A DNA stretch of 64,000 nucleotides from Candidatus Latescibacterota bacterium (GTDB lineage: Bacteria > Latescibacterota > UBA2968 > UBA8231), in the NCBI GenBank assembly GCA_022827835.1, contig JAJEIO010000020.1, forward strand, positions 22,168-86,167, in the 5' to 3' direction. Shown here piece by piece: positions 1 through 64,000 of this stretch. How positions within the stretch are numbered: the stretch's first letter is position 1; each line of letters begins with the position of its first letter. The position numbers and the translations under genes are program-made. The notes beneath the pieces are model-generated. The model worked only from the letters and a program-made list of their open reading frames with translations. It ran no database searches and was not told the DNA's origin.

Positions 1-575
1 AAACGAATATTATCAACGGAATGAACTGGATCACGCCTAGACTCTTCGTATGATAAGATAAACTCATAGGACACGCTCCGTTTGTTCCCATTAGAAAGCT
101 GTGAAGAGATAGATATGTGATCAGAAGAAGAAGTAAGTAAATCCATTGTCCTATCAAAAATGCTTAAACATTCCTCAAAACTACAAGCCCTTTGATCTTT
201 TCCAGGAGCGAATACACCTTGATAATTCTCAAAGCTATGGGGACGAGTTTTGGTTATTTTTCCCTCTAACCATCTAGTCTTCATCTTAGTTGATGTAATC
301 TTGAAATTTGTCAATTCAATGAGAAAAGCGAATCTAACAGCAGCTCTGAGAACATACTTTAAATCTTTTTGTACAAAATATTTTTCGAGTTGATTTATCT
401 TCTGAATGGTATTGTTATTCTTATAATCTCCGGCATTTTCTAAAAGCCAATCAACAGCTCTTTCCACACGAAAGGATGGAGCCTTTCCACTCAAAGCATC
501 TCCACCAAATGAATTACTGACGGTCTGCTTTTCTTCATCATCAAAAATTTTCTGAAAGTTCTCTGGAAAGGTCAT
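1..575 (-). CDS. Hypothetical protein, 3' end cut by window edge
   Basis: The minus strand is open from an ATG at 575 down to base 1 (191 codons, no stop), so the gene runs off the left edge and is absent from the ORF track. I read the N-terminus as MTFPENFQKIFDDEEK. The product looks soluble and charged, with no signal peptide or membrane segment, and I recognise no family. The DNA is visibly AT-rich and uses AGA, ATA and AAT codons freely, unlike the GC-rich genes from 1.1 kb onward. That suggests recent transfer. The 210 bases upstream (576-786) are also AT-rich, hold no other gene I can support, and probably carry its promoter. Confidence 0.6.
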   Translation of the reverse strand, partial: MTFPENFQKIFDDEEKQTVSNSFGGDALSGKAPSFRVERAVDWLLENAGDYKNNNTIQKINQLEKYFVQKDLKYVLRAAVRFAFLIELTNFKITSTKMKTRWLEGKITKTRPHSFENYQGVFAPGKDQRACSFEECLSIFDRTMDLLTSSSDHISISSQLSNGNKRSVSYEFILSYEESRRDPVHSVDNIR

Positions 576-786
576 TTCTGAAATCCTAAACAAGACAACA
601 CATATGGGGAACTATCCAAAACTTAGGCCATTGGGAGACTTTTAATATATAGATCTGCCTATTATAGACATCAATCTGTTAATCCCATTGAACCCTGTCA
701 ATAGCCCGCTTACGAATCTCCACTCCGATCACCATGGCAGCTCCCACGCTCCGTCGAAGCACCGTGCTCGTTTAATTAATACTATA

Positions 787-1047
787 TCAAACGTTGAGCC
801 TCTGAAACATGCCCTCGGCGTCTTCACACTCGACCAATTCTTCCCCTCGATCCGTCTTTTCAAAAACGTCACGGGTTTTCTCATTCGGTAGCTCTACGGG
901 AAACGGCAACCCGTTGCACAGTTCAATTTGCCGAAAGAAAAGGGTTATGGCCTCAGTCGTGGTCAAGCCGAGCTTGCTCAATAGCGCCTCGACATTGCGC
1001 TTTAGCTCTGGATTGATACGCGCCCGGACAACTTCAGTCTTTGCCAT
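787..1047 (-). CDS. RelB/DinJ-family antitoxin, apparently without its toxin
   Basis: An 86-residue protein with the RelB/DinJ layout. The N-terminal ribbon-helix-helix (TEVVRARINPELKRN, then a helix ending in TTTEAITLFFRQI) should form the DNA-binding dimer, and the acidic C-terminal half would wrap a toxin. In known systems the antitoxin neutralises a RelE/YafQ-type mRNA interferase and represses its own operon. The start at 1047 has a good ribosome binding site (AGGAAGG). The toxin gene normally follows directly, but on this strand stops close every frame within the next 100 bases, so no toxin is present. It may be a decayed module next to the AT-rich island. The family call is fairly secure; the orphan state is what I see. 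Confidence 0.75.
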   Translation of the reverse strand: MAKTEVVRARINPELKRNVEALLSKLGLTTTEAITLFFRQIELCNGLPFPVELPNEKTRDVFEKTDRGEELVECEDAEGMFQRLNV

Positions 1048-1121
1048 AATAGTTTCCTTCCTCGTCTGACTGTCGCACGTTTGGGTTCGTTGTTCGCCGC
1101 AGGCGAAAATAGGAGCCCATT

Positions 1122-1460
1122 CTACATTAACAGATCGGCCAACGCCTGTAATTGCCCCTCGTCAGGATTCGGCCCGGCCAACGCGATCTCCGCATTTCCC
1201 TCGCCTTTTATTACAACCTCGACCTGCTTCGACCGCACGCCCTCAACCACGATCTCCCGCACCGCCGCTCGCGCCTTCGCTTCGACGCCGCTTCCGAGAA
1301 AAACCTTCGCCGAAACCTCCCCCATCGAATCCTTGCGTGCCCCCTTTTCAAAATACTTTCGCTTCTTTCGCTCGTTGCTCCGTTTGAACACCACGCCCGC
1401 CACCCCTTCCAACACCATCAGCAAATCATCCGTATCCCGACCCGACAAATAGAGTATCAT
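1122..1460 (-). CDS. Small protein of unknown function, last gene of the sugar-transporter operon
   Basis: The ORF track starts at 1508, but I place the start at the ATG at 1460 (MILYLSGRDTDD). It overlaps the GNAT stop codon by one base (TGATG), a typical coupled start. That gives 112 residues. The protein has a beta-rich start, a basic middle (RSNERKKRKYFEKGARK) and a C-terminal half of alternating beta/alpha character, with no signal peptide or membrane helix. I do not recognise it. Its only functional hint is its position as the fifth gene after a ribose-type ABC transporter and an acetyltransferase. A short hairpin lies just downstream (1093-1107), without a T-tract in the right direction. 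Confidence 0.55.
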   Translation of the reverse strand: MILYLSGRDTDDLLMVLEGVAGVVFKRSNERKKRKYFEKGARKDSMGEVSAKVFLGSGVEAKARAAVREIVVEGVRSKQVEVVIKGEGNAEIALAGPNPDEGQLQALADLLM

Positions 1461-2494
1461 CAGTCCACCACCGATCCGTCGGCGTGAAAACTCCCCTTGT
1501 TTTCCCACACCTCGACGTCAACCCAACCCGTTTGCGCCCGATCAGCAGCGACCCGCCGGTTTAAAGTAGCACTACAACGGAATCCCGCCGCAGTCAGAGC
1601 GGCGGCTTTGGGTTTCAACCCAGCGTCGCAATAGGCCAAGCAAGTGTGGCTCTCCGGTAGCTCTAGGGCCTGGAGCAAGGCGGCCCCCTCCTCCCAAAAA
1701 GCCGGATGGCAATACAAGTCAACTAAGCAGGCGTCGGGCCACAGCGGATGATCGGACCACATGACCCAGCCCACCACGGCTCGGGTTTCCCGTTGCACCA
1801 GAGCCAGCGCGCGAGGCGGAAGGTCGTTTGCATCGCGTTCCAAACAATCCTGCAGCAAGGGCAGCAAAGGCCCTTCGGTGGAGCGGCGACCCCATACACC
1901 CAAGCCAGCGCCGCGCACGACGCCAGGAAAGGCACCCAAAAACAGAGGAATCGAAACAGGCCAGTGCAGCCAGCCAACCGGCTCTATAGCCGTAGAACCC
2001 GGCGCGAAATAACCCCTATCGAATTCGTCCTGCGAGGTGCTGTAATAGTCCATATAACCGCTTTCCGGCTCGACCCCGGCAAAGCCATTGACCCGATAAA
2101 TGTGATAGGGCGGCGTATCGTAGCCCGTGCCCAAAAACAGGGCTTGGCCACCGCGCTGCCTAAAGTGCTCCATGAGACAGGCCATCAGTTGCATGGCAGC
2201 GCCTTGGCGGCGGTCTTCGGGACGGGTGTACACGTGGCCGAGCAGCCCCACGCCGCGGTATTCAATGTTCATCATATTGGCAAAGGGATCGCCGTCGCGG
2301 TGCAGTAGATAAAAGAAGACGTCGAGGCCGGTCTGAGTGCGCAGCACCTGTTCGTTGCCCCAGCGCCAAGGCGGGCCTTTGTGGCTCAAAAGGGTCTCGA
2401 CGCGTTCGGCCCAGTCGAGATCAGGGCCTTGCACAACGCCAGCTTGTACAACTTCACCGGATTTGAGCGTGATGCGGTCTAACGGTTGGTACAT
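1460..2494 (-). CDS. GNAT acetyltransferase with two tandem GNAT-like halves
   Basis: A 344-residue protein. The first half (about 1-165) has a clear GNAT acetyl-CoA-binding motif A (RPEDRRQGAAMQLMA), followed by a strand-helix region ending in YHIYRVNGFAG, which resembles the usual C-terminal GNAT motif. The second half (about 185-340) repeats a weaker version (VDLYCHPAFWEEGAALLQAL), so this is probably a duplicated GNAT fold with one degenerate copy. It is cytoplasmic, with no signal peptide. The substrate is unknown. It lies 46 bases after the permease gene of a sugar ABC transporter, and its stop overlaps the start of a small unknown gene. That fits an operon in which it modifies the imported sugar or a derivative, which is only inference. 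Confidence 0.75.
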   Translation of the reverse strand: MYQPLDRITLKSGEVVQAGVVQGPDLDWAERVETLLSHKGPPWRWGNEQVLRTQTGLDVFFYLLHRDGDPFANMMNIEYRGVGLLGHVYTRPEDRRQGAAMQLMACLMEHFRQRGGQALFLGTGYDTPPYHIYRVNGFAGVEPESGYMDYYSTSQDEFDRGYFAPGSTAIEPVGWLHWPVSIPLFLGAFPGVVRGAGLGVWGRRSTEGPLLPLLQDCLERDANDLPPRALALVQRETRAVVGWVMWSDHPLWPDACLVDLYCHPAFWEEGAALLQALELPESHTCLAYCDAGLKPKAAALTAAGFRCSATLNRRVAADRAQTGWVDVEVWENKGSFHADGSVVD

Positions 2495-2540
2495 GTCAGG
2501 TCTTTGCCTCGCTTCTTAGCTCTTGTCAACCGCTTACGTA

Positions 2541-3500
2541 CTAACCCCCACTCCGCCCCCCATACAAATCCCGCACCCGACTCACCACCACGGCCAACAG
2601 AATAATCGACCCCAAAAACGCCTGCTCGTAATAGACGTTGGCCTCCAGCATCACCAAGCCGTTTTTGATGAGGACGATGATGACCGCCCCTAACAGCAGG
2701 CCCAGCGCCGAGATGCGCCCTCCCGCCAGCCCCGTCCCGCCGACAATGGCCACCGCAAAGCTGGTAATCAGCCAGTCCTTACCCGTCGCCGGTTGCGCCG
2801 AGCCCATCCGCGAGACCCACAACACCGCGGCCAGCGCCCCCACTCCGCCCGACAGCACGTGCGACAGCAAAATCATCCGGTCAGTATTGATCCCCGCCAG
2901 CCGAGCCGCCTCCTGATTCCCCCCGGTCGCCAACAGCCGCCGCCCAAAGACCGTGTGCCGGAATGCGTAGTGCGTTGCCAGCAGCACCAGCCCCATCGTC
3001 CAGAACAAATTCGACAGCCCCAAAAACTTCTGCCGTCCCAAAAACGTGAACTCCCGAGGAATGTCCGTATAGGCGTAGCCTTCGGAAAACCCATGCACTA
3101 GCCCTGTAAAGACAAAAAGCGTGGCCAGCGTGGCGATAAAGGAATTGATCTGCAACCGCGTGATGATGACCCCGTTAACCCACCCGGCCACACTGCCAAT
3201 CCCCAGCGCCACCAGCGCCGCTAACCACCCCGGCAAACCCAACACCTGAATGCAGTACCCAGTGGTAATGGTCGCCAAGCCGCCAATGGCCCCCACGGAC
3301 AGATTCATCCCCCCAGCGACCAACACCAGCGCCTGAGCCAGCGCCACCAACACGGAGAACGCAACGATCCGGGAGATGTTGAAAAGGTTGTACGCCGACA
3401 GGAAGCTCTCCGAGCTAAGCGCACATCCCACAAACAGCAACCCCGCGGACAAGGCGATCCCCGCGTCGTTGTGCCGCATGAGTCTGCGTAAGTAGTCCAT
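2541..3500 (-). CDS. Sugar ABC transporter permease (RbsC-like)
   Basis: A 319-residue inner-membrane permease of the ribose/xylose branched family (BPD_transp_2). It has about 8-10 hydrophobic segments, and signature stretches are AGGMNLSVGAIGGLA near residue 65 and FAVAIVGGTGLAGGR near 250. It would form the channel through which a bound sugar passes, driven by the ATPase encoded just upstream. The track starts at a TTG (3506); I prefer the ATG at 3500, two bases after the ATPase stop, giving MDYLRRLMRHND. Length and architecture are normal for the family. The substrate cannot be read from the sequence. Other family members carry ribose, galactose, xylose, autoinducer-2 or inositol. Confidence 0.92.
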   Translation of the reverse strand: MDYLRRLMRHNDAGIALSAGLLFVGCALSSESFLSAYNLFNISRIVAFSVLVALAQALVLVAGGMNLSVGAIGGLATITTGYCIQVLGLPGWLAALVALGIGSVAGWVNGVIITRLQINSFIATLATLFVFTGLVHGFSEGYAYTDIPREFTFLGRQKFLGLSNLFWTMGLVLLATHYAFRHTVFGRRLLATGGNQEAARLAGINTDRMILLSHVLSGGVGALAAVLWVSRMGSAQPATGKDWLITSFAVAIVGGTGLAGGRISALGLLLGAVIIVLIKNGLVMLEANVYYEQAFLGSIILLAVVVSRVRDLYGGRSGG

Positions 3501-3502
3501 AA

Positions 3503-5011
3503 TCAATTCAGATGAAGTCCAATGCGGCGGCTTACCTCATCGTAGCTCAAGCCCTGCTCGTGGATCTCGGCGATCTCGTGGACGACCTGCTTGTCTTTAA
3601 AGACGAGAATCCGCCCGGCCAAGCCGATGATCTCCGGCATGTCCGACGAGATCAAAATGATGGCCTTGCCCTCTTTGGCCGCCAAGTCCCAGAGCAAGCG
3701 GTGAATCTGTGCCTTGGCTTGGATATCTACTCCGACGGTCGGCTCATCGACGATCAGGATGTCGCAACCGGCCGCCAGCCACTTGCCCAAGCTGACCTTC
3801 TGCTGATTGCCACCGCTGAGGAGGTTTACCTCCTGCTCCAAGCCCGTCGTGCGAATATCCAGCGCCGCAACCAGCGCCTGCGCGGCTTGGGTCTCCGCCC
3901 GGTCGTCAATCCGGCGCGTGAACTTGCCGACGATCCGTTCCCATATGGTAATGCCTAAATTGGTCCGCACGGCTGATTCCAGCAGCAGGCCCTCTTCTTT
4001 GCGATTTTCAGTTACGTAGCCCATGCTGTATTTGTACAGGCTATCGGCCACCGAGCCGATCCGCGCTTTGGCTCCGTGGATATAGACGGCACCCCGCTCG
4101 GCCTGCTCGGCCCCGACTAGCAACCGCGCCAGCTCGGTGCGCCCGGCTCCCACCAAACCGTACAAACCCAAAATCTCACCAGCGTAAAGCGAAAAGCTCA
4201 CTTCGTGTGCCCGGTCAGGTGCATACAACCCCTCGACCCTGAGCACTTCCCGCGCCCGGTCCACCACTGGCATACCAAACGAAGCCGTCTCCGCCCGCCG
4301 GCCGATCATCATCTCGATCAACTCGGCGCGCGGCAGGCCGGCCAACTCTCTCGTACCCACGTGTCGCCCGTCCCGCAACACGCTGACTTGGTCGCCAATT
4401 TGATAGACCTCGTCGAACTTGTGCGAGACAAAGACGATGGCTACGCCTGTCTTCTGCAACTGGCGCAAAATGCCAAACAGGCGAGCTGCTTCGTGCTCGG
4501 TAAGCGACGACGTCGGCTCGTCTAATAGCAAGACCCGCGCCTCAGCCGACAGCACCCGGGCAATCTGCACGAGTTGCTTGTGCGCCGCGCTTAAATCGCC
4601 AATGGGCGCTTGCGGGTCAATGTCCAGCCCGACCCGCGCCATCGCGGCCCGCGCCTGATCGTCGAGCCGCGGCCAGTCGAGGCGTCCCCATCGGCTGAAG
4701 GCGTCTAGCTTATCGAGCATGATGTTCTCGGCGACGCTGGCCTCGGCCACCACTTGGATCTCCTGGTGGACCAAACCAATGCCGCGGTCGAGGCAGTCGC
4801 GGCAGTTGCGCACGCGCAGCGGCGCGCCGTCGAAGAGCATCCGCCCAGCGTCGGGCTGGTAGATCCCAGTGATAATTTTGAGCAGGGTGCTCTTGCCAGC
4901 GCCGTTTTCGCCGACTAGGGCGTGGATCTGGCCCGGCTGGAAAGAAAGCGACACATCGTCCAGTGCCCGGACGCCGGGAAAGCGCTTGATGATGGATTGT
5001 AGTTCTAGCAC
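3503..5011 (-). CDS. Sugar ABC transporter ATPase with two nucleotide-binding domains (RbsA/MglA-like)
   Basis: A 502-residue cytoplasmic protein made of two ABC domains in tandem, as in RbsA, XylG and MglA. Domain 1 has Walker A GENGAGKST near residue 34, a family-typical degenerate signature (LSAAHKQLVQIARVL) and Walker B LLLDEPTSSL. Domain 2 has the characteristic altered Walker A GLVGAGRTELARLL and an intact signature LSGGNQQKV with Walker B ILIVDEPTVGVD. In this family the first site does most of the hydrolysis. Translation starts at a GTG (5011), three bases after the binding-protein stop. The stop at 3503 lies just before the permease start. Gene order binding protein, ATPase, permease is classic. 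Confidence 0.93.
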   Translation of the reverse strand: MLELQSIIKRFPGVRALDDVSLSFQPGQIHALVGENGAGKSTLLKIITGIYQPDAGRMLFDGAPLRVRNCRDCLDRGIGLVHQEIQVVAEASVAENIMLDKLDAFSRWGRLDWPRLDDQARAAMARVGLDIDPQAPIGDLSAAHKQLVQIARVLSAEARVLLLDEPTSSLTEHEAARLFGILRQLQKTGVAIVFVSHKFDEVYQIGDQVSVLRDGRHVGTRELAGLPRAELIEMMIGRRAETASFGMPVVDRAREVLRVEGLYAPDRAHEVSFSLYAGEILGLYGLVGAGRTELARLLVGAEQAERGAVYIHGAKARIGSVADSLYKYSMGYVTENRKEEGLLLESAVRTNLGITIWERIVGKFTRRIDDRAETQAAQALVAALDIRTTGLEQEVNLLSGGNQQKVSLGKWLAAGCDILIVDEPTVGVDIQAKAQIHRLLWDLAAKEGKAIILISSDMPEIIGLAGRILVFKDKQVVHEIAEIHEQGLSYDEVSRRIGLHLN

Positions 5012-5014
5012 GAA

Positions 5015-6028
5015 TCAGTTGGGCGGGCTGAGGTATTTGGTCTCCAACTCACCCATAATCTGCGCGGTGATGGCCCTGACTTCGTCCTCGAAGGTATCGA
5101 CGTTGTCCTGAGTCACCAGCACCGTACCCGAGTTGATGAAGTAGCGGTCGGGATTGGCCTGCCAGCCGTCGAGCAGATAGCTCAACAGCGCGCACGTAAT
5201 GTAGCCGTGGCCATAGGGATTTTGCGAGACGGTCGCGTCGATGGCCCCCTGGCGGATCGCGTCGAGCACCACCGAGTCTGTGTCGATGCCGACGAAGTGG
5301 ATGCGCTTGTTATCCGGGGTTTGATTCCACTCCGACAGAATGGTCGCCGCGGCTACGGTCGGCGTGTACCCCGTACAAATCACGCCGTCGATCTCCTCGA
5401 TCCGCGCCGAAAGCGCGTCTTGGATTTTGGCCGTGCTGGTCTCAATCGACTCCATACCGGCGATTTCCTGGATTATCTGTACCTCTGGGTATTTGGCCAC
5501 CGCCGCTTCGACGCCTTCTTTGCGCAAGATGGTATTGGGGTCTTCGACCAGTTCGAGCACGTTGAGGATGTTGCCCTTGCCACCCATAAAGCCGATCAGC
5601 GCCTCGGTGGCCTCCATGGCCGCCTGCTTGACATCGGTCGCCACGCAAAACGACGCGGGCGTCGGCAGCGTCGTCGGCGCACCATAGCTGACGACGTATG
5701 CTCCGTTTTGCACCAATTCCTCGTAGAGTCCGTTGGCGGCGCTGGCGTCGGCTGGGTAGAGCGAGAAGCCTTTGTAACCCTGAGCCGCTAGCGGCTCGAC
5801 GTTGGCGTTTTCATTGTCTTGGGTCCAGCTTTGGCCGATCTGGCGCTTGATCTTGATCCCGGTGTCGCGCTCATAGCCGATCACCCCTTTTTGCACCTCT
5901 TCGACATAGGGGTGGACCATCAGGGCGTACCAGACGATTTTTTTCTCCGTAGGCTCGTCGCCCGATTCTCCAGACCCGCCGCAGCCAGCGATGACGAGCG
6001 CGGCGGTCCAAATTAGTAGTAGGCGCAT
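5015..6028 (-). CDS. Sugar ABC transporter substrate-binding lipoprotein (RbsB-like)
   Basis: A 337-residue periplasmic binding protein of the ribose/galactose class (Peripla_BP_4). The N-terminus is a lipoprotein signal (MRLLLIWTAALVIAGC, lipobox VIAGC) followed by a flexible GGSGESGDEP linker. The two-lobe fold is visible as alternating strands and helices: KKIVWYALMVHPYV opens lobe 1, GFSLYPADASAANG is the usual site of sugar contact, and IDGVICTGYTPTVAA and RIHFVGIDTDSVV fall in lobe 2. It would deliver its ligand to the permease. A strong ribosome binding site (AAGGAGG) precedes the ATG at 6028, and it is the first gene of its operon. The 113 bases before it (6029-6141) must hold the promoter, but I cannot name a clear one. 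Confidence 0.92.
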   Translation of the reverse strand: MRLLLIWTAALVIAGCGGSGESGDEPTEKKIVWYALMVHPYVEEVQKGVIGYERDTGIKIKRQIGQSWTQDNENANVEPLAAQGYKGFSLYPADASAANGLYEELVQNGAYVVSYGAPTTLPTPASFCVATDVKQAAMEATEALIGFMGGKGNILNVLELVEDPNTILRKEGVEAAVAKYPEVQIIQEIAGMESIETSTAKIQDALSARIEEIDGVICTGYTPTVAAATILSEWNQTPDNKRIHFVGIDTDSVVLDAIRQGAIDATVSQNPYGHGYITCALLSYLLDGWQANPDRYFINSGTVLVTQDNVDTFEDEVRAITAQIMGELETKYLSPPN

Positions 6029-6141
6029 GTAGGCCCTCCTTTCGGGCTTTCAATATAACCATCCCCACGCCTCTTGAGCCAATCCCCGCTTTGGCCTACT
6101 TACGAATGCTATCTAAACCTGCCCCCAGAAGGTGAGATTAC

Positions 6142-7740
6142 CTAACGGGCCGCCCAGCGGGCCTCGCAATCGGCAATTTGCTCGGCTGAGAGCGCGCGGG
6201 GAAACACTTTAACTTGCCCGGGGGCGACGAGGCGGACATTGGGCTGGAAGCACTCTACATAACCGGCCGGCGGCGTGCGCTCGTGGGCCATCATGCGCTC
6301 GGCGCTCGGCTCGGGAGGAGTGCGGGCGATGACGTAGTCGTTGAGGCCGTGAACGTCGAGGATGTTGATGTGCGGCAAGCGCCAAGCCGGGATACCGATG
6401 GCGGGAAAGAAAAAAACCGGGTAGTCGGCCGAGGGCAGGAACTGACCCTGGGCACGCGGAGGAAACATCCCGGCGAGGAATTCCGCGTTGGCTTTATGCT
6501 CTTGGTGGCGAATGCAGACGAAACGGTCGATGAGCCAAAATTGCAGCTCGTCAAAAGCAGCGGCGTACCAGCGGAGCGGGGCGGGAAAGTGAGGAGCCAC
6601 GGGCACTTTGAGTTGCAAGGTCTGACCGCGGCTGGCAATGTGGTGGGTCTGGAACCAATGGGTCCAAGGAACCGGCCAAGAGAGCACAACCGCGAGGCCG
6701 AGGGCAGCAAGCGCTTTTTTCGGTTGGACCCCCACGGCGTTTAGGCACCATGCAAAGGCGAGGTAGCACAAAGGCACCAAGTGCGCGTAAATCCGGTACT
6801 CAAAGTGGTCGCCACCGTAGAAAAACGTGTAGTACGCAGCGTGTCCGCACAGTGCGAGCGCGGCCAGCAGCCCATGCCAAGACAGCCTGAGCGCCCCCTT
6901 CTTTTTCCATAGCACATAGACCAAAAGCAGCCCCCACGTCCACAGGGCGTACTCGAGGGCAAAAGAGAGCGCGTAACGAAATCCGCTGGCTGGCCAAGCG
7001 CCGACAGCTTTGGCGTAATAAGTATTGGGCAGCCATTCGCCGTACAAGCTCTGACGCCAGACTAGGTGCAGCGGCACGGCCAGCAGGGGCCAAGCTTGGG
7101 CGAGCCGTCGAGCCGGATAGCAGCCAGCACGCCAAGCCCAAAAGAGCGCGACCGCAGTGACACCGAGAAAGAGCAGGCCATCCGGGCGCGTCAGATAGAT
7201 ACCGGCGGCAGCAGCGGAAATAACTAAGGGCCATCTCCGGTGGCCAGGAGCAACAAAAGCGCAAGCCCAGGTCCAAGCGAGGACCGTGCAACCAAACAGC
7301 GCCGTTTCTAAGCCCGAACTGCTCCAAGCCAAAAAGGTGCGGTTGGTGACCACTGCGAGCAGCAAGAGGGCGAGGAAGACCAAGCGATAGGGATGCAGCC
7401 TGGGCGACCAAGGCAAGCGCAGCAACATCTGCGCAGCGATATACAGCGAGCACAAGGCAAAGCACAGGGCGAGGTAGTTAGCCGCTGCGGGAGGAACAAC
7501 ACCCAAGACCTGCCAGACCCCATACAGCAGGGCGATCCACAGAAAATTGGTGTAGCCTTCGACCGGGCGAAATGGGGGCGGGTTCCACACCAAGCCGTGG
7601 CCCAAATCCCAGTTGCTTGCGTAGCGAAAGGAAATGTAGGCATCGTCCGTGAGGAACCAGTACAGTTTCCAGCCATAGCAGAGCACAGCACCGGCCAACA
7701 GCAGGATCAGGGCGTAGAGCAGGCGTTCGCGCTGGTTCAT
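6142..7740 (-). CDS. GT-C fold membrane glycosyltransferase (arabinofuranosyl/mannosyltransferase-like)
   Basis: A 532-residue polytopic membrane protein with about 10-12 hydrophobic helices. After the first helix comes LTDDAYISFRYASNW, the acidic 'DD' loop motif of GT-C enzymes that use lipid-linked sugars, followed by VEGYTNFLW, a pairing seen in AftB-like and related bacterial family members. These enzymes add a sugar from a polyprenyl-phosphate donor on the outer face of the inner membrane. The track extends to 7974, but the ATG at 7740 overlaps the stop of the upstream lipoprotein gene by four bases (ATGA), which fixes the start. The protein ends in a soluble domain of about 100 residues. 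The acceptor is unknown; coupling to a lipoprotein and another glycosyltransferase suggests surface glycan work. Confidence 0.8.
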   Translation of the reverse strand: MNQRERLLYALILLLAGAVLCYGWKLYWFLTDDAYISFRYASNWDLGHGLVWNPPPFRPVEGYTNFLWIALLYGVWQVLGVVPPAAANYLALCFALCSLYIAAQMLLRLPWSPRLHPYRLVFLALLLLAVVTNRTFLAWSSSGLETALFGCTVLAWTWACAFVAPGHRRWPLVISAAAAGIYLTRPDGLLFLGVTAVALFWAWRAGCYPARRLAQAWPLLAVPLHLVWRQSLYGEWLPNTYYAKAVGAWPASGFRYALSFALEYALWTWGLLLVYVLWKKKGALRLSWHGLLAALALCGHAAYYTFFYGGDHFEYRIYAHLVPLCYLAFAWCLNAVGVQPKKALAALGLAVVLSWPVPWTHWFQTHHIASRGQTLQLKVPVAPHFPAPLRWYAAAFDELQFWLIDRFVCIRHQEHKANAEFLAGMFPPRAQGQFLPSADYPVFFFPAIGIPAWRLPHINILDVHGLNDYVIARTPPEPSAERMMAHERTPPAGYVECFQPNVRLVAPGQVKVFPRALSAEQIADCEARWAAR

Positions 7741-9506
7741 CGTCCGCTGTCGAATACTTGGTCGGCAGCCAAGTCGTAGTAGTCGTCCCGCACACCATCC
7801 GGCCAGCGGATTTCGAGATGCTCTACGTGGGCGCAAGTCCCCAAGCCAAAGTGGAGGCGCGGATCGCTGGCCGACAGGTAGCTGCCGCCAGCGGTGACGG
7901 TCCGCGTCTGCTGGTGGCCATCGCACAGCAGGCGGACGCGGGCACCGGCCACTAGGCCCTCCACCAAGAGCCAATGAGAACGAGGCGGCAGGTCGTTGCG
8001 GTAGAGGGCCGCCGGACCGCTGGCGTGGGTGACCAACAAGTCGAGATCGCCATCGGCGTCGTAGTCGCCATACGCTGCACCACGCGAGACTGCAACCCGA
8101 GCAAAGGCCGGGCCGGCCGCCGCCGACACGTCGCGGAACTGGCCGCCGCTGTTGGCGAAGAGCTGGTCGGGTTGGGCGTAGCGGAGGTCTTCTTCGAGGA
8201 GCTGAATCCGGTCCATAACATGCCCGTTGGCAACGAAGAGGTCGAGGTCAGCGTCGTTGTCCGCATCGAAAAACAGCGTGCCAAAGCCCAAGGGACGCAG
8301 GCTCGGGTCGGCGAGGCCGATAGCATCCCCGCTATCGGTGAAGCGGAGCGCACCATCGTTACGGTAGAGCGTATTGCTCTCGCGCGAGAAGTTGGTGACA
8401 AAAAGATCCGGGTCGCCATCCGCATCAACGTCGCCAGCGGCCACGCCCATGCCAGCCTCGGCTTGGCCATTGCCGTTGTACGCGGCCCCAGCGGCGAGCG
8501 CGATATCGACGAAGGTCCCGCCGTCGTTGCGGTAGAGCGCATTGCGGACGCCGTCATTGGCCACGTAGAGATCCAGGTCGCCGTCCGCGTCAATGTCGCC
8601 AGCCAGCGCCCCCAAGCCCTTGCCAAAGCGATTGAAAACCCCCGCCTGTTCAGTGACATCGACAAAGGTAGCGCCATCGTTGCGGTAGAGCACATCTGGG
8701 ACGCCATTGTAGCGGCGCGGGCTACAATAGGTGCGCAGTGCGAAGGGAATTTTCAGCAGCTCTTTGCGCCGGCGCTTGGGGGTGATGGTGCCACCGCAAA
8801 CGCGGTTGTTGGCCGGGTAGAAATCGAGGTAATTGGCCGCGTAGAGGTCGAGGTCGCCATCGTTATCGCAGTCGAAGAACAGGGCACTGGTACTCCAGCG
8901 CGGATCCCCCACACCGGCTCTTTCGGTAACATCGACAAACGCGCCACCGTCGTTGCGATAAAGAACATTGGGACCGTAGTTGGTGACGTAGAGATCGGGG
9001 TCGCCATCCGCGTCAAAGTCGCCGACGGCCACGCCCATGCCATAGCCAGTATCGCCCGCCCCGGCTGCCCCTTCTACCTCGCGAAACGTCCCGTCTCCCT
9101 CATTGCGGTAGAGTCTATTTCCCCTAGGTGAGTCGGTAGTGGCCGGGGCAACTTGGTACGCGCTCTCATCCACTAGGCCCTTGAAGCTCAGACCGGGCCG
9201 GTAGTCCTTTTCCACCCAGTAGTGGGTCTCGTCGCGGTAGCTGAGATTGATCGGCGGGTATTGGCCGCGCAGATGCGACAAGTCGAACCCATCCACCAAG
9301 TAGATGTCGAGCCAACCATCTTGGTCGTAGTCCAGAAAAGCCCCGCCTGCCCCCATAGTCTCAATGAGAAAGTAATCGCCCGCGGCACCGTTGGTGTAGG
9401 TAAAATCGAGCCCCGCATCCTCGACCACCCGGAACGGACCGGGAATGGCCGGCGGTGCAGGCTTGCAGGCGACGCAGACCAACAGTAGTAGCAACAGACG
9501 AATCAC
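7737..9506 (-). CDS. ASPIC/UnbV lipoprotein with VCBS/FG-GAP repeats (copy 1)
   Basis: A 589-residue exported lipoprotein. I place the start at a GTG (9506) that overlaps the upstream stop by four bases (GTGA). This yields VIRLLLLLLVCVAC, a clean signal with lipobox, whereas the longer track ORF reads through an upstream gene. Seven or so VCBS/FG-GAP repeats follow, each with a calcium-loop motif such as DYDQDGWLD, DFDADGDPD and DIDADGDLD, predicting a beta-propeller. The C-terminal ASPIC/UnbV domain is recognisable (GGSYLSASDPRLHFGLG, then IRWPDG). The family is related to human CRTAC1; the bacterial function is unknown, probably extracellular and calcium-stabilised. Sandwiched between two glycosyltransferase genes with overlaps on both sides, it is evidently co-expressed with them. 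Confidence 0.9.
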   Translation of the reverse strand: MIRLLLLLLVCVACKPAPPAIPGPFRVVEDAGLDFTYTNGAAGDYFLIETMGAGGAFLDYDQDGWLDIYLVDGFDLSHLRGQYPPINLSYRDETHYWVEKDYRPGLSFKGLVDESAYQVAPATTDSPRGNRLYRNEGDGTFREVEGAAGAGDTGYGMGVAVGDFDADGDPDLYVTNYGPNVLYRNDGGAFVDVTERAGVGDPRWSTSALFFDCDNDGDLDLYAANYLDFYPANNRVCGGTITPKRRRKELLKIPFALRTYCSPRRYNGVPDVLYRNDGATFVDVTEQAGVFNRFGKGLGALAGDIDADGDLDLYVANDGVRNALYRNDGGTFVDIALAAGAAYNGNGQAEAGMGVAAGDVDADGDPDLFVTNFSRESNTLYRNDGALRFTDSGDAIGLADPSLRPLGFGTLFFDADNDADLDLFVANGHVMDRIQLLEEDLRYAQPDQLFANSGGQFRDVSAAAGPAFARVAVSRGAAYGDYDADGDLDLLVTHASGPAALYRNDLPPRSHWLLVEGLVAGARVRLLCDGHQQTRTVTAGGSYLSASDPRLHFGLGTCAHVEHLEIRWPDGVRDDYYDLAADQVFDSGR

Positions 9507-10723
9507 TGGCGCAACCCTCGCCGTAGGACCAAACCGTAGAGCGCACACAACAGAGCCACATCGGCCACCCACAGCGCACCCACCCCATTGTACAACCGCC
9601 AACTTGGAAACAAGGCAAAGCAGTACCCACTCGCCAGCACCGCCGAGCACACAACCGGTACTCGCCACAGCCAATGCGCCCGGGCCTCGCCAAGCGCCAT
9701 CCATAACGCCGCTTGGCAAAAGGGCAAGAAGACGAAGTAGTGGGGCCACGAAGTCTGCACCACAAACGGCAAGGCGAGAAATAGCGCCGCCGCGGATAGC
9801 GCCTCCCGATGCGCGATTTTCCGCTTGTGCAACCACCACACCACAACGCTATTGGCGCAAAAGACCAGCACACCTGCGAGCCGCAGCACATCGAGCGTCG
9901 ATTCCCCGAAGCTATACCCCAGCGGCTGCCCCCAGCGGTTGAGTACATGGACAAAATACTGGGTATTAAAATCGCGGAGGAGCCGGGCCGCCTCCGGCAA
10001 CGACTGTGCGGATGCGCGCTCGAAATACCACCAATCCCCAGGTCCCAACAACGCGGCTGGCAGCAGGCAGTAAAATCCCAACAGGCCGATGCCGAAAGCC
10101 GCTAGAAAGCGCCCATCGCGGCGGATAAGAAAATAGACGACAAATGCGCCGGGATAGTACTTGATGCAGGTGACCAGTGCCAACGCGATCCCCCCCAACG
10201 CACTCAGGCCCTGTTGGTGCAGCGCAAACGCCGCCACAACGCCAAGCGTCACCAACACACTGACCTGCCCCCATTTGAAATTGTGCAACAAGGGAAAGGA
10301 AGCCAGCAGCAACAACAAATAAACCAACATGCCCCGCGCGGAGAAGCCGAGTAGATAGCGGCCAGACACGTAATAGAACGCGGCTGCCCACCCCACCTGC
10401 AAAAACCCCCACAAAACAGTCGCCGCCGCCAGCGGCAAGAGCGCCACAAGGCTCAGCCCCAACGCAAAAAACGAGGTATAGTAGTATCCCCGAATGGGCC
10501 ACTTTTCGGCAAAAAGCACCTCGCCCATCGGATAGTAGAAGCGCTGAAAATCGCCAAAGAGCTGCTCGCCGTGGTCGATGGCGTTGACAAACCCATCAAT
10601 CGATCCCCACAGCAGCCAATAGCTGCCAAGAATCAACCCGGCCCCCAGCAAGCCCAGCCCACAACTCCGGTGCGGCTCTTGGTCAAAACCAAGCAAAATA
10701 TCCCCTTTTCTATCGCGTCTCAT
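9503..10723 (-). CDS. GT87/DUF2029-like membrane glycosyltransferase
   Basis: A 406-residue polytopic membrane protein with about 9-10 helices. Near the N-terminus, after helix 1, lies GDFQRFYYPMGEVLF, the 'DF..YY.....' acidic loop expected in GT87 alpha-mannosyltransferases. LLLLASFPLLHNFKWGQVS and ALALVTCIKYYPGAF also match the 'GQ.n......' and 'K.yP...' segments of that family. It likely uses a polyprenyl-phosphate sugar. I prefer the ATG at 10723 (MRRDRKGDILL) over the track start at 10816, because the extra 31 residues are not protein-like and would overlap the divergent gene at 10805. It begins a three-gene coupled operon: its stop overlaps the ASPIC/UnbV lipoprotein start. Confidence 0.75.
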   Translation of the reverse strand: MRRDRKGDILLGFDQEPHRSCGLGLLGAGLILGSYWLLWGSIDGFVNAIDHGEQLFGDFQRFYYPMGEVLFAEKWPIRGYYYTSFFALGLSLVALLPLAAATVLWGFLQVGWAAAFYYVSGRYLLGFSARGMLVYLLLLLASFPLLHNFKWGQVSVLVTLGVVAAFALHQQGLSALGGIALALVTCIKYYPGAFVVYFLIRRDGRFLAAFGIGLLGFYCLLPAALLGPGDWWYFERASAQSLPEAARLLRDFNTQYFVHVLNRWGQPLGYSFGESTLDVLRLAGVLVFCANSVVVWWLHKRKIAHREALSAAALFLALPFVVQTSWPHYFVFLPFCQAALWMALGEARAHWLWRVPVVCSAVLASGYCFALFPSWRLYNGVGALWVADVALLCALYGLVLRRGLRQ

Positions 10724-10804
10724 CGCGTCCGCAACTGACTGGCGGTCTCCAGCGGATATCGATATTTTGAAGCACAAACCACGAAGATATAAGATACCAA
10801 TAAA

Positions 10805-12490
10805 TTGTCCGAACATCCCTTTTCGGCGTGGCGTATCGGCCTCGTTTGTCTTCTAACGGCCTGCGCACCAGCAGAGCAGAGCCTACCCCGCGTTCACTTT
10901 GTGGAAGTAGCCCAACCGGCCGGTCTGACCCTGCGCAATATCTGCGGCAGTCCAGACAAGCGCTACATTGTCGAGGCCAAGGGCGGCAGCCTCGCCGCCT
11001 TTGACTACGATCAAGACGGCGACCTCGACCTCTACATCGTCAATGGATCAACCCTCGAAGGCTTTCCGCCCGAAACCGCTCCCCACAACGCCCTCTACCA
11101 AAATGCCGGTGATGCAACTTTCCAAGATGTCGCCGCGGCTACGGGTGTCGATGACGCGTCTTGGGGTATGGGCGCGGCAGCCGCCGACTACGACAACGAC
11201 GGCGACCCGGACCTCTATGTCACCAACTATGGTGCCAACCGCTTCTATCAGAACGCTGGCAACGGCACCTTCACCGACCATGCCCCGTTGGCCGGCCTCG
11301 ACGATGCCCGCTGGAGTACGGGTGCCGCGTGGAGCGACTACGACAACGACGGCGACCTCGACCTCTACGTGGCGAATTACATCGACTTTGATGTCAACTT
11401 CATCCCCGAGGGAGCCGACGCGGGAATGTGGCGCGGCCTGAACGTCATGTACGGCCCCCGCGGACTGGTCGGCGCGACCGATGCGCTTTATCGCAACGAA
11501 GGCGACGGCACCTTCACCGATGTTACCCAAGCAGCCGGCGTCACCGATCGCTACAAGCGCTATGGCTTTACCCCGCTCTTTAGCGACTTCGACCGCGACG
11601 GCGACCAAGATCTCTTCGTCGCCAACGATGCGGGTCCCAATATGTTCTACCGCAATCAGGGCAATGGCACCTTCGCGGAGGAAGCGCTGGAGGCAGCCGT
11701 GGCCTTGCTCGAAAGCGGCGATGCCCAAGCGTGTATGGGCGCGGCGTCGGCCGATTACGACAACGATGGCGACTTCGACCTCTACGTCACGAACTTCGCC
11801 CTCGACTACAATACCCTCTACCAGAACGATGGCCGCGGCTTCTTCAAGGACGTCTCCGCCACCGCCGGTCTCATTTACCCCACCTGGCCCTTCGTCGGCT
11901 GGGGCACGGGCTTTGCCGACTTTGACAACGACGGCTGGCAAGACCTCTTCGTGGCCAACGGCCACGTCTATCCCCAAGTCGAGCAGCTCGAGCGCGGGGC
12001 CTCCTACCGGCAAAACAACCAACTCTTTCTCAGCGCGGGCAACGGGCGTTTCACCGAGGCCACCGAGACAGCCGGACCGGGTTTTGCCATTGAAGAATCG
12101 AGCCGCGGCGCAGTCCTAGCCGACTTCGACAACGATGGCGATATCGACATTGCCGTCCACAACCTCGACTCGACTCCCTCGCTTTTGCGCAACGATTCAC
12201 CGGCCAGCAACCACTATCTTATCGTCCGCGTCCAAGGCGTCGAAAGCAACCGCGACGGGATCGGTGCTATCGTCACCGTCGAAACCAGCGCCGGTACCCA
12301 GGTCCGCGAAATCCGCGCTGGCAGCAGTTTTCTGGCCCAGGATGATATCCGCGCTCACTTCGGCTTGGGCGGAGAACGCGTGGTGCAACGTCTCGCAGTG
12401 CATTGGCCCAGTGGTCAGGTTGACCTCTTCGCCGACATTCAGGCGGACCGCATCCTCACGGTGCGCGAGGGACAGGGCCTTTCCCCCTGA
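10805..12490 (+). CDS. ASPIC/UnbV lipoprotein with VCBS/FG-GAP repeats (copy 2)
   Basis: A 561-residue lipoprotein starting at a TTG. The signal is RIGLVCLLTAC with lipobox LLTAC. The mature protein opens with FVEVAQPAGLTLRN, typical of the family, then has repeated calcium-loop motifs (DYDQDGDLD, DYDNDGDPD, DYDNDGDLD, DFDRDGDQD, DYDNDGDFD, DFDNDGWQD, DFDNDGDID) predicting a seven-bladed propeller. The C-terminal ASPIC/UnbV domain includes AGSSFLAQDDIRAHFGLGG and VHWPSGQ. It is divergent from the GT87-like gene; about 80 bases (10724-10804) separate them and must contain both promoters. A SUMF1-fold lipoprotein gene follows on the same strand. The function of this secreted family in bacteria is not established. 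Confidence 0.9.
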   Translation: MSEHPFSAWRIGLVCLLTACAPAEQSLPRVHFVEVAQPAGLTLRNICGSPDKRYIVEAKGGSLAAFDYDQDGDLDLYIVNGSTLEGFPPETAPHNALYQNAGDATFQDVAAATGVDDASWGMGAAAADYDNDGDPDLYVTNYGANRFYQNAGNGTFTDHAPLAGLDDARWSTGAAWSDYDNDGDLDLYVANYIDFDVNFIPEGADAGMWRGLNVMYGPRGLVGATDALYRNEGDGTFTDVTQAAGVTDRYKRYGFTPLFSDFDRDGDQDLFVANDAGPNMFYRNQGNGTFAEEALEAAVALLESGDAQACMGAASADYDNDGDFDLYVTNFALDYNTLYQNDGRGFFKDVSATAGLIYPTWPFVGWGTGFADFDNDGWQDLFVANGHVYPQVEQLERGASYRQNNQLFLSAGNGRFTEATETAGPGFAIEESSRGAVLADFDNDGDIDIAVHNLDSTPSLLRNDSPASNHYLIVRVQGVESNRDGIGAIVTVETSAGTQVREIRAGSSFLAQDDIRAHFGLGGERVVQRLAVHWPSGQVDLFADIQADRILTVREGQGLSP

Positions 12491-12529
12491 CCCTTGCGAG
12501 GAATTTTCCCGCCAATTTATTTCGAGCCT

Positions 12530-13330
12530 ATGTTCCGCGCCCTGCTTATCCTTGCCCTGATCCTGCCCGCCTGTAGCCGCGTCCCCGAGTCGCTGACCGT
12601 CGAACTAGCCCCCGGCGTGGCGATGGAGTTCGCCTACATCCCGCCCGGCACCTTCGCCATGGGCGCAGCCCCGGGCGAGGAAGGACCGCTCGACGACAGC
12701 GAGACACCCCAACACCAAGTCGAACTATCGCGCGGATTCTACCTCGCCAAATACGAGCTTACTCAGGCCCAGTGGCGCGCCGTCGTCGGCACTCAACCGT
12801 GGCGTCGGCGTCAGTACGTCAAAGAAGGAGCGCAACACCCGGCCACCTACATCTCGTGGATCGAAGCCGCACATTTCATCCAGCGGCTCAATAAAAAGGC
12901 CGGCAAAACGCTCTACCGCTTCCCCACTGAAGCCGAATGGGAATACGCCTGCCGCGCTGGGACCACCGCGCGCTTCTTCTCCGGCGACGACGAGCAAGCA
13001 CTAGCCGACTATGCTTGGGTCAGCGGCAACTCCTGGGCAGTCGGCGAGAAACACCCCCACGCCGTCGGCCAAAAGACACCCAACGCTTGGGGACTCTACG
13101 ATATGCACGGCAATGTCTGGGAGTGGGTCGCCGACTGGGAGGGGCCATACAGTGCGGATAAACAAATCGATCCCCAAGGTCCGGCCGCAGGAGAGCGCCG
13201 CGTCGGCCGCGGTGGCTCCTTTGGCACCCTAGGGCTGGGCGGACGTTCGGCCTCGCGCTTTTTTAGCCCGCCCGATGCCCGCAGCCCCGATGTAGGAGTC
13301 CGCATCGCCCGCGAAGTCACAGCCGATTAA
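12530..13330 (+). CDS. SUMF1/FGE-fold lipoprotein, lacks the catalytic cysteines of sulfatase activators
   Basis: A 266-residue lipoprotein. The ATG at 12530 gives a clean signal (MFRALLILALILPAC), whereas the track start at 12494 adds 12 residues that spoil it. The rest is a formylglycine-generating-enzyme-sulfatase fold: FAYIPPGTFAMGAAPGEE, KYELTQAQWRAVVG, RFPTEAEWEYACRAG, GLYDMHGNVWEWVADW and a terminal GVRIARE. True formylglycine-generating enzymes have two redox cysteines near the end (GGSY.CH.SYC). Here the matching segment is GGSFGTLGLGGRSASR with no cysteine, so this is more likely a binding or structural homologue than the activator of the sulfatase at 54.8 kb. Its stop overlaps the convergent gene by four bases, so there is no terminator between them. 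Confidence 0.85.
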   Translation: MFRALLILALILPACSRVPESLTVELAPGVAMEFAYIPPGTFAMGAAPGEEGPLDDSETPQHQVELSRGFYLAKYELTQAQWRAVVGTQPWRRRQYVKEGAQHPATYISWIEAAHFIQRLNKKAGKTLYRFPTEAEWEYACRAGTTARFFSGDDEQALADYAWVSGNSWAVGEKHPHAVGQKTPNAWGLYDMHGNVWEWVADWEGPYSADKQIDPQGPAAGERRVGRGGSFGTLGLGGRSASRFFSPPDARSPDVGVRIAREVTAD

Positions 13331-14907
13331 TAGCGTCGATTTTTGAGAATCAATATCGACGGCCCCCGCCGCCAACGCGCTTCTAGCTCGGCCGACACAT
13401 TGGACCAACCCATGGCAAAGGAGCCGAGGACGATGTCCTCGTCGCCGTCGAGGTCCACGTCGCCCACATCCATCGTCAGCCAGCGGCCCGCCAGCACCTC
13501 GTCGAACGTCGTGGGCGCAAACTGCATTCCGCCCTCGTTGCGCAAGTACACGAAGGCTTCTGCGGGCGCGTCAACGTAATCGGCGAAAAAGCCGATCGCA
13601 GCTATATCGAAATCTCCATCTCCATCGAAATCAGCGGCCTGCGCCTTGTAGGCCCCGTTGAGCGGAAAGAAATAGGCCTCTGTGAAGCGATTGCGGCCGT
13701 CGTTGAGATAGAGCCGGACCCCGTGGTACGGTTTGAGTAGCAGCGCGTAGTCGGCGTTGTCGCCGTTGGCAGTGAGCAGGTCGAGATCCCCATCCCCGTC
13801 AAAATCCACCAGACTCAGATGCGCCGCCCCATAGGAAGGCGGCCACTGCACCACATAGGACTCCGCAAAGGTGCCGTCGCCGCGATTGTAATAAATAAAC
13901 ACACCCTCGCGAGCTTGCCCCATTAAAGCGATGATGTCCGGGCGGCCGTCGCCGTTGAAATCGCGCACGTAGTGGCTGATCGCCCCAGGGTACTGATTGA
14001 GCCAGCGCTCCTCGTACCCCCCGCCTTCCTTGGCAATGAAATAGGACAGATGACCCAACAAGTTGCCGAACTCGGAGACGACGATCTCCTCCACCCCATC
14101 GCCGTCCAGATCGGCAAACGACGTAGCAACTGGCCGCGACAAATCCCTCAGCACCCGTTTGCCGACCTGTAGAAAGGCATCGCCCTCCTTGGCCACGGCC
14201 ATCAACTGGCCTTGCGGATCGTCCGACGGGAACGGCGAGCCGATTGAGGTAACCCAGATAGTCCCTTCGCGCCAGTCGATATCGGTCGGAGTCAGGTTGA
14301 GCCTCAGCTTCTGCACGAGCTGACCCTGACCATCGAGGATCGATACCGAGCGCTCGCGCGAGTCCCCTGCGTAAATTCGCCCCTCATGGATCGCCACGAG
14401 CGTCGTAAAGGGACTTTCGACGCGATACTCTGGTATCAAGACGTCAAATTGATCCAAGTCGCGGCCGATCGCGGTCCGCGTCCCCTGGGGCAAGGGCTGT
14501 TCCGGCGCGGCCTGCAGATAGTATTCGACAATCGGTGCCCAAACCTCCACCGGGATCAACGGCTCTTGGGGATAGATGCCCGGTTGCTCGTCCTCCCGTT
14601 GATACTTCTTAGGTGGCAAGCCCGCCAGTTCCTGCGGCAAACCGAGGATTTTGGCCAATGTCGGCAGCACCCACTCGCGCAGCGTCGTCCGGTCCAGCAA
14701 ATCAGGCTCGGCGAAGACGTGGCAACTCTGGCAGTACAACTTGGCCAGACGGCGGCCCTCGCTATCGGTGGAATCGGGCGGCTGGAAGTGCAGAGGGTGG
14801 ATCAGTTCGAGATCTATGGCAGTAGGTGGCGGCGCGGAGTCTGTGTCCGGTTCTTGGCAGCCGCATAGCACGAAGATCAGACAGACTATCCGCGTCAGAG
14901 CCGTCAT
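13327..14907 (-). CDS. VCBS-repeat lipoprotein with a single heme-c binding motif
   Basis: A 526-residue lipoprotein. I choose the ATG at 14907 (MTALTRIVCLIFVLCGC), three bases after the stop of the A-type gene; the track uses a TTG six bases earlier. After the signal comes a region of about 100 residues with one CxxCH motif (YCQSCHVFAEPD, cysteines near 59 and 62), the signature of covalent heme attachment, followed by RTTLREWVLPTLAKILGLP. Residues of about 150-520 form a propeller with calcium loops (DLDGDGVEE, DFNGDGRPD, DFDGDGDLD, DVDLDGDED). There is no ASPIC/UnbV tail. The layout resembles periplasmic or extracellular redox sensors or enzymes, but the distal heme ligand is not obvious. 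It is the last gene of its operon. Confidence 0.82.
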   Translation of the reverse strand: MTALTRIVCLIFVLCGCQEPDTDSAPPPTAIDLELIHPLHFQPPDSTDSEGRRLAKLYCQSCHVFAEPDLLDRTTLREWVLPTLAKILGLPQELAGLPPKKYQREDEQPGIYPQEPLIPVEVWAPIVEYYLQAAPEQPLPQGTRTAIGRDLDQFDVLIPEYRVESPFTTLVAIHEGRIYAGDSRERSVSILDGQGQLVQKLRLNLTPTDIDWREGTIWVTSIGSPFPSDDPQGQLMAVAKEGDAFLQVGKRVLRDLSRPVATSFADLDGDGVEEIVVSEFGNLLGHLSYFIAKEGGGYEERWLNQYPGAISHYVRDFNGDGRPDIIALMGQAREGVFIYYNRGDGTFAESYVVQWPPSYGAAHLSLVDFDGDGDLDLLTANGDNADYALLLKPYHGVRLYLNDGRNRFTEAYFFPLNGAYKAQAADFDGDGDFDIAAIGFFADYVDAPAEAFVYLRNEGGMQFAPTTFDEVLAGRWLTMDVGDVDLDGDEDIVLGSFAMGWSNVSAELEARWRRGPSILILKNRRY

Positions 14908-14909
14908 CG

Positions 14910-17513
14910 TCAATAGGCTACGGCAATAGTATGCAAGACTTCCCCGGCCCCGACGCGTGCTCCTTGGGTATCGGTATCCACCCGCAGGCGCACCACATAC
15001 ACTCCCGGTGCGACCACCGCCCCCGACTCATCCCGACCATCCCACCCAACTCCGTACGCCCCTGTACTCACCCCGCGCTGCTCGACCAACTGCCGCACCA
15101 GCCGACCGCTCAAATCGTAGATCAGCACCTCCACCGGACTGTCGTCGCCGACCTTGATTACCTTGAAGTGGAACGACACTTGGTCGTTGACCCCATCCCC
15201 ATTGGGAGTGAAGACCTCCGGTATCACCACGTCCTCCAACAATGATCGGCTCTGCACGGCACCCCGCAAGGTCGTGGTGTTGCTGAGTACCTCCCCTACT
15301 GCATCGCCCGGATCAACCCGCTGCCAATCCCATTCCGCCGAGGTGCTGTTCTGCAGCGATGCCTGCAACACCGCTCCAGCCGAAAAAAGCGCCGTAGTGA
15401 AGTCCAGCCGCAACATCTCGACCCCTGACTCTGGGCTGATTGGCGGAAAGGTCAAGCGCAGGCTGTCGCCGCCCGTCGCCACAACCTCGACATCGGCTAT
15501 CGCCGGCCCGTCCATATCGCGGCCAGCCAGCACCTCGCCCGCACCGGCATACAGACCATCGAACTCAAGCGTCATGTCCGCCGGTGCCACCAGCAGAAGC
15601 TCGTCGAAACCGGGATCGCGGGGGGCGAAGTTCGGCCGCACAAAGAGCGAAAAGCGCTGCTCTTTCCCCAGCGTCTCCACCACCGCCGGTGCCACCTCTC
15701 CCGTCAGGCTCTGCGCCACCGGATGCGTAAAATTGAGCCGGATCGAACGCAAGGTCGCGCTCACTGAAGGAGCGTCCGACAACAGGGTTGCCCGGATCTC
15801 TAGGAACTCGCGCGGCGACGGCGAAGTAATCGGACTGCCGCTGGGATCTTCGCCCGGCTGGCTCCAGTCGCTCCAATCCCCGCCTACTACTTCTTCGGCG
15901 ATAATATCCCCCTTGAATATCGACAGCAGCTTATCGTACTGGTCTTTGCTCACTTCGGTGCCGTCTTTTTTGAAATAGCGCAGGTTCTCGGCTAGTTCGT
16001 TGCCGGTGCGCGTCTGCACCAGCACACTCGTGCCCGGCGGCACATCCGCGTCCCATTCGAGTGAGACTAGGTTGCGGCTGCCGCCCAGCCGCACCAGATC
16101 CGAAGTCAGGCTTACCTCCGACATAAACCCTTCCCCATAGAGCTGCAACTCGGACGGATCGGCCAGAATGGCCGCACCACTATTGCCTACCCCGCGCACA
16201 ATCTGATTCCACACGAAGCGGAAAAAACGCGCCCTTAAGGGGCTAAAGTTGTTGCCCATTACGCTTTGGGTGCCAATCGTGCTGGCACTGAGGACTTCCG
16301 CACCACTCACTGCGGCCGCGGAAGTCCACTTGAGGCTGCCGTCTGCCTCGCGCTCGCCATTGGAGAAATCCAGTCTATAACCCTCAAAATTTCGCTGGCG
16401 CGCTCCCAAGGCCATGCGGAAAGCGTCGATCCAGAACGAAGCTCCCATATCGAAAAACACCTCGCCCTCTGGTGACTTTAATTGCCCAGGGGAGAAGATG
16501 AAAATCACCTCGCTGAAACTGAGCACATCACCGTCGAATAAACTCGCCAGCGCCAGCGATTGGGTCGAAGTAACCATGCCCCCGCGCTCGACCGTATTGA
16601 TCAGAATCTCGTCGCCCTCGGCCCACACTTCCAACTCGGCTAGGCGCGGCCTTTCGCGCACGAAATAGCGCACTGGGCCTTGCCGCGATGCTTCGAGCCG
16701 GTCATAGACCTCCTTTTTGACCGCGGCCTCATTGCCATTCGGCAGTAACTTGTGGTAGAGGATCGCCCCTCGGTCTGCCTCTAACAGGGCTTCGTACTCG
16801 TCGCGGCTGATCTCCCGCCCCTCGGCAAAGTCGCTGCCGGTCACCAGCACCTGCACGAAGCGCAGGCCCATGCCCGCAAACTCTTCTGCGTACTCCAGCT
16901 CGATCTCAAAGAGCCGCTGTTGTTTGTTGGGCACCAAGGTGCGCGCCACTCGTCTGAACTCCGGCGTCTCGGAACGGCTGTTGCCCTTGGGTTGGCGGCC
17001 TTCCGAGACCAGCACATCAAACTGCAAGAAGGGGTCGCCCAACGCTTCATCGACAAACTTGAGCACGATCTTGCGGGCCATGACGAAGCGGCCCAAATCG
17101 ACGATAAACCACCACTGCGTCGCCAAATCGACACCTAACTCGAGCGCGTCAGGTTCCCAATAGGTCTCCATATCGCCGTCAAAGAGGGCCAGTACACCCG
17201 GCGCATTGGAGCCAGCGCGGATGCCGTCGCTGAGTTCGATATCGGCCGCGTCTTTTTTGATGTAATTGGGAGGATTCAGGCGCAAGAATTCGCGGGCGTT
17301 CTCCACGGCATTGATATTCTTGCGCAGCCGCCGTGGCCGAACTTCGCCGTCGGCCCCGATGTCTAGGGTGCCCGCCCCGAAAGACCAGTTTTGCCAGTGC
17401 TGCTGAGAATTGACCACGACTTGGTCGGCGGTGACGCGATGGCCCGCTCCCTGAGCGCTGGCGCACACCGCGCCCAACAACAAGGCGCTGGCAACAGTCC
17501 AAATGGTCTTCAT
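14910..17513 (-). CDS. A-type secreted surface protein (copy A1)
   Basis: A 867-residue exported protein. I call 'A-type' the family whose mature N-terminus reads HRVTADQVVVNSQQHWQNW. The ATG at 17513 has an AGAGG site and gives the signal MKTIWTVASALLLGAVCASA. Domains: a first discoidin-like domain (about 75-280; LFDGDMETYWEPD, WWFIVDLGRFVMARKI, LAELEVWAEG), a second one (about 290-470; FDMGASFWIDAFRMAL), a beta-sandwich with RTGN and WSDWS separated by a long insertion (about 480-610), an unassigned region, and a CHU_C/FlgD-like terminal domain (VFTPNGDGVNDQ) ending in AVAY. It is paired with B1, ten bases upstream. This copy is the most diverged A-type. No enzymatic motif is visible; a glycan or surface-binding role is inference. 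Confidence 0.85.
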   Translation of the reverse strand: MKTIWTVASALLLGAVCASAQGAGHRVTADQVVVNSQQHWQNWSFGAGTLDIGADGEVRPRRLRKNINAVENAREFLRLNPPNYIKKDAADIELSDGIRAGSNAPGVLALFDGDMETYWEPDALELGVDLATQWWFIVDLGRFVMARKIVLKFVDEALGDPFLQFDVLVSEGRQPKGNSRSETPEFRRVARTLVPNKQQRLFEIELEYAEEFAGMGLRFVQVLVTGSDFAEGREISRDEYEALLEADRGAILYHKLLPNGNEAAVKKEVYDRLEASRQGPVRYFVRERPRLAELEVWAEGDEILINTVERGGMVTSTQSLALASLFDGDVLSFSEVIFIFSPGQLKSPEGEVFFDMGASFWIDAFRMALGARQRNFEGYRLDFSNGEREADGSLKWTSAAAVSGAEVLSASTIGTQSVMGNNFSPLRARFFRFVWNQIVRGVGNSGAAILADPSELQLYGEGFMSEVSLTSDLVRLGGSRNLVSLEWDADVPPGTSVLVQTRTGNELAENLRYFKKDGTEVSKDQYDKLLSIFKGDIIAEEVVGGDWSDWSQPGEDPSGSPITSPSPREFLEIRATLLSDAPSVSATLRSIRLNFTHPVAQSLTGEVAPAVVETLGKEQRFSLFVRPNFAPRDPGFDELLLVAPADMTLEFDGLYAGAGEVLAGRDMDGPAIADVEVVATGGDSLRLTFPPISPESGVEMLRLDFTTALFSAGAVLQASLQNSTSAEWDWQRVDPGDAVGEVLSNTTTLRGAVQSRSLLEDVVIPEVFTPNGDGVNDQVSFHFKVIKVGDDSPVEVLIYDLSGRLVRQLVEQRGVSTGAYGVGWDGRDESGAVVAPGVYVVRLRVDTDTQGARVGAGEVLHTIAVAY

Positions 17514-17523
17514 TGTTCGGCCT

Positions 17524-19470
17524 CTAATAAGCCAGTGCAATGACGCGCTGGAGGATTTCTACGCCTTGGTCGCTAGTCACCTTTAGGCGCAATAGATAGC
17601 ATCCCGGCACTACCCGCTCCCCACTCGCCAATACCCCACCCCACTCCACGCGAAATCGGCCGCTCTGCGCTGTGCCGCGATGCACCTCCCCCAAGCGACG
17701 GCCCGACAAATCGTACAGATCCAATGCGACTGGTACCGCTCCCAAGAGATTCAACAACTCGTATTCGATCTGCAACTCGTCGTTGACTCCGTCGCCATTG
17801 GGCGTAAACACGGGCGAGGCTAGCCTGAGCGCGTTGGCCGCCTTGTGTTCCACTTCGACCAAACCTACGTTCAGCGTGTTGCTCTCGACTAGTGGATTGG
17901 CGTCGCCTGCGGTGAGCCGCTGATGCACCTCAAAGGGCCTTTCGCTGTCCGATACCCGGCCGGTGAACATCGTGCCGAACTTGAACACTTCTACCTGAAA
18001 GTCCACCTCAACCAATTCTTCGGTGCGCTGCAAATCCATGCGCGGGATGCGCAGCGCAAAGCCCTCCGCGTCCGAGCGCAGGACGTCAAAGCCGACCTCC
18101 ACCTCGCTAATGCGCACCGCGTCAACACTTTTGACCTGCACGGGCGTCTCAACCTCAATGGTGTCAAATCCCAGATCGTCCTCTTCAAATTGGGGCAATA
18201 CCGCATAGGTAAAGGAAGTCACCTCTCCCGCTTTAACCTGCGCCGGAGCGATCTCGGCCAGTACTTGGGTGGCCACCGGCGGGTCCGAGACGCTGAACTG
18301 TACATAGTCCAGCCGTCCGCCCGCCTCCTTGAGCGATTCAAAGTCGGCGCGCAGTTGCACGTAGCGCCTAGGCTGGTCCGCCTGCATCGCCCCCGTACTG
18401 TCCGCGAAATCGTACGCTTGGCTCCAAGCTTCCCACTGCTGGGTATCAGGCGTGATCCCAGCCCGCTCGCCCTTGTTGAGCTTGTTATAGGCATTGCGCG
18501 TCAGCACTCGACCTTGGGTGTCGAAGCGACTTTGCTCATCGCCGCGAAAGGTGAAGCGCCAGTAGATGTTGGGCGTCGGCGTATCGCCGCTGCGCATAGT
18601 CAAGGCAACGCGAGCACCTGGCTCGACCACACCCGACCAACTCAGATCGCCCAGCGACACCGCTCGGCCTAGATCAATGACATTACTTTGGTAGCCAGCA
18701 AAGGGGGCATAACCCGCGCCGTAGAGTTCAAGTTCGGCTAGCTCCCAGATGCCCCGTGTATTCTCCGCTGCTCGGAAGAGTACCTTCTGCACAGGTTGCG
18801 CTGGCAACTCTAACTCAATGATAGGCTCGGTGTTTTCCCTGATATCGTAGAGTACGTCAAAGGCGACGACAGACCCCCTGCCGAATCCCCCCACTCCAGC
18901 CTGTAGCTCTCGATGGGGATCTTTGAACGGATCGCCGTCACTGATGCCAATGGTAAAGCTCTCCACGAAGCGGTCGTGCAGATGTCTTTCGCGGGGGTAG
19001 AACTTGATTCGTTCGAGAAAAAACAGGCCGCCGAGGTCGAAAATCAGACTTTTGTGTTTGGGCCCATGCATCGCAAAGTGCCCATCGCCCAGATAGACCG
19101 TATTGGGATCCTCGTCCCAGATAAACCAGTCATCGACATCGGGACCACCCCAGCCAATCCAAGTCAGATAGAAAATATCCCCGAGGAAATCGGGCTGGGG
19201 CAACAGCGGCGTCAGGTTGACCGTCGGGTCGAGTTGGCGCGGTGCGATGTGATTGGGTGTTACTTCGATTAGGTCAGTCTGGCCATGCTGATCTTCGGCC
19301 ACATCGGCCCACGCCAGTTGCACGAATTCCACCCCCTCAAGCGCCGCCAATTCTGGAGCCGGCAAATCGCTACCCCCGAGCCGGTAGATCGTCAGCGCGT
19401 CGAGAGGGCCGACGCCCAACAGCAAAAACCCGCACCATACAGCTAAGGAATCTCTGAGGCGTTGGTGCAT
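17524..19470 (-). CDS. B-type secreted surface protein (copy B1)
   Basis: A 648-residue exported protein. 'B-type' proteins begin after the signal with LTIYRxGGxxLPxPEL, then carry the motif PRQLDPTVNLTP. The ATG at 19470 (GGGAG site) gives the signal MHQRLRDSLAVWCGFLLLGVGPLDA, 27 codons inside the track ORF. There is one discoidin-like domain (about 100-265; DPNTVYLGDGHFA, LIFDLGGLFFLERIKFYPRE, IWELAELELYGAGY), then the RSGD...WEAWS beta-sandwich with the insertion LTRNAYNKLNKGERAGITPD, then a region of about 200 residues shared only by B-types, and a CHU_C-like domain (VFTPNGDGVNDE) ending in IALAY. It directly precedes A1. The methionine-synthase-like gene upstream ends about 97 bases away, so the pair may belong to that operon or have its own promoter. 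Confidence 0.85.
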   Translation of the reverse strand: MHQRLRDSLAVWCGFLLLGVGPLDALTIYRLGGSDLPAPELAALEGVEFVQLAWADVAEDQHGQTDLIEVTPNHIAPRQLDPTVNLTPLLPQPDFLGDIFYLTWIGWGGPDVDDWFIWDEDPNTVYLGDGHFAMHGPKHKSLIFDLGGLFFLERIKFYPRERHLHDRFVESFTIGISDGDPFKDPHRELQAGVGGFGRGSVVAFDVLYDIRENTEPIIELELPAQPVQKVLFRAAENTRGIWELAELELYGAGYAPFAGYQSNVIDLGRAVSLGDLSWSGVVEPGARVALTMRSGDTPTPNIYWRFTFRGDEQSRFDTQGRVLTRNAYNKLNKGERAGITPDTQQWEAWSQAYDFADSTGAMQADQPRRYVQLRADFESLKEAGGRLDYVQFSVSDPPVATQVLAEIAPAQVKAGEVTSFTYAVLPQFEEDDLGFDTIEVETPVQVKSVDAVRISEVEVGFDVLRSDAEGFALRIPRMDLQRTEELVEVDFQVEVFKFGTMFTGRVSDSERPFEVHQRLTAGDANPLVESNTLNVGLVEVEHKAANALRLASPVFTPNGDGVNDELQIEYELLNLLGAVPVALDLYDLSGRRLGEVHRGTAQSGRFRVEWGGVLASGERVVPGCYLLRLKVTSDQGVEILQRVIALAY

Positions 19471-19566
19471 GAATGGGTGCTCCCTATAAAAACCTTCCTG
19501 CGATGAAGAGCATATCTTGGCTCGGTCGCGTTTGATCGCCGTGGTCACCAATGCCCAGCGACAGGC

Positions 19567-20724
19567 TCACCCCCAAAGCTGCTTCGTCGCCAGTTGTGCA
19601 CCGGCGGCTATGGCCTGGAACTTGGCCCACACCACGGTCGGATAGACTTCCGGGGTATAGGTAGCCTGGGTCGAAAAGCCGCAATCGGTCCCGGCGATCA
19701 CGTTCTCTCGCCCCACGATGTTGGCGAAGCGGACGATGCGCTCGCAGATGAGTTCTGGGTGCTCGACGATATTGCTCGCGTGCGCGACCATCCCTGGAAT
19801 AATCAACTTGTCCTCCGGCAGTTTGACATCCTCCCAGACGTGGTATTCGTGTTCGTGCCGTGGGTTGGCGGCCTCGAACGAATAGGCACCGGCGTTCACC
19901 TTGAGCATGGTCCCCACGATGTCCTTGAGCGCCGCATCGTGGATGCGCGGACCTTCGTTGATCCCGTAGCAAGTATGTAGCCGCACCTGCTCGGGAGGAA
20001 TATCGCGCAAGCTGTGGTTGAGCACCTCGACGGACAGTTCGATCTTCCGCAGGCGGTCGTCTAGGCTCAAGCTCCCGTCGCCGCGGACCACTGTCATCCA
20101 AGGATCGTCGATCTGCACGATAAAGCCCGCATCAACGATCGCCTTATACTCCGTGCGCATCGCCTCGCCGACCGCCTGCAGATACTCCTCCTCAGTCGGA
20201 TAATACTCGTTTCCACCGACTCCACCCGGCGCCACCGCGGGCATAAAGACATCTACCTTGTCCACTTCCGCGACCGCGGCTTTGAGGTTTTCGATGTCCT
20301 TGTTCAGAGCATCAATCCCCTTATAACTGACGGGTCCGATGCACGCGACGGGGTTTATTTTGGCGACGGCACCCCCGTGCATGGCCTTGCCAAAGTAGCG
20401 CTCGTAATACTCCGGGAAAGCGGCCACCTCCTGCGAAAATTCAGCGGAGTCGATCGCGCCCGGTCTCGCTTCATAACCAGCCAACCGCTCGCTCACGTAC
20501 GCCGAGAAACCGAGCTTACTCTGCTCGCCATCGGTGACAATGTCGATGCCGCTCTCGACCTGCTTGCTGACAACCTCGGCCACGGCAGCCGAAATTCGCC
20601 GAGCATAGTCCTCCTCGGCGTAGGGTGCGCCGTTGACTTTGGCCTGCATCAGGTCGAGCAGGTCCACAGGACGCGCCAAGCTGCCAACGTGGGTAGTCAA
20701 GATGCGATCAGTGCTGCGCTCCAT
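19567..20724 (-). CDS. MetE-like zinc methyltransferase, C-terminal domain only
   Basis: A 385-residue cytoplasmic TIM-barrel protein of the UROD/MetE-like superfamily, corresponding to the C-terminal half of cobalamin-independent methionine synthase (full MetE is about 750 residues). It starts ILTTHVGSLARP, the usual family opening, and continues ESGIDIVTDGEQSK. Candidate zinc ligands are present: His and Cys in VRLHTCYGINEGP and a late Cys in AGTDCGFSTQATY. Such short MetE-like proteins move methyl or alkyl groups between thiols and small substrates, and many sit in catabolic operons. Here it is the fifth gene after SDR, SnoaL-like, isomerase and Gfo/Idh/MocA genes, so a demethylation or thiol-dependent step is possible, but the substrate is unknown. 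An AAGGAG site precedes the start. Confidence 0.82.
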   Translation of the reverse strand: MERSTDRILTTHVGSLARPVDLLDLMQAKVNGAPYAEEDYARRISAAVAEVVSKQVESGIDIVTDGEQSKLGFSAYVSERLAGYEARPGAIDSAEFSQEVAAFPEYYERYFGKAMHGGAVAKINPVACIGPVSYKGIDALNKDIENLKAAVAEVDKVDVFMPAVAPGGVGGNEYYPTEEEYLQAVGEAMRTEYKAIVDAGFIVQIDDPWMTVVRGDGSLSLDDRLRKIELSVEVLNHSLRDIPPEQVRLHTCYGINEGPRIHDAALKDIVGTMLKVNAGAYSFEAANPRHEHEYHVWEDVKLPEDKLIIPGMVAHASNIVEHPELICERIVRFANIVGRENVIAGTDCGFSTQATYTPEVYPTVVWAKFQAIAAGAQLATKQLWG

Positions 20725-20755
20725 AGTTGCGTCTCCTTGCTCCCCGTATAAATCT

Positions 20756-22003
20756 TCAATCCAGCCCGAGCGCCGCGTCGATCTCTTGTTGGTAGGCCCG
20801 CACTTGGCCCGAGAGGATCTCGTCCATAGTCACGGCTCGGCCGGCGAGAATTGACTCGTAGGCCCCGTATATCGCCGCCACCGCCGTCATGCCCAGATGT
20901 CCATCGACCTCGGGTTTGGTGCCCTTGAGAACCGCCTCGCCAAAGTCGTGCATCTCGATGGCCATGTGCTTGGCATCAATCGGCGGGAAGTCCAGCTCGT
21001 AGGTCACTACCTTCGCGCCGAAAAGCCGCTCGGTGATTTCGCTCATCTGAAAATCGGGCAACAACGGCAAAATCTCCGCGCCCTCAAACTGTTCGCCCTC
21101 GCGGCGCAGAACCACCGGCCGACCATTGCGGTCCCCAGGCGCATACAACGCCCCCAAGCGGCCGTGCACACTGCGCTCAAAACCGGTGCTGCCGCGACCG
21201 CCGGCAGCGTAGGTAAACTGCACCATGGCCCCGGATTTCATCTTGTACATCGCGCAGACCGAATCCTCGCCGGTAGCTTCAACCGAATCGGGGAAGGTCT
21301 TGAGCCGCTCGACATAAGACTCGAGCTGGAGACCGGAATCATCGGGCTTATAGCGCACCGGCTCGATGATCCAACCAGTGCCGTAGATCTGGTCGAAGGC
21401 ACCCATGTAGTACTGCACGATATCGGTAAAATGCACCGCCATATCTAGGCCGATCGCTCCTTTGTCCTTGAGATGCCGCCACGGGGTGATGACCATCTTA
21501 TTGTTGCCGCCTAGGCTGTTGTGGATCATCAGGTAGGGGTCTCCCAAAAGCCCGTGGTCGAGGATCGCGCGCGCCAATCTATTGGGTGGGTCGCGCCGCA
21601 AATTCTCAGCCGTGGCCAGCACCACGCCACTCTTTTCGGCCGCCGCGATCATCGACGTGCAGGCGCGAATGGTGATGCCCAGCGGCTTTTCGCACAAGAC
21701 GTGCTTGCCGGCCTCCAACGCCGGCACCGCCACTTGGTGATGGACCGCGGGATCAGTGGCCACGTCCACCGCCGCAATGCTGGGGTGCGACACGGCCTCG
21801 TCCAGATCGGTGAAGACCAAGGGCGTGCGACCAAAGAGGCGCTCTACTTCCCGTCGGCCCAGATCCGCGTTCTTGGGGTTGAGGTCGCACACGGCCATCA
21901 GTTCGATATTGCCGATGCCGCTGTTCTCCAGTTCTTTGTAGGCGAGGATATGGCGATGGCCCATACCGCCGCAGCCGATCAAGCAAAGTGGAATCTTTTT
22001 CAA
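20756..22003 (-). CDS. Gfo/Idh/MocA-family NAD(P)-dependent oxidoreductase
   Basis: A 415-residue cytoplasmic dehydrogenase. It starts at a TTG (22003) backed by a good AAGGAG site. The N-terminal Rossmann fold has LIGCGGMGHRHILAYKELE. The family-typical EKPLG motif appears as HVLCEKPLGITIRA, followed by a C-terminal alpha/beta substrate domain (GAIGLDMAVHFTDIVQYYMG, where a conserved His is expected near the nicotinamide). It is slightly longer than the usual 330-390 residues. Members oxidise or reduce hydroxyls on sugars, inositols and similar compounds. Its operon partners (sugar isomerase-like TIM barrel, SDR) support a role in breaking down an unusual carbohydrate or polyol, but the exact substrate is not visible. 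Confidence 0.9.
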   Translation of the reverse strand: MKKIPLCLIGCGGMGHRHILAYKELENSGIGNIELMAVCDLNPKNADLGRREVERLFGRTPLVFTDLDEAVSHPSIAAVDVATDPAVHHQVAVPALEAGKHVLCEKPLGITIRACTSMIAAAEKSGVVLATAENLRRDPPNRLARAILDHGLLGDPYLMIHNSLGGNNKMVITPWRHLKDKGAIGLDMAVHFTDIVQYYMGAFDQIYGTGWIIEPVRYKPDDSGLQLESYVERLKTFPDSVEATGEDSVCAMYKMKSGAMVQFTYAAGGRGSTGFERSVHGRLGALYAPGDRNGRPVVLRREGEQFEGAEILPLLPDFQMSEITERLFGAKVVTYELDFPPIDAKHMAIEMHDFGEAVLKGTKPEVDGHLGMTAVAAIYGAYESILAGRAVTMDEILSGQVRAYQQEIDAALGLD

Positions 22004-22024
22004 TGTCTGCTCCTTGTATAACGC

Positions 22025-22807
22025 TCAGTAACCCACCGAGCGTAGGAATTCCCGATTGGCCCGACACGATTCATCCGCGTCAGTGTCTGCATAGCTGGAC
22101 AACTCGCCCATTACCCAGCCCTGATAGCCGATCTCCTCAAGCGCCGCGCGAATCGCGGCGAAGTCCAGCCCCACCGTGCCCTGCCCCATCACGCAGAACT
22201 TGCCCTGGGTCCAGTCCTTCATGTGCACGTAGCCGATGCGCTCGCGGTATTTGAAGATCTGGGCGACCGCGTCTTCCTGCATAAAGGCCGCCACCGACAC
22301 GTCCATGCAGACCTGCAGCCGCTCGGCGTATGCGAGGAGCTTGTCCTGCTCCTCTTCGCTTTCGACCGTGCAGCGCGGATGCGCGTGGTAGGTCACCTTC
22401 ACCCCCAGAGGCTCGGCGTAATCAATGAGGATTTCCGCCTGCTCAGCCAAGCGTTTAAACTCGTCGTCGTTGGGCCGGCGCAGCGCCACGCGATTGCCGC
22501 CGAGAAAGCAGTAATTGGGGCAACCCAACTCAGCCGCGTACTCGATGATGCGCCGCTGCCGAGCGAGCACCTGTTCGGCGTCGGGTCCCAGCGACACATT
22601 GCCGAACAGGCACACTGGCGGCAACCCGTGCTGATCGAGCAAGCCGCGTAGCCTGCGGGGCGTGCCCAGCCAGTCCATCGAAACGCTGATGAACTCCACC
22701 CCCTCCCAGCCGGCGTCGGCAATGGTGCCAAACACCTTGTCCAAATCCGGCGTGGGGCCCCAAGTGATCGTGGAATACCCTAGATGAAACGACCGCCCTG
22801 CGCTCAT
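22025..22807 (-). CDS. Sugar phosphate isomerase/epimerase (AP endonuclease 2-like TIM barrel)
   Basis: A 260-residue TIM-barrel protein of the xylose-isomerase-like superfamily (AP_endonuc_2). It begins FHLGYSTITWGPTPDLDKVF, then GWEGVEFISVSMDW supplies the first conserved acidic position. Later metal- or substrate-binding residues fall in VKVTYHAHPRCTV, VCMDVSVAAFM, IGYVHMKDW and GWVMGELSSYADTD. Relatives include 2-keto-myo-inositol dehydratase and hydroxypyruvate or tagatose-type epimerases. A GGAGG ribosome binding site lies before the ATG. It sits between a SnoaL-like and a Gfo/Idh/MocA gene, a combination typical of inositol or rare-sugar catabolism. The reaction cannot be fixed from sequence alone. 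Confidence 0.88.
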   Translation of the reverse strand: MSAGRSFHLGYSTITWGPTPDLDKVFGTIADAGWEGVEFISVSMDWLGTPRRLRGLLDQHGLPPVCLFGNVSLGPDAEQVLARQRRIIEYAAELGCPNYCFLGGNRVALRRPNDDEFKRLAEQAEILIDYAEPLGVKVTYHAHPRCTVESEEEQDKLLAYAERLQVCMDVSVAAFMQEDAVAQIFKYRERIGYVHMKDWTQGKFCVMGQGTVGLDFAAIRAALEEIGYQGWVMGELSSYADTDADESCRANREFLRSVGY

Positions 22808-22840
22808 TTTGACCTCCGTTCGCTTCTTGGTTCAGCCTTC

Positions 22841-23224
22841 TCAGGTCAGACACGCGGATACGTGCAAATGGGAAACCTGCCAGCGCTGGTCCTGCCTGAG
22901 CCAGACGATGGTTTCGCGCCAGGTACCTTCCTCGACGCTGTCGCCGATGGTCCATGTGCCGACCAGATACCCCGTACTGACCGCGACATCGCCGTGCACG
23001 GTGGCCTGGAGATCCCGCCATTCCACCTGCGCCTGGACACGGCCTGAGGCCATGCCGACCCGCAGCGCTTCGGAGTCGAAAGCCGCCAGACGACTGCCGT
23101 CGGGGCCAAAGGTAGTGCGTTGGGGGTGGATATACGGCAGAAAGGTGTCTATATCGCCGGCGCAATACGCGGCGGTGGCGATTTTCGCCGCCGCGATTAC
23201 CGCTGCTGCTTCGTCATGGGCCAT
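22841..23224 (-). CDS. SnoaL/NTF2-like small protein
   Basis: A 127-residue cytoplasmic protein with the NTF2-like cone fold: an N-terminal helix pair (AAAVIAAAKIATAAYCAGDIDTFLPYI), the marker turn HPQRTTFGPDG, then beta strands with AVSTGYLVGTWTIG and RWQVSHLHVS. Such proteins are small isomerases, dehydratases or binding domains, and this one could act on an intermediate of the surrounding pathway. The ATG at 23224 has an AGGAG site and lies one base past the SDR stop. The track start at 23299 lies inside the SDR gene and is unlikely. No catalytic set can be assigned with confidence. Confidence 0.8.
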   Translation of the reverse strand: MAHDEAAAVIAAAKIATAAYCAGDIDTFLPYIHPQRTTFGPDGSRLAAFDSEALRVGMASGRVQAQVEWRDLQATVHGDVAVSTGYLVGTWTIGDSVEEGTWRETIVWLRQDQRWQVSHLHVSACLT

Positions 23225-23225
23225 A

Positions 23226-24194
23226 TCAATCTCCTCGTTTGCTCTCCTGTCGTCGCCGCATGCCCTCCTGCAGGAACAATTCGCGGTTGGGAAAACCATT
23301 GACCAATGTGAATCCCCCGTCCACCGCGATCAACTGACCGGTCATATAGGGAATCTGGGTGAAGGCGAAGGCAGCACCGGCGATATCTTCGGGCTGGCCG
23401 ATGCGCGGCAGCGCCTGCGAGCCCCCCTCGGCCATCAGACCGTAGGTTTCGGCCACGGTATACTGCTGGTCGGTCTCCGGATCGACAATGCCAGAAGGAC
23501 GCGACGTCAGCGGCGTCTCCACCACCCCTGGACGCAGGGCGTTGACGGTAATATTGTGCTGTCCCGCATCAAAGGCCGCCCCTAGGACCACGTGATTGAG
23601 CCCGGCCTTGCTCACCCCGTAGGGGATGCGCGTGCTGTCGGGCGCCACATCCGATACCGTAGCGATAAACAGAAAGCTGCGGTGCGGGACTTCTTGTCCG
23701 GCCCGTCGCTCGTTTTCGGCCTGCTCGATCATGCGTTTGAGCGCGCGCTGACACAGGCGGTAGGCCCCTTTGAGATTGACGCTGAGGACCCGGTCCAACT
23801 CCTGTTCAAGGTGATCGACCGGTGTCTCGGTGAAGCGGTAGCGCGCAATCTGCCCGTCTGCGCCGCGCACGTAGTTGGTCACGCCGCTGTTGCTGACCAC
23901 GGTGTCGAGACGGCCGAAATGCGCGTAGGCCCGATCCACTAGGTCGAAAGGGGCTTCGGGCCGGCTCAAATCGGCACCCAAGCTCAGCGCCTCCACTCCG
24001 TGCTCCGTCCGCAGCTTGTTGGCCACCGCGGCCGCCCGCTCCTCGCCGGAGCTTTTGTGCGCGCGGGGGTCGGAGGGATCGCTGCCGGAATTGTAGTGCA
24101 CCACCACGTCGTAGCCGTTGGCGGCAAAGGCGGCCACAACAGCCGTGCCAATTCCACTGCTCGAACCAGAGACCAGACATACGGGCCTGCTCAT
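23226..24194 (-). CDS. Short-chain dehydrogenase/reductase
   Basis: A 322-residue NAD(P)-dependent reductase of the classical SDR family. Cofactor motif: VSGSSSGIGTAVVAAFA. Structural motif: VVSNSGVTNYV. Active-site Tyr and Lys: IPYGVSKAGLNHV, with a Ser upstream in IATVSDVAPDS. NITVNALRPGVVETPLTS and LIAVDGGFT close the fold. It is about 70 residues longer than a typical SDR because of two insertions (SGSDPSDPRAHKSSGEE and YVRGADGQIARYRFTETP). It is the first gene of the catabolic operon running to 19.6 kb and has a GGGAG ribosome binding site. About 118 bases separate it from the upstream B2 gene. I saw no terminator there, so some read-through from the surface-protein locus is possible. 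Confidence 0.9.
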   Translation of the reverse strand: MSRPVCLVSGSSSGIGTAVVAAFAANGYDVVVHYNSGSDPSDPRAHKSSGEERAAAVANKLRTEHGVEALSLGADLSRPEAPFDLVDRAYAHFGRLDTVVSNSGVTNYVRGADGQIARYRFTETPVDHLEQELDRVLSVNLKGAYRLCQRALKRMIEQAENERRAGQEVPHRSFLFIATVSDVAPDSTRIPYGVSKAGLNHVVLGAAFDAGQHNITVNALRPGVVETPLTSRPSGIVDPETDQQYTVAETYGLMAEGGSQALPRIGQPEDIAGAAFAFTQIPYMTGQLIAVDGGFTLVNGFPNRELFLQEGMRRRQESKRGD

Positions 24195-24312
24195 AGATAG
24201 ACTCCCTGATTAATAGTCAACTTCGTTTGCTCTTGGACGATAACGCCTCAATCGACGATCTCCGCCATCCTTCCGGCACCGGCGCGATCGCAAATACAGC
24301 ACAAGCCTTTTT

Positions 24313-26274
24313 TTAGTAAGCCATGCCGACAACTCGTTGTGCCCGATCAATCCCTTCGTCCGTCTCTACGGTGAGCTGCAGCAGATACGTTCCCGGCGGC
24401 GCGAGTCGCCCCTCGACATCGCGCCCGTCCCACGCCGCAGTGAACCGCCCACTGACCTGCTCACCGCCGTCGATCTGGCCGATCTCGCGCCCCGCCAAAT
24501 CAAATATCTGGATCGCCACGGGTGCGGCCTCTACGTTCAGCAAATCGCACTCAATCGCGACCACATCGTTAATCCCGTCGCCGTTGGGGGTAAAAACGCC
24601 GGCCTGCACGCGCAGCCCTTTGATGCTCTTTTGGGCCAAATCCAGAATATCTACGCTCAAGCGATCGCCCTCTATGAGCGGGTCCGCATCACCGGCCGTC
24701 AGCGCCTGCCGCACCTCGTGTGGTTTCTCGCTGTCGAAAATCCGCCCGGCAAAAAGCGTCCCAAACTGGAAGACTTCAGCGCGAAAATCGACCTCGATCC
24801 GCTCACCGGTTCGCGTCGCGTCGATCCGGGGAATCCCCAATTCAAAGCCTCGCTCGTCCAGCCGCCGGATCTCAAAGCCCACCTCCTCGCCGCTGACCCG
24901 CACCGCATCCACTCCGCTGGGCAGGCTCGGAGTATCGATTTCAATCGAATCGAAGCCCAAATCTCGGGGACTAAACACTGGGGTCAACACATAGGTAAAC
25001 GCCGCCGGCTCGCCCGCCCTCACCGCGCCCGGCGTGATTTCCGCTAGCGCTTGGGTCGCAATCGGCGGGTCCGACACCGCAAACTGCACGTAGTCGAGTT
25101 GACTGCCCTGGTCGTGGCCCGAGTAGAAGTCGATGCTGAACTGTACGTAGCGACGCGGTTTGTTCGCCTGTATATCTCCCACCCCGGCGCTGAAGTCGTA
25201 GGCCGGACTCCACGAGTCCCAGTTGCGGGTATCATAGGTAATCCCTGCCTTCTCTCCCTTGTTGAGCTTGGCGTAACTCTGCCGGGTGAGGGGCTTCCCT
25301 TGCTGGTCGAAGAGTGACTTCTCGTCGCCCCTAAACGTGAAGCGCCAGTAGTTGTTCGGTTCGGCGCTGTCGCCGCTGCGCGTCCGCAGTTCGACGACAG
25401 CCTCCGGGTCCTGCCGTCCCGACCAAGTTATAGGACCCAGTGCAACTGCCTCACCGAGGTCGATGATGTTCGAGCGGTAGGTGGCCTCGTTGGCGAAGCC
25501 AAACCCGTATATCTCGAACTCGGCTAGCTCCCAAATCCCGCTCGAATTTTCCGGGGCATCGAGCAGCAGACGCTGGACCGGCTCGGAAGGCATCGCCAGT
25601 TCCACCACTCCGCTCGAGTTTTCCTTGATGTCATAGGCGAGGTCGAAGTCGAAAAAAAAGCCTCGATGTGTGATCGCGTGATCGCGGGTGCCGTCCTTGA
25701 GGGGATCGCCATCGCTGGTGCCGACTCTAAATCGCTGGATAAAGCGCTCGCTGACAAACTTTTCGCGGGGAAAAAATCGAACGCGTTGAAGCGTGAATAG
25801 GCCGCCGAGGTCGAAGATCCAGACCTTGGTGTAGATCCATCGTCCCTTACCCCAGTTCTCCTCGAGGGAGCGTCCACCAAAGAAAATGGATCCCCAAGGC
25901 CAGTGGCCGTCGCCCAGATAGACCGTTTCGGGATCGCCATCGAAGATGAAGTGGTCGTCGTCCTCTAAGTTCTCGGTCCAGCCAGTGTGCGAGTGCATGA
26001 CGAACACAGTGCCGCCGTCCAATTCGTAGATCTGCGGCGCGATGTTGACAGTGGGGTCTAGACGTTGGGGACGGATGAAGTCGGCTTCTACTTCGACCAA
26101 CTTGATCTGGCCATCGCGGGCTTCGTCGGCATCGGCCCAAGCCAACGACACGAATTCGTAGGGCGCGTCCAGTTCGGGCGGTGGCAGACTCTGGCCACCG
26201 ATCCGATAAATCGTCAACGCCGACACTTGGCTCCAGAAGAAACCGAGCGCCAGCAGAACCAGCGACACCCGCAT
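24313..26274 (-). CDS. B-type secreted surface protein (copy B2)
   Basis: A 653-residue exported protein that closes the 25-kb surface locus. Signal: MRVSLVLLALGFFWSQVSA, after which the B-type mature start LTIYRIGGQSLPPPEL follows at once. The N-terminal motif is QRLDPTVNIAP. The discoidin-like domain (about 100-275) has WIFDLGGLFTLQRVRFFPRE and a longer loop (HWPWGSIFFGGRSLEENW) than the other copies. The sandwich insertion reads LTRQSYAKLNKGEKAGITYD, followed by WDSWSPAYDF. The terminal CHU_C-like domain (VFTPNGDGINDV) ends VVGMAY, the only copy with Met before Ala-Tyr. An AAGGAG site precedes the ATG. It is the most diverged B copy and stands downstream of three A-type genes. Confidence 0.85.
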   Translation of the reverse strand: MRVSLVLLALGFFWSQVSALTIYRIGGQSLPPPELDAPYEFVSLAWADADEARDGQIKLVEVEADFIRPQRLDPTVNIAPQIYELDGGTVFVMHSHTGWTENLEDDDHFIFDGDPETVYLGDGHWPWGSIFFGGRSLEENWGKGRWIYTKVWIFDLGGLFTLQRVRFFPREKFVSERFIQRFRVGTSDGDPLKDGTRDHAITHRGFFFDFDLAYDIKENSSGVVELAMPSEPVQRLLLDAPENSSGIWELAEFEIYGFGFANEATYRSNIIDLGEAVALGPITWSGRQDPEAVVELRTRSGDSAEPNNYWRFTFRGDEKSLFDQQGKPLTRQSYAKLNKGEKAGITYDTRNWDSWSPAYDFSAGVGDIQANKPRRYVQFSIDFYSGHDQGSQLDYVQFAVSDPPIATQALAEITPGAVRAGEPAAFTYVLTPVFSPRDLGFDSIEIDTPSLPSGVDAVRVSGEEVGFEIRRLDERGFELGIPRIDATRTGERIEVDFRAEVFQFGTLFAGRIFDSEKPHEVRQALTAGDADPLIEGDRLSVDILDLAQKSIKGLRVQAGVFTPNGDGINDVVAIECDLLNVEAAPVAIQIFDLAGREIGQIDGGEQVSGRFTAAWDGRDVEGRLAPPGTYLLQLTVETDEGIDRAQRVVGMAY

Positions 26275-26301
26275 AGTACTCCTTCCGCTGAGAGGAGAAT
26301 C

Positions 26302-28908
26302 CTAATAGGCAACGGCGATGGTGCGGAAAATCTCGGCGCGTCCAATGCTGGCACCCTCAGTATCCGTATCGACTCGCACTCGCGCCAGATAGACTCCTGG
26401 GGGCACCACCGTCCCCTGCTCATCCCGACCGTCCCACTCCATCCCGTAGATCCCCGTGCTCGTCGGACGATGCTCGACTAAGCGACGCACTCGCCGCCCT
26501 CGCATGTCGTGGATCAACACTTCCACCGGACTAGCCCCGTCCACCTTGACTACCTGAAAGTGAAATCCCATCTCGTCGTTGACTCCGTCGCCATTGGGCG
26601 TAACCACGCGAGGCTCCACTTCCACCGCCTGTACCAAGGCACCCTCCTGTACTGTCCCCACCAACGTCGTCGTGTTGCTGGCAATGGCTTCCACGGCCTC
26701 GCCTGGATCTACCCGCTGCCAGCCCCCCTCGCCCTCCGCACTGTGTTGCAACGATGCCTGCAATACCGCACCCGTCGAAAACAAGGCCGTCGAAAAGTCC
26801 AATCGCACTACCTCAACCCCCGAAGAGGGACTTATCGCCGAAAACGCCACTTGCAAACTATCGCCAGCCGTGGGCACAACCTCTGCTCCGTCCAACGCCC
26901 AATCAGCTCCTACGTCAGTGGCCAAGGCCACCGCCGGACCGCCATACACCCCCTCAAACGCCAAACGCATATCCGACGGCGCGACCACCAACAACTGATC
27001 AAACCCCGGATCGCCTGCGGCAAACTGGGGACGCACGTAGAGCGAAAACCGCTGCTGCTGCCCCAACTGCTCCACCGCAAAGGGGGTCACTTCGCCCGAC
27101 AGTCCCTGCGCAACCGGATTGGTAAAATTCAAGCGAATCGACCGCAGCGTCGCACTGTAATCGGGTGTGTCTGACCCCAGTATCGCCCGCACCTCCAAGT
27201 ATGCCCGTGGTGAGGGTGAAGTAATCGGGCTACCGCTGGCGTCTTCGTAGGGCGCACTCCAGTCGCTCCAGTCCCCACCGGCGACCTCCTCACCAATGGT
27301 GTCGCCGCGAAAAATCGACAGCAGCTTGTTGTATTCGGCCTCAGTGACTTCAGTGCCGTCCTTTTTGAAGTAGCGCAGCACCTCGTCGAGTTCGTTGCCG
27401 GTGCGAGTCTGCAACACGACGCTGGTGCCGGGGGGCGTATCGGCGTCCCAGGCAATCGACAGCAGATTGCGACTGCCGCCCAAGCGGATCAAATTGGAGG
27501 TCAGCGTCACCTCCGGGTGATATCCTCGCCCGTAAAGCTGGATCTCGGCTGGCTGGCCGGTGGCTCCGCCAAAGCCGCCACCCGCCTCAAACTGCGCCCA
27601 CACCAAGCGAAAGAAGCGCGCTTTTATCCGCTCGAAGTCATTGCCTTCGTATACTCCGAAGCTGAGGTTGGTCACACGGCCGGCAGAGGCCGAGACATCC
27701 TGAGTCGGTACGCGCGTTCCTCCGGTGACCCACTTGAGGGTGCCATCGGCTTCAAGGCTGCCATCGGAAAAGTCGAGCCGGTAGTCCGTAAACGTCGAGC
27801 CACCGTAGGCGAGGCGAAAAGCGTCGATCCAGTAAAAAGCCCCCAAGTCAAAAAAGACAATGCCCTCTGGATTTTTGAACGAGCCACGACCAAAGGAATA
27901 GATAAACTGTACCTTACTCTCGATCTGGCCGTCAATTAGGTTGTTGATCGCCGCCGTCTGCGTCGCCGTACCATACCCTCCCCGAGCCAACGCCCCCGTC
28001 AGAATCTCGTCGCCCTCAGCCCAAACCTCCAATTCAGCTAACCGTGGACGCTCTCGCTGGAAGTAGCGGATCGGTCCCTGCTGCTCAGCCGTTAATAATT
28101 CGTATATCTCCGGCGACACCACCGTCTCACTGCCATCAGCCTGCCGCTTGTAAAACTCAATAGCTCCCTGCTCTCCTGCCGGCAAAGCCTCGTACTCAGC
28201 TTGGCTTAGCTCCCGTCCGCGATCAAAGTCACTACCCGTAATGATGATCTGCACAAAGCGCATCCCCGTACCGGCAAAGGTCGGCTCCGAGTTGGTGACT
28301 AACTCGAACACCCGCTGCTCCTTGTTGGGCTTTAACGTGCGCAGAATGGTCGTAAACTCGGGCGTGGGCGAACGCTGGTTGCCCTTGGGAATATTGCCCT
28401 GTGAGGCCAACAGGTCGAACTGCAGGAAGGGATCGCCTAACTCCTCGGCAACGAACTTGAGCACCAGCTTCTTAGCCATCACCAACCGACCTAAATCGAC
28501 GATAAACCACCACTGCGTACCCAAATCCAACGCCTCCGTCGGCGGATCCGGCTCCCAATAGGTCGTCATATCTCCGTCGAACAGGTTTTCTACACCCTCA
28601 ACATTGGAGCGAGCACCCCCTAAGATAGCGTCGGCAAGGACGATGTCTTCTGGCTCTTTCTTCAGGCCGTCCGGCGGACGCGCACGCAAGTTGGCGACGA
28701 TGTCACCGACGGCGTTGATATCGCGCCGCAGACTCCGGGGTTGCACCGTCCCGCTGCTGCCTAAGTCCAGCACTCCCGGCGGAAAGTTCCAGCTTTGCCA
28801 GTGCGCACGGCTATCAACCACCACTTGATCCGCAGTGATCCGGTAACCCGATTGGGCAAACGCAGTACCGGCGATCAGCACAGCTAGGACCAATGATCGA
28901 GTCATCAT
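26302..28908 (-). CDS. A-type secreted surface protein (copy A2)
   Basis: A 868-residue exported protein. The double ATG at 28908/28905 behind a GAGGGG site gives MMTRSLVLAVLIAGTAFAQ; the longer track start overlaps the previous gene. Over roughly the first 720 residues it is almost identical to A3, but its last 150 differ (VEPRVVTPNGDGVNDEMGF, then HDMRGRRVRRLVEHRPTST), so this copy has a distinct terminal domain. Three 'Y..L....G.I' modules are visible: LSQAEYEALPAGEQGAIEF, VSPEIYELLTAEQQGPIRY and VTEAEYNKLLSIFRGDTIG. It ends IAVAY. One segment (GGGFGGATGQPAEIQLYGRG) matches A4 better than A3, a sign of recombination among the copies. Confidence 0.85.
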   Translation of the reverse strand: MMTRSLVLAVLIAGTAFAQSGYRITADQVVVDSRAHWQSWNFPPGVLDLGSSGTVQPRSLRRDINAVGDIVANLRARPPDGLKKEPEDIVLADAILGGARSNVEGVENLFDGDMTTYWEPDPPTEALDLGTQWWFIVDLGRLVMAKKLVLKFVAEELGDPFLQFDLLASQGNIPKGNQRSPTPEFTTILRTLKPNKEQRVFELVTNSEPTFAGTGMRFVQIIITGSDFDRGRELSQAEYEALPAGEQGAIEFYKRQADGSETVVSPEIYELLTAEQQGPIRYFQRERPRLAELEVWAEGDEILTGALARGGYGTATQTAAINNLIDGQIESKVQFIYSFGRGSFKNPEGIVFFDLGAFYWIDAFRLAYGGSTFTDYRLDFSDGSLEADGTLKWVTGGTRVPTQDVSASAGRVTNLSFGVYEGNDFERIKARFFRLVWAQFEAGGGFGGATGQPAEIQLYGRGYHPEVTLTSNLIRLGGSRNLLSIAWDADTPPGTSVVLQTRTGNELDEVLRYFKKDGTEVTEAEYNKLLSIFRGDTIGEEVAGGDWSDWSAPYEDASGSPITSPSPRAYLEVRAILGSDTPDYSATLRSIRLNFTNPVAQGLSGEVTPFAVEQLGQQQRFSLYVRPQFAAGDPGFDQLLVVAPSDMRLAFEGVYGGPAVALATDVGADWALDGAEVVPTAGDSLQVAFSAISPSSGVEVVRLDFSTALFSTGAVLQASLQHSAEGEGGWQRVDPGEAVEAIASNTTTLVGTVQEGALVQAVEVEPRVVTPNGDGVNDEMGFHFQVVKVDGASPVEVLIHDMRGRRVRRLVEHRPTSTGIYGMEWDGRDEQGTVVPPGVYLARVRVDTDTEGASIGRAEIFRTIAVAY

Positions 28909-28918
28909 TAATGACCCC

Positions 28919-31531
28919 TCAGTAGGCAACGGCAATGGTGCGGAAAATCTCGGCATTGCCTATTTGGGAGCCCTCGGTATCGGTGTCCACCCGCAGCCGC
29001 GCCAGATAGATTCCCGGGGGCACCATCGCCCCCTGCTCATCCCACCCGTCCCAAGCGATCCCATACGATCCTGTACTCAACGCCCGCTGCTCGGCCAGCC
29101 GCCGCACCAGCCGCCCTTGCAGATCGTAGATGAGCACCTCCACCGGACTGTCGTCGCCCACCTTGACCACTGTAAAACGGAATGACGCCTCGTCATTGAT
29201 GCCATCGCCGTTGGGCGTAAACACCGCGGGCACCACCGACACCGCTTGCACCAAAGGCCCAGACGCGACTTTGCCCACCAGCGTCGTCGTATTGCTGACC
29301 ACCTCCGCGACCGCCTCGCCCGGATCCACCCGCTGCCAGCCCCCTTCTCCCTCTGCACTGTGCTGCAATGACGCCTGCAATACCGCACCCGTCGAAAACA
29401 AAGCCGTCGAAAAATCCAACCGCACCACCTCCACTTCTGAGGATGGACCGATCTCCGAAAACGCCACTTGCAAACTATCGCCAGCCGTGGGCACAACCTC
29501 TGCACCCTCCAACGCCCAATCGGCTCCTACGTCAGCGGCCAAGACCGCCGCCGGACCACCATACACCCCTGCAAACGCCAAACGCATATCCGACGGGGCG
29601 ACCACCAACAACTGATCAAACCCCGGATCGCCTGCGGCAAACTGAGGACGCACGTAGAGCGAAAACCGCTGCGGCTGCCCCAACTGCTCCACCGCAAAGG
29701 GCGTCACTTCGCCCGACAGCCCCTGCGCAACCGGATTGGTAAAATTCAAGCGAATCGACCGCAGCGTCGCACTGTAATCGGGCGTGTCCGACCCCAGCAC
29801 CGCCCGCACCTCCAAGTATGCCCGCGGCGAGGGCGAGGTGATCGGACTACCGCTGGCGTCTTCGTAGGGCGCACTCCAGTCGCTCCAGTCTCCTCCGGCG
29901 ACCTCCTCACCGATGGTGTCGCCGCGGAAAATCGACAGCAGCTTGTTGTATTCGGCCTCGGTGACTTCAGTGCCGTCCTTTTTGAAGTAGCGCAACACCT
30001 CGTCGAGTTCGTTGCCGGTGCGAGTCTGCAACACGACGCTGGTGCCCGGCGGCGTATCAGCATCCCACTCAATCGACAGCAAGTTTCGACTGCCGCCTAA
30101 GCGGATCAGATTGGACGTCAGCGCCACCTCCGGGTGATACCCTCGCCCGTAAAGCTGGATCTCCGCCGGCTGGCCGGTGGCTCCGCCGCGGGCTGTGGCG
30201 CTTTCGATCTGCTCCCACACCAAGCGAAAGAAGCGCGCTTTTACCCGCTCGAAATCGTTACCCTCGTAGGCTCCGAATCTGAGATTAGTCTCGCTTTCCC
30301 ACTTCGACCCCACCGCGGTAGGGGCGGAGGTCTGGCGCGTTCCCGTCGTGGTCCACTTGAGGCTGCCGTCCGCTTCGAGGCTGCCATCGGAAAAGTCGAG
30401 CCGGTAGTCCTTAAATGGCGAGCCACCGTAGGCGAGGCGAAAAGCGTCGATCCAGTAAAAAGCCCCCAAGTCAAAAAAGACAATGCCCTCTGGATCTTTG
30501 AACGAACCGCGCCCAAAAGAATAGAGAAATTGAACCTTGCTCTCGATCTGGCCGTCAATCAGGTTGTTGATCGCCGCCGTCTGCGTCGCCGTACCATACC
30601 CTCCCCGAGCCAACGCCCCCGTCAGAATCTCGTCGCCCTCAGCCCAAACCTCCAATTCAGCTAACCGTGGACGCTCTCGCTGGAAATAGCGGATCGGCCC
30701 CTGCTGCTCAGCCGTTAATAATTCGTATATCTCCGGCGACACCACCGTCTCACTGCCATCAGCCTGCCGCTTGTAAAACTCAATGGCCCCCTGATCACTC
30801 GCCGGCAAAGCCTCGTATTGTGCCAGACTTACCTCCCGCCCGCGATCAAAGTCACTGCCGGTAATGATGATCTGCACAAAGCGCATCCCCGGACCAGCAA
30901 AGGTCGGCTCCGAGTTGGTGATCAACTCGAACACCCGCTGCTCCTTGTTGGGCTTTAACGTGCGCAGAATAGTGGTAAACTCGGGCGTGGGCGAACGCTG
31001 GTTGCCCTTGGGAATGTTGCCCTGTGAGGCCAACAGGTCGAACTGCAAGAAGGGATCGCCCAACTCCTCGTCAACGAACTTGAGCACCAGCTTCTTGGCC
31101 ATCACCAACCGACCTAAATCGACGATAAACCACCACTGCGTGCCCAAATCCAACGCCTCCGTCGGCGGATCCGGCTCCCAATAGGTCGTCATATCCCCGT
31201 CGAACAGATTTTCCACACCCGCGACATTGGAGCGAGCACCTCCTAAGATGGCATCGGCAAGGACGATGTCTTCTGGGTCTTTCTTCAAGCCGTCCGGTGG
31301 ACGCGCACGCAAGTTGGCGACGATGTCGCCGACGGCATTGATATCGCGCCGCAGACTCCGGGGTTGCACCGTTCCACTGCTACCCAAGTCCAGCACTCCC
31401 GGCGGAAAGTTCCAGCTTTGCCAGTGCGCGCGCCGGTCAACCACCACTTGATCCGCAGTGATCCGGTAACCCGATTGGGCAAACGCAGTGCCGGCGATCA
31501 GCACAGCTAAGATCAATGATCGAGTCATCAT
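28919..31531 (-). CDS. A-type secreted surface protein (copy A3)
   Basis: A 870-residue exported protein, signal MMTRSLILAVLIAGTAFAQ from the double ATG at 31531. Its front three-quarters is a near copy of A2 (discoidin-like domains, the same insertions, and PEFTTILRTLKPNKEQRVF), while its last quarter is a near copy of A4 (VSNTTTLVGKVASGPLVQAV, then VFTPNGDGINDEASFRF). It is therefore a natural mosaic. One internal stretch (TGTRQTSAPTAVGSKWES) is unique to this copy and falls in a loop of the second discoidin-like domain. The stop TGA overlaps the A2 ribosome binding site region (ten bases before the A2 start), so the two are likely co-translated from one message. Confidence 0.85.
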   Translation of the reverse strand: MMTRSLILAVLIAGTAFAQSGYRITADQVVVDRRAHWQSWNFPPGVLDLGSSGTVQPRSLRRDINAVGDIVANLRARPPDGLKKDPEDIVLADAILGGARSNVAGVENLFDGDMTTYWEPDPPTEALDLGTQWWFIVDLGRLVMAKKLVLKFVDEELGDPFLQFDLLASQGNIPKGNQRSPTPEFTTILRTLKPNKEQRVFELITNSEPTFAGPGMRFVQIIITGSDFDRGREVSLAQYEALPASDQGAIEFYKRQADGSETVVSPEIYELLTAEQQGPIRYFQRERPRLAELEVWAEGDEILTGALARGGYGTATQTAAINNLIDGQIESKVQFLYSFGRGSFKDPEGIVFFDLGAFYWIDAFRLAYGGSPFKDYRLDFSDGSLEADGSLKWTTTGTRQTSAPTAVGSKWESETNLRFGAYEGNDFERVKARFFRLVWEQIESATARGGATGQPAEIQLYGRGYHPEVALTSNLIRLGGSRNLLSIEWDADTPPGTSVVLQTRTGNELDEVLRYFKKDGTEVTEAEYNKLLSIFRGDTIGEEVAGGDWSDWSAPYEDASGSPITSPSPRAYLEVRAVLGSDTPDYSATLRSIRLNFTNPVAQGLSGEVTPFAVEQLGQPQRFSLYVRPQFAAGDPGFDQLLVVAPSDMRLAFAGVYGGPAAVLAADVGADWALEGAEVVPTAGDSLQVAFSEIGPSSEVEVVRLDFSTALFSTGAVLQASLQHSAEGEGGWQRVDPGEAVAEVVSNTTTLVGKVASGPLVQAVSVVPAVFTPNGDGINDEASFRFTVVKVGDDSPVEVLIYDLQGRLVRRLAEQRALSTGSYGIAWDGWDEQGAMVPPGIYLARLRVDTDTEGSQIGNAEIFRTIAVAY

Positions 31532-31547
31532 TAATGCCCCCTCTATA

Positions 31548-34142
31548 CTAGTAGGCAACGGCAATGGTGCGGAAAATCTCGGCATTACCTATTTGGGAGC
31601 CCTCAGTATCGGTGTCCACTCGCAGCCGCGCTAGATAGACTCCCGGTGGCGCGACAGCGCCCTGTCCATCGCGACCATCCCAAGCGATCCCATACGATCC
31701 TGTGCTCAACGCCCGCTGCTCGACCAGCCGCCGCACCAGCCGCCCTTGCAGATCGTAGATGAGCACCTCCACCGGACTGTCATCGCCCACCTTGACCACC
31801 GCAAAGCGGAACGACGCCTCGTCGTTGATGCCATCGCCGTTGGGCGTAAACACCGCGGGCACCACCGACACCGCTTGCACCAAAGGCCCAGACGCGACTT
31901 TGCCCACCAGCGTCGTCGTATTACTGACCACTTCCGCGACCGCCTCACCCGGATCCACCCGCTGCCAGCCACCCTCGCCCTCCGCACTATTCTGCAATGA
32001 CGCCTGCATCACTGCTCCGGTCGAAAACAAAGCCGTCGAAAAATCCAACCGCATCACCTCAACCCCCGAATCAGGCCCCAGCGGTGCAAACGCTACCTGC
32101 AAGCTATCGCCCGAAGTAGGCACGACCTCAGCAGCGAAAGCCGTCCCGGCCGTCTCCCCGGCCGCTAGTTCGGCCGCTGTACCGCCGTAAAGTCCCTCAA
32201 AGCGCAGATTCATATCGGTGGGAGCGATCAAAAGCAACTGGTCGAAACCGGGGTCGCCGCGGGCGAAGTCTGGACGTACGTAAAAGGAGAAACGCTGCTC
32301 CTCGCCGAGGTTCTCAACCTCGAAAGGAGCGACTTCACCGACGAGTTCTTGCGCGACCGGATTGGTAAAGTTGAGCCGGATCGAACGCAGCGTTGCACTG
32401 ACCTCTGGATCGTCCGAAAGCAGGACCGCACGGATCTCGAGAAATTCGCGCGGGCTAGGCGAGGTAATCGGGCTGCCCTCCGCTACTTCATAGGGCGCAC
32501 TCCAGTCGCTCCAATCTGCGCCAGCCACCTCCTCGCCAATGGTGTCGCCGCGAAAAATCGACAGCAGCTTGTTGTATTCGGCCTCGGTGACTTCAGTGCC
32601 GTCCTTTTTGAAGTAGCGCAGCACTTCGTCGAGTTCGTTGCCGGTACGGGTCTGCAACACTACGCTGGTGCCCGGCGGCGTATCGGCATCCCACTCAATA
32701 GAGGACAGATTGCGGCTGCCGCCCAAGCGCACCAAGTCGGACGTCAGAGTTACTTCTGGCTGATACCCCCGCCCGTAGAGCTGAATCTCGGCCGGCTGGC
32801 CAGAACCACCACCAAAGCCACCGCCCGCCTCATACTGCTTCCAGACGAGGTGAAAGAAGCGTGCTTTAATCCGCCCGAAGTCGTTGCCCTCGTAGAGGCC
32901 GAAACCCAACCCCTGACTGCTGCCATAGTCGCTGTTTTCCGTGCGATTGACCGCGACCGACCACTTGAGGCTGCCGTCGGCTTCAAGGCTGCCGTCGGAA
33001 AAATCTAGATGGTAGGCTTGAAAGGCCGCGCCAGCATAGGCGATGCGGAAGGCATCGATCCAGTAGAAGGCCCCCAAATCGAACAGGACTCCACCCTCCG
33101 GGGAATTCAGTGATCCCCGGCCGAAGCGGGTGATAAATTGGACCCTGCTTTCGATCTCGCCGTCGATCATGTTGCTAATTGAGGCCGTCTGTGTCGCCGT
33201 ACCGGAACCACCGCGCTCCAGCATCTCAGAAAGGATCTCGTCGCCTTCGGCTAGAACCTCCAGCTCCGCTAGCCGCGGGCGCTCCTTGCGGTAGTAGCGA
33301 ATCGAACCTCGGCGGTCGGCGTCGAGACGCTCAAAAACCTTCTGCTCCACTAAGGTCTCGCGGCCTCCAGCGAGTTTTTTGAAGTAGTCTATCGCCCCCT
33401 GCTCTCCTGCCGGCAGAGCCTCGTACTCGGCTTGGCTTAGCTCCCGACCGCGGTCGAAATCGCTGCCAGTCACCACGACCTGCACGAAGCGGAGACCAGC
33501 GCCGGCGAAATCATCTCCCAACTGATCCATGTCGATCTCGAAGAGGCGCTGTTCCTTGTTGGGCCGCAAGGTGCGCAACAGCGGGCTGAACTCTGGCAGC
33601 GGCGAGCGCTGGTTGCCCTTGGGCTTGTTGCCCTGTGAGGCCAACACATCAAACTGCAAGAACGGGTCTCCCAAATCCTCCCCGACGAATTTGAGGACAA
33701 TTTTCTTGGCGATCACCAATCGGCCCAAGTCAACGACGAACCACCACTGTGAAGCGAGATCGGACTCCTCGCTCGCCGCGACTGGTTCCCAATAGGTTGT
33801 CAAATCGCCATCGAAAATATTGGGCACCGCAGCGATATTCGCCGTGGCCCCGCCCTGTACCGCGTCGAGTGGAACGATATCTTCGGGGTCTTTTTTGATT
33901 CTTTCCGGGGGGCGCAAGCGCAAGTAATCGACGATGTCCTGTACTGCATTGATGTCGCGGCGGAGTTTCTGGGGCCGGACCGAGCCGTCGGCACCTAGTT
34001 CCAGCACCCCCGGCGGAAAACTCCAGTTCTGCCAGTGGGCGCGGCTGTTGACTATTACCTGACTCGCCGTCACCCGGTGCCCGACTTGGGCTGAGACGCC
34101 TACTGCCCACCCAAGCATTAATAAGACACTGATGCGCTGCAT
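31548..34142 (-). CDS. A-type secreted surface protein (copy A4)
   Basis: A 864-residue exported protein with signal MQRISVLLMLGWAVGVSA and mature start QVGHRVTASQVIVNSRAHW. It has two discoidin-like domains (IFDGDLTTYWEPV, WWFVVDLGRLVIAKKIV; later FDLGAFYWIDAFRIAY), the sandwich domain with RTGNELDEVLRYFKKDGTE and DWSDWSAPYE, and a CHU_C-like end (PAVFTPNGDGINDEASF) finishing IAVAY. The inserted modules read LSQAEYEALPAGEQGAIDY, EQKVFERLDADRRGSIRYY and VTEAEYNKLLSIFRGDTIG. In sequence it lies between A1 and the A2/A3 pair and is probably closest to the ancestor of the tandem array. It lies 17 bases after B3, so B-type and A-type genes again adjoin. Confidence 0.85.
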   Translation of the reverse strand: MQRISVLLMLGWAVGVSAQVGHRVTASQVIVNSRAHWQNWSFPPGVLELGADGSVRPQKLRRDINAVQDIVDYLRLRPPERIKKDPEDIVPLDAVQGGATANIAAVPNIFDGDLTTYWEPVAASEESDLASQWWFVVDLGRLVIAKKIVLKFVGEDLGDPFLQFDVLASQGNKPKGNQRSPLPEFSPLLRTLRPNKEQRLFEIDMDQLGDDFAGAGLRFVQVVVTGSDFDRGRELSQAEYEALPAGEQGAIDYFKKLAGGRETLVEQKVFERLDADRRGSIRYYRKERPRLAELEVLAEGDEILSEMLERGGSGTATQTASISNMIDGEIESRVQFITRFGRGSLNSPEGGVLFDLGAFYWIDAFRIAYAGAAFQAYHLDFSDGSLEADGSLKWSVAVNRTENSDYGSSQGLGFGLYEGNDFGRIKARFFHLVWKQYEAGGGFGGGSGQPAEIQLYGRGYQPEVTLTSDLVRLGGSRNLSSIEWDADTPPGTSVVLQTRTGNELDEVLRYFKKDGTEVTEAEYNKLLSIFRGDTIGEEVAGADWSDWSAPYEVAEGSPITSPSPREFLEIRAVLLSDDPEVSATLRSIRLNFTNPVAQELVGEVAPFEVENLGEEQRFSFYVRPDFARGDPGFDQLLLIAPTDMNLRFEGLYGGTAAELAAGETAGTAFAAEVVPTSGDSLQVAFAPLGPDSGVEVMRLDFSTALFSTGAVMQASLQNSAEGEGGWQRVDPGEAVAEVVSNTTTLVGKVASGPLVQAVSVVPAVFTPNGDGINDEASFRFAVVKVGDDSPVEVLIYDLQGRLVRRLVEQRALSTGSYGIAWDGRDGQGAVAPPGVYLARLRVDTDTEGSQIGNAEIFRTIAVAY

Positions 34143-34159
34143 AGCTACATACCCATCTT

Positions 34160-36100
34160 TCAGTAGGCTAAAACGACAACGCGCTGACGTGCCTCTTTGC
34201 GTTGGTCACTTTCTACTTCCAGCCGTAGCAGATACAATCCCGGCGCAGCCACCGACCCATCTGCTAAACGCCCGTCCCAGCGCAGCGAGACTCGGCCGCT
34301 CGCCGCCGTGCCCCGATCCACCGCCCCGATCCACCGTCCCGATAAGTCGTACAAATCCAGTAGTACTGGTACTGCACCAAAAAGGTTCAACAATTCGTAT
34401 TCGATCTCAAGGGCGTCATTGATTCCATCGCCGTTGGGCGTAAACACTGGCGAGGACAGCTTGAGCGCATTGACTGCTTTCTCCCCTACTTCGGCTAACT
34501 CTACACTCAGGGTGTTGCTATCGATCAGCGGATTGGCATCGCCTGGAGTTAATGCTTGCCGCACTTCAAAGGGCTTTTCGCTATCGGAGACCCGGCCAGA
34601 GAACACCGTTCCAAACTTGAACACCTCCACGGCGAAATCCACCTCGATCCGTTCGCTGGTTTGCTGCACGTCCATCCGTGGGATTTTGAGAACAAAGCCG
34701 ACGGCGTCCGAGCGCACGACCTCAAAGCCGACTTCCTGGCCGGCGATTCGCACGCCGCTGATGCTGGTCACTTCGACCGGCGTCGCAATCTCGATGGTGT
34801 CAAATCCCAAATCTTCGCGCTCGAATTGCGGCAGAATACTATAGGTAAACTGAGTAACGTCCCCGGCTGGAGCACTCGGTGGCGAAATTTCGGCCAACAC
34901 TTGCGTCGCTACTGGCGGGTCCGAGATGCTAAACTGTAAAAAGTCTAGCCGCCCACCCGCGTTCTTCTGGGCGGTAAAATCGGCTTTGAGCTGTACGTAG
35001 CGCCGCGGTTTATCAGCTTGCATCGGACCCGAACCGGCCGCAAAATCATAGGCCTGGCTCCACGGCTCCCAGTTCTGGGTATCGGGCGTAATCCCGGCCT
35101 TCTCGCCTTTGTTGAGCCTATCGTAGGCTCGGGCCGTAAGCGGCTGGCCCTTGGCGTCAAAGCGGCTCTGCTCGTCGCCGCGGAAGGTGAAGCGCCAATA
35201 GATGCTCGGGTCTGGCACATCGCCGCTGCGCATCACTAAGTCGATATGGGCACCGGTGTCAACTTCGCCCGACCAGCTCAAATCGCCCAAGGCCACCGGC
35301 TTGCCCAAGTCGATAATGCTGCTAGTATAGTTGGAGAAGGGCGCAAAACCTGAACCGTAGAGTTCCAACTCGGCCAATTCCCAAATCCCCCGCGTATTCT
35401 CCGGTGCGCGGAAAAGCAGCTTGCGGATCGGCTCGTCGGGCATCTTCAAGTCAATGATCGGCTGCGTATTGTCGCGGATATTGTAAATCACATCAAAGGC
35501 CACATAATCGCCCCGCGACCCGGCCTGAAGGTCTCGGTGGGGATCTTTGAGTGGGTCGCCGTCGCTGGTGCCGATAATGAAGCGCTCGACAAAGCGGTCG
35601 GTCAGGTGGCTGGGCCGCGGGTAGAACTTGACCCGGTCGATAAAGAACAGCCCGCCAAAATCGAAGATCAGGTTTTTGGTATTCGGCCCATGCGAGGCAA
35701 AATGACCGTCTCCCAGATAGGCCGTATTGGGATCCTCGTCCCAAATAAGCTCATCGTCGTCGTCGAACCCTCCCCAGCCGATCCAAGTCAGGTAGAGGAT
35801 ATCACCGAGAAAATCGGCCTGCGGCAAAAGTGGTGTCAGATTGACCGTGGGGTCGAGTTGCCGCGGCTCAATGTGACTGCTGGTCACCTCTAGCAAGTTG
35901 ATACTACCGTGCAAATCCTCGTCGATATCGGCCCAATCGATCTGCACGAACTCCACCCCTTCAACCGATGCCAACTCCGGCGCAGGCTGGTCAGTACCCC
36001 CGACCCGATAGATCGTTAGAGCACCAAGATCGCCTGCCCCTACCACCAGCGATCCCACCGTCCACCATGCGATTAGGTGTCTCATCTGGCTCATCCCCAT
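34160..36100 (-). CDS. B-type secreted surface protein (copy B3)
   Basis: A 646-residue exported protein. Candidate starts are ATGs at 36100, 36094 and 36085 (the track's 36106 is a TTG). I take 36100, right after the B4 stop. The signal is MRHLIAWWTVGSLVVGAGDLGA and the mature start LTIYRVGGTDQPAPEL. It is the copy closest to B1: PRQLDPTVNLTPLLPQADF, the GWGG loop, LIFDFGGLFFIDRVKFYPR, and the insertion LTARAYDRLNKGEKAGITPD. The terminal domain is VFTPNGDGINDALEIEYELL, ending RVVVLAY. This segment is almost the same as in B4, so the two share a recently homogenised C-terminus. It lies between B4 and the A-type array. Confidence 0.85.
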   Translation of the reverse strand: MGMSQMRHLIAWWTVGSLVVGAGDLGALTIYRVGGTDQPAPELASVEGVEFVQIDWADIDEDLHGSINLLEVTSSHIEPRQLDPTVNLTPLLPQADFLGDILYLTWIGWGGFDDDDELIWDEDPNTAYLGDGHFASHGPNTKNLIFDFGGLFFIDRVKFYPRPSHLTDRFVERFIIGTSDGDPLKDPHRDLQAGSRGDYVAFDVIYNIRDNTQPIIDLKMPDEPIRKLLFRAPENTRGIWELAELELYGSGFAPFSNYTSSIIDLGKPVALGDLSWSGEVDTGAHIDLVMRSGDVPDPSIYWRFTFRGDEQSRFDAKGQPLTARAYDRLNKGEKAGITPDTQNWEPWSQAYDFAAGSGPMQADKPRRYVQLKADFTAQKNAGGRLDFLQFSISDPPVATQVLAEISPPSAPAGDVTQFTYSILPQFEREDLGFDTIEIATPVEVTSISGVRIAGQEVGFEVVRSDAVGFVLKIPRMDVQQTSERIEVDFAVEVFKFGTVFSGRVSDSEKPFEVRQALTPGDANPLIDSNTLSVELAEVGEKAVNALKLSSPVFTPNGDGINDALEIEYELLNLFGAVPVLLDLYDLSGRWIGAVDRGTAASGRVSLRWDGRLADGSVAAPGLYLLRLEVESDQRKEARQRVVVLAY

Positions 36101-36102
36101 TC

Positions 36103-38028
36103 TCAATAGGCTAGGGCAATGACGCGCTGAAGCGCTTCCTTGCCTTGGTCGCTGTCAACTTCTAATCTCAGCAGATACAGCCCCGGCGCGGTCACGGCCC
36201 CATTCGCCAGCACTCCATCCCACGCCAGCGCGAATCGGCCACTCTCCGCCGTGCCCCGATGCACCATCCCTACCCGCCGTCCCGCTAGATCGTATAGCTC
36301 CAGCGCCACCGGCACTGCGCCGAAGAGGTTTAGCAGCTCGTATTCAATCTCGAGGGCGTCGTTAATTCCGTCGCCATTGGGCGTAAATACCGGCGAGGAC
36401 AGCTTGAGCGCGTTGACCGCCTTCTCCTCTACGTTGACCAGTCCCACGCTCAGGGTATTGCTATCCACCAGTGGATCGGCGTTCCCGGCAGTCAGTGCCT
36501 GCCGCACCTCGAAGGGCTTCTCGCTGTCGGAAATCCTCCCGGTAAATACCGTCCCGAACTTGAATACTTCCACCGCAAAGTCAATCTCAATTAGTTCGCC
36601 CGTCTGTTGCGGATCCATGCGCGGAATCCGCAATGCGAATCCTCGTGCATCCGAGCGCACAACGTCGAAGCTGACCTCTTGACCATCAATCCGCAACGCG
36701 TCGATGCTTGCAACCTCGACCGGGGTCTCAATCTCAATAGTATCAAACCCCAAATCCTCGTCGCGCAATTGGGGCAGAATCGCATAAGTAAAAGACGTCA
36801 CCTCGCCGGCGCGGGCGCTCGCCGGTGCGAGTTCGGCCAAGGCTTGAGTCGCCACCGGCGGGTCTGAGACGCTAAACTGCAAAAAGTCCAGACGCCCACC
36901 TGCTTCTTTCTGGGAAGTGAAATCAGCCCTGAACTGCACGTAACGACGCGGTCTGTCCGCTAGCAGCACGTCCTCTCCGGCGGCGAAGTTATATGGCGGG
37001 CTCCAGTCGGACCAGTTTTCAGTATCAGGTGTGACCCCAGCCTTTTCGCCCTTTTCCAATCGGTTGTACGTGCTGAGCGTCAAGGCAGTGCCATTGGTGC
37101 CGAAGCGACTGCGCTCGTCGCCGCGAAAAGTCAGACGCCAATAAGAATTGGGATCGTCGTCATCACCGCTGCGCATCGACAACGCCACTTCTGCCCCTCC
37201 CTCGGCCTCCCCCGACCACGTTAGATCGCCCAAACTCGCCATGCCGCCTAAGTCGATGACGTTGGTCATGTATTGGCTCTTGGGCGCGAAGCCAATACCG
37301 TAGAGTTCAAACTCGGCGATTTCCCAAACGCCTCGGGTGTTGGGCGGTGCTTCAAACATGAGTTGGCGGATAGGCTCATCCGGGATGCTCAACTCGATTA
37401 CCGACTGCGTGTTTTCGGTGATGTTGTACACCAAATCGTAATCGCGAAACTGGCCACCCTCGCCGCCGACGACGTACTCGCGCGTATTCTTCTTGAGTGG
37501 ATCTCCATCGCTGATGCCAATGACGAAGCGCTCGATGAAGCGGGTGTCGAGAAAACGTTCGCGGGGATAAAACTTGATGCGATCGACGATGAAGTTGCCG
37601 CCCAAGTCGAAGATCAGGAGTTTGTTTTTGACCCGGCCGTAGTCTCCGCCCCAATCGCCATCGCCGAGAAAGTGCGTCGTTGGGTCGCCGTCGAACATCG
37701 GTGCATCGCGGGCCGGAAAGTCGGCGAACCCGACGATCGTCTGCAAAGTCTCAATCCGGCCGCCGCGCTCGTCCAAAAGGGGCGTCAGGTTGACCGTCGG
37801 GTCTAGCTGCTGCGGCATAATCTCATCGGATGCGAGCACCATTTGTACCGCACTACCGTGTGCTTTAGAACTTATGGCCTCCCACTCAAGCTGGACAAAT
37901 TGATAGGGCACATCCAACTCGGGAGCAGGCAAATCCGCTGCGCCGATGCGGTAAATGGTCAGCGCATCGCTGCGACTACTCCATCCTATTACCGCTAAAA
38001 GCGCCAAAAGCCATAAGCCTCTCTTCAT
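36103..38028 (-). CDS. B-type secreted surface protein (copy B4)
   Basis: A 641-residue exported protein with signal MKRGLWLLALLAVIGWSSRSDA and mature start LTIYRIGAADLPAPEL. The N-terminal motif is PQQLDPTVNLTPLLDE. The discoidin-like domain contains PTTHFLGDGDWGG, LLIFDLGGNFIVDRIKFYPRE and VWEIAEFELYGIGF. The sandwich insertion is LTLSTYNRLEKGEKAGVTPD, then NWSDWSPPYNF. The CHU_C-like end is VFTPNGDGINDALEIEYELL, finishing RVIALAY. It is the first gene after a strong hairpin (38077-38102), so it may start a new transcription unit. A TATTAT stretch on the minus strand just after that hairpin is a possible -10 element. Its stop immediately precedes the B3 start. Confidence 0.85.
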   Translation of the reverse strand: MKRGLWLLALLAVIGWSSRSDALTIYRIGAADLPAPELDVPYQFVQLEWEAISSKAHGSAVQMVLASDEIMPQQLDPTVNLTPLLDERGGRIETLQTIVGFADFPARDAPMFDGDPTTHFLGDGDWGGDYGRVKNKLLIFDLGGNFIVDRIKFYPRERFLDTRFIERFVIGISDGDPLKKNTREYVVGGEGGQFRDYDLVYNITENTQSVIELSIPDEPIRQLMFEAPPNTRGVWEIAEFELYGIGFAPKSQYMTNVIDLGGMASLGDLTWSGEAEGGAEVALSMRSGDDDDPNSYWRLTFRGDERSRFGTNGTALTLSTYNRLEKGEKAGVTPDTENWSDWSPPYNFAAGEDVLLADRPRRYVQFRADFTSQKEAGGRLDFLQFSVSDPPVATQALAELAPASARAGEVTSFTYAILPQLRDEDLGFDTIEIETPVEVASIDALRIDGQEVSFDVVRSDARGFALRIPRMDPQQTGELIEIDFAVEVFKFGTVFTGRISDSEKPFEVRQALTAGNADPLVDSNTLSVGLVNVEEKAVNALKLSSPVFTPNGDGINDALEIEYELLNLFGAVPVALELYDLAGRRVGMVHRGTAESGRFALAWDGVLANGAVTAPGLYLLRLEVDSDQGKEALQRVIALAY

Positions 38029-38074
38029 ACTCGCAATCCCTGAGGTTTACAGAATGCACAAATCATAATACAAA

Positions 38075-38108
38075 GAGGGGGAGTAGAGCAACTCTACCCC
38101 CCCTCCTT
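38075..38108 (-). terminator. GC-rich hairpin between the CBM9-like gene and B4
   Basis: On the minus strand GGGGGGGTAGAG, loop TTG, CTCTACTCCCCC forms a stem of 6 plus 5 pairs with a single bulged base, followed by TCTTTGTATTATG. It sits about 35-65 bases after the stop of the CBM9-like gene, the right place for a Rho-independent terminator, though the T-tract is short. It could instead stabilise the 3' end of the upstream message. Confidence 0.55.
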
Positions 38109-38140
38109 ATTTGGTGCTTAAAACCGCTAGTTGTTCGTGC

Positions 38141-39067
38141 CTATTGGCCGAACGAAGCCTTGATGTGGCCCCAGCTATTGCCCTCGACAGACGTCGTCTG
38201 CTCCGGCAGCAACTCGGCCATGACCGGCAGCAGAATGTAGTCACTGCCGCAGGCACCATCGCCGTTGATGCAGGGCTGGCCACCCAACGCCCACTTAGCG
38301 GTGCGAGGATCGTCCGCACTCGGGCCGTTGTCGTTATCGACGACTTGAATACCAACGCCGATAATCTCGCCCTCGACAAAGTCGTGGAGGATGCTGTTTT
38401 CGGGGCTGTTGTGATCGAAATCATCCCAACCAACCGTGTACCACTCGGCCTGGAAGTTGGACTCGGTGCCGTGGGCACCATCGAGGTTGAAGGAGTCGGG
38501 GCAGCACGAATAAGGCTCTTTGTCGTGCCAAGTCGAGCTGCTCAGCCAGAACCAATAGAAGCCAAAAGGCTCGAGAGCCGGCCAGCGGTAGTGACCCGTC
38601 TGGTTGGTGCGGCCGTTGTTGCGGGCCCGTTCCTCTGCGTCTTCGTAGTCACCCGTCCAGAAGGCAAAGCGATCGGCGCTGTGGTCAGCATCGAGGAAAA
38701 TCTCAATGCTGTCGTCCTGACCGCAGCAGCCAAAGCCGCCAGCATCGCGATCCCAAATGTCATCGAAGCGGTCATAGACGTAATAGACGCGATCCAACTC
38801 GTCGTTCCAACCAACGGCGACGCGGAAGTTGAGGTTGGCAGTATCGATCTCGCGACCGATGTCGCCCTCTGCGACTTCCGTCTGGAAGATGTCGATCCAC
38901 AACTCCGCCGGCAACACGTTCCACTCGGAGATGTCGCCATCCAAGTTGGGAAGGTGGGTCGACGGCCACTGCCACGCCCCGAAGATCTGGCCTTCTGGGA
39001 AGTGGGCGAGGCTAGCCGTGCTAGTCAGCATCAACGCCGTAGCGGCGAAAGCTAACAATTTTTTCAT
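38141..39067 (-). CDS. Secreted CBM9/DOMON-like carbohydrate-binding protein, cysteine-rich
   Basis: A 308-residue exported protein. Signal: MKKLLAFAATALMLTSTASLA. The mature part opens with the hallmark of CBM9-like domains (NLDGDISEWNVLP) and continues AVGWNDELDRVYYVYDRFDD, GQDDSIEIFLDADHS and FQAEWYTVGWDDFD, consistent with a single beta-sandwich filling the protein. Three cysteine clusters (GFGCCGQDD, YSCCPDS, CINGDGACG) would form disulfides outside the cytoplasm; this is unusual for the family. No catalytic motif is seen and there is no CHU_C-like tail, so it should be free in the periplasm or secreted by another route. A very strong ribosome binding site (AGGAGG) and a structured leader suggest high, possibly regulated expression. 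Confidence 0.75.
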   Translation of the reverse strand: MKKLLAFAATALMLTSTASLAHFPEGQIFGAWQWPSTHLPNLDGDISEWNVLPAELWIDIFQTEVAEGDIGREIDTANLNFRVAVGWNDELDRVYYVYDRFDDIWDRDAGGFGCCGQDDSIEIFLDADHSADRFAFWTGDYEDAEERARNNGRTNQTGHYRWPALEPFGFYWFWLSSSTWHDKEPYSCCPDSFNLDGAHGTESNFQAEWYTVGWDDFDHNSPENSILHDFVEGEIIGVGIQVVDNDNGPSADDPRTAKWALGGQPCINGDGACGSDYILLPVMAELLPEQTTSVEGNSWGHIKASFGQ

Positions 39068-39088
39068 TGTTGAAACCTCCTATATAAG

Positions 39089-39139
39089 GTTTAAAATAAA
39101 AGGCGGTGTCACCACCTGGCGCTGTTGGCGACCGCCTTT
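39089..39139 (-). terminator. Hairpin plus T-rich run in the leader of the CBM9-like gene
   Basis: On the minus strand AAGGCGGT and ACCGCCTT are separated by 23 bases that can pair further (GGTGGTG region), followed by TTTATTTTAAACC. This is the form of an intrinsic terminator. It would end the upstream operon (C-type protein, barrels, membrane-TPR). Only about 22 bases lie between it and the CBM9-like ATG, too few for a separate promoter, so either the gene is reached by read-through or the element works as an attenuator in its 5' leader. Confidence 0.6.
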
Positions 39140-39223
39140 ACTTGAGAGCATTTCCACCGAACACTCCCTGTGTAAAACCGTCAACTAACAAAAAAAGGAT
39201 TGGATAATTTGTCAATGATTTTC

Positions 39224-40966
39224 TCAGCGCGTGTCCTCGGCCAGTGCAGTGCCCGTAGCCCACGGCATCGCGCTGCGGCTCAATTCTTTGCGTTGAGCGG
39301 CCTTTTCTAGGTCGCGGACTAGAGCGGAAACTCGGACATACTCTGCTCTATTTCCCTGCTTTTTATACACTTGAGACAATGCCTGATGTGCGCGAATATA
39401 CTGGCTATCCTCCTCAATTGACCGCTTGAAAGCCCGCTCCGCCTCGACTAGCTTGCCCATTTTCCAATAATCCACGCCTAGATTGTAATGGGCCTGGGCC
39501 ATTTCTGGATCCAAGTCGATGGCCTTGCGGTGGAGTTCTATGGCTCGATTCGGGTCGCCAGATAGCGAATAGGCAATGCCGAGATGGGTATAAGCCGGCG
39601 CAAATTCAGGATCCAGGGCCACCGCTTTTTGGTGCTCTTCTATCGCGCGCTCGTACTGACCTTGTTTCACGTAGGCCCGGCCCAAGTCGTCGTGAGTTTT
39701 GCCCACATTCGGCGTCATCCGCGCCATGTATTCTCCCATTTCCAGATCCGATACCGAATAGGTGGCATCGCTCCAAGCCAAAAAGAGAATGGGTACGCCG
39801 AAATAGAGCACTTGCCGCCCGGTCTCAAAGGCATAGCGCAACCCCACCCAGCGTCCAACGCTTTCCTGTAGCCTTTCGCGCAGCCCCTTCCGGTCGGCTG
39901 CGACTGCTTCGCCCTCGTCTCCAGCAACGAGATTCTGGCGGATCTCTTTTTTGCGCACCTTCCACATAAAACCGTCGTAGTAATAGTGCAGAAAAGCCGA
40001 AGCGGCGATGATGACCTTGGCCACATCGTACATCAGGTAGTTCTCCGTTGCTCGGGCCAAGGCCTCAATTCCGCCATAAGCCAAGATCAAAATCACGTAG
40101 AACAACACGATGCGAAAGCGGCCATCGGAGAACAGGAAGCGGAAGAAGGACGCGCCCAACTCCTTCGAGCGCTTGAGCACCCCGTGGTTGTAAATCCAGA
40201 CGATGGCAAAGTACTGAATATCGTGGGCCAAGGCCGTAATCGCGTAGCCGAGGATGATGTCTTCTAAGACGATATAGGCATAATAAACAGTGGCAAAGGT
40301 CGTCAGCGAAATTGCCAGCTTCGGCCAAACCACTGGTATGCCCCGCGCCCGCTCAAAGACCATGTTTGCCACATAGAGAACAGCTATTCCAACAGCCAGA
40401 TAGAAAACCCACTCTCTAAACTCTAAGAGAGACTCCGGTGTGATCCAGGTGTACAGGCCGAAGCCATAGCGGTGGCAGCGCTCGAGGAAATTGATCAGGT
40501 AATGGGGGCTGTCGATGATGATATAGCCGAACCAAACGGCCGTCAGCCACCAATCCAGCCGCGAACTGAGGAGTGAGGGCTTGCGGCGCTTGACATCGTA
40601 GATCCTCATGAAGCCGTAGTGCTGCATGAAGAAATGCCACAGGTCCCATAAGGCCAAGAAGATGAAGAAGCCCAGATGGCCGTTGAATACACTCCAAGCC
40701 ACGAAGGCTGTTACTACCAGCGGCGAGACGAGGAAGGTCGCCTTGTGGCGGTCGAAAAGCTCTCTTTCGCCATAGGCGCGCATGAAGCCGGGTAAGTGAT
40801 GGCCCACCGCAAAGAACGCCAACACGAACCAAGCAATGTCGGCCGAACTGAAGTACTGTGAGGCAATGAGCAACGCAACCAGCGATAAAAGAGGCGTGCC
40901 GATAAAAAAGATCGCATCGCAGTCGCGATTGATGATCCAACCCTGCACAGTAGAGACACCACTCAT
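39224..40966 (-). CDS. Polytopic membrane protein with membrane histidines, fused to TPR repeats
   Basis: A 580-residue inner-membrane protein. Residues 1-400 hold about 8-10 hydrophobic helices; residues 415-550 form about four TPR units (DLGRAYVKQGQYERAIEEHQ, HLGIAYSLSGDPNRAIELHR, NLGVDYWKMGKLVEAERAFK). The membrane part carries histidines at helix ends: VGHHLPGF (56-57), WHFFMQHYG (111, 116), AHDIQYF (248), LHYYYDGF (327). This spacing recalls membrane-bound metal-dependent oxygenases, but I cannot match a known family, so any catalytic role is speculation. It is the fourth gene of the operon beginning with the C-type protein and the two barrels, 14 bases after barrel 2. The TPR part could serve as an assembly platform. 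Confidence 0.7.
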   Translation of the reverse strand: MSGVSTVQGWIINRDCDAIFFIGTPLLSLVALLIASQYFSSADIAWFVLAFFAVGHHLPGFMRAYGERELFDRHKATFLVSPLVVTAFVAWSVFNGHLGFFIFLALWDLWHFFMQHYGFMRIYDVKRRKPSLLSSRLDWWLTAVWFGYIIIDSPHYLINFLERCHRYGFGLYTWITPESLLEFREWVFYLAVGIAVLYVANMVFERARGIPVVWPKLAISLTTFATVYYAYIVLEDIILGYAITALAHDIQYFAIVWIYNHGVLKRSKELGASFFRFLFSDGRFRIVLFYVILILAYGGIEALARATENYLMYDVAKVIIAASAFLHYYYDGFMWKVRKKEIRQNLVAGDEGEAVAADRKGLRERLQESVGRWVGLRYAFETGRQVLYFGVPILFLAWSDATYSVSDLEMGEYMARMTPNVGKTHDDLGRAYVKQGQYERAIEEHQKAVALDPEFAPAYTHLGIAYSLSGDPNRAIELHRKAIDLDPEMAQAHYNLGVDYWKMGKLVEAERAFKRSIEEDSQYIRAHQALSQVYKKQGNRAEYVRVSALVRDLEKAAQRKELSRSAMPWATGTALAEDTR

Positions 40967-40979
40967 GTCGTGGATTTAT

Positions 40980-43940
40980 CTACCTTAGACTGGCAAAGAT
41001 CGAGAGAAAGGCCAACCCCGCCGTGCGCGTCTCGGCGTCGCCATCGACAACTTCGATCGCACGTCGGTCGTAACGTATGCCGAGCTGAGCAGTGAGTTCG
41101 TAGCCCAAGTAATCCCTGCGGTTGGTCAGCTGTACGGCCAAGACTGTGCCTCTGAAATCTCCGGTTCGCTCCCCCGCCCCCAGTTTATCCTCGTCGCCTA
41201 TGAGGTTGTAGAACTGGCGCTGTTCAACGCCGAGGTCAACACTAGAGCTCACTAAGAGTGGGAAACGCACCAAGAACGACCACAAAGCGTCCCAAGAGCG
41301 CCGCTCAGCCAAGTCTCGGTTAAATGGTACCTGGCGCAGAAATTCGCTTTTGAACCTAGGCGAAAGCCACAACTGTCTCCAGTTAAAGGCGTAGTCAATT
41401 TTGTCGATTAGCCCAATAAAACCCGAAGTCTTACGGCCATTGCGCCCCTCCGGACCGAGCGGGTCGAAAAGCACCACCGGATCCCCTTCCGCATCGAGCA
41501 TCCTTTCCCCGGTTTCGTCGAGGGCAAAGACTACATCCGCATCTCGCTGACGCCACCAATCCCACTTAAAGCGGTGCCGCGTAGCCCAGCGTCGCGGACT
41601 CTTGTATTCCCAGTCGGCATAGAACGTATTGATCCAAGTGTCCTCGGCGGCCAGAAGATCGGGTACGGGAACGTTGCGCCCGCTGACCTCTTCGACGACG
41701 CTACCCAACTCCAATTCGGGTATAATCCACTGTGAGAGCGGGTCGGGGATGGTGTCCTCAGCCCTTTTGAGCATGTCATAGACCCGCAAGCTACCCCAAG
41801 TAGGCCCAGCCCGCTGATAGGTCAAAATTCCATAGGCCGTCTCATTGCGGCGATTGGTCTCGCGCTGGTCCTGATAGAGGAAACCGCCCATCAGGCGCAT
41901 CTCTGGGTTGACTTGAACTCGGGCGTAGGTATTGTAGCCCCAGTGGTCCTTTTTGTAGGGGTAATCGGGCAAGTCGTCGTTTTCAAAGCGCTCGGCCCAG
42001 CCGTTGTTATTTAAGTCAATGCCAAAAAGAAACTCCGGCCGGTCCGAGTGATAGCGCAGGAAAGGCTCTTCATAGTCGGGAAAAAGATTCTCCCGGTCGC
42101 CGTTGCTGTTCTGGTTGAAATCCGAGATGAAATCGCCGTTTTCGTCGTAGCCGGGGAAAACCGCTGGATCGGCCACGCCCTCGGAAGTCACCGTGAAGTT
42201 GCTGATCGAGGTCGTATGCGGCGGAATCAAGCTTCCCTGAAAAATCCGCAATTGGTCCGGGTGCCGGTCGTGGTCGTCGTTGTCGTCGACGAAGTCGTAG
42301 AGCAGGTTGGTGGCCTCGGGCGAGTAGTCGGCCACGCCGCGGCCATCGACCGGCAGCACACTGGTAGAGTACGTCTCATCCATGCCGAAGCCCTCCAAAA
42401 AGAGCAGCCACGGACCGGACTTTCGCGCCAAGTTGAACATCCAGCCAAGTGCGGTCTCGTCATCGACGATGCCCGAGAAGCTCTCGTGCTTTTTGCGGTT
42501 GATCGCAGGGTATTGACGGTATTGATTGCTGACGTTGAACTCGCCGTAGAAGTCGAAGCCGAAAAAGTCGCGCAACTCGGCGCTGGCCCCGAAGATCTGG
42601 CTGGCCGTCGGCAGGCCGTAGTCGATGACGACCTCGCGCTGATTGAGTTCGTTCTTGATATTGCCCGGTGCCCGCTCCATGACGATGAACTGGGGCTGGC
42701 CCGAGCGGTTGGTCTGGCGATCAGACGACACCTCCACCCGGTAATCGTTGGCCAGCACCAAGCGGAATCTCACGTTTTTGACGGCGGTAATCGCGTCGGC
42801 GGCTTCGGCCAAAGTCAGCCCTAAATGCTGCTGCAAAAGCAAGCGCAGGGAGCCTTCCTCAGAGGCATCATCTTCGGGTGCGAGCACGTACTTGAGCACG
42901 ATGCTCTCAGCGCCATCGGCACGCAAGAAGCCATCGCGCAGTTCACCGCCATCGCGCACCGGGCGAAAACCTATTCCGCTGCCAATGATGGTAGTGTCGC
43001 GCGCTACTAGCTGTACGCTATCGCCGACTGAGACCTCGCGCATTAGGGTAGTAGTAATTTCCACGTCGTCGCTGAAGAGCACCGCCCCCCCTTCGCCATC
43101 CTCGGGCGAATCATCCGCAAGCCTTACTACCAGCAGGTTTAGTTGGCGGTCGAGTTGACCCGAAGTCAACTGGCCTTTGAGTGGGTTGCCCTGAAAACTT
43201 TCGCGCGCACCATTGCCGTTGTGGACATTGACCAACGTTAGCCCCAAGGTCGCTTGGTCGGCCACGTCGAGTTCAAAACGGCCAGCCGCCAAGTTGGAAA
43301 AATTCTCCAACGAGGCCGTCGGGACATCCGCGTCAATATCGACGATGGGCAGGGTCACCCGCGAAAACAGACCCGTAGCTCGGGTTCGCCCCGCTGCGAA
43401 GCTGGTCACCACGCCGTTGAAGCCGACCTTGTTGAAGGTCATCGGCGTCAACGTGGTGCGGATCTCGTCGCCGACGATAATCGAATAGCTATAAGTACTG
43501 GTTTGGTCTGAGGTGATAATCAAGCGGTCAAACCAGCCCGCGTAGCGGCCTGTCTTGGTGATTGAACTGCTTTCGAAAGCACGCGGTTGGGTCTGGCGCC
43601 AATCGTAGACGAGGTAGCCGCGGGTGATAAAATCCCCGTAGGCGTCGTAGAAGTAGTTGCCATCGAGATTGCGGTCTAGGTAGCGGCGGTAGGGTTCTCT
43701 GGCGTAGTTAGTGTAGCTCCATTGGCGACGCCCGTGCTCACTGAACAGCTCCTGTGGCATGTACCAGCGCATAACCGTCGGGTCTAGCACGTCCATATCA
43801 ACCGCTGCGCCGACCGAGGAGTAGCGCACCTGCTCGGCCACGCGATACCCTAGGCGGTTGCCGTAATCCATGTCCTGGGCTTCCGCTCTGCCTAGCGCCA
43901 AGGATAGGACGACGACGAAAATCGCCGTGCGCCTCGACAT
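40980..43940 (-). CDS. Large predicted outer-membrane barrel protein (paralog 2)
   Basis: A 986-residue exported protein. I use the ATG at 43940 with a GGGAG site (MSRRTAIFVVVLSLALGRAEA) rather than the track start six codons earlier. It has no hydrophobic helices after the signal and is rich in alternating strands and aromatic residues. Near the N-terminus stand LDPTVMRWYMPQELF and WSYTNYAREPYRRYLDR; the middle has FGIDLNNNGWAERFENDDLP; the last 350 residues look like barrel strands (TYARVQVNPEMRLMGGFLY, YELTAQLGIRYDRR). It is clearly paralogous to its upstream neighbour. I infer an outer-membrane barrel with a large N-terminal extracellular or periplasmic part. The function is unknown; possible roles are export pore, receptor or anchor for the surface proteins around it. 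Confidence 0.7.
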   Translation of the reverse strand: MSRRTAIFVVVLSLALGRAEAQDMDYGNRLGYRVAEQVRYSSVGAAVDMDVLDPTVMRWYMPQELFSEHGRRQWSYTNYAREPYRRYLDRNLDGNYFYDAYGDFITRGYLVYDWRQTQPRAFESSSITKTGRYAGWFDRLIITSDQTSTYSYSIIVGDEIRTTLTPMTFNKVGFNGVVTSFAAGRTRATGLFSRVTLPIVDIDADVPTASLENFSNLAAGRFELDVADQATLGLTLVNVHNGNGARESFQGNPLKGQLTSGQLDRQLNLLVVRLADDSPEDGEGGAVLFSDDVEITTTLMREVSVGDSVQLVARDTTIIGSGIGFRPVRDGGELRDGFLRADGAESIVLKYVLAPEDDASEEGSLRLLLQQHLGLTLAEAADAITAVKNVRFRLVLANDYRVEVSSDRQTNRSGQPQFIVMERAPGNIKNELNQREVVIDYGLPTASQIFGASAELRDFFGFDFYGEFNVSNQYRQYPAINRKKHESFSGIVDDETALGWMFNLARKSGPWLLFLEGFGMDETYSTSVLPVDGRGVADYSPEATNLLYDFVDDNDDHDRHPDQLRIFQGSLIPPHTTSISNFTVTSEGVADPAVFPGYDENGDFISDFNQNSNGDRENLFPDYEEPFLRYHSDRPEFLFGIDLNNNGWAERFENDDLPDYPYKKDHWGYNTYARVQVNPEMRLMGGFLYQDQRETNRRNETAYGILTYQRAGPTWGSLRVYDMLKRAEDTIPDPLSQWIIPELELGSVVEEVSGRNVPVPDLLAAEDTWINTFYADWEYKSPRRWATRHRFKWDWWRQRDADVVFALDETGERMLDAEGDPVVLFDPLGPEGRNGRKTSGFIGLIDKIDYAFNWRQLWLSPRFKSEFLRQVPFNRDLAERRSWDALWSFLVRFPLLVSSSVDLGVEQRQFYNLIGDEDKLGAGERTGDFRGTVLAVQLTNRRDYLGYELTAQLGIRYDRRAIEVVDGDAETRTAGLAFLSIFASLR

Positions 43941-43959
43941 CGTTCGCTCCCGTCTCATA

Positions 43960-46782
43960 TTACTCTAGCCCAGCGAAGACCGTAATAAAACTGGTCGTCT
44001 CGTTGCTGCTCTCGTCGCTAATCACAAAGGTCCCCGGTCGGTCGCTATCCTCAATCACCTGTTCGGTAAGAATCCGGCCATAGCGCAGACCAATCTGGGT
44101 CGTCAGCCGGTAGCCCAGATAATCCGAAGTGGTCGAGAGTTGCACGGCGACATTGGTCGAGCTCAGGTCACCTGTCTCCTGCTGGCGACCCGAGGCAATA
44201 AGCGCATTCTCGTCCGTGCTCTGGTCACTGAACCACAACTGCTCTAGCCCGGCCTGAATAATCGTGTGGCGCAGTACCGGCAAGGTCGCGATCAACTGCG
44301 CCGTCGCCGTCCATTCCTCGCGATCATCTTCTGCAACGAGAAAGGCCGTCTGCCGCAGAAGCTCGCTTTTGAACCTCGGCTGCAAGTCCAAACGCCCCAA
44401 GCCGTAGGTGTAGTCAACCTTGTTGATCAAGCCAAAAAAGCTGGAGTTGTCCTCCATCAGGCGGCCGTTGGCGTCGCGGGTCTCGGCTTGGTTCTGGCGG
44501 AAGGTCTCCCACTTGAGCTTATTGACCACGTTCAAGCCCTCGAGACCCTTGTAGTCGAACTGCACAAAGGCGGTGTTGATCCAAGTATCCTGCGCCGGGA
44601 GAATATCGCGGACTACGGGCTGGATCGGTGCACCCTCAAAGGGCGTAGGCTCGCGGCGGGCATCGGGGATAGTATCCTTGGCCTGTTTGATCATATCGAA
44701 GACCCGCAGGCGTCCCAAGCCCGCGTAGTTCTTGTCAAAGGTGAACATCGCGTAGTTGGTCGCGTTGGTCGCGTCGGTTGTCTGCGACTCTTCATCGGTG
44801 CGGCCGACAATCAGCCGAGCCTCCGGTAGCAGGTGCACCCCACCAAAGACATTGAATCCCCGACGATCAGGTTTATAGGGAAAGTCGGGTAAGTCATCGT
44901 CCTCAAAGCGGTCAATCCAATTGTTGTTGTTGAGGTCAATGCCAAAGAGAAACTCCGGCCGATCGACATTGTAGCGCAGGAACGGCTCCTCGTAGTCGGG
45001 AGTGATATTGCCTACAGTGGCGTTGTCGTTCTGGTTGAAGTCGGAGATGAAGTCGTTGTTCTGGTCCCAACCTGGGTAGATTGCCCGGTCATTGATCGTG
45101 CCGAAGCGAACCCAATCGGGGTAGCGATCTTGATCGTCGTTGTCATCGACAAACTCGTAGAAGTGCCGCTGGCTATTGTCGTATTGCACATCGCCGTTGG
45201 CGTTGACCAAAAAGGTAGTGGTCGAATAGGCTTCATCAATGGCGTAGGCCTCGCCATAGAGGAAGTAGGGAAAGTCATCGCGCGAGGCGCTGAAGTACCA
45301 GGCGTCGGATGACTCTGAAGAGATCGCGTGTTTCTTCCCCTCGTTAAACAGCGCGGCATTGGGGTACTGAGCATAGCGCTTGTTGCGGTCCCACTCGCCG
45401 TAGAAGTCAAAGCCGAAGGCATCGGCCCCCTCAATGGTAAAGCCGCCGATTAGGTTGGCAGTCGGCAAGCCATAGTCGAACTTGATCCGCTGCAAATTGG
45501 AGATGTCCTTCACGTTGCCCTCGGCGCGCCGCAGTACCACGAAGGCTGGCTGGCTGTTGTCGATTACTTCGCTGGTCAACGGGGCCGCCGGTACCGCCCG
45601 CTGGCCCGTCTGGCGGTCGGACCACAATTCGACTTTGAAGTCGTTGGCCACTACGTAGTTGAAGTCCACTCCGACAATCGTCGTCGGGTCTGGGCCGACG
45701 TAGGCCGGATCGTTGAAGTCGTAGTTGACGATGATCCGCTCCGGGCCGTCCGCAGCCAAAAAGCCCGGACGCCGGAACCCGCCGAAGATGACCGGCCATT
45801 CGGAGCCAGGCCGGACCACCTCCTGCAAAGTAGAAACCGTCTCCTTGCCGGTGTCAAAGTCGCGGCTAGTGATCCGCACCTCGTGGCTGAACAGGGCCGC
45901 GCCCCCCTCGCCGTCTTCCGGCGAGTCGTCGCTCAGAATCACCGCAATCGCCGTCAGCGGTGTCGTGCTCTGGCCAGCGGTGAGGCTACCGGCGACCAAG
46001 TCGCCAGCGAAGAGATCGAGAGTAGTATTGGCGTTGCGAGCATCGACTAGTGTGGCCCCCAGCGTGATGAAGTCTCCGACCTGGAACGTCGCCCGCCCAC
46101 CAAACATCGAGGTCGTATTAGTCTGAGAAACCGGCTCAGTGCTGCCGCCGAGGCCCTGCGAGGAGCCGCGGATCGGCTCGCTGATGCGCGAGGCGAGGAT
46201 CGTCGCCTGATACTTATCCGAGGCAAAATCGATCTGTACCCCGTTGAAGTCCGGCTTGGAAAACGTCATCGGCGTCAGCGTCGTGCGAATCCGGTCGCCA
46301 ACCGTGATCGCGTAGTTGTACTGACCCTGCGAATCGCCGCTGATGGTCACCGCGTTGAACCAAGTATTAAAACGCGAACCCTGGAAGATGCCACTGCCCA
46401 AGGGCAACGGCTGATCCTGACGCCAGTCGTAGATCAGCCAACCATGGGTAGTGAAATTGCCGTACACATCGTAGAAGTAATCGCCCTCGCGGGTGGTGTT
46501 GACGTAGCGCTCATACGGGGTGCGGGCGTAGTTGGAGTACTCCCACTGACGCCAGCCATAGTCCACGAAGAGTTCCTGCGGCACGTACCACTTTTTGACC
46601 GTCGGGTCGAGTGCGCCAAATATCACGCCTGGGCCAATAGGCTCAAAACTGACCGCACCGCCGCGCTGTACCCCTAACCGACTCTGGTAGTCCTCCTGCC
46701 CATGCGCCGGAGTTAGGCCAAGTAAAGCGCCGATCACTGCAAGACTTCGCATCGCTTTCAACACTGCTCTCCCTCGTTCCAT
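43960..46782 (-). CDS. Large predicted outer-membrane barrel protein (paralog 1)
   Basis: A 940-residue exported protein. The track ORF begins inside the upstream gene; the ATG at 46782 has a GAGGT site and gives a signal ending LLGLTPAHGQ. It shares with paralog 2 the motifs LDPTVKKWYVPQELF, WEYSNYARTPYERYV, GDYFYDVYGNF, RTTLTPMTFSKPDFNGV, DDSPEDGEGGAALFS and FGIDLNNNNWIDRFEDDDLP, in the same order over the full length. The C-terminal third alternates polar and hydrophobic residues as in barrels and ends SFITVFAGLE. The two copies are diverged enough to have separate roles. It sits 14 bases after the C-type surface protein gene. No plug or TonB-box motif is apparent, so I do not call it a TonB-dependent receptor. 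Confidence 0.7.
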   Translation of the reverse strand: MERGRAVLKAMRSLAVIGALLGLTPAHGQEDYQSRLGVQRGGAVSFEPIGPGVIFGALDPTVKKWYVPQELFVDYGWRQWEYSNYARTPYERYVNTTREGDYFYDVYGNFTTHGWLIYDWRQDQPLPLGSGIFQGSRFNTWFNAVTISGDSQGQYNYAITVGDRIRTTLTPMTFSKPDFNGVQIDFASDKYQATILASRISEPIRGSSQGLGGSTEPVSQTNTTSMFGGRATFQVGDFITLGATLVDARNANTTLDLFAGDLVAGSLTAGQSTTPLTAIAVILSDDSPEDGEGGAALFSHEVRITSRDFDTGKETVSTLQEVVRPGSEWPVIFGGFRRPGFLAADGPERIIVNYDFNDPAYVGPDPTTIVGVDFNYVVANDFKVELWSDRQTGQRAVPAAPLTSEVIDNSQPAFVVLRRAEGNVKDISNLQRIKFDYGLPTANLIGGFTIEGADAFGFDFYGEWDRNKRYAQYPNAALFNEGKKHAISSESSDAWYFSASRDDFPYFLYGEAYAIDEAYSTTTFLVNANGDVQYDNSQRHFYEFVDDNDDQDRYPDWVRFGTINDRAIYPGWDQNNDFISDFNQNDNATVGNITPDYEEPFLRYNVDRPEFLFGIDLNNNNWIDRFEDDDLPDFPYKPDRRGFNVFGGVHLLPEARLIVGRTDEESQTTDATNATNYAMFTFDKNYAGLGRLRVFDMIKQAKDTIPDARREPTPFEGAPIQPVVRDILPAQDTWINTAFVQFDYKGLEGLNVVNKLKWETFRQNQAETRDANGRLMEDNSSFFGLINKVDYTYGLGRLDLQPRFKSELLRQTAFLVAEDDREEWTATAQLIATLPVLRHTIIQAGLEQLWFSDQSTDENALIASGRQQETGDLSSTNVAVQLSTTSDYLGYRLTTQIGLRYGRILTEQVIEDSDRPGTFVISDESSNETTSFITVFAGLE

Positions 46783-46796
46783 AAGTACCTCAATAC

Positions 46797-49022
46797 TCAA
46801 TAAGCCAAGCTGACCATGCCAACGCCGCGTTCCTGGCCAGTGCCAGCGTCCAGCGTCACGCTGAACAGATAGTTGCCTGGCGGCACTGCCTCCCCGGCGT
46901 CGTTTTTGCCGTCCCAAGGACGAACGTGGCGTCCGCTGCTGTCGAGTCCGCGGTAGAGCTGCCGCACCGGGCGCCCTGCCAAGTCGCGCACCACGATTTC
47001 TACATCGGTTGGTCGAGCGATATTGGTGATGTCGTACTGAATCGTAGCTTGGTCGTTTATGCCATCCCCATTGGGGCTAAAGGCCCCGGGGACCGCATGC
47101 ACGTTGACCAGCAAGTCTCCGACGATCGGCACGGCCACCGAGAGGTTCCCGCTGAAAGGCGTACCCAAAGGCTGTAAGTCCGGATCGGCTTCACCCAAAT
47201 CGGCGGCATTACCCGATACCACATCTTGGGCAATCTGCACTTCCTCACCCGAATTGAACGCCCGCGTCGTAAAGGTCGTGCCGAAGCGCAGCACCGCATT
47301 GTCGAAGGTCACTCGCACCTCAGTGCCATCCTCGGCGACCATTGGGAACTCAAAAATGAAGCTGTTGTCAGTGGCCTCAACCACCGCAAAGTCGCCGCGC
47401 AGGAACGGCAACTGGTCGAGTGCCGCACCGCTGAAGTCGGCCTCAGTCGTTGTGCCGTCCGACCGCCGGATCTCTATCAGTCCCACGTTTTCGACCTTGA
47501 GCGGGGTATCAATCTGTAGCCGATTGAAGCCGCGGTCGAGTCCCGGGCGAAGTTTGCTCAACACGGCGAGGGTAAAGTCCGTTTTTTCGCCCAACGCCGC
47601 TTGGCGCGGGACGATCTCGGCGATTAACTCCTCGGCAAAAGGCGAAGGCAGTACCTCAAAGGAAATCCCCCCAACGCCAGTGGCTGACTCGAACTCGTCG
47701 CTAGAGAACTCAATTGCGAACTGAAAATAGCGCCGCGGACTCGGCGAAACCACCGGCACCCCTTGCAATGCGTCGGCCAAATCGGCGTCCGACTCAACCA
47801 GCGCGCTGACCGGATAGGGCGGCGACCACGCGCTCCAGTTGGTCACGTCGTTGCGGATATTGCCCTTGTCTTCATTGCGCAACCGACCGAAGTCAGTGGC
47901 CGTCAGCGAGATCTGCTCCTGCTGCTCCAGCGACAGATCCTTGAATATCTGCAGTGCCTCGCGCAAATCTACATCCTCGTTGTCGAGCACTGTCTCGACC
48001 AAGGTTTTTAACTCGGCATCTTCGACGTCAGCGGCGAATTTCCACGGCACTTCGTCGCCACGAGCCGTGGTCCCCGTCTGTCTGGATCCACCGCCCAGGC
48101 GGAAGATCTGCTCGCCCGGGCGAATTTTGTTGTATTCGACCGGCTGCGGGTCGTTGCCAGTACGGGTGCGGATCAAGACCCGAGATAGCCCACTGTCGCC
48201 CGCCTTCTGCTCGACCCAGCGCAGCGTTCCAAACAGCGACAGGTCGCCGAAGTCAAAGACATTGGAGATATATGTGGCCTCGGGCACAAAGCCTGTGCCA
48301 AAGACTTGAAACTCAGCCAAGTCAAAGCCCGTTGACGTCAGCGACTTGAGCCGCACGAACCGCACGTACTGGGGCGGGATCCGCACGTCAACTACCGGGT
48401 CTTCGTTTTGGTTGACTAGCACCACAGTCTCGCGGATGGGCACTCCCTCTCGCTGAGTCTCGGGTGTACCGTCGTTGATAAATATCTCGAAGGCGCGCAT
48501 AAAATCGTTCTGGTATGGAAATGCCGGAGCGGGAAACGCCGGGTCGGCATTGCGGGGAAAAAACTTGAAGCGATTGATCCCGAAGCGGGCCCCTAAGTCC
48601 AGATCGATGATAATGCCCAACACGCGCGCGCTCTGGCCACCAGCACTAGCGCGCAAATCCAGCGCCGTCTCGCCATCATTGTCGATGATACTGGGCAATT
48701 CCGGCCGGATATTGATGGTATTGGGCGAGGTGATCGAGCCGCCGCGGGCTTCGGAATTAGCGCCAACGGCGATATTGAGCGTAGTATCAGCGCGCTGGGG
48801 AAAAATCCAATTTCTGAACCCCTCGGCATTGAAGTCGATGACCCCGCCGGGCGCGTTGGTATTTTCCACCGAAGTCGCGCTGCGGATGACCGTAGCTTGA
48901 ATCTCCCCACCACCGCTGACCCAATCCAGACCGCCTTCGCCGCCGACGATCACAACTTCAGCAGCAGCCGACCAGCCTCCGAGTAGGCACAATAAGAGAG
49001 CATATACGCTGGCGCGTTTCAT
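46797..49022 (-). CDS. C-type secreted surface protein
   Basis: A 741-residue exported protein heading the barrel operon. The ATG at 49022 gives MKRASVYALLLCLLGGWSAAA; the track start is a TTG two codons earlier. It combines features of the A and B types with its own N-terminus (VVIVGGEGGLDWVSGGG). The discoidin-like domain (about 80-270) has IDLDLGARFGINRFKFFPR and FDLAEFQVFGTGF. The RTGN...WSAWS sandwich carries the largest insertion in the set, about 110 residues, including an acidic helical part (LVETVLDNEDVDLREALQ) and LTATDFGRLRNEDKGNI. The CHU_C/FlgD-like end (AFSPNGDGINDQATI) finishes MVSLAY. A single C-type copy beside the barrels suggests a structural or dedicated-partner role, by inference. 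Confidence 0.82.
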   Translation of the reverse strand: MKRASVYALLLCLLGGWSAAAEVVIVGGEGGLDWVSGGGEIQATVIRSATSVENTNAPGGVIDFNAEGFRNWIFPQRADTTLNIAVGANSEARGGSITSPNTINIRPELPSIIDNDGETALDLRASAGGQSARVLGIIIDLDLGARFGINRFKFFPRNADPAFPAPAFPYQNDFMRAFEIFINDGTPETQREGVPIRETVVLVNQNEDPVVDVRIPPQYVRFVRLKSLTSTGFDLAEFQVFGTGFVPEATYISNVFDFGDLSLFGTLRWVEQKAGDSGLSRVLIRTRTGNDPQPVEYNKIRPGEQIFRLGGGSRQTGTTARGDEVPWKFAADVEDAELKTLVETVLDNEDVDLREALQIFKDLSLEQQEQISLTATDFGRLRNEDKGNIRNDVTNWSAWSPPYPVSALVESDADLADALQGVPVVSPSPRRYFQFAIEFSSDEFESATGVGGISFEVLPSPFAEELIAEIVPRQAALGEKTDFTLAVLSKLRPGLDRGFNRLQIDTPLKVENVGLIEIRRSDGTTTEADFSGAALDQLPFLRGDFAVVEATDNSFIFEFPMVAEDGTEVRVTFDNAVLRFGTTFTTRAFNSGEEVQIAQDVVSGNAADLGEADPDLQPLGTPFSGNLSVAVPIVGDLLVNVHAVPGAFSPNGDGINDQATIQYDITNIARPTDVEIVVRDLAGRPVRQLYRGLDSSGRHVRPWDGKNDAGEAVPPGNYLFSVTLDAGTGQERGVGMVSLAY

Positions 49023-49274
49023 AGGCAAAAGTTTGTCGATAAGTGAGTTCAGATTCGAAAATGCAATAAGTTCTTTATTATTAAAGGCATTATGTGCCGC
49101 CTACCACTGCGCAATCTCCTAGTTGGCCAACTATTTATAATCAATAGCCATTAACGCCGCAAGCATCTTGCAAACCCTGCCTCATCCTATCGCCCCGGCG
49201 CTTTACTTTCATTCCCCCCCTTTTTCTTTATATTCGTTTTTTCTTTTTCTCAAAATTAGGAGTAGCCCAGTACC
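49023..49274. promoter_or_regulatory. Divergent promoter region with a 14-bp palindrome
   Basis: About 250 AT-rich bases separate the minus-strand surface operon from the plus-strand parvulin gene. They contain the perfect palindrome TAGTTGGCCAACTA at 49120-49133, a plausible operator. Just beyond it on the minus strand is TATAAA (49134-49139), with TTGCGG 17 bases further upstream, a weak candidate promoter for the C-type operon. On the plus side a T-rich stretch with TATATT and an AGGAG site leads into the parvulin start. No ORF was found in it. Confidence 0.4.
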
Positions 49275-50969
49275 ATGAAAATGAAGCATCTCAACGCCTT
49301 GCTCTTATTCAGTTGGCTCTTCGCCGCCTGCGAAAGTCAGCAGCAATCGCCGTCCTCGCCGGGCGAACTCGTAGTCGCCGAGGTCGGCGACAAGCCGATT
49401 ACTGCGGCTGAATTCGCCGAATTCTCTTCCCTGATCCCCGAAGGTATGCGCGAAGGGGACACGCCACTGGCCGTCGCCCGCAATCTGCTCAACAGCCTGA
49501 TCGACAAGGAATTACTCCTACAAGAAGCCCAGGCGTCCAACATCGAAAATATGACCTGGTTTATCGACGAGCTGACCAACTACGAACGCTCGCGCATCTT
49601 GCGTCTCTACGAGCAACGAGAAATCATCAGCAAGCTGAACATCACCGAGGAAATGGTCGATGCCCACTATCGCGCAACCCGCCGCGACCGCTCAATCCGC
49701 CTCGGCGGCATCATGGTCGATACCGAAGAAGAAGCCAACGCCCTCTACCAGCAGCTCCAAGATGGTGCCGATTTTCACCAACTAGCCCGCACCCACTCGG
49801 TCCATCGCGAAAGCGCCGAGCGCGGCGGCGATACCGGACTGTACCAGTTGCGCGACCAACTCATGCCCGAAGTCGTAGCCAAAGTAGCCGACCTAGAAAT
49901 CGGCGAAATTGCCCCGCCAGTGTCGATGCTCGTAGCCCGCGAGCAAAAGTTTGCCATCTTCACCGTGCTCGACGAAATCCCAGCACCGCTCGAAGCCTCC
50001 GAGGCCCGCATCCGCGAAGAATTGCTCATCGCCCAGCGCAACCAGCGCCTGCAAACCATGCTCGATTCCCTGCGGGGCGTTTACTATCCCCAACCGCAGT
50101 TGCAGAACCTCGCCCTATTGGCCGAGCGCATAAGTCAGTTCACTGGCGAGGAGTTCACCCCCACCGAGGACGACGCGGCCTTACCTGTCTGCACCTTTGG
50201 CAAAGGAGACCCCATCGGCTTGAGAACATTCGTCGAGACCATCCGCCAGATGAGAATAGCGCCGCAAATGCTGATCGACACCGAGCGCGCCGCGGACTTG
50301 CTCGACCGCCGAGTCATCCCCGAACACCTGTTCATGTCTGAAATCATCAACGCTGGGCTGGACCAAGACCCCGAGTTCCGCGCCAGCATCGCCGCCAAAC
50401 GCCAAGAACTTATGGTAACCGGCCTCCGCAAGATCATGGTTGACCAGCACCTGTCGGTCACTCCAGAAGAGGCTCGCACCTTCTATGACGAGCACCCGGA
50501 GAAATTCACCAAACCCACGACCACCGTCGCCATCGAAATTCTGGTCTCCAGCGACTCGCTAGCTCAGCATCTGTTTACTGAGCTAGCACAAGCCACTGAA
50601 GCCGAGGCCGAAACCCTCGCCGTGCGTCACAGCGAACGCGCCGAAGCCCTCCACCACAACGGACGCATCAATTTCAATATCTACACCGAGCAATTCTTCC
50701 CCGGTGTCTCCGACTTGGCCCAAGATCTCGAGGTCGGCCAAGTGGGCGGCCCAGTCCGCACCCAGCGAGGCTATTCGGTTTTCAAAGTCTTGGATCGCCA
50801 ACGCGAACACATCCCCTATACTGAAGATTCAGAACGACGCGCCCGAGCCTACGTGCTCATCGACAAAGCTCAGAACCGCTACGTCGAATACGTGCGCAGT
50901 CTGCGCAAAATCTATCCGATAACCATTCGCGAAGATCATTTGAAGCAGTACACCGCCGCCCAAAGCTGA
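49275..50969 (+). CDS. Parvulin-type peptidyl-prolyl isomerase lipoprotein (SurA/PpiC-like)
   Basis: A 564-residue lipoprotein with signal MKMKHLNALLLFSWLFAAC (lipobox LFAAC). It has a SurA-like helical N-terminal region (about 30-135: VVAEVGDKPITAAEFAEFS, NLLNSLIDKELLLQEA). A first rotamase-like domain follows (about 140-240; GGIMVDTEEEANALYQQL, GGDTGLYQLRDQLMPEV, LEIGEIAPP), then a long helical spacer and a second rotamase-like domain (about 415-525; SERAEALHHNGRINF, LEVGQVGGPVRTQRGYSVFKV). Such periplasmic chaperones help fold outer-membrane barrels and secreted proteins. It is transcribed divergently from the barrel and surface-protein operon, which makes it a natural candidate chaperone for those clients. 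Its stop overlaps the next start by one base. Confidence 0.88.
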   Translation: MKMKHLNALLLFSWLFAACESQQQSPSSPGELVVAEVGDKPITAAEFAEFSSLIPEGMREGDTPLAVARNLLNSLIDKELLLQEAQASNIENMTWFIDELTNYERSRILRLYEQREIISKLNITEEMVDAHYRATRRDRSIRLGGIMVDTEEEANALYQQLQDGADFHQLARTHSVHRESAERGGDTGLYQLRDQLMPEVVAKVADLEIGEIAPPVSMLVAREQKFAIFTVLDEIPAPLEASEARIREELLIAQRNQRLQTMLDSLRGVYYPQPQLQNLALLAERISQFTGEEFTPTEDDAALPVCTFGKGDPIGLRTFVETIRQMRIAPQMLIDTERAADLLDRRVIPEHLFMSEIINAGLDQDPEFRASIAAKRQELMVTGLRKIMVDQHLSVTPEEARTFYDEHPEKFTKPTTTVAIEILVSSDSLAQHLFTELAQATEAEAETLAVRHSERAEALHHNGRINFNIYTEQFFPGVSDLAQDLEVGQVGGPVRTQRGYSVFKVLDRQREHIPYTEDSERRARAYVLIDKAQNRYVEYVRSLRKIYPITIREDHLKQYTAAQS

Positions 50970-52501
50970 TGATCTCCCCCCTGTGGGCGCTTTGCTGCCT
51001 TCTCCTAATACCATTCGGCGCACGCGCCGACCGCGCCGACACCACCATCGCCGACCAGACCTACGCCCTGCTTCCGGCGGCTGACTTGCTCTCTCGCCTA
51101 CAACGGGCCAAAGAGCAGATCCACCTCCGCGCCACCGCGGTCGTCGGCCCTCTCTACGCCCCAACTGCCGGTATCGACACCGTGCGCGCCTCTTTTCATC
51201 TCGACGACGTCTTCTTCTTCGACGAGGTCACTCTCAACAACGTGATCTTTCTCGCTCCAGTGCAGGGCGAGCGCATTACATTTGCCGGTGGCCTCTCACT
51301 GATAAATGCCCATTTCCACAGCGCATTCGGCCTGCGCGCAAGCCGGTCCGACAAGCACCTCAACTTCAAACAGGCAGTCTTTGGTGCCGACGCCGACTTT
51401 GCCGACGGCGATTTCGCTGGCCCCAATTCGTTTATCAACGCTCGCTTCGCCGGTGCCGCCCGCTTCACTCGTACCCATTTTGCGACCGCTGCCTACTTTG
51501 AAGGCACCCACTTTGCCGGTCAGACCGACTTTACCGACGCCCGCTTCACTGGTGTCGCTTCCTTTAAGGACGCCCGGTGGAATGGCCCGGCTTCTTTTGC
51601 CGGTGCCCGCTTTGCCGAACGCGCCCTCTTCTGGCGAAACCAGTTTCTCGCCACAACCGACTTTGCAGCGGCCCGTGCCGACGGGGAGATCTCCTTCAAC
51701 CGAGCCACCTTCGCCGACCAAGCTCACTTCGCTGACTTCACCTTCGCCCAAGCCGCCCACTTCACCAATACAACTTTCGCCCGTGTGAACTTTGGCGGCA
51801 GCTACTTCCGCAAAGAGGCCGATTTCAGCGGCGTCCAGGCTCAGACCCTGCGTTTCAACGCCTTTTTCAATCGCTCCCTCGACTTGCGCCGCGCCGCTAT
51901 CGGCACCCTCGATCTGCACCCAAGTACCCAAGCCGATTCAACCTTTGCCGCAAGCGCCCAACTCTACTTGCAGCAAGCCTATTTCGAGCGCCTTCGCGTC
52001 CGTTGGGCGCACGTGCGCCACCGGCTAGCCACTGCCGACTCGGTGTCGTTCGCCACACTCGACCCGGCCTACAACAGCCTGCGGCACCACTTTCTCGCCC
52101 AAGGACTAAAAGACGACGCTATAGCCTGCGAGGTCGAGCGCCTAGACCGTCAGCGCCGCGCCCTTAGTTGGGCCGCGCCCAAACGTTGGGGGTTAGAGCT
52201 GTGGAATCTCTGTTCCCGCTATGGCACCTCCCCGCTACAACTCGTCCTCTGCATCCTCGGCAGCATCCTCCTTTGGGCGCTGATCTACCGGCTAGCCCCT
52301 AGCACTCTGCGGTCCGCCAACGGCGACGAACGTCCCACCTTCGCCGACTGCATCGGCTTCAGCATCCACACCTTCACCCGCACGGATCCCTGTCCCTGGT
52401 ACGCGACCGGCAAGCTCAAACTCCTTGCCACCTTCCAAATCCTGCTGGGCTGGGCCGCGCTCGGCTTATTGCTCGCAGTGATCCTGGCGCATCTGCTGTG
52501 A
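50969..52501 (+). CDS. Pentapeptide_3-like repeat protein with a channel-like C-terminal membrane module
   Basis: A 510-residue protein with signal MISPLWALCCLLLIPFGARA. Residues of about 80-300 form a right-handed beta-helix repeat in which phenylalanine recurs with alternating 5- and 6-residue spacing (AGAARFTRTHFATAAYF, FTDARFTGVASFKDARW), the Pentapeptide_3 pattern. The C-terminal 100 residues have two membrane helices (LQLVLCILGSILLWALIYRL; LLATFQILLGWAALGLLLAV) flanking FSIHTFTRTDPCPWY. In many related proteins this layout is a two-helix potassium-channel module, but here the selectivity filter (TxGYGD) is missing. It is translated from TGATG overlapping the parvulin stop and runs into the next gene by four bases. 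The role is unknown. Confidence 0.75.
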   Translation: MISPLWALCCLLLIPFGARADRADTTIADQTYALLPAADLLSRLQRAKEQIHLRATAVVGPLYAPTAGIDTVRASFHLDDVFFFDEVTLNNVIFLAPVQGERITFAGGLSLINAHFHSAFGLRASRSDKHLNFKQAVFGADADFADGDFAGPNSFINARFAGAARFTRTHFATAAYFEGTHFAGQTDFTDARFTGVASFKDARWNGPASFAGARFAERALFWRNQFLATTDFAAARADGEISFNRATFADQAHFADFTFAQAAHFTNTTFARVNFGGSYFRKEADFSGVQAQTLRFNAFFNRSLDLRRAAIGTLDLHPSTQADSTFAASAQLYLQQAYFERLRVRWAHVRHRLATADSVSFATLDPAYNSLRHHFLAQGLKDDAIACEVERLDRQRRALSWAAPKRWGLELWNLCSRYGTSPLQLVLCILGSILLWALIYRLAPSTLRSANGDERPTFADCIGFSIHTFTRTDPCPWYATGKLKLLATFQILLGWAALGLLLAVILAHLL

Positions 52502-54123
52502 GCACTTCGTGGCCGTGGTTGATCGTCCTCGCGCTGTTGGGTGGTTGCACCGCTGAGCCTCCTGCGTCCACCACCTCGATCCACTTTGTCGATGTCGGCC
52601 GGGACGCCGGCTTGGACTTTACCCATTTCAACGGCTTTTCCGGGGAGTACTACTACGTCGAAACATTCGGCGCTGGAGCCGCCTTCCTCGACTACGACGG
52701 CGATTGGGACCTCGACCTCTATCTAGTGAATGGCACTTACCTAGAAGGGCTTCCCCCCGACCCTCTACCGCGCAATCACCTCTACCAAAATCAGGGGCAA
52801 GGAACCTTCCGCAACGCAAGCGGCCCCACCGCCGCAGCCGACCCGGGCTACGGCTTCGGGGTCTCGGCCGCTGACTACGACGGCGATGGCGATCAGGATC
52901 TCTTCGTCGCCAACTACGGCCCCAACGTCCTCTACCGCAACGACAGCGGCACCTTTACCCGCAATAAGGTCGGCGTCGAAGACCCACGGTGGGGCACCAG
53001 TGCCGGTTTCTTCGACTACGACTTGGACGGCGACCTCGACCTCTTCGTCGCCAACTACGTTCACTTCAGCCTCGACGCCAATATCGTCTGCAAGGTCGGC
53101 AAGACCCGCTCCTACTGCGAGCCAGCCGCTTATGCCCCAATCGGCGACATCCTCTACCGCAACGACGGCAACCGCTTCACCGACGTCACCGACCCGGCCG
53201 GCATCACCTTAGAAGGCCGTGGCCTCGGTGTAGCCTTTGCCGACTACGACTTGGACGGCGACACAGACCTCTACGTGGCCAACGACGGGACGATGAACTT
53301 TCTCTACGAGAACCAGCGCGGCACTTTTGCCGAGGTCGGGCTGGCGGCCGGCACCCGCTACGACGAACACGGCCACGCCGAGGCCGGCATGGGCACCGAC
53401 TTCGGCGACTACGACCGCGACGGCGATATGGACCTTTTCGTCACTAATTTTGCCTTTGAGACCAACACGCTCTACCAAAACGACGGCCAAGGCCAGTTCG
53501 CCATTGCCTCTGGGCGGCTTGGGCTGGGCGAGGCATCGCTCCGGCCCCTCGGCTTTGGCACCCGCTTCCTCGACTACGACAACGACCGCGATCTCGACCT
53601 CTTTGTTGCCAATGGACACGTCATGGACGTGGTCGCCGAATGGGACTCGACTCAGACCTACCGCCAGACCAACCAGCTATTCCGCAACGAGGACGGCCAA
53701 CACTTCGCCGACGTCTCTGCCAGTATGGGACCAGCTTTTGCCCAATCCAATGTCGGGCGCGGCACGGCCGTGGCCGACTACGACGACGACGGCGATCTCG
53801 ACCTGCTAGTCACCACCGTGGCCGCCCCACCGCGCCTGTTGCGCAACGACAGCGGCAACCGCCACCACTATCTGCAAATCTTCCTCACTGGTCGCACCCA
53901 TCCCGATGCCCTTGGTGCCCGCGTAGCCGTCACTGCTGGCGGCGTCCGGCAGACACAGGAGCGCCAATCGGGCGGCAGCTATCTCTCCAGCCACGACCCA
54001 CGGCTGCACTTCGGCTTGGGAACGGCCACCCACGCCCGCGTGGAAATCACTTGGCCTTCCGGTCAAGTGCAAACCCTCGAAAACGTCGCCGCCGACCAAT
54101 TGCTCCGCGTCGAGGAACCTTAG
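52498..54123 (+). CDS. ASPIC/UnbV lipoprotein with VCBS/FG-GAP repeats (copy 3)
   Basis: A 541-residue lipoprotein starting at a GTG that overlaps the preceding stop (GTGA). Signal WPWLIVLALLGGC with lipobox LLGGC. The mature start is FVDVGRDAGLDFTHFNGFSG, then propeller calcium loops follow (DYDGDWDLD, DYDGDGDQD, DYDLDGDLD, DYDRDGDMD, DYDDDGDLD). The ASPIC/UnbV end has GGSYLSSHDPRLHFGLG and ITWPSGQ. It is closer to copy 1 than to copy 2 (shared FGTRFLDYDNDRDLDLFVAN-like block and DPRLHFGLG). In an operon with a parvulin lipoprotein and a beta-helix membrane protein, it may be a client of that chaperone. Confidence 0.9.
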   Translation: MSTSWPWLIVLALLGGCTAEPPASTTSIHFVDVGRDAGLDFTHFNGFSGEYYYVETFGAGAAFLDYDGDWDLDLYLVNGTYLEGLPPDPLPRNHLYQNQGQGTFRNASGPTAAADPGYGFGVSAADYDGDGDQDLFVANYGPNVLYRNDSGTFTRNKVGVEDPRWGTSAGFFDYDLDGDLDLFVANYVHFSLDANIVCKVGKTRSYCEPAAYAPIGDILYRNDGNRFTDVTDPAGITLEGRGLGVAFADYDLDGDTDLYVANDGTMNFLYENQRGTFAEVGLAAGTRYDEHGHAEAGMGTDFGDYDRDGDMDLFVTNFAFETNTLYQNDGQGQFAIASGRLGLGEASLRPLGFGTRFLDYDNDRDLDLFVANGHVMDVVAEWDSTQTYRQTNQLFRNEDGQHFADVSASMGPAFAQSNVGRGTAVADYDDDGDLDLLVTTVAAPPRLLRNDSGNRHHYLQIFLTGRTHPDALGARVAVTAGGVRQTQERQSGGSYLSSHDPRLHFGLGTATHARVEITWPSGQVQTLENVAADQLLRVEEP

Positions 54124-54124
54124 A

Positions 54125-54397
54125 ATGCACTTCCTCACATTTTTCACTAAATTCCACGTTATGCTTGAGATTCCGCGCCATCCCAATAAAGACATTCGCG
54201 CAGCAATCGCATACGCTGTGTCGAAAGGTTGGCGTATTGAAAAGGCCGAGCCACGGGCACATATTTGGGGACGAGCACTTTGCCCGGAACGGAGTCGAGC
54301 AGGACATATCTTCTATATTCACTCTACCCCTAGGAATCCGACCATCCATGCACGCAAGTTTCGACGCTATGTCGATGTCTGTGTACATACTACTTAG
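54125..54397 (+). CDS. Small basic protein, first gene of a possible toxin-antitoxin-like pair
   Basis: A 90-residue protein. The ATG at 54125 has a GAGGA site inside the end of the previous gene; an internal ATG at 54161 (MLEIPRHPNKD) is an alternative that matches my memory of relatives better. The core HPNKDIRAAIAYAVSKGWRI, then HIWGRALCPE and a basic end (TPRNPTIHARKFRRYVDVC), resembles small bacterial proteins that usually occur next to a second small ORF as here. HicA toxins have a loosely similar layout (small, basic, 'kGw' motif), but I cannot claim membership. No signal peptide. The pair looks like an inserted mobile cassette between the lipoprotein operon and the sulfatase. Confidence 0.6.
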   Translation: MHFLTFFTKFHVMLEIPRHPNKDIRAAIAYAVSKGWRIEKAEPRAHIWGRALCPERSRAGHIFYIHSTPRNPTIHARKFRRYVDVCVHTT

Positions 54398-54409
54398 GAG
54401 CTGAAGACG

Positions 54410-54694
54410 ATGCGAGCCTATGAGTTTATGCTTACGCTTGCGACTGAGCCCGATCTGGATGCGACCGACCAACTCTATGAATACTTTGATGACAATGGGG
54501 CAGCTCCAGAAAATGTCTTGGACTTTACTCTCGTTATACAATCCGGGACACCGATTGCGCACTGTACTGTGGAAGCCACGTCGTTCGAGGCAGCCCTAGA
54601 ATCGGTACTGCCAAAACTGCGCGAAAAAGGTCTTCAGGTCGTGCGAGTAGAGGTCGATGAGGTGGGGCTAGCCCTTCTTCAAGAGGCAACATAA
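54410..54694 (+). CDS. Small acidic protein, second gene of the possible toxin-antitoxin-like pair
   Basis: A 94-residue acidic protein 12 bases after the basic one, with an AGGAG ribosome binding site. It reads like a ferredoxin-type alpha/beta fold: YEFMLTLATEPDLDATDQLY, then TPIAHCTVEATSFEAALES, then QVVRVEVDEVGLALL. Relatives that I recall carry an additional C-terminal DNA-binding helix pair after this domain; here the protein stops before it, so any autoregulation would need another factor. A basic-acidic gene pair with a short gap suits a toxin-antitoxin arrangement, but this is inference. Confidence 0.6.
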   Translation: MRAYEFMLTLATEPDLDATDQLYEYFDDNGAAPENVLDFTLVIQSGTPIAHCTVEATSFEAALESVLPKLREKGLQVVRVEVDEVGLALLQEAT

Positions 54695-54767
54695 CGGCTT
54701 AGACCCCCATCTTCACAGTTTTGCAAAAACAAGCCCCGCTGTTTGACCCTTCCCCAGGACTCCATCC

Positions 54768-56222
54768 ATGGACCGTCCCAATATCCTCTTCATCCTCTCC
54801 GACCAGCACAGCAAATTCCACCTCGGCTGCTACGGCGACCCGCTGGTGCGCACCCCGCATCTCGACCGCTTGGCCAGCGAGGGCATGCGCTTTGCCGATG
54901 CGTACACCCCCTCGCCTTTGTGCGTGCCAGCGCGCATGGCCTTTATGACCGGGCGGCGGCCCAGCGCCAATCAAGTCTGGGGCAACGATCACATCCTCAA
55001 CTCGGCGCTGCCGACTTGGGCCCATGCCGTGGGCGCGGCTGGATACGAGACCGCGCTGATTGGCCGCATGCACTTTGTCGGTCCCGACCAGCGCCACGGC
55101 TTTGAGCGCCGACCCATCGGCGAGTACAGCGCTCTGCATCCGGGTGCGGCCCGACAGGGCGGACCCATGTTCAAAAACATTCCCGCCAGCACCTCGGGCC
55201 AAACCCGCGAATGCGTCGAAATAGCCGGGTACGGCCGCACCACCTATCAATCCTTTGACGACCGCGTCGCCGAGGCGGCTTGCGCCTATTTGGCGGAAAA
55301 GGCGCAAGCGCGCGACCAGCCCTTTGCCGCAGTAGCAGGCTTTGTACTGCCACACTGCCCATTCTTCGCCCCCAAGGATCTATACGATTACTACTACGAC
55401 CGCGTCGATGTGCCGCAACCCGACCCGACTGGGGAGCCGGAGGCAGTGACCAATTTCAAAAAGCGCCGTCTCATTGACGAGCCGCTGCCCAAAGAGCGCA
55501 TCCGCGTGGCGCGCGCGGCCTATTTTGGTCTGTGCGAATACTTCGACCGCAAAGTCGGCCAACTCCTCGACCAACTCGACGCGACTGGCTTGCGCGACAA
55601 TACCTTGGTGATCTACTCCAGCGACCACGGCGAAATGGCCGGCGAGCACGGCTGCTGGTGGAAGAGCAACTACTACGAAGGCTCGGTCGGCGTCCCTCTC
55701 ATCGCCCGTTTGCCCGGCGTGATACCAGCGGGCGTGGAGAATCCAGTGCTGTGCAATTTGCTCGATTGGGCACCCACCGCCGTAGAGGTGGCCGAAGGCG
55801 AGCCTCTGCCCGCAGCCGACGGCCATTCTCTGTGGCGCGAACTACAGGGCCACGCAGATGACACCCGCCCCGATACTACCTTCAGCGAACTGGGGGCCTC
55901 GCGCGGCGATTCTCCTTCGCGCATGATCCGGCAGGGACCGTGGAAACTCTACAAATACCACGACGACACCCCACCTGCTCTGTTCAATCTGGCGGACGAC
56001 CCAGGGGAATGGAACGACTTGGGCAGCGATGATGCCTACGCTGCCGTGCGGCAACATCTGCTCGACCAACTCTACGCGGCTTGGGACCCCGAACAAGTGG
56101 CTCAACGCAGCGCCGAACTGACGCGGAATGCACAAGTGCTGACGGCGTGGGGACGGGCAGTGCAGCCCCTGCACGAAGATACCCTGCCAGTCGAAGACGT
56201 CGAGGATGTAGTGCGCTGCTGA
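54768..56222 (+). CDS. Formylglycine-dependent sulfatase (choline-sulfatase/arylsulfatase type)
   Basis: A 484-residue sulfatase. The active-site cysteine that must be converted to formylglycine lies in LCVPARMAFMTGRRP (Cys52, CxPxR). The metal site includes NILFILSDQHS, with Gln in place of the second Asp as in choline sulfatases, and SSDHGEMAGEHGCW. Other landmarks are TPHLDRLASEGMRF, ALIGRMHFVG and a C-terminal ALFNLADDPGEWNDLG. There is no N-terminal signal peptide, so it is probably cytoplasmic, acting on imported sulfated metabolites. It needs an activating enzyme; the SUMF1-fold lipoprotein in this window lacks the cysteines for that job. It is convergent with the large fusion gene, with only ten bases between the stops. 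Confidence 0.92.
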   Translation: MDRPNILFILSDQHSKFHLGCYGDPLVRTPHLDRLASEGMRFADAYTPSPLCVPARMAFMTGRRPSANQVWGNDHILNSALPTWAHAVGAAGYETALIGRMHFVGPDQRHGFERRPIGEYSALHPGAARQGGPMFKNIPASTSGQTRECVEIAGYGRTTYQSFDDRVAEAACAYLAEKAQARDQPFAAVAGFVLPHCPFFAPKDLYDYYYDRVDVPQPDPTGEPEAVTNFKKRRLIDEPLPKERIRVARAAYFGLCEYFDRKVGQLLDQLDATGLRDNTLVIYSSDHGEMAGEHGCWWKSNYYEGSVGVPLIARLPGVIPAGVENPVLCNLLDWAPTAVEVAEGEPLPAADGHSLWRELQGHADDTRPDTTFSELGASRGDSPSRMIRQGPWKLYKYHDDTPPALFNLADDPGEWNDLGSDDAYAAVRQHLLDQLYAAWDPEQVAQRSAELTRNAQVLTAWGRAVQPLHEDTLPVEDVEDVVRC

Positions 56223-56232
56223 GGGGTTTGCC

Positions 56233-59200
56233 TCACATATATGACAGAAAATGCCCGGTCTCGCCCAACACGCCGTCAATACACAGCCACAATCCGGCCG
56301 CGGTCGCCTCGCCCAAGATCAGCCCTAGGAAAAACAGCTTAGCCCGCTCGTAGAGCGGCATCCCACCCCACTTGACAATGCCCAGCTTGAGCGCCCACGC
56401 GATGAGCACCGAAAACCACACCTGATTAGCCAGCCAACCGACGCTGACGATAAACCCCAGCGGGTGCAACGGCCACCAGTAAAAACGATGATGTCCCCAC
56501 AACAGCACAGCCTCAAAGAGTCCGCCGATCCCGGTAAACAACCAACCGCGCATATCGGCTGGTAGCGGATCGACGATCGGCCGCGCCATATCGGTAAACG
56601 TGCGATTGGCCTGACGGGTCATAAAAAACGGATGCAAATTGATCCCGCCGTGCTCGTAGCACACCTGAAAAATAACCCACGTCGCCCCAGCTAAACTCAC
56701 CACTAACGCCAGCGCCATCCCCCAAAACAGCCGCCTCTTAGAGCCAACCACCGCCTCGGCCAGCTTGAGCGAATTAGCCGCAGCAATCATCGGAAACAGC
56801 CGCATCTCAGACTGCCAAACGTACGTAAAAGTCAGGGCCGTCAGCCCCTTGGCTCCAATCACCGGTGCGCCGACCGCGGAGATGACGAAAAACGCCGCCA
56901 CCATCGGCGAGCGCGCCGTCGCCAACCCGGCCGTGGCCACCGCCCGCGTGACGAACACGTAGAAGAGCAAGCACACCAGCAAAAACAGCGGCAAAATCGC
57001 CAGCGGCACCCCAGACGCCCACAGCCACACTCCCACGAAGAGCAGGCTGGCCAAAAAGCCAAAGACCGCCACCCGATAGGAAAGCATTTCCCCCGCATCA
57101 TCTACCGTCGGATCGCCGCGCCACGCCTTGCGCCACACCGCCCCCAAGTGCCGCCGCCCCATCCACAAGGTGTAGGCGACGAAAATCAAACACGCCCCCA
57201 TCACCTCGTGCGTCAGATCCGCGGTCTGCGAGTAGGAGTAGAGACTGAGCTTTTCGGTACTGGCAATGCCCAACGAGGTAAAAATCCCCTCTTGCGCCTT
57301 GTTGAAGAGGTAGAAAAACCAAATTGAAAAGGAAATGTTTAGGTTGACCAAATAGAAAAAACCGATCCACGCGTACACCCAGTCTAACCCCAGCTTATTG
57401 CCGACCCACGGCAGTTGCCCAGCCGACTGGATCGGCAGCGGCACCGCCGGAAAGTAGTAGTGCAGCCCCTTGAGCGACAGCAGGACGAACGGCACCGCAA
57501 AGCCGATCCACAACAGCCGCTGCTTAAAAAGCGGCCCCAGCTTAAACCCCGGTCGGCCCTCCTCCACCATCTTGAGCGGCAGTTGCACCATGGGGTAAGC
57601 CAGCCGCTCGTGCTGCGACCACTGCCGGTGCAGAATGGAACTCATGCAGAGCATCATAAAGCTCAGTACCAAAAAGAACACGTACCAATAGCTCAGCGTC
57701 TCACTCCAAGCTCCCCACGGAATGCCTTCCCCAGGCGACAACCCCTCGTGCAAATCGACAATCGCCTGCCGGTCCTGCGGAGCCAGCCACGGCGTCACAT
57801 GCGGAAAGAAAACCTCGCCCCAATTGTTCTCCGGGGTCGCGTAGTAGTACAGCCCACTGATGATCGGAATCAGATAGCCGACAAACGCCTGCGTTGGCAC
57901 GGCCGACGCCAACAGCATCATCGCGTAAATGAGCACCAAATCGGCCCGCCCCAAGGCGAGGCCGCGACCCAGCGCCCGCAGCAGAGTATTGACCACCACC
58001 ACCAAGACAAAAAACAGAAAGATCGCCCCGGGCGACGAGCTGTTGAGCGCCATATACGACCCTTGCAGCATAATCACCGCGTAGGGTGCTCCCATGCCGA
58101 TGCACAAGGCCAACATCGTCCCCACCGCAAATCCCCGCCAAGTAAAAGACGCCGGCTGTTCCGCTGCCCCCTGTTCCTCTACGCGCTCCTCGGCTTGCTC
58201 GGCCGCCAGCACCCGCGCCGACTCCACGTGCTGGACGCGCTCGGCCTCCCGGAGCGCGTACCAAATCAACATCTGCTTGCGCAGAGCCTCTACCAGCCGC
58301 AGGTTGAGCCGCTGCCAGTAGTGATGCTCACCACTTAGCCGGCGCAACCGGACTTCCATCGCCCGCGCACGCTCTCCGGTCGGCACGAACTCCACGACCA
58401 CCTCTTGACTGACCCCCAAGTCAAACGGAGCCAGCCACAGCGCAAACGAGAGGCGATAGCCATCGGCTTGCGCCACCTGCATATCCTCGACGTAAAAATC
58501 CCCCAGCGTCGCTCGGCCAAAGGCCCCAAAGTAGTTGGCCAAAAAGCCGCACACCCCCTCGACTTCTCCCTCGCCGAGCATGAAGGGGAACTCAAACAGC
58601 CATTCGTCGCCATTGGGCGGGTCCGGTCGCCAGCGCCGCACCACCTCCGGCACGGCCTGCCGCGCCGCCACCCGCGCCGGATAGATCGTCGATAGCAACA
58701 CCACCCCCATCACCGCCAGCGCAGCCCCAATCGCCGCCAGCGACGAGTAGTTCAAGGTCAAGCCCTGCAACAGCCCCAGCCCCAACAGCACCCTCCCCAA
58801 CCCCTGGCCTAGCAAGTAGCCCAACGTCGTCCCTAGCACCGCATAGACGCAGGCTTCGGCCACAAACAGCAGCGCGATGTGCAAGGGAGCCAACCCCACC
58901 GAGGAGTAGATGCCAATCTCGCGCAGGCGCTCGTACACCGCCCCCATCATCGCATTGAGCACAATGAGCGCAGCCACTAGCGCGGGAATCGCCAGCACCC
59001 CCAACCCCTGCACAGCCGTCAGCCCCACTGAACTCAGAGCAGTCACCCTCCCATCCGGCGAGCCGACGAACAAAGTGACCGCAACCCGCGTCAGATAGTC
59101 CTCGACCAACGCCTGCCCGTCGGTCGCGCCCGGAAAGCGCACAGCTATCGAGCGCAAGCTCCCGCCGGCCTCGATCAGCGTTTGATAGGGCACGATGACC

Positions 59201-62200
59201 ACGTGCTGCGGCTCTAGATGAATAAAGGGCCGCAACTCGTTGGGATCCTCCTCGCCAGCAATATCCACCGCCCGCGCCGCCCCTAGCTGGAGCATCTCTG
59301 CGCCCGACAGGACAAAATCGGCCGGCATCAGGCTCTCGTCGTCTAGGTCGCGCAGTTCACCCAACCGCTCCGGGTCGGCAATCCCGCGCACCTCCAGCGC
59401 GCGCCCAAACACCTCGACCTGATCCCCAACCCCAACGCCCAGCACCGCAGCCATATCCAGCGGCAGAATACAGGTAGCCTCGTCATCCGCGGCAAAAAAC
59501 GATCCGGCCACCAAGCTCTTATTCACCTCGGTGATCTGCGCTTCCTCCGGCGTCAGGCCCAACAAGCCCGTGGCCCGCACTGCCTTCCCTGCCGCGGCCA
59601 CCGAGATCCAGCTTCCCTTGCCGCCTTCGGTCGCGTACCAGCCGCGCCGCCCCATCCAGCCACTGCCACCAAAGTGCGACTCAGCGTAGTCGAGCGCCTC
59701 TGGCGTCAAGCGCTCCCAGCCGCGGTCGCGGATGAGGATCCCAGGGTATGCCCCAGCGTGTGGCAGCCGGAAACTCGCATAGCGGATTTGCTGTTCAAAC
59801 GAGGTAAAAGAGAGCAGGGTAAACGTCAAAAGCGTCAGCGTCGCCAGCGTCAGACCGGTGCGCAGGGGCCGCCGCCGCATATTGGAAATCCCCAACATGA
59901 AGGCCGCATAACTCGCGCTCATACGGCTCAGGTCCTGGGCGTGGACCCGCGTCTGCTGGCTCTGGTGCTGGGCCATGACGCGATTGAACCGGCCCACCAG
60001 CATAAAGAGCACGAAGGCAGCCATTGCCATGATTGCAAACGCCAACAGCACCACCAGCGGCTCGGCCAACTCAAAGGCTGGATGCACCTGCGCCAAAATC
60101 AGCCAAATCGCCAGCAATAACAGCCCAAAGCCCGCGAGTTGCCGGCGAATATCGGCCGCGGCAAACAAGAGTCGCTCCCCGAAAAAGGCCGCTGGCAACA
60201 ACAGCGCCAAAAAGAAAATCACCCCTTCGAGCACATCGTTGAGCGTCGCCAAGACCTCCGGGTAGGCCCGCGTCTCCAAGCCCAGCGCCTTGCGGCTCCA
60301 CGCCACGTACTCATCCCACTTCAATTGTTCTGCCGCTGCTTCCGCCTCAGCTATGGCTGCCGCCGCCTGCGCGTGGAGGCGCGTCAACCGCTGATTTTCA
60401 ATGCCGTGCTCCTTGAGGACCCCCAGCCGCGCCGCATCCAAGTTCCACACGTCCCGCGCCGCCTGCAGCGTCGCTCCCCCAAAGCCCTCCTCGGTCAGCA
60501 AAAATCCCCGGCCCCGCGCCTCGGTCTCGCTTTGGCTGCCCTCGCTGTTGAGCAGCAAAAGTTGGCCGTCCAAAATCACTTTGACGCGATCGTCGGCTAC
60601 AGCATCGGTTGGCCCGTAGATCACTCCCACCGAGCCGATGCTACTCAAACCCAGCGCGTACCCGTATTGACCCGGCTCGCCCCCGTCCGCCGACATCACC
60701 TTCACTTTGTTCAACGCACGCAAAAGGCGCGGCTCGACCAAGCCGTACAGGGGCCGACCCACCCCGGGAAAGAGCACGGCGATCTGCTCGTTTTGCCGCC
60801 AGCGCACATTTTTGGCCAAGCGGCCATCCGGCCTTGGTTTCCCGTGGTGCGCCTGCGCGCGCTCACTCAAATCCACTACGTGAGTAATCGTCCCCCGCTC
60901 GGCGTCCAGCGCCGCCACTGCCAAGGGATACGTCCCCTGCTCCAACCCGGGCACCCGCACCAACCCAGCGACATCGGTGAGAAAGTAGCGCGTGTTGCGC
61001 ACTCCTTTGCGCTCTTCCTCCTCCACCTGCACCGCCACCAGCGCCCCAGTCACCGGTCGATCCGGCATCTGACTGCGCCGGGGAAACGTCCGCGCTTTGA
61101 CCCGCAAATCCCGCAGCCGATCCTTCAACGCCTCCTCAAGCCGCTCTCGTCCGGCCAACAGCGCCGTATCGGCCAACGCATGAGCCAGCAAATCGGCCAC
61201 CAACGCCGCCTGTCCTTCCACATTATCCCACGCCACCCGCTCGCCCGTATCTTGTGGTAAATCCAGCGCAAAACGAGCGTCTCCTACGGTCGCCAGCGTC
61301 AGCGACGGAAACCCCGCCTCGAGCGCCAGTTCCCCATCGGCAGCTAAGCCTCCAGGCATATAGCTGTCCCAATCCATCCCCCGAATCGGGCTGATGCCAT
61401 TGGCTACCGCCTCGGCGCGACCCAGTGCCTCCGCGTACTCGGTAAAGCGACGGCCAAAGGGCACGAAAAACCGCTTAAGTGCGTAGCTATCCGTGTTGTT
61501 CCACAGCACCACCCGCTCGCCGTGGCTAGACAAATCGAGGCCAATGAACAGGTCAATATTCAGCGGCTCGGCCAGCCGGGCTGCGTAGTGCTCTTGGCGG
61601 CGAGCGTGCCTGTCGAGAAAAGTGACCATACCCTGTCGCCCCTGGAAGTGGGCACTTAGCGCGGCGAGGACCACCGTGTGCGCCGGTGGATTCGCTTGCA
61701 AGCGAGCAGCCACCTCCAACAACGCCGCCACGCTCACCGCGGCCTCTGCTCCCGGTGCCCGCGCTGGTATCACCGACGGGGCGTCGTAATACGCATGGAC
61801 GAGCACCGTCTCCTCCCGCGCGGTCCCCGCATCCCGCCCCGGCACCACCACCCACACGTTGTACGCCATCCGCTCCTGCCAATCCATCCGCCCCCACAGC
61901 CCCACCTCCACTTCTCCGTCCACCAACCGCCGCCGCAGCCGCTCTCCAGCGGTCTTCTCCACCCAAAAGCGCGGCACATCCAACGGTGCCCGCACGTACT
62001 TGCCCTGCGCCTGCTGCGTAGTAGAAGAATCCGCGGCCACAAATACCACCGCCCGCGCCCCCAACGACGCGGCCTTCAGCCAATTGTCCCCACTAGCAAA
62101 GTCCAGCACCACCACCCGCCCAGCCACCTCCTGCCCATTAAAATCCCCCCAATCCCCATCGCCGCCCCAAATCGCCGGTGCTCGCAACCCTTCCGGCGGC

Positions 62201-62640
62201 ACGGTCGAAGTCCGCATCCCATTCGGCCACATCGCGTACAAGGTGACCGACTCATCTTCCCACTCCAACCGCCCGCCCTTGTCCATCGGCACCACCACTG
62301 CAAAGGAGTCGCGTCGCGTCGCCAACCCCAACGCCTGCAACCGCCCCTCCACATACTCCGCCGCCTGGGCACTCCCCGGATAGCCCGCCACTCGCGACCC
62401 CAACGAGGCCAAATGCTCTACAACAGCTCGCGGCCCTGTAGAAGCTGCCACCGAGCCGCTGACAAAGGCGACCAAAAAGGCAATGATCAGCGCAACCATA
62501 GCGTCCCAATATCGGCCCCAAGCATTCCGTCTAGCAAGCAAACCGACAGACGCGGCTTCTTTCGGCACTGGCTGGAGGACCGCCCCTGAGGCGATTACTT
62601 TATCTATACGTGGAACTTCAGCTATCGGCGAGACGTTCAA
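56233..62640 (-). CDS. Giant fusion: M28 peptidase-like domain, FtsX/MacB-type ABC permease, DUF6785-like transporter
   Basis: A single open frame of 2135 codons. The start is uncertain: TTG 62640 as tracked, TTG 62541, or ATG 62499; the later ones leave more room for the divergent promoter. From the N-terminus: a membrane anchor (about 48-66); an M28 peptidase-like part (70-500) with a protease-associated insert (VAGRVVVLDFASGDNW), but with the metal-ligand motifs altered (VLVHAYYDAPSV, GAEAAVSVAALLE, ALSAHFQGRQG); a carboxypeptidase-regulatory-like sandwich (525-590); three helices (803-885); an ABC permease of the MacB/FtsX type (910-1340; ISNMRRRPLRTGL, VYERLREIGIYSSVGL, IYPARVAARQAVPEVV); a soluble linker; and a DUF6785-like membrane domain of about 12 helices (1499-2135; ATPENNWGEVFF, HERLAYPMVQLPLKM). 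No ATPase is encoded nearby. Function unknown. Confidence 0.85.
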   Translation of the reverse strand: MNVSPIAEVPRIDKVIASGAVLQPVPKEAASVGLLARRNAWGRYWDAMVALIIAFLVAFVSGSVAASTGPRAVVEHLASLGSRVAGYPGSAQAAEYVEGRLQALGLATRRDSFAVVVPMDKGGRLEWEDESVTLYAMWPNGMRTSTVPPEGLRAPAIWGGDGDWGDFNGQEVAGRVVVLDFASGDNWLKAASLGARAVVFVAADSSTTQQAQGKYVRAPLDVPRFWVEKTAGERLRRRLVDGEVEVGLWGRMDWQERMAYNVWVVVPGRDAGTAREETVLVHAYYDAPSVIPARAPGAEAAVSVAALLEVAARLQANPPAHTVVLAALSAHFQGRQGMVTFLDRHARRQEHYAARLAEPLNIDLFIGLDLSSHGERVVLWNNTDSYALKRFFVPFGRRFTEYAEALGRAEAVANGISPIRGMDWDSYMPGGLAADGELALEAGFPSLTLATVGDARFALDLPQDTGERVAWDNVEGQAALVADLLAHALADTALLAGRERLEEALKDRLRDLRVKARTFPRRSQMPDRPVTGALVAVQVEEEERKGVRNTRYFLTDVAGLVRVPGLEQGTYPLAVAALDAERGTITHVVDLSERAQAHHGKPRPDGRLAKNVRWRQNEQIAVLFPGVGRPLYGLVEPRLLRALNKVKVMSADGGEPGQYGYALGLSSIGSVGVIYGPTDAVADDRVKVILDGQLLLLNSEGSQSETEARGRGFLLTEEGFGGATLQAARDVWNLDAARLGVLKEHGIENQRLTRLHAQAAAAIAEAEAAAEQLKWDEYVAWSRKALGLETRAYPEVLATLNDVLEGVIFFLALLLPAAFFGERLLFAAADIRRQLAGFGLLLLAIWLILAQVHPAFELAEPLVVLLAFAIMAMAAFVLFMLVGRFNRVMAQHQSQQTRVHAQDLSRMSASYAAFMLGISNMRRRPLRTGLTLATLTLLTFTLLSFTSFEQQIRYASFRLPHAGAYPGILIRDRGWERLTPEALDYAESHFGGSGWMGRRGWYATEGGKGSWISVAAAGKAVRATGLLGLTPEEAQITEVNKSLVAGSFFAADDEATCILPLDMAAVLGVGVGDQVEVFGRALEVRGIADPERLGELRDLDDESLMPADFVLSGAEMLQLGAARAVDIAGEEDPNELRPFIHLEPQHVVIVPYQTLIEAGGSLRSIAVRFPGATDGQALVEDYLTRVAVTLFVGSPDGRVTALSSVGLTAVQGLGVLAIPALVAALIVLNAMMGAVYERLREIGIYSSVGLAPLHIALLFVAEACVYAVLGTTLGYLLGQGLGRVLLGLGLLQGLTLNYSSLAAIGAALAVMGVVLLSTIYPARVAARQAVPEVVRRWRPDPPNGDEWLFEFPFMLGEGEVEGVCGFLANYFGAFGRATLGDFYVEDMQVAQADGYRLSFALWLAPFDLGVSQEVVVEFVPTGERARAMEVRLRRLSGEHHYWQRLNLRLVEALRKQMLIWYALREAERVQHVESARVLAAEQAEERVEEQGAAEQPASFTWRGFAVGTMLALCIGMGAPYAVIMLQGSYMALNSSSPGAIFLFFVLVVVVNTLLRALGRGLALGRADLVLIYAMMLLASAVPTQAFVGYLIPIISGLYYYATPENNWGEVFFPHVTPWLAPQDRQAIVDLHEGLSPGEGIPWGAWSETLSYWYVFFLVLSFMMLCMSSILHRQWSQHERLAYPMVQLPLKMVEEGRPGFKLGPLFKQRLLWIGFAVPFVLLSLKGLHYYFPAVPLPIQSAGQLPWVGNKLGLDWVYAWIGFFYLVNLNISFSIWFFYLFNKAQEGIFTSLGIASTEKLSLYSYSQTADLTHEVMGACLIFVAYTLWMGRRHLGAVWRKAWRGDPTVDDAGEMLSYRVAVFGFLASLLFVGVWLWASGVPLAILPLFLLVCLLFYVFVTRAVATAGLATARSPMVAAFFVISAVGAPVIGAKGLTALTFTYVWQSEMRLFPMIAAANSLKLAEAVVGSKRRLFWGMALALVVSLAGATWVIFQVCYEHGGINLHPFFMTRQANRTFTDMARPIVDPLPADMRGWLFTGIGGLFEAVLLWGHHRFYWWPLHPLGFIVSVGWLANQVWFSVLIAWALKLGIVKWGGMPLYERAKLFFLGLILGEATAAGLWLCIDGVLGETGHFLSYM

Positions 62641-62661
62641 ACGCAGTTGAAGGAGGGCTCC

Positions 62662-63903
62662 ATGCTATACCGCATTGCCGCTATCGGCTTCATTTTTGCC
62701 TGCACGAGTGTCGCCTGGATCATCTTGGCAGAGGTCGTCTCGCATCGCACCCATCAGCAAGACACCAAACTCAAAGCCGAGGTGGGCCAATTGTGGGGCA
62801 CCTCCCAGTCCCAACGCGCCCCACTCCTGTACTGGACCACCGAGGAAACCGTCGTCACCCAGACTCCCGACGGCCAAGAGACAGAACACTCCAAGGAGCG
62901 GCGGCACCTCCTGCCCCTAGAAGCCAGCCGCCTACAAGTCGATCTACATCTCGAACACCGCCGCAAGGGTCTGCTGTGGTACTCCACCTACCAAGTGGAA
63001 CTGGACGCCACCTACAATGCGACCAACGAGACCGACCGCCCCCTCGACCTGACGTTCGATCTAGCCCTGCCAACCTCTCAAGCTGTGTACGATGATTTCA
63101 CCCTATCCATCGACGGCCAGCCCATCGCCCCGCTGCCGCTGGCAGAAGGACACTTGCAACAGCCGTTGCACTTCGCGCCGGGCCAGAGTCGCCAGATCCG
63201 TCTTTCCTATGAGTCGCAGGGTTTAGAAGAATGGTGGTACCGCTTCGGCGACCACGTCGAGCAAGTCTCCGATTTCGAGTTGGTCATGCACACTGATTTC
63301 GACGCCATCGACTTCCCGCGCCAAAGCCTAGCACCCACTCACAAGGAGCGCACCGCCGATGGCTGGCGTCTCACTTGGCAGTACGACCGCTTGCTCACTG
63401 GAGCCTCCCTCGGCATGGTCATGCCTGCTCGCCTCAATCCAGGCCCCTGGGTACAAGACGTGACCCAAGCCGCGCCCATGTCCCTCTTTCTCTTTTTCTT
63501 CGTCCTCTTCGTCTTTGCCGCGGTCAAAGGCATCGACATCCATCCGATGACTTACTTCTTCATCGGCGCGGCCTTTTTCAGCTTCCACTTGCTTTTGGCC
63601 TACCTAGCCGACCACTTGCTCATCCACTACGCCTTTTTGCTGGCTGCGGCCGTGTCCGTTTTCTTGGTCATCTCCTACATGCGGCTCGTAGTCGGCCTGC
63701 GGCTGGCCTTGGTGGAGGTGGGGCTGGCCCAATTCATCTACTTGGTACTCTTCTCCTACACCTTCTTCTTCGTCGGCTATACCGGCTTGGCCATTACCAT
63801 CCTGTGCATCGCCACGCTCTTTGTCACCATGCAGCTTACCGGCCGGATGGACTGGTCAGACTTGTTTGCCCAACCGCCAGACACTCCGCAAAAGTCCGAG
63901 TAG
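62662..63903 (+). CDS. CreD-like inner-membrane protein
   Basis: A 413-residue protein. The ATG at 62662 follows AAGGAGG; the track starts at an upstream TTG. One N-terminal anchor helix (IAAIGFIFACTSVAWIILA), then a periplasmic domain of about 240 residues (LLWYSTYQVELDATYNATNE, FAPGQSRQIRLSYESQGLEEW), then five to six helices (SLFLFFFVLFVFAAVKGI, HPMTYFFIGAAFFSFHLLLA, FLLAAAVSVFLVISYMR). This order and the helix bundle match the CreD family, although the sequence is more diverged than typical CreD. CreD belongs to the CreBC two-component regulon in enterobacteria and affects envelope homeostasis; no such regulator is visible here. It is divergent from the giant fusion gene. Confidence 0.75.
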   Translation: MLYRIAAIGFIFACTSVAWIILAEVVSHRTHQQDTKLKAEVGQLWGTSQSQRAPLLYWTTEETVVTQTPDGQETEHSKERRHLLPLEASRLQVDLHLEHRRKGLLWYSTYQVELDATYNATNETDRPLDLTFDLALPTSQAVYDDFTLSIDGQPIAPLPLAEGHLQQPLHFAPGQSRQIRLSYESQGLEEWWYRFGDHVEQVSDFELVMHTDFDAIDFPRQSLAPTHKERTADGWRLTWQYDRLLTGASLGMVMPARLNPGPWVQDVTQAAPMSLFLFFFVLFVFAAVKGIDIHPMTYFFIGAAFFSFHLLLAYLADHLLIHYAFLLAAAVSVFLVISYMRLVVGLRLALVEVGLAQFIYLVLFSYTFFFVGYTGLAITILCIATLFVTMQLTGRMDWSDLFAQPPDTPQKSE

Positions 63904-63919
63904 GATTGGCCCGGCAGTA

Positions 63920-63941
63920 GGGGCGGTTCGCGAACCGCCCC
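63920..63941. terminator. Perfect 22-base palindrome between convergent genes
   Basis: GGGGCGGTTCGCGAACCGCCCC lies 16 bases after the CreD-like stop and four bases before the stop of a convergent partial gene. It can form an 8-10 pair hairpin on either strand, but no T-run follows. It could be a bidirectional terminator or a copy of a dispersed palindromic repeat; one copy in the window cannot distinguish them. Confidence 0.5.
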
Positions 63942-63945
63942 AACA

Positions 63946-64000
63946 CTAGCCCGTCACACGCAACCGCGCAGGCACCCCCACCGGCGCCCCAGTGCGGCAA
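63946..64000 (-). CDS. C-terminal fragment of a gene cut by the right window edge
   Basis: On the minus strand the frame entering from base 64000 reads RTGAPVGVPARLRVTG and stops with TAG at 63946-63948. Its codon choice (GC-rich third positions) matches the rest of the window and its stop is placed right beside a convergent hairpin, so this is probably the end of a real gene. Only about 17 codons are visible and no function can be read. Confidence 0.35.
   Translation of the reverse strand, partial: CRTGAPVGVPARLRVTG

Follow-up and report, generated by a model that had tools for sequence, protein, structure and literature searches.

What role do two large barrels play when they are encoded directly behind a secreted surface protein? 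The question is raised by a window of 64,000 nucleotides (the whole stretch of DNA analysed) from a 5.84 Mb Latescibacterota assembly. In this window, genes for a C-type surface protein, barrel 1, barrel 2 and a membrane-TPR protein follow one another with gaps of 14, 19 and 13 bases (Table 1). An earlier annotation made from the letters alone, hereafter the sequence-only reading, had described this close spacing and the two barrel lengths, and the coordinates agree on both counts. For barrel 2, an alternative ATG six codons further upstream would give a protein of 992 aa.

Table 1. Coordinates and properties of the four-gene run, its sub-features and neighbouring genes in the window
Feature	Positions	Strand	Remarks
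C-type surface protein gene	46797-49022	-	741 aa, signal peptide, ends ...SLAY
C-terminal domain (CTD) of C-type protein	46800..47084	-	95 aa, starts with FSPNGDGIND, last residue Tyr
Barrel 1 gene	43960-46782	-	940 aa, ATG at 46782; barrel-1 clade of tandem cassettes
Barrel 2 gene	40980-43940	-	986 aa, ATG at 43940; barrel-2 clade
Most conserved loop of barrel 2	41946..42380	-	residues 521-665, acidic; probably extracellular
EF-hand-like pattern of barrel 2	41982..42017	-	D642-N644-N646-E653 (DLNNNGWAERFE)
Membrane-TPR gene, last of run	39224-40966	-	multi-pass membrane protein, C-terminal TPR repeats
PpiC/SurA-like periplasmic chaperone gene	49275..50969	+	divergent neighbour; ~20 paralogs in sampled loci
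Six A-/B-type surface protein genes, region	24313..38028	-	C-terminal Tyr
First three of the six	24313-26274, 26302-28956, 28919-31585	-
Last three of the six	31548-34142, 34160-36106, 36103-38028	-
Two further Tyr-tailed surface protein genes	14910..19551	-	14910-17540, 17524-19551

Sequence and predicted structure of the barrels

The two barrels are 43% identical over their full length (E = 2.7e-169), which indicates homology and not chance. Three of the motifs that the sequence-only reading listed as shared (RTTLTPMTF, DDSPEDGEGG and GIDLNNN.W..RFE.DDLP) are indeed found in both proteins; YVPQELF and SNYAR belong to barrel 1 only, barrel 2 having the variants YMPQELF and TNYAR. Neither barrel matched any Pfam or NCBIfam model, a PDB search with a profile of the barrel family returned no match, and a PDB sequence search with barrel 2 gave one insignificant match and nothing else. 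The same reading had placed the barrels outside known families and had seen no plug; these searches bear it out, neither a plug nor any other known domain being found with Pfam and NCBIfam. The barrels form an undescribed family of large, outer-membrane type proteins that no library model covers.

An AlphaFold2 model of barrel 2, based on 60 sequences (pLDDT 77, pTM 0.75), has about 24 long alternating strands, counted from the DSSP strands of the prediction. In outer-membrane beta-barrels, the strands that cross the membrane are even in number and are joined by short turns in the periplasm and by long loops outside. The prediction fits this strand pattern: its short turns and its long loops lie on opposite sides, and both ends are predicted to be periplasmic. 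Residues 23-139, which precede the barrel, are conserved and are mostly modelled with low confidence. All listed Foldseek matches of barrel 2 were outer-membrane barrels, none of them close (TM-score at most 0.28 by query length). Both the predicted structure and the strand count are thus in line with the barrel assignment first made from the sequence.

Conservation is highest in one loop of barrel 2, in which 30% of columns are at least 95% conserved, versus 8% in the C-terminal part of the barrel; this loop is probably extracellular. Besides the EF-hand-like pattern in Table 1, a second one begins at D599 (D599-N601-D603-D607). The key residues of both are 98-100% conserved among the 60 sequences, and the two patterns may bind calcium.

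Several known families were considered for the barrels and rejected. Membership of PorP/SprF (TIGR03519) is contradicted by the absence of an NCBIfam match and by the wrong size and strand count, and membership of the SusC/TonB-receptor family by the absence of any Pfam or NCBIfam match. SprA/Sov is likewise a large outer-membrane barrel, and SprA is among the listed Foldseek matches; however, the barrels have no SprA_N/TIGR04189 match and the SprA of this genome is a separate gene. LptD and MtrB are 26-strand barrels and the FimD usher has 24 strands. These large barrels are also among the listed Foldseek matches, but with TM-scores of at most 0.33, identities of 6-8% and an unrelated gene context.

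Tyrosine-tailed surface proteins and their pairing with barrels

The AlphaFold2 model of the C-type protein (pLDDT 87.5) is mainly beta and includes a galactose-binding-like domain in the ectodomain; its fold match is CBM-like (4zz5), and SusD is not among the listed fold matches. The C-terminus is a FlgD-Ig/CHU_C domain, scoring 29.2 bits against Pfam CHU_C (cut-off 27), 26.1 bits against the type B model TIGR04131 (cut-off 35) and 15.9 bits against the T9SS type A model TIGR04183 (cut-off 23). TIGR04131 matches 40 of 62 Tyr-tailed CTDs at E <= 0.01, and a profile of the Tyr CTDs also matches PorU and T9SS models. Judged by these matches, the C-terminal domain of the window's C-type protein is a putative type-B-like T9SS sorting domain, and the A-, B- and C-type surface proteins look like T9SS cargo.

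In the barrel loci of the source genome, each of the 80 intact proteins with a CTD of this class has Tyr as its last residue; the count leaves out four further members of the cluster, which are truncated at the end of a locus or deviate. Among 181 strong CTDs from 80 loci in other genomes, 179 end in Tyr and two in Phe. A second class of CTD, found elsewhere in the source genome, carries PNPFN and ends in Lys or Arg; the eight such proteins sampled all pass TIGR04183, at 30-47 bits. A PNGDGxND-type motif is present in 209 of 293 Tyr/Phe tails versus none of 59 Lys/Arg tails. The Tyr-tailed CTDs are a class distinct from the Lys/Arg-tailed type A CTDs.

There are about 41 barrel genes in the source genome, a family whose extent the sequence-only reading had not noticed, and 40 of the 41 lie in a co-directional run with a Tyr-tailed FlgD-Ig/CHU_C gene, which is immediately 5' of the barrel in 27 cases. 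In the 80 loci from other genomes, a CTD gene is immediately 5' of 110 of 126 assessable barrels, directly or through a tandem barrel, and 73 loci contain an A/B/C-type protein. The pairing persists under other gene orders in families f5, f6 and f7, the last having a core operon, described below, in which both the barrels and the Tyr-tailed CTDs are divergent. The association between barrels and surface proteins is phylum-wide. Together with the barrel-like prediction, this co-occurrence upholds the proposal of the sequence-only reading that the barrels are the outer-membrane part of a surface system; the expected company of A/B/C-type genes fails, however, for three divergent lone barrels of f7 (L243, L244 and L245), which have no Tyr-tailed neighbour in the stretch examined. 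About 19 Tyr-tailed CTD proteins occur in sampled loci without a barrel (L153, L155, L157, L160, L161, L163, L164 and L166), a situation comparable to that of orphan type B substrates.

A single-sequence search of 64 genomes of the phylum found barrels in 39. Every genome of family f1 has them, with 8-61 candidate places at first look; families f5-f9 have fewer, and f2-f4 and f10 have none. The Tyr class occurs in the families that have barrels, and those four without barrels also lack strong Tyr-class CTDs: all 29 tails sampled from barrel-less genomes (f2-f4, f10 and the incomplete G014) end in Lys or Arg. The public genomes with relatives bear the title Latescibacterota or, in the case of isolates apparently of the same group, Gemmatimonadetes. 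Several isolate names hint at sponge hosts, and the source organism is probably sponge-associated. Among the best 80 of 485 relatives in a scan across phyla, one contig with two barrels came from a bin titled Chloroflexi (L126) and another from a bin titled Bryobacterales (L141). Both closely match the contig of a Latescibacterota bin from the same sampling series; cross-binning is the most likely explanation, and these two bins are not taken as a sign of spread to other phyla, although other phyla may be represented among the relatives beyond the best 80.

A tree of six loci separates barrel 1 from barrel 2 as two clades, both with full support and with identical branching. Because cassettes duplicate as blocks, barrel and cargo copies are not independent. 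A mirror test for CTD-specific co-evolution gave correlations, but barrel distances follow the cargo ectodomain more closely than the CTD (partial r 0.37 vs 0.18), so CTD-specific recognition gains no support from this comparison.

Other families recur around the barrels. Some membrane-TPR neighbours (L014:11054-13273, L021:10434-12659) match PMT_2 and, given this match, may be protein O-glycosyltransferases of the surface proteins; the window's own membrane-TPR protein has no PMT_2 match. A family of about 311 aa beside barrel loci (L010:5112-6095 and 22 relatives) starts with AHDPP, carries an LDADLSEWD motif and has no Pfam match; by eye, it resembles a carbohydrate-binding DOMON/CBM9-type domain. 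Another family without Pfam match, lipoprotein-like and about 260 aa long, recurs in cassettes (L033:3724-4488 and nine relatives). Elsewhere in the window (56233-62640), a 2135-aa open frame unites M28 peptidase, MacB/FtsX and DUF6785/DUF6784 domains, possibly as a real fusion or as a frame joined through sequencing error.

Secretion genes and the core operon

The source genome encodes matches to SprA (TIGR04189, 614 bits, cut-off 200; a 2176-aa gene), PorU (NF033707, 623 bits, cut-off 420) and the PorV family (NF033709, 238 bits, cut-off 90), with porV adjoining porU. By these profile matches, all three components of the genome-level test for a type IX secretion system (T9SS) are present. 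PorP/SprF (TIGR03519) is above cut-off in none of the 64 genomes, and a search for the GldL/GldM (PorL/PorM) motor with TIGR03517 gave no match here and equally none in control genomes. We found no report of a T9SS in Latescibacterota, nor any paper combining Latescibacter* with type IX secretion.

The f7 core operon encodes a Tyr-tailed protein, a PorV-like protein and two barrels (one in G009), followed by an 1100-aa TPR protein with a weak PorW/SprE match, a DUF5683 protein, a small protein, ExbB and two ExbD. The source genome has two sets related to it, L034/L251 (G000:C46:1-27000) and L035/L250 (G000:C44:37000-69000). Together with L239-L242, these show the operon to be common to distant families of the phylum, and it may be the older form of the cassette. 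The motor genes ExbB/ExbD are absent from most other cassettes, which do have cargo and barrel.

Weighing the role of the barrels

In Bacteroidota, secretion of type B cargo needs a cognate PorP/SprF barrel, usually encoded by a neighbouring gene and suggested to anchor the cargo (PMC9143113, PMC12618676). The present loci resemble that system in having a barrel gene directly downstream of a gene for a protein with a CHU_C/type-B-like CTD, in combining several cognate pairs with some orphan cargo per genome, and in the presence of SprA. They differ in that PorP/SprF proteins are FadL-type barrels with 14 strands and a length of about 300 aa, whereas the barrels described here are 900-1000 aa long, with about 24 strands predicted, and have no sequence match and tens of copies, often two in tandem, with cargo ending in Tyr. 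Our preferred reading, held tentatively and at not quite an even chance, is that the barrels serve a type-B-like branch of the T9SS as outer-membrane partners dedicated to its cargo, capturing the Tyr-tailed proteins. The direct adjacency of Tyr-tailed genes makes the barrels probable dedicated docking partners of the T9SS, and the order of the two genes, that of type B cargo and sprF-like genes, points the same way. So do the phyletic match over 64 genomes with its Tyr tails and T9SS-like CTDs, the presence of SprA, PorU and PorV where PorP/SprF is absent, and the barrel prediction with the shared topology of the two barrel clades. Against it, the PorV-like protein of the core operon may already take the shuttle seat, the barrels are not of the 14-strand FadL family and are three times the size of PorP/SprF, and their distances follow the ectodomain more than the CTD; furthermore, some Tyr-tailed proteins and three distant barrels stand without each other, and the window's Tyr CTD falls below the type B cut-off.

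The co-variation with the ectodomain would be at home in SusCD-like uptake, in which the barrel is a nutrient channel, the Tyr-tailed protein a glycan-binding surface lid and the cassettes sugar-uptake loci, energised by the ExbB/ExbD of the core operon. Like SusC/SusD importers, the system joins a barrel to a surface binding protein in many paralogous loci with sugar-related neighbours: tens of cassettes have cargo with galactose-binding-like domains, sugar ABC importers neighbour cassettes and a sulfatase gene lies in the window. Yet the barrels have no plug or TonB-receptor domain and SusC is just a distant fold match, the partner is all-beta and not SusD-like and carries a T9SS-like tail, and ExbB/ExbD are missing from most cassettes; we consider uptake possible, on the unlikely side. 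The ExbB/ExbD genes could instead power a barrel that itself exports the Tyr-tailed protein independently of SprA. About 24 strands could contain a large pore, and barrels share their phyletic pattern with the Tyr class, SprA occurring also in lineages that have just the Lys/Arg class. The resemblance of Tyr CTDs to T9SS sorting domains, the complete SprA at hand and the poor economy of 41 different translocons make this the least probable of the explanations considered. A broader proposal, rather unlikely in our estimation, is that the barrels, as a new class of about 24 strands, and the ExbB/ExbD core operon with its PorV-like, 1100-aa TPR and DUF5683 proteins form a separate energised T9SS branch, or a separate export route across the outer membrane, for Tyr-terminated surface proteins, with dozens of copies that may serve different glycans. 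Finally, barrel and cargo may have spread as a cassette and work apart, for example as a porin and an adhesin. Multiplication in blocks agrees with such a history, and block inheritance alone would produce the distance correlations; this is nevertheless quite improbable in view of the pairing kept despite different gene orders in f5, f6 and f7, the phyletic distribution of the barrels, which matches that of a single CTD class, and the concentration of conservation in a loop that is probably exposed.

If the barrels are cargo partners, its signal peptide would take the C-type protein across the inner membrane, and the SprA translocon of the T9SS would then take it across the outer membrane. The large barrels, whose genes follow immediately downstream, would capture its Tyr-terminal type-B-like CTD and keep the protein at the cell surface, in the manner of PorP/SprF-like barrels with type B cargo in Bacteroidota. 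Barrel 1 and barrel 2 would work as a pair that is inherited together and may be a heteromer, with the conserved acidic loop 521-665 as the likely docking face, and the displayed ectodomain would probably bind glycans.

The cargo-partner reading would mean that a mostly uncultured phylum has one T9SS with type A and type-B-like cargo classes, and it gives a place to a barrel family, named here, that has tens of copies per genome and no library model. A C-terminal Tyr versus Lys/Arg would offer a simple readout for cargo sorting between branches, and the surface holding of type-B-like cargo where PorP/SprF is missing becomes testable.

Follow-up and report, generated by a model that had tools for sequence, protein, structure and literature searches.

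The closest described counterparts of the protein presented here are the type VII ABC systems MacB, LolCDE, FtsEX and YbbAP-TesA, with which it shares the FtsX permease domain, a large periplasmic insertion separating TM1 from TM2, and a conserved coupling helix. The type VII ABC systems known so far are reported to act in the periplasm, not to carry a substrate through the inner membrane (PMC5985334). In YbbAP-TesA, likewise of type VII, a hydrolase is the partner of the permease (PMC12646458), which resembles the pairing of permease and M28-like domain found here. Compared with these systems, the fused protein carries its own M28/PA-like periplasmic domain on the chain, four extra transmembrane helices and an added C-terminal domain; moreover, a transporter with a predicted OPT fold is fused or adjacent to the permease, and the gene of the candidate ATPase lies elsewhere in the genome, together with that of a 242-aa half permease.

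ECF transporters of group II use one shared ATPase module in trans for several unlinked membrane subunits; this resembles the arrangement that may serve the present permeases, although the protein families are unrelated. We know of no OPT protein that functions together with an ABC ATPase. Barley Yellow Stripe 1, the only significant fold match obtained here, is a proton symporter (PMC9691689). No described function of DUF6785 was found in the literature searched, and likewise no literature matches were obtained for DUF6784 or for M28/FtsX combinations.

Domain architecture of the fused protein

The window, that is, the whole stretch of 64,000 nucleotides that was analysed, comes from a Latescibacterota bacterium and contains on its minus strand an open frame of 2135 codons (56233..62640; 2143 codons from stop to stop), which begins with a TTG (62640), ends with a stop codon (56233) and encodes an M28-like domain, a type VII (FtsX) permease and DUF6785-DUF6784. 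The preliminary description had reported a single uninterrupted frame with three modules on one chain, and both points were confirmed; Peptidase_M28, FtsX, and DUF6785 with DUF6784 were all matched by Pfam. The TTG start is uncertain because the orthologous frames of loci L071 and L072 are shorter stop to stop (14 and 42 codons, respectively) and Met48 (62499), located at the first transmembrane helix, is an alternative start. All features described below lie on the minus strand.

The N-terminal transmembrane helix (residues 47-65, 62446..62502), detected by hydropathy, is followed by a periplasmic PA + M28-like domain (about residues 70-500, 61141..62433). Pfam matched Peptidase_M28 (PF04389) at residues 262-392 with 24.9 bits (cut-off 21.3), and the profile of alignment A1 matched PDB 2ek8 with E 5e-14; the PA + M28 fold, which is common to M28 peptidases and nicalin, was recognised by sequence, with 2ek8, 6hc6 and nicalin as relatives. 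In contrast to M28 peptidases, however, this family has the catalytic metal-ligand His replaced in 76 of 80 homologues (Tyr in 69, Phe in 7, His in only 4; His to Tyr in the fused protein), and the position of the general-base Glu is occupied by His in 80/80. With these key catalytic residues lost, ordinary peptidase activity is unlikely, and the domain is probably non-catalytic. Other residues of the M28-like site, Asp286, Glu299, His331, Asp369 and Arg456, are conserved.

Three extra transmembrane helices (residues 803-870, 60031..60234), detected by hydropathy and conserved in alignment A1, precede the type VII (MacB/FtsX/Lol-like) permease core (residues 930-1328, 58657..59853), which consists of TM1, a MacB_PCD-like periplasmic part and TM2-4 and has MacB and LolC as PDB relatives. 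FtsX (PF02687) was matched at residues 1216-1328 with 46.1 bits (cut-off 25.5), while MacB_PCD reached only 19.5 bits, under its cut-off. Hydropathy placed the four helices of the core at 930-948, 1210-1228, 1242-1260 and 1301-1319, the first and second being some 260 residues apart. The major coupling helix, YERLREIGIYSSVGLAP (residues 1236-1252, 58885..58935), is the predicted docking site of the ATPase and is intact; its pattern YERxREIGxYSxVGLAP is near-invariant, the core YER...VGLAP is kept in essentially all 80 homologues, and the helix aligns with a MacB segment in the profile comparison with PDB.

The permease ends in a 145-residue alpha/beta domain (residues 1335-1479, 58204..58638), predicted to be cytoplasmic and modelled by AF2 with a pLDDT of 93.5. 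This domain is undescribed: it has no significant fold match in PDB and belongs to no known family. Its best fold matches were of the helix-grip (START/PR-10-like) type, which were weak (E 2e-3, TM <0.5), and hence no family is named for it.

A Glu/Ala-rich linker (residues 1480-1498, 58147..58203) leads to the DUF6785 domain (PF20581; residues 1500-1998, 56647..58143). GTG codons are present in the linker region before the DUF6785 part, as found by an internal-start scan, yet the full-length product is still expected because no stop lies upstream of them. The Pfam match to DUF6785 scored 408 bits and covered profile positions 1-498 of 498; that to DUF6784 (PF20580; residues 2033-2128, 56257..56544), which contributes the C-terminal portion of the fold predicted for DUF6785, scored 95 bits. 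In a Foldseek search with the AF2 model of DUF6785 (pLDDT 85), the only significant PDB match was barley Yellow Stripe 1 (7wsr/7wst), 7wsr_A being matched with E 5.8e-8 and TM 0.60/0.64 over 687 columns, nearly the whole chain, and the second-ranked fold having E 0.08. The predicted fold is thus OPT-like, an assignment taken from this model. In contrast to the OPT family, DUF6785 is joined to a type VII permease, and OPT (PF03169) was absent from its Pfam matches up to E 0.1.

Conservation of the fusion and its gene neighbourhoods

The preliminary description had proposed that the domain order be sought in other genomes and had allowed for a frame joined by sequencing error, with separate genes in close relatives. 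Among 64 genomes searched, a 426-aa query spanning the junction aligned over its full length, with no intervening stop codon, in nine genomes of the phylum, namely 8 of the 11 genomes of the genus searched and one of another genus; no junction-spanning match outside these nine was among the matches listed. Among the eight are the closed chromosomes OX638377 and OY282352, which carry fused orthologues. All same-genus copies keep a 28-codon linker in frame, and three pairwise comparisons showed only 2-3 amino-acid changes each. The close relatives therefore carry the same fusion, and a sequencing error is not its source. Two further apparent fusions, a 1952-codon frame in genome G014 and a 2228-codon frame in G023, were rejected, because in each the N-terminal extension is an out-of-frame reading of an overlapping upstream DUF6785 gene.

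Unfused homologues of the two halves exist as adjacent genes. In the following, A denotes DUF6785, B the M28-FtsX protein, C a second OPT-like protein, X a protein of unknown kind, and sFtsX a short FtsX. The genome of the window contains 44 DUF6785 copies (43 besides the fused one). It also has six homologues of the M28-FtsX part that are not fused, the fused copy being the seventh B. A DUF6785 gene adjoins, or lies one gene away from, all six unfused B genes; a rough random-gene model puts the chance of 6 of 6 at about 2e-9. Overlaps of 4 bp occur between A and B (loci L051 and L064) and between B and A (L093 and L123). The C protein is found at 5/7 B loci of this genome and is confined to B loci there. 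In more distant phyla, B-C occurs without A.

Neither A nor C proteins matched PDB by sequence, but their profiles match each other (E 2e-6), and Pfam OPT (PF03169) was matched in 6/20 members of C (best 1e-6). Gene neighbourhoods and predicted structure together point to a relationship of DUF6785 with the OPT peptide/metal-chelate transporters. In the tree of A, copies switch repeatedly between the solo and the B-linked state, and the fused A is nearest to solo DUF6785 copies rather than to other B-linked A's; an origin of the fusion in B-A pairs like those at L093/L123 is therefore unsupported. Since 37 of the 44 copies have no B nearby, DUF6785 can probably work alone.

Candidate ATPase and extended cassettes

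In the stretches of sequence read around the seven B genes of the window's genome, no ABC ATPase was found beside any of them. The preliminary description had pointed outside the window for an ATPase, where a candidate was indeed found by orthology: a LolD-like ATPase together with the 242-aa half permease sFtsX, present as a single-copy pair on contig C4, unlinked to B, and belonging in relatives to the same cassette as the unfused genes. The full cassette A-B-C-X-PqqD-sFtsX-ATPase occurs at loci L190 and L191 of relatives, and B-C(-X-PqqD)-sFtsX-ATPase cassettes occur at L111, L117, L119 and L148, so that a LolD-like ATPase, as in type VII systems, also belongs to the extended B cassette; it is most similar to LolD/YbbA/MacB. 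In the loci inspected, sFtsX always adjoins the ATPase.

A single sFtsX is present in 53/55 genomes with B and in 0/5 without B (Fisher 4e-6), a comparison that is not phylogenetically independent, as 4/5 of the B-less genomes come from one family. A strong sFtsX orthologue was also found in 16/18 B-bearing genomes of more distant groups. Co-occurrence and cassette linkage thus make the LolD-like ATPase a candidate partner of the fused permease. One scan recovered 519 relatives of the M28-FtsX protein, and the fused gene is one paralogue of an apparently undescribed system, widespread in uncultured phyla, of A, B, C, X, a PqqD-like protein, short FtsX and the LolD-like ATPase.

Proposed mechanism and alternatives

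The reading that we favour, with some reserve, is that the gene encodes a natural fusion of a type VII permease, bearing a very large and probably non-catalytic M28-like periplasmic receptor, with DUF6785 of predicted OPT fold, the ATPase motor acting in trans and the OPT-fold partner being handed substrate or gated. B and sFtsX would form a LolC/LolE-like heterodimer on an ATPase dimer, and ATP binding would shift the periplasmic M28-like domain of B by mechanotransmission. This domain would act as substrate receptor, the bound solute being likely peptide-like or metal-chelate-like; in moving, it would pass the substrate on to A or C as the OPT-fold partner, or would gate that partner, so as to let the solute cross the inner membrane. 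In the window's protein this partner would be the covalently attached one, with the ATPase pair supplied in trans from the unlinked contig C4 locus. We infer the physical complex of B, sFtsX, ATPase and OPT-fold partner, as well as direction and substrate; adjacency and co-occurrence alone do not prove a complex. That one ATPase may serve several B paralogues is suggested by copy number, one ATPase pair against seven B proteins. A more specific proposal, held only tentatively, is that the OPT-fold carrier (DUF6785 and/or C) is directly driven or gated by the type VII ABC motor via the M28-like receptor, with one shared short-FtsX/LolD-like module for several unlinked receptor-carrier units, one of which is now a single polypeptide.

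It is rather unlikely, yet deserves serious weight, that the fusion is a scaffold only, in which DUF6785 would be an ordinary ion-coupled OPT-like importer, the FtsX and M28-like part an independent periplasmic mechanical device of the FtsEX/LolCDE kind feeding it substrate by proximity, and ATP hydrolysis uncoupled from OPT movement. The 37 solo DUF6785 copies, the proton symporter as only fold match (PMC9691689) and the purely periplasmic work of known type VII systems (PMC5985334) agree with such an arrangement, whereas all seven M28-FtsX proteins have DUF6785 beside or fused to them and C is confined to B loci, a constancy that suggests more than proximity. Still less probable is a device acting on peptidoglycan, lipoprotein or lipid like FtsEX-EnvC, LolCDE or YbbAP-TesA. 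On this view the M28-like domain would be a working hydrolase with changed chemistry, and the OPT-like part would have a structural or regulatory role. YbbAP-TesA offers a precedent (PMC12646458), the ATPase resembles LolD/YbbA/MacB, and the five retained residues speak for a site that is not decaying; the prevailing Tyr and the invariant His at the two catalytic positions argue against hydrolysis, and the fused OPT-fold transporter points to solute passage. That two neighbouring genes were merely joined by chance or by error, through a missed stop or a faulty assembly, and without functional meaning, can practically be dismissed despite the separate modules of many relatives and the two relatives with neighbouring B and A overlapping by 4 bp, since the same fusion recurs in nine genomes, two closed chromosomes among them, with its linker conserved in frame.

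The preliminary view that the fusion couples the modules and offers a clue to DUF6785 is upheld at the genomic level by the conserved fusion, the gene linkage and the OPT-like predicted fold. With this fold, defined partners and a candidate ATPase, the function of DUF6785 becomes testable. As the known type VII systems are described as periplasmic (PMC5985334), a link between such a system and a transporter of the inner membrane would be new. If the ATPase drives the OPT-fold carrier, two transporter classes now held separate would be joined, and this would be, as far as we are aware, the first type VII ABC system acting on passage across the inner membrane. Because the M28-FtsX system is widespread in uncultured phyla, it bears on nutrient uptake by many uncultured bacteria.

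The fused gene and its conservation

The fused gene is a single open frame of 2135 codons on the minus strand of the window, running from a TTG at 62640 to the stop at 56233; its start position is uncertain, the related frames at L071 and L072 being 14 and 42 codons shorter from stop to stop. The preliminary description proposed one polypeptide with M28-like, FtsX and DUF6785 modules, and Pfam matched all three: Peptidase_M28 (residues 262-392, 24.9 bits), FtsX (1216-1328, 46 bits) and DUF6785 (1500-1998, 408 bits), the last followed by DUF6784 (2033-2128, 95 bits). Hydropathy places one transmembrane helix near the N terminus (residues 47-65), a group of three at 803-870 and the four core helices of FtsX at 930-948 and within 1210-1319; in the DUF6785 part it scored ten segments.

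The same domain order was sought in 64 genomes of the phylum with a junction query (residues 1335-1760), and the junction was found intact in nine, including G000, the window's own genome, where the window belongs to contig C39. It was matched end to end with no stop in 8 of the genus's 11 searched genomes (G000-G004, G007, G009, G010) and also at full length, with no stop, in G016, from another genus of the same family; the remaining matches listed start at query residue 108 or beyond and are DUF6785 copies. Relatives from the genome scan are Latescibacterota or 'Gemmatimonadetes' MAGs; OX638377 and OY282352 among them are closed chromosomes. In the DUF6785 tree, fused copies form one clade (SH-aLRT 99) beside DUF6785 copies without an M28-FtsX gene (solo copies) from the same genome. 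The 28-codon linker is in frame in the window-to-relative comparisons, with 2-3 amino-acid changes each. A frame joined by sequencing error is ruled out, since close relatives carry the same fusion without a stop and with the linker in frame. The fusion is real and conserved.

Divergent from the fused gene, positions 62647-63903 (plus strand) encode the C-terminal part of CreD (PF06123, 71 bits), and in G001 and G007 a frame of 413-418 aa adjoins the fused gene in the same position and orientation. Elsewhere in the window (24313-38028, minus strand), six related genes stand in a row (653, 884, 888, 864, 648 and 641 aa), with FlgD_ig/CHU_C-type domains at the protein ends and weak F5/8 C-like regions in three; they are probably a tandem array encoding secreted proteins.

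Neighbourhoods of DUF6785 and M28-FtsX genes

G000 contains 44 genes for DUF6785 proteins (A), seven for M28-FtsX proteins (B) and five for a third, OPT-like membrane protein (C). B and A are fused once, adjoin on contigs C50, C38, C44 and C62, and are separated by one small gene on C15 and C25; C occurs at five of the seven B loci and at no other place in the genome. A 4-bp overlap joins A to B at L051 and L064, and B to A, in the reverse order, at L093 (GTGA) and L123 (ATGA). A-B-C is the commonest arrangement (79 loci, public genome scan), and members from Omnitrophota, Elusimicrobia, Desantisbacteria and TA06 have B-C with no A in the stretches read. The fused gene is the covalent form of a conserved gene neighbourhood, which appears to be so far undescribed.

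Between B and A lie a frame resembling a putative PIN-type toxin (L054:6801-7181, contig C15) and, in opposite orientation, an M55 D-aminopeptidase gene (L055:11868-12701, contig C25). Some C proteins carry a long insert in the OPT-like chain (L050:3901-7149, L089, L092 and others), bearing PDZ domains in L050, and such an insert splits the C-profile match in two at contig C50. In distant loci, a TPR-repeat gene immediately upstream of B (L139:3100-3813, L130:9235-9918) is possibly a further component. In the 5.84-Mb genome G000, 37 of the 44 DUF6785 copies are without an M28-FtsX gene, and solo copies often lie near sulfatase-like, FG-GAP-like or FlgD_ig-type secreted-protein genes; for an OPT-like family, this degree of expansion is unusual.

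A candidate ATPase

No ABC ATPase was found near B at any of the seven G000 loci. The search outside the window yielded a candidate, LolD-like, on contig C4 of G000. In L111, L117, L119, L139 and L148, B-C is followed by a short FtsX half permease (sFtsX, ~225 aa) and a LolD-like ATPase, with genes for X and a PqqD-like protein in between in four of the five; the complete order A-B-C-X-PqqD-sFtsX-ATPase was read in L190 and L191, the latter the same genome region as L139. On contig C62 of G000, X and PqqD come after C; X (~330 aa, no Pfam family) and the PqqD-like gene lie directly 3' of C (L053:5128-6499), and both proteins have relatives in cassettes of other lineages. The orthologues of sFtsX and the ATPase stand together on contig C4; compared with their L139 counterparts they are 62% and 76% identical, values that far exceed those of the next matches. 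Of 60 relatives, 53 have exactly one sFtsX orthologue. Of the 55 genomes bearing B, 53 have it and two, which are 73% and 80% complete, lack it; the five genomes without B have none (Fisher 4e-6, kinship ignored). In more distant groups, a strong orthologue (E < 1e-44) was found in 16 of 18 B-bearing genomes, and just fragments or weaker matches in the remaining two. sFtsX adjoins the ATPase in 12 of 12 loci inspected.

The MacB/LolC coupling-helix motif is kept in 80 of 80 B proteins, so docking of the LolD-like ATPase on the B permease is plausible. The B profile matched PA/M28 aminopeptidases (2ek8, E 5e-14) and nicalin in the PDB. Read from the alignment to 2ek8, 76 of the 80 B proteins have Tyr or Phe in place of the metal-ligand His, and in all 80 an invariant His stands where the general-base Glu would be, which makes ordinary M28 catalysis unlikely. 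Asp286, His331 and Arg456 are invariant. The site is kept, but in a new form, consistent with a role in binding or with an altered enzyme. The permease is followed by a 145-residue domain (residues 1335-1479; 58204-58638, minus strand) with a confident model (pLDDT 93.5) and 15 invariant columns among 63 homologues, for which neither a significant match to a solved fold nor a known family was found.

The predicted OPT-like fold and a proposed mechanism

The AlphaFold2 model of the DUF6785/DUF6784 part (pLDDT 85, pTM 0.88) had two significant PDB matches, both to barley Yellow Stripe 1 (7wsr, 7wst; E 6e-8 and 8e-8, TM 0.6; next match E 0.08), a proton-coupled symporter of the OPT family (PMC9691689). 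Pfam OPT is matched by 6 of 20 C members, and comparing the A profile with that of C gives a match at E 2e-6. A and C are therefore both OPT-like, DUF6785 by its predicted model, as the Pfam search of its sequence did not reach PF03169.

Type VII systems convert ATP cycles into periplasmic movement (PMC5985334), and YbbAP-TesA couples such movement to a hydrolase (PMC12646458). By analogy, we infer that B and sFtsX would be seated on the LolD-like ATPase, and that the ATPase-driven assembly would displace the M28-like domain to feed or gate the OPT-fold partner. Alternatively, the OPT part may run on an ion gradient, merely held nearby by the fusion. The proposal that the fusion offers a clue to DUF6785 is supported at the genomic level: DUF6785 can now be given a predicted fold, a set of partners and a candidate for its motor.
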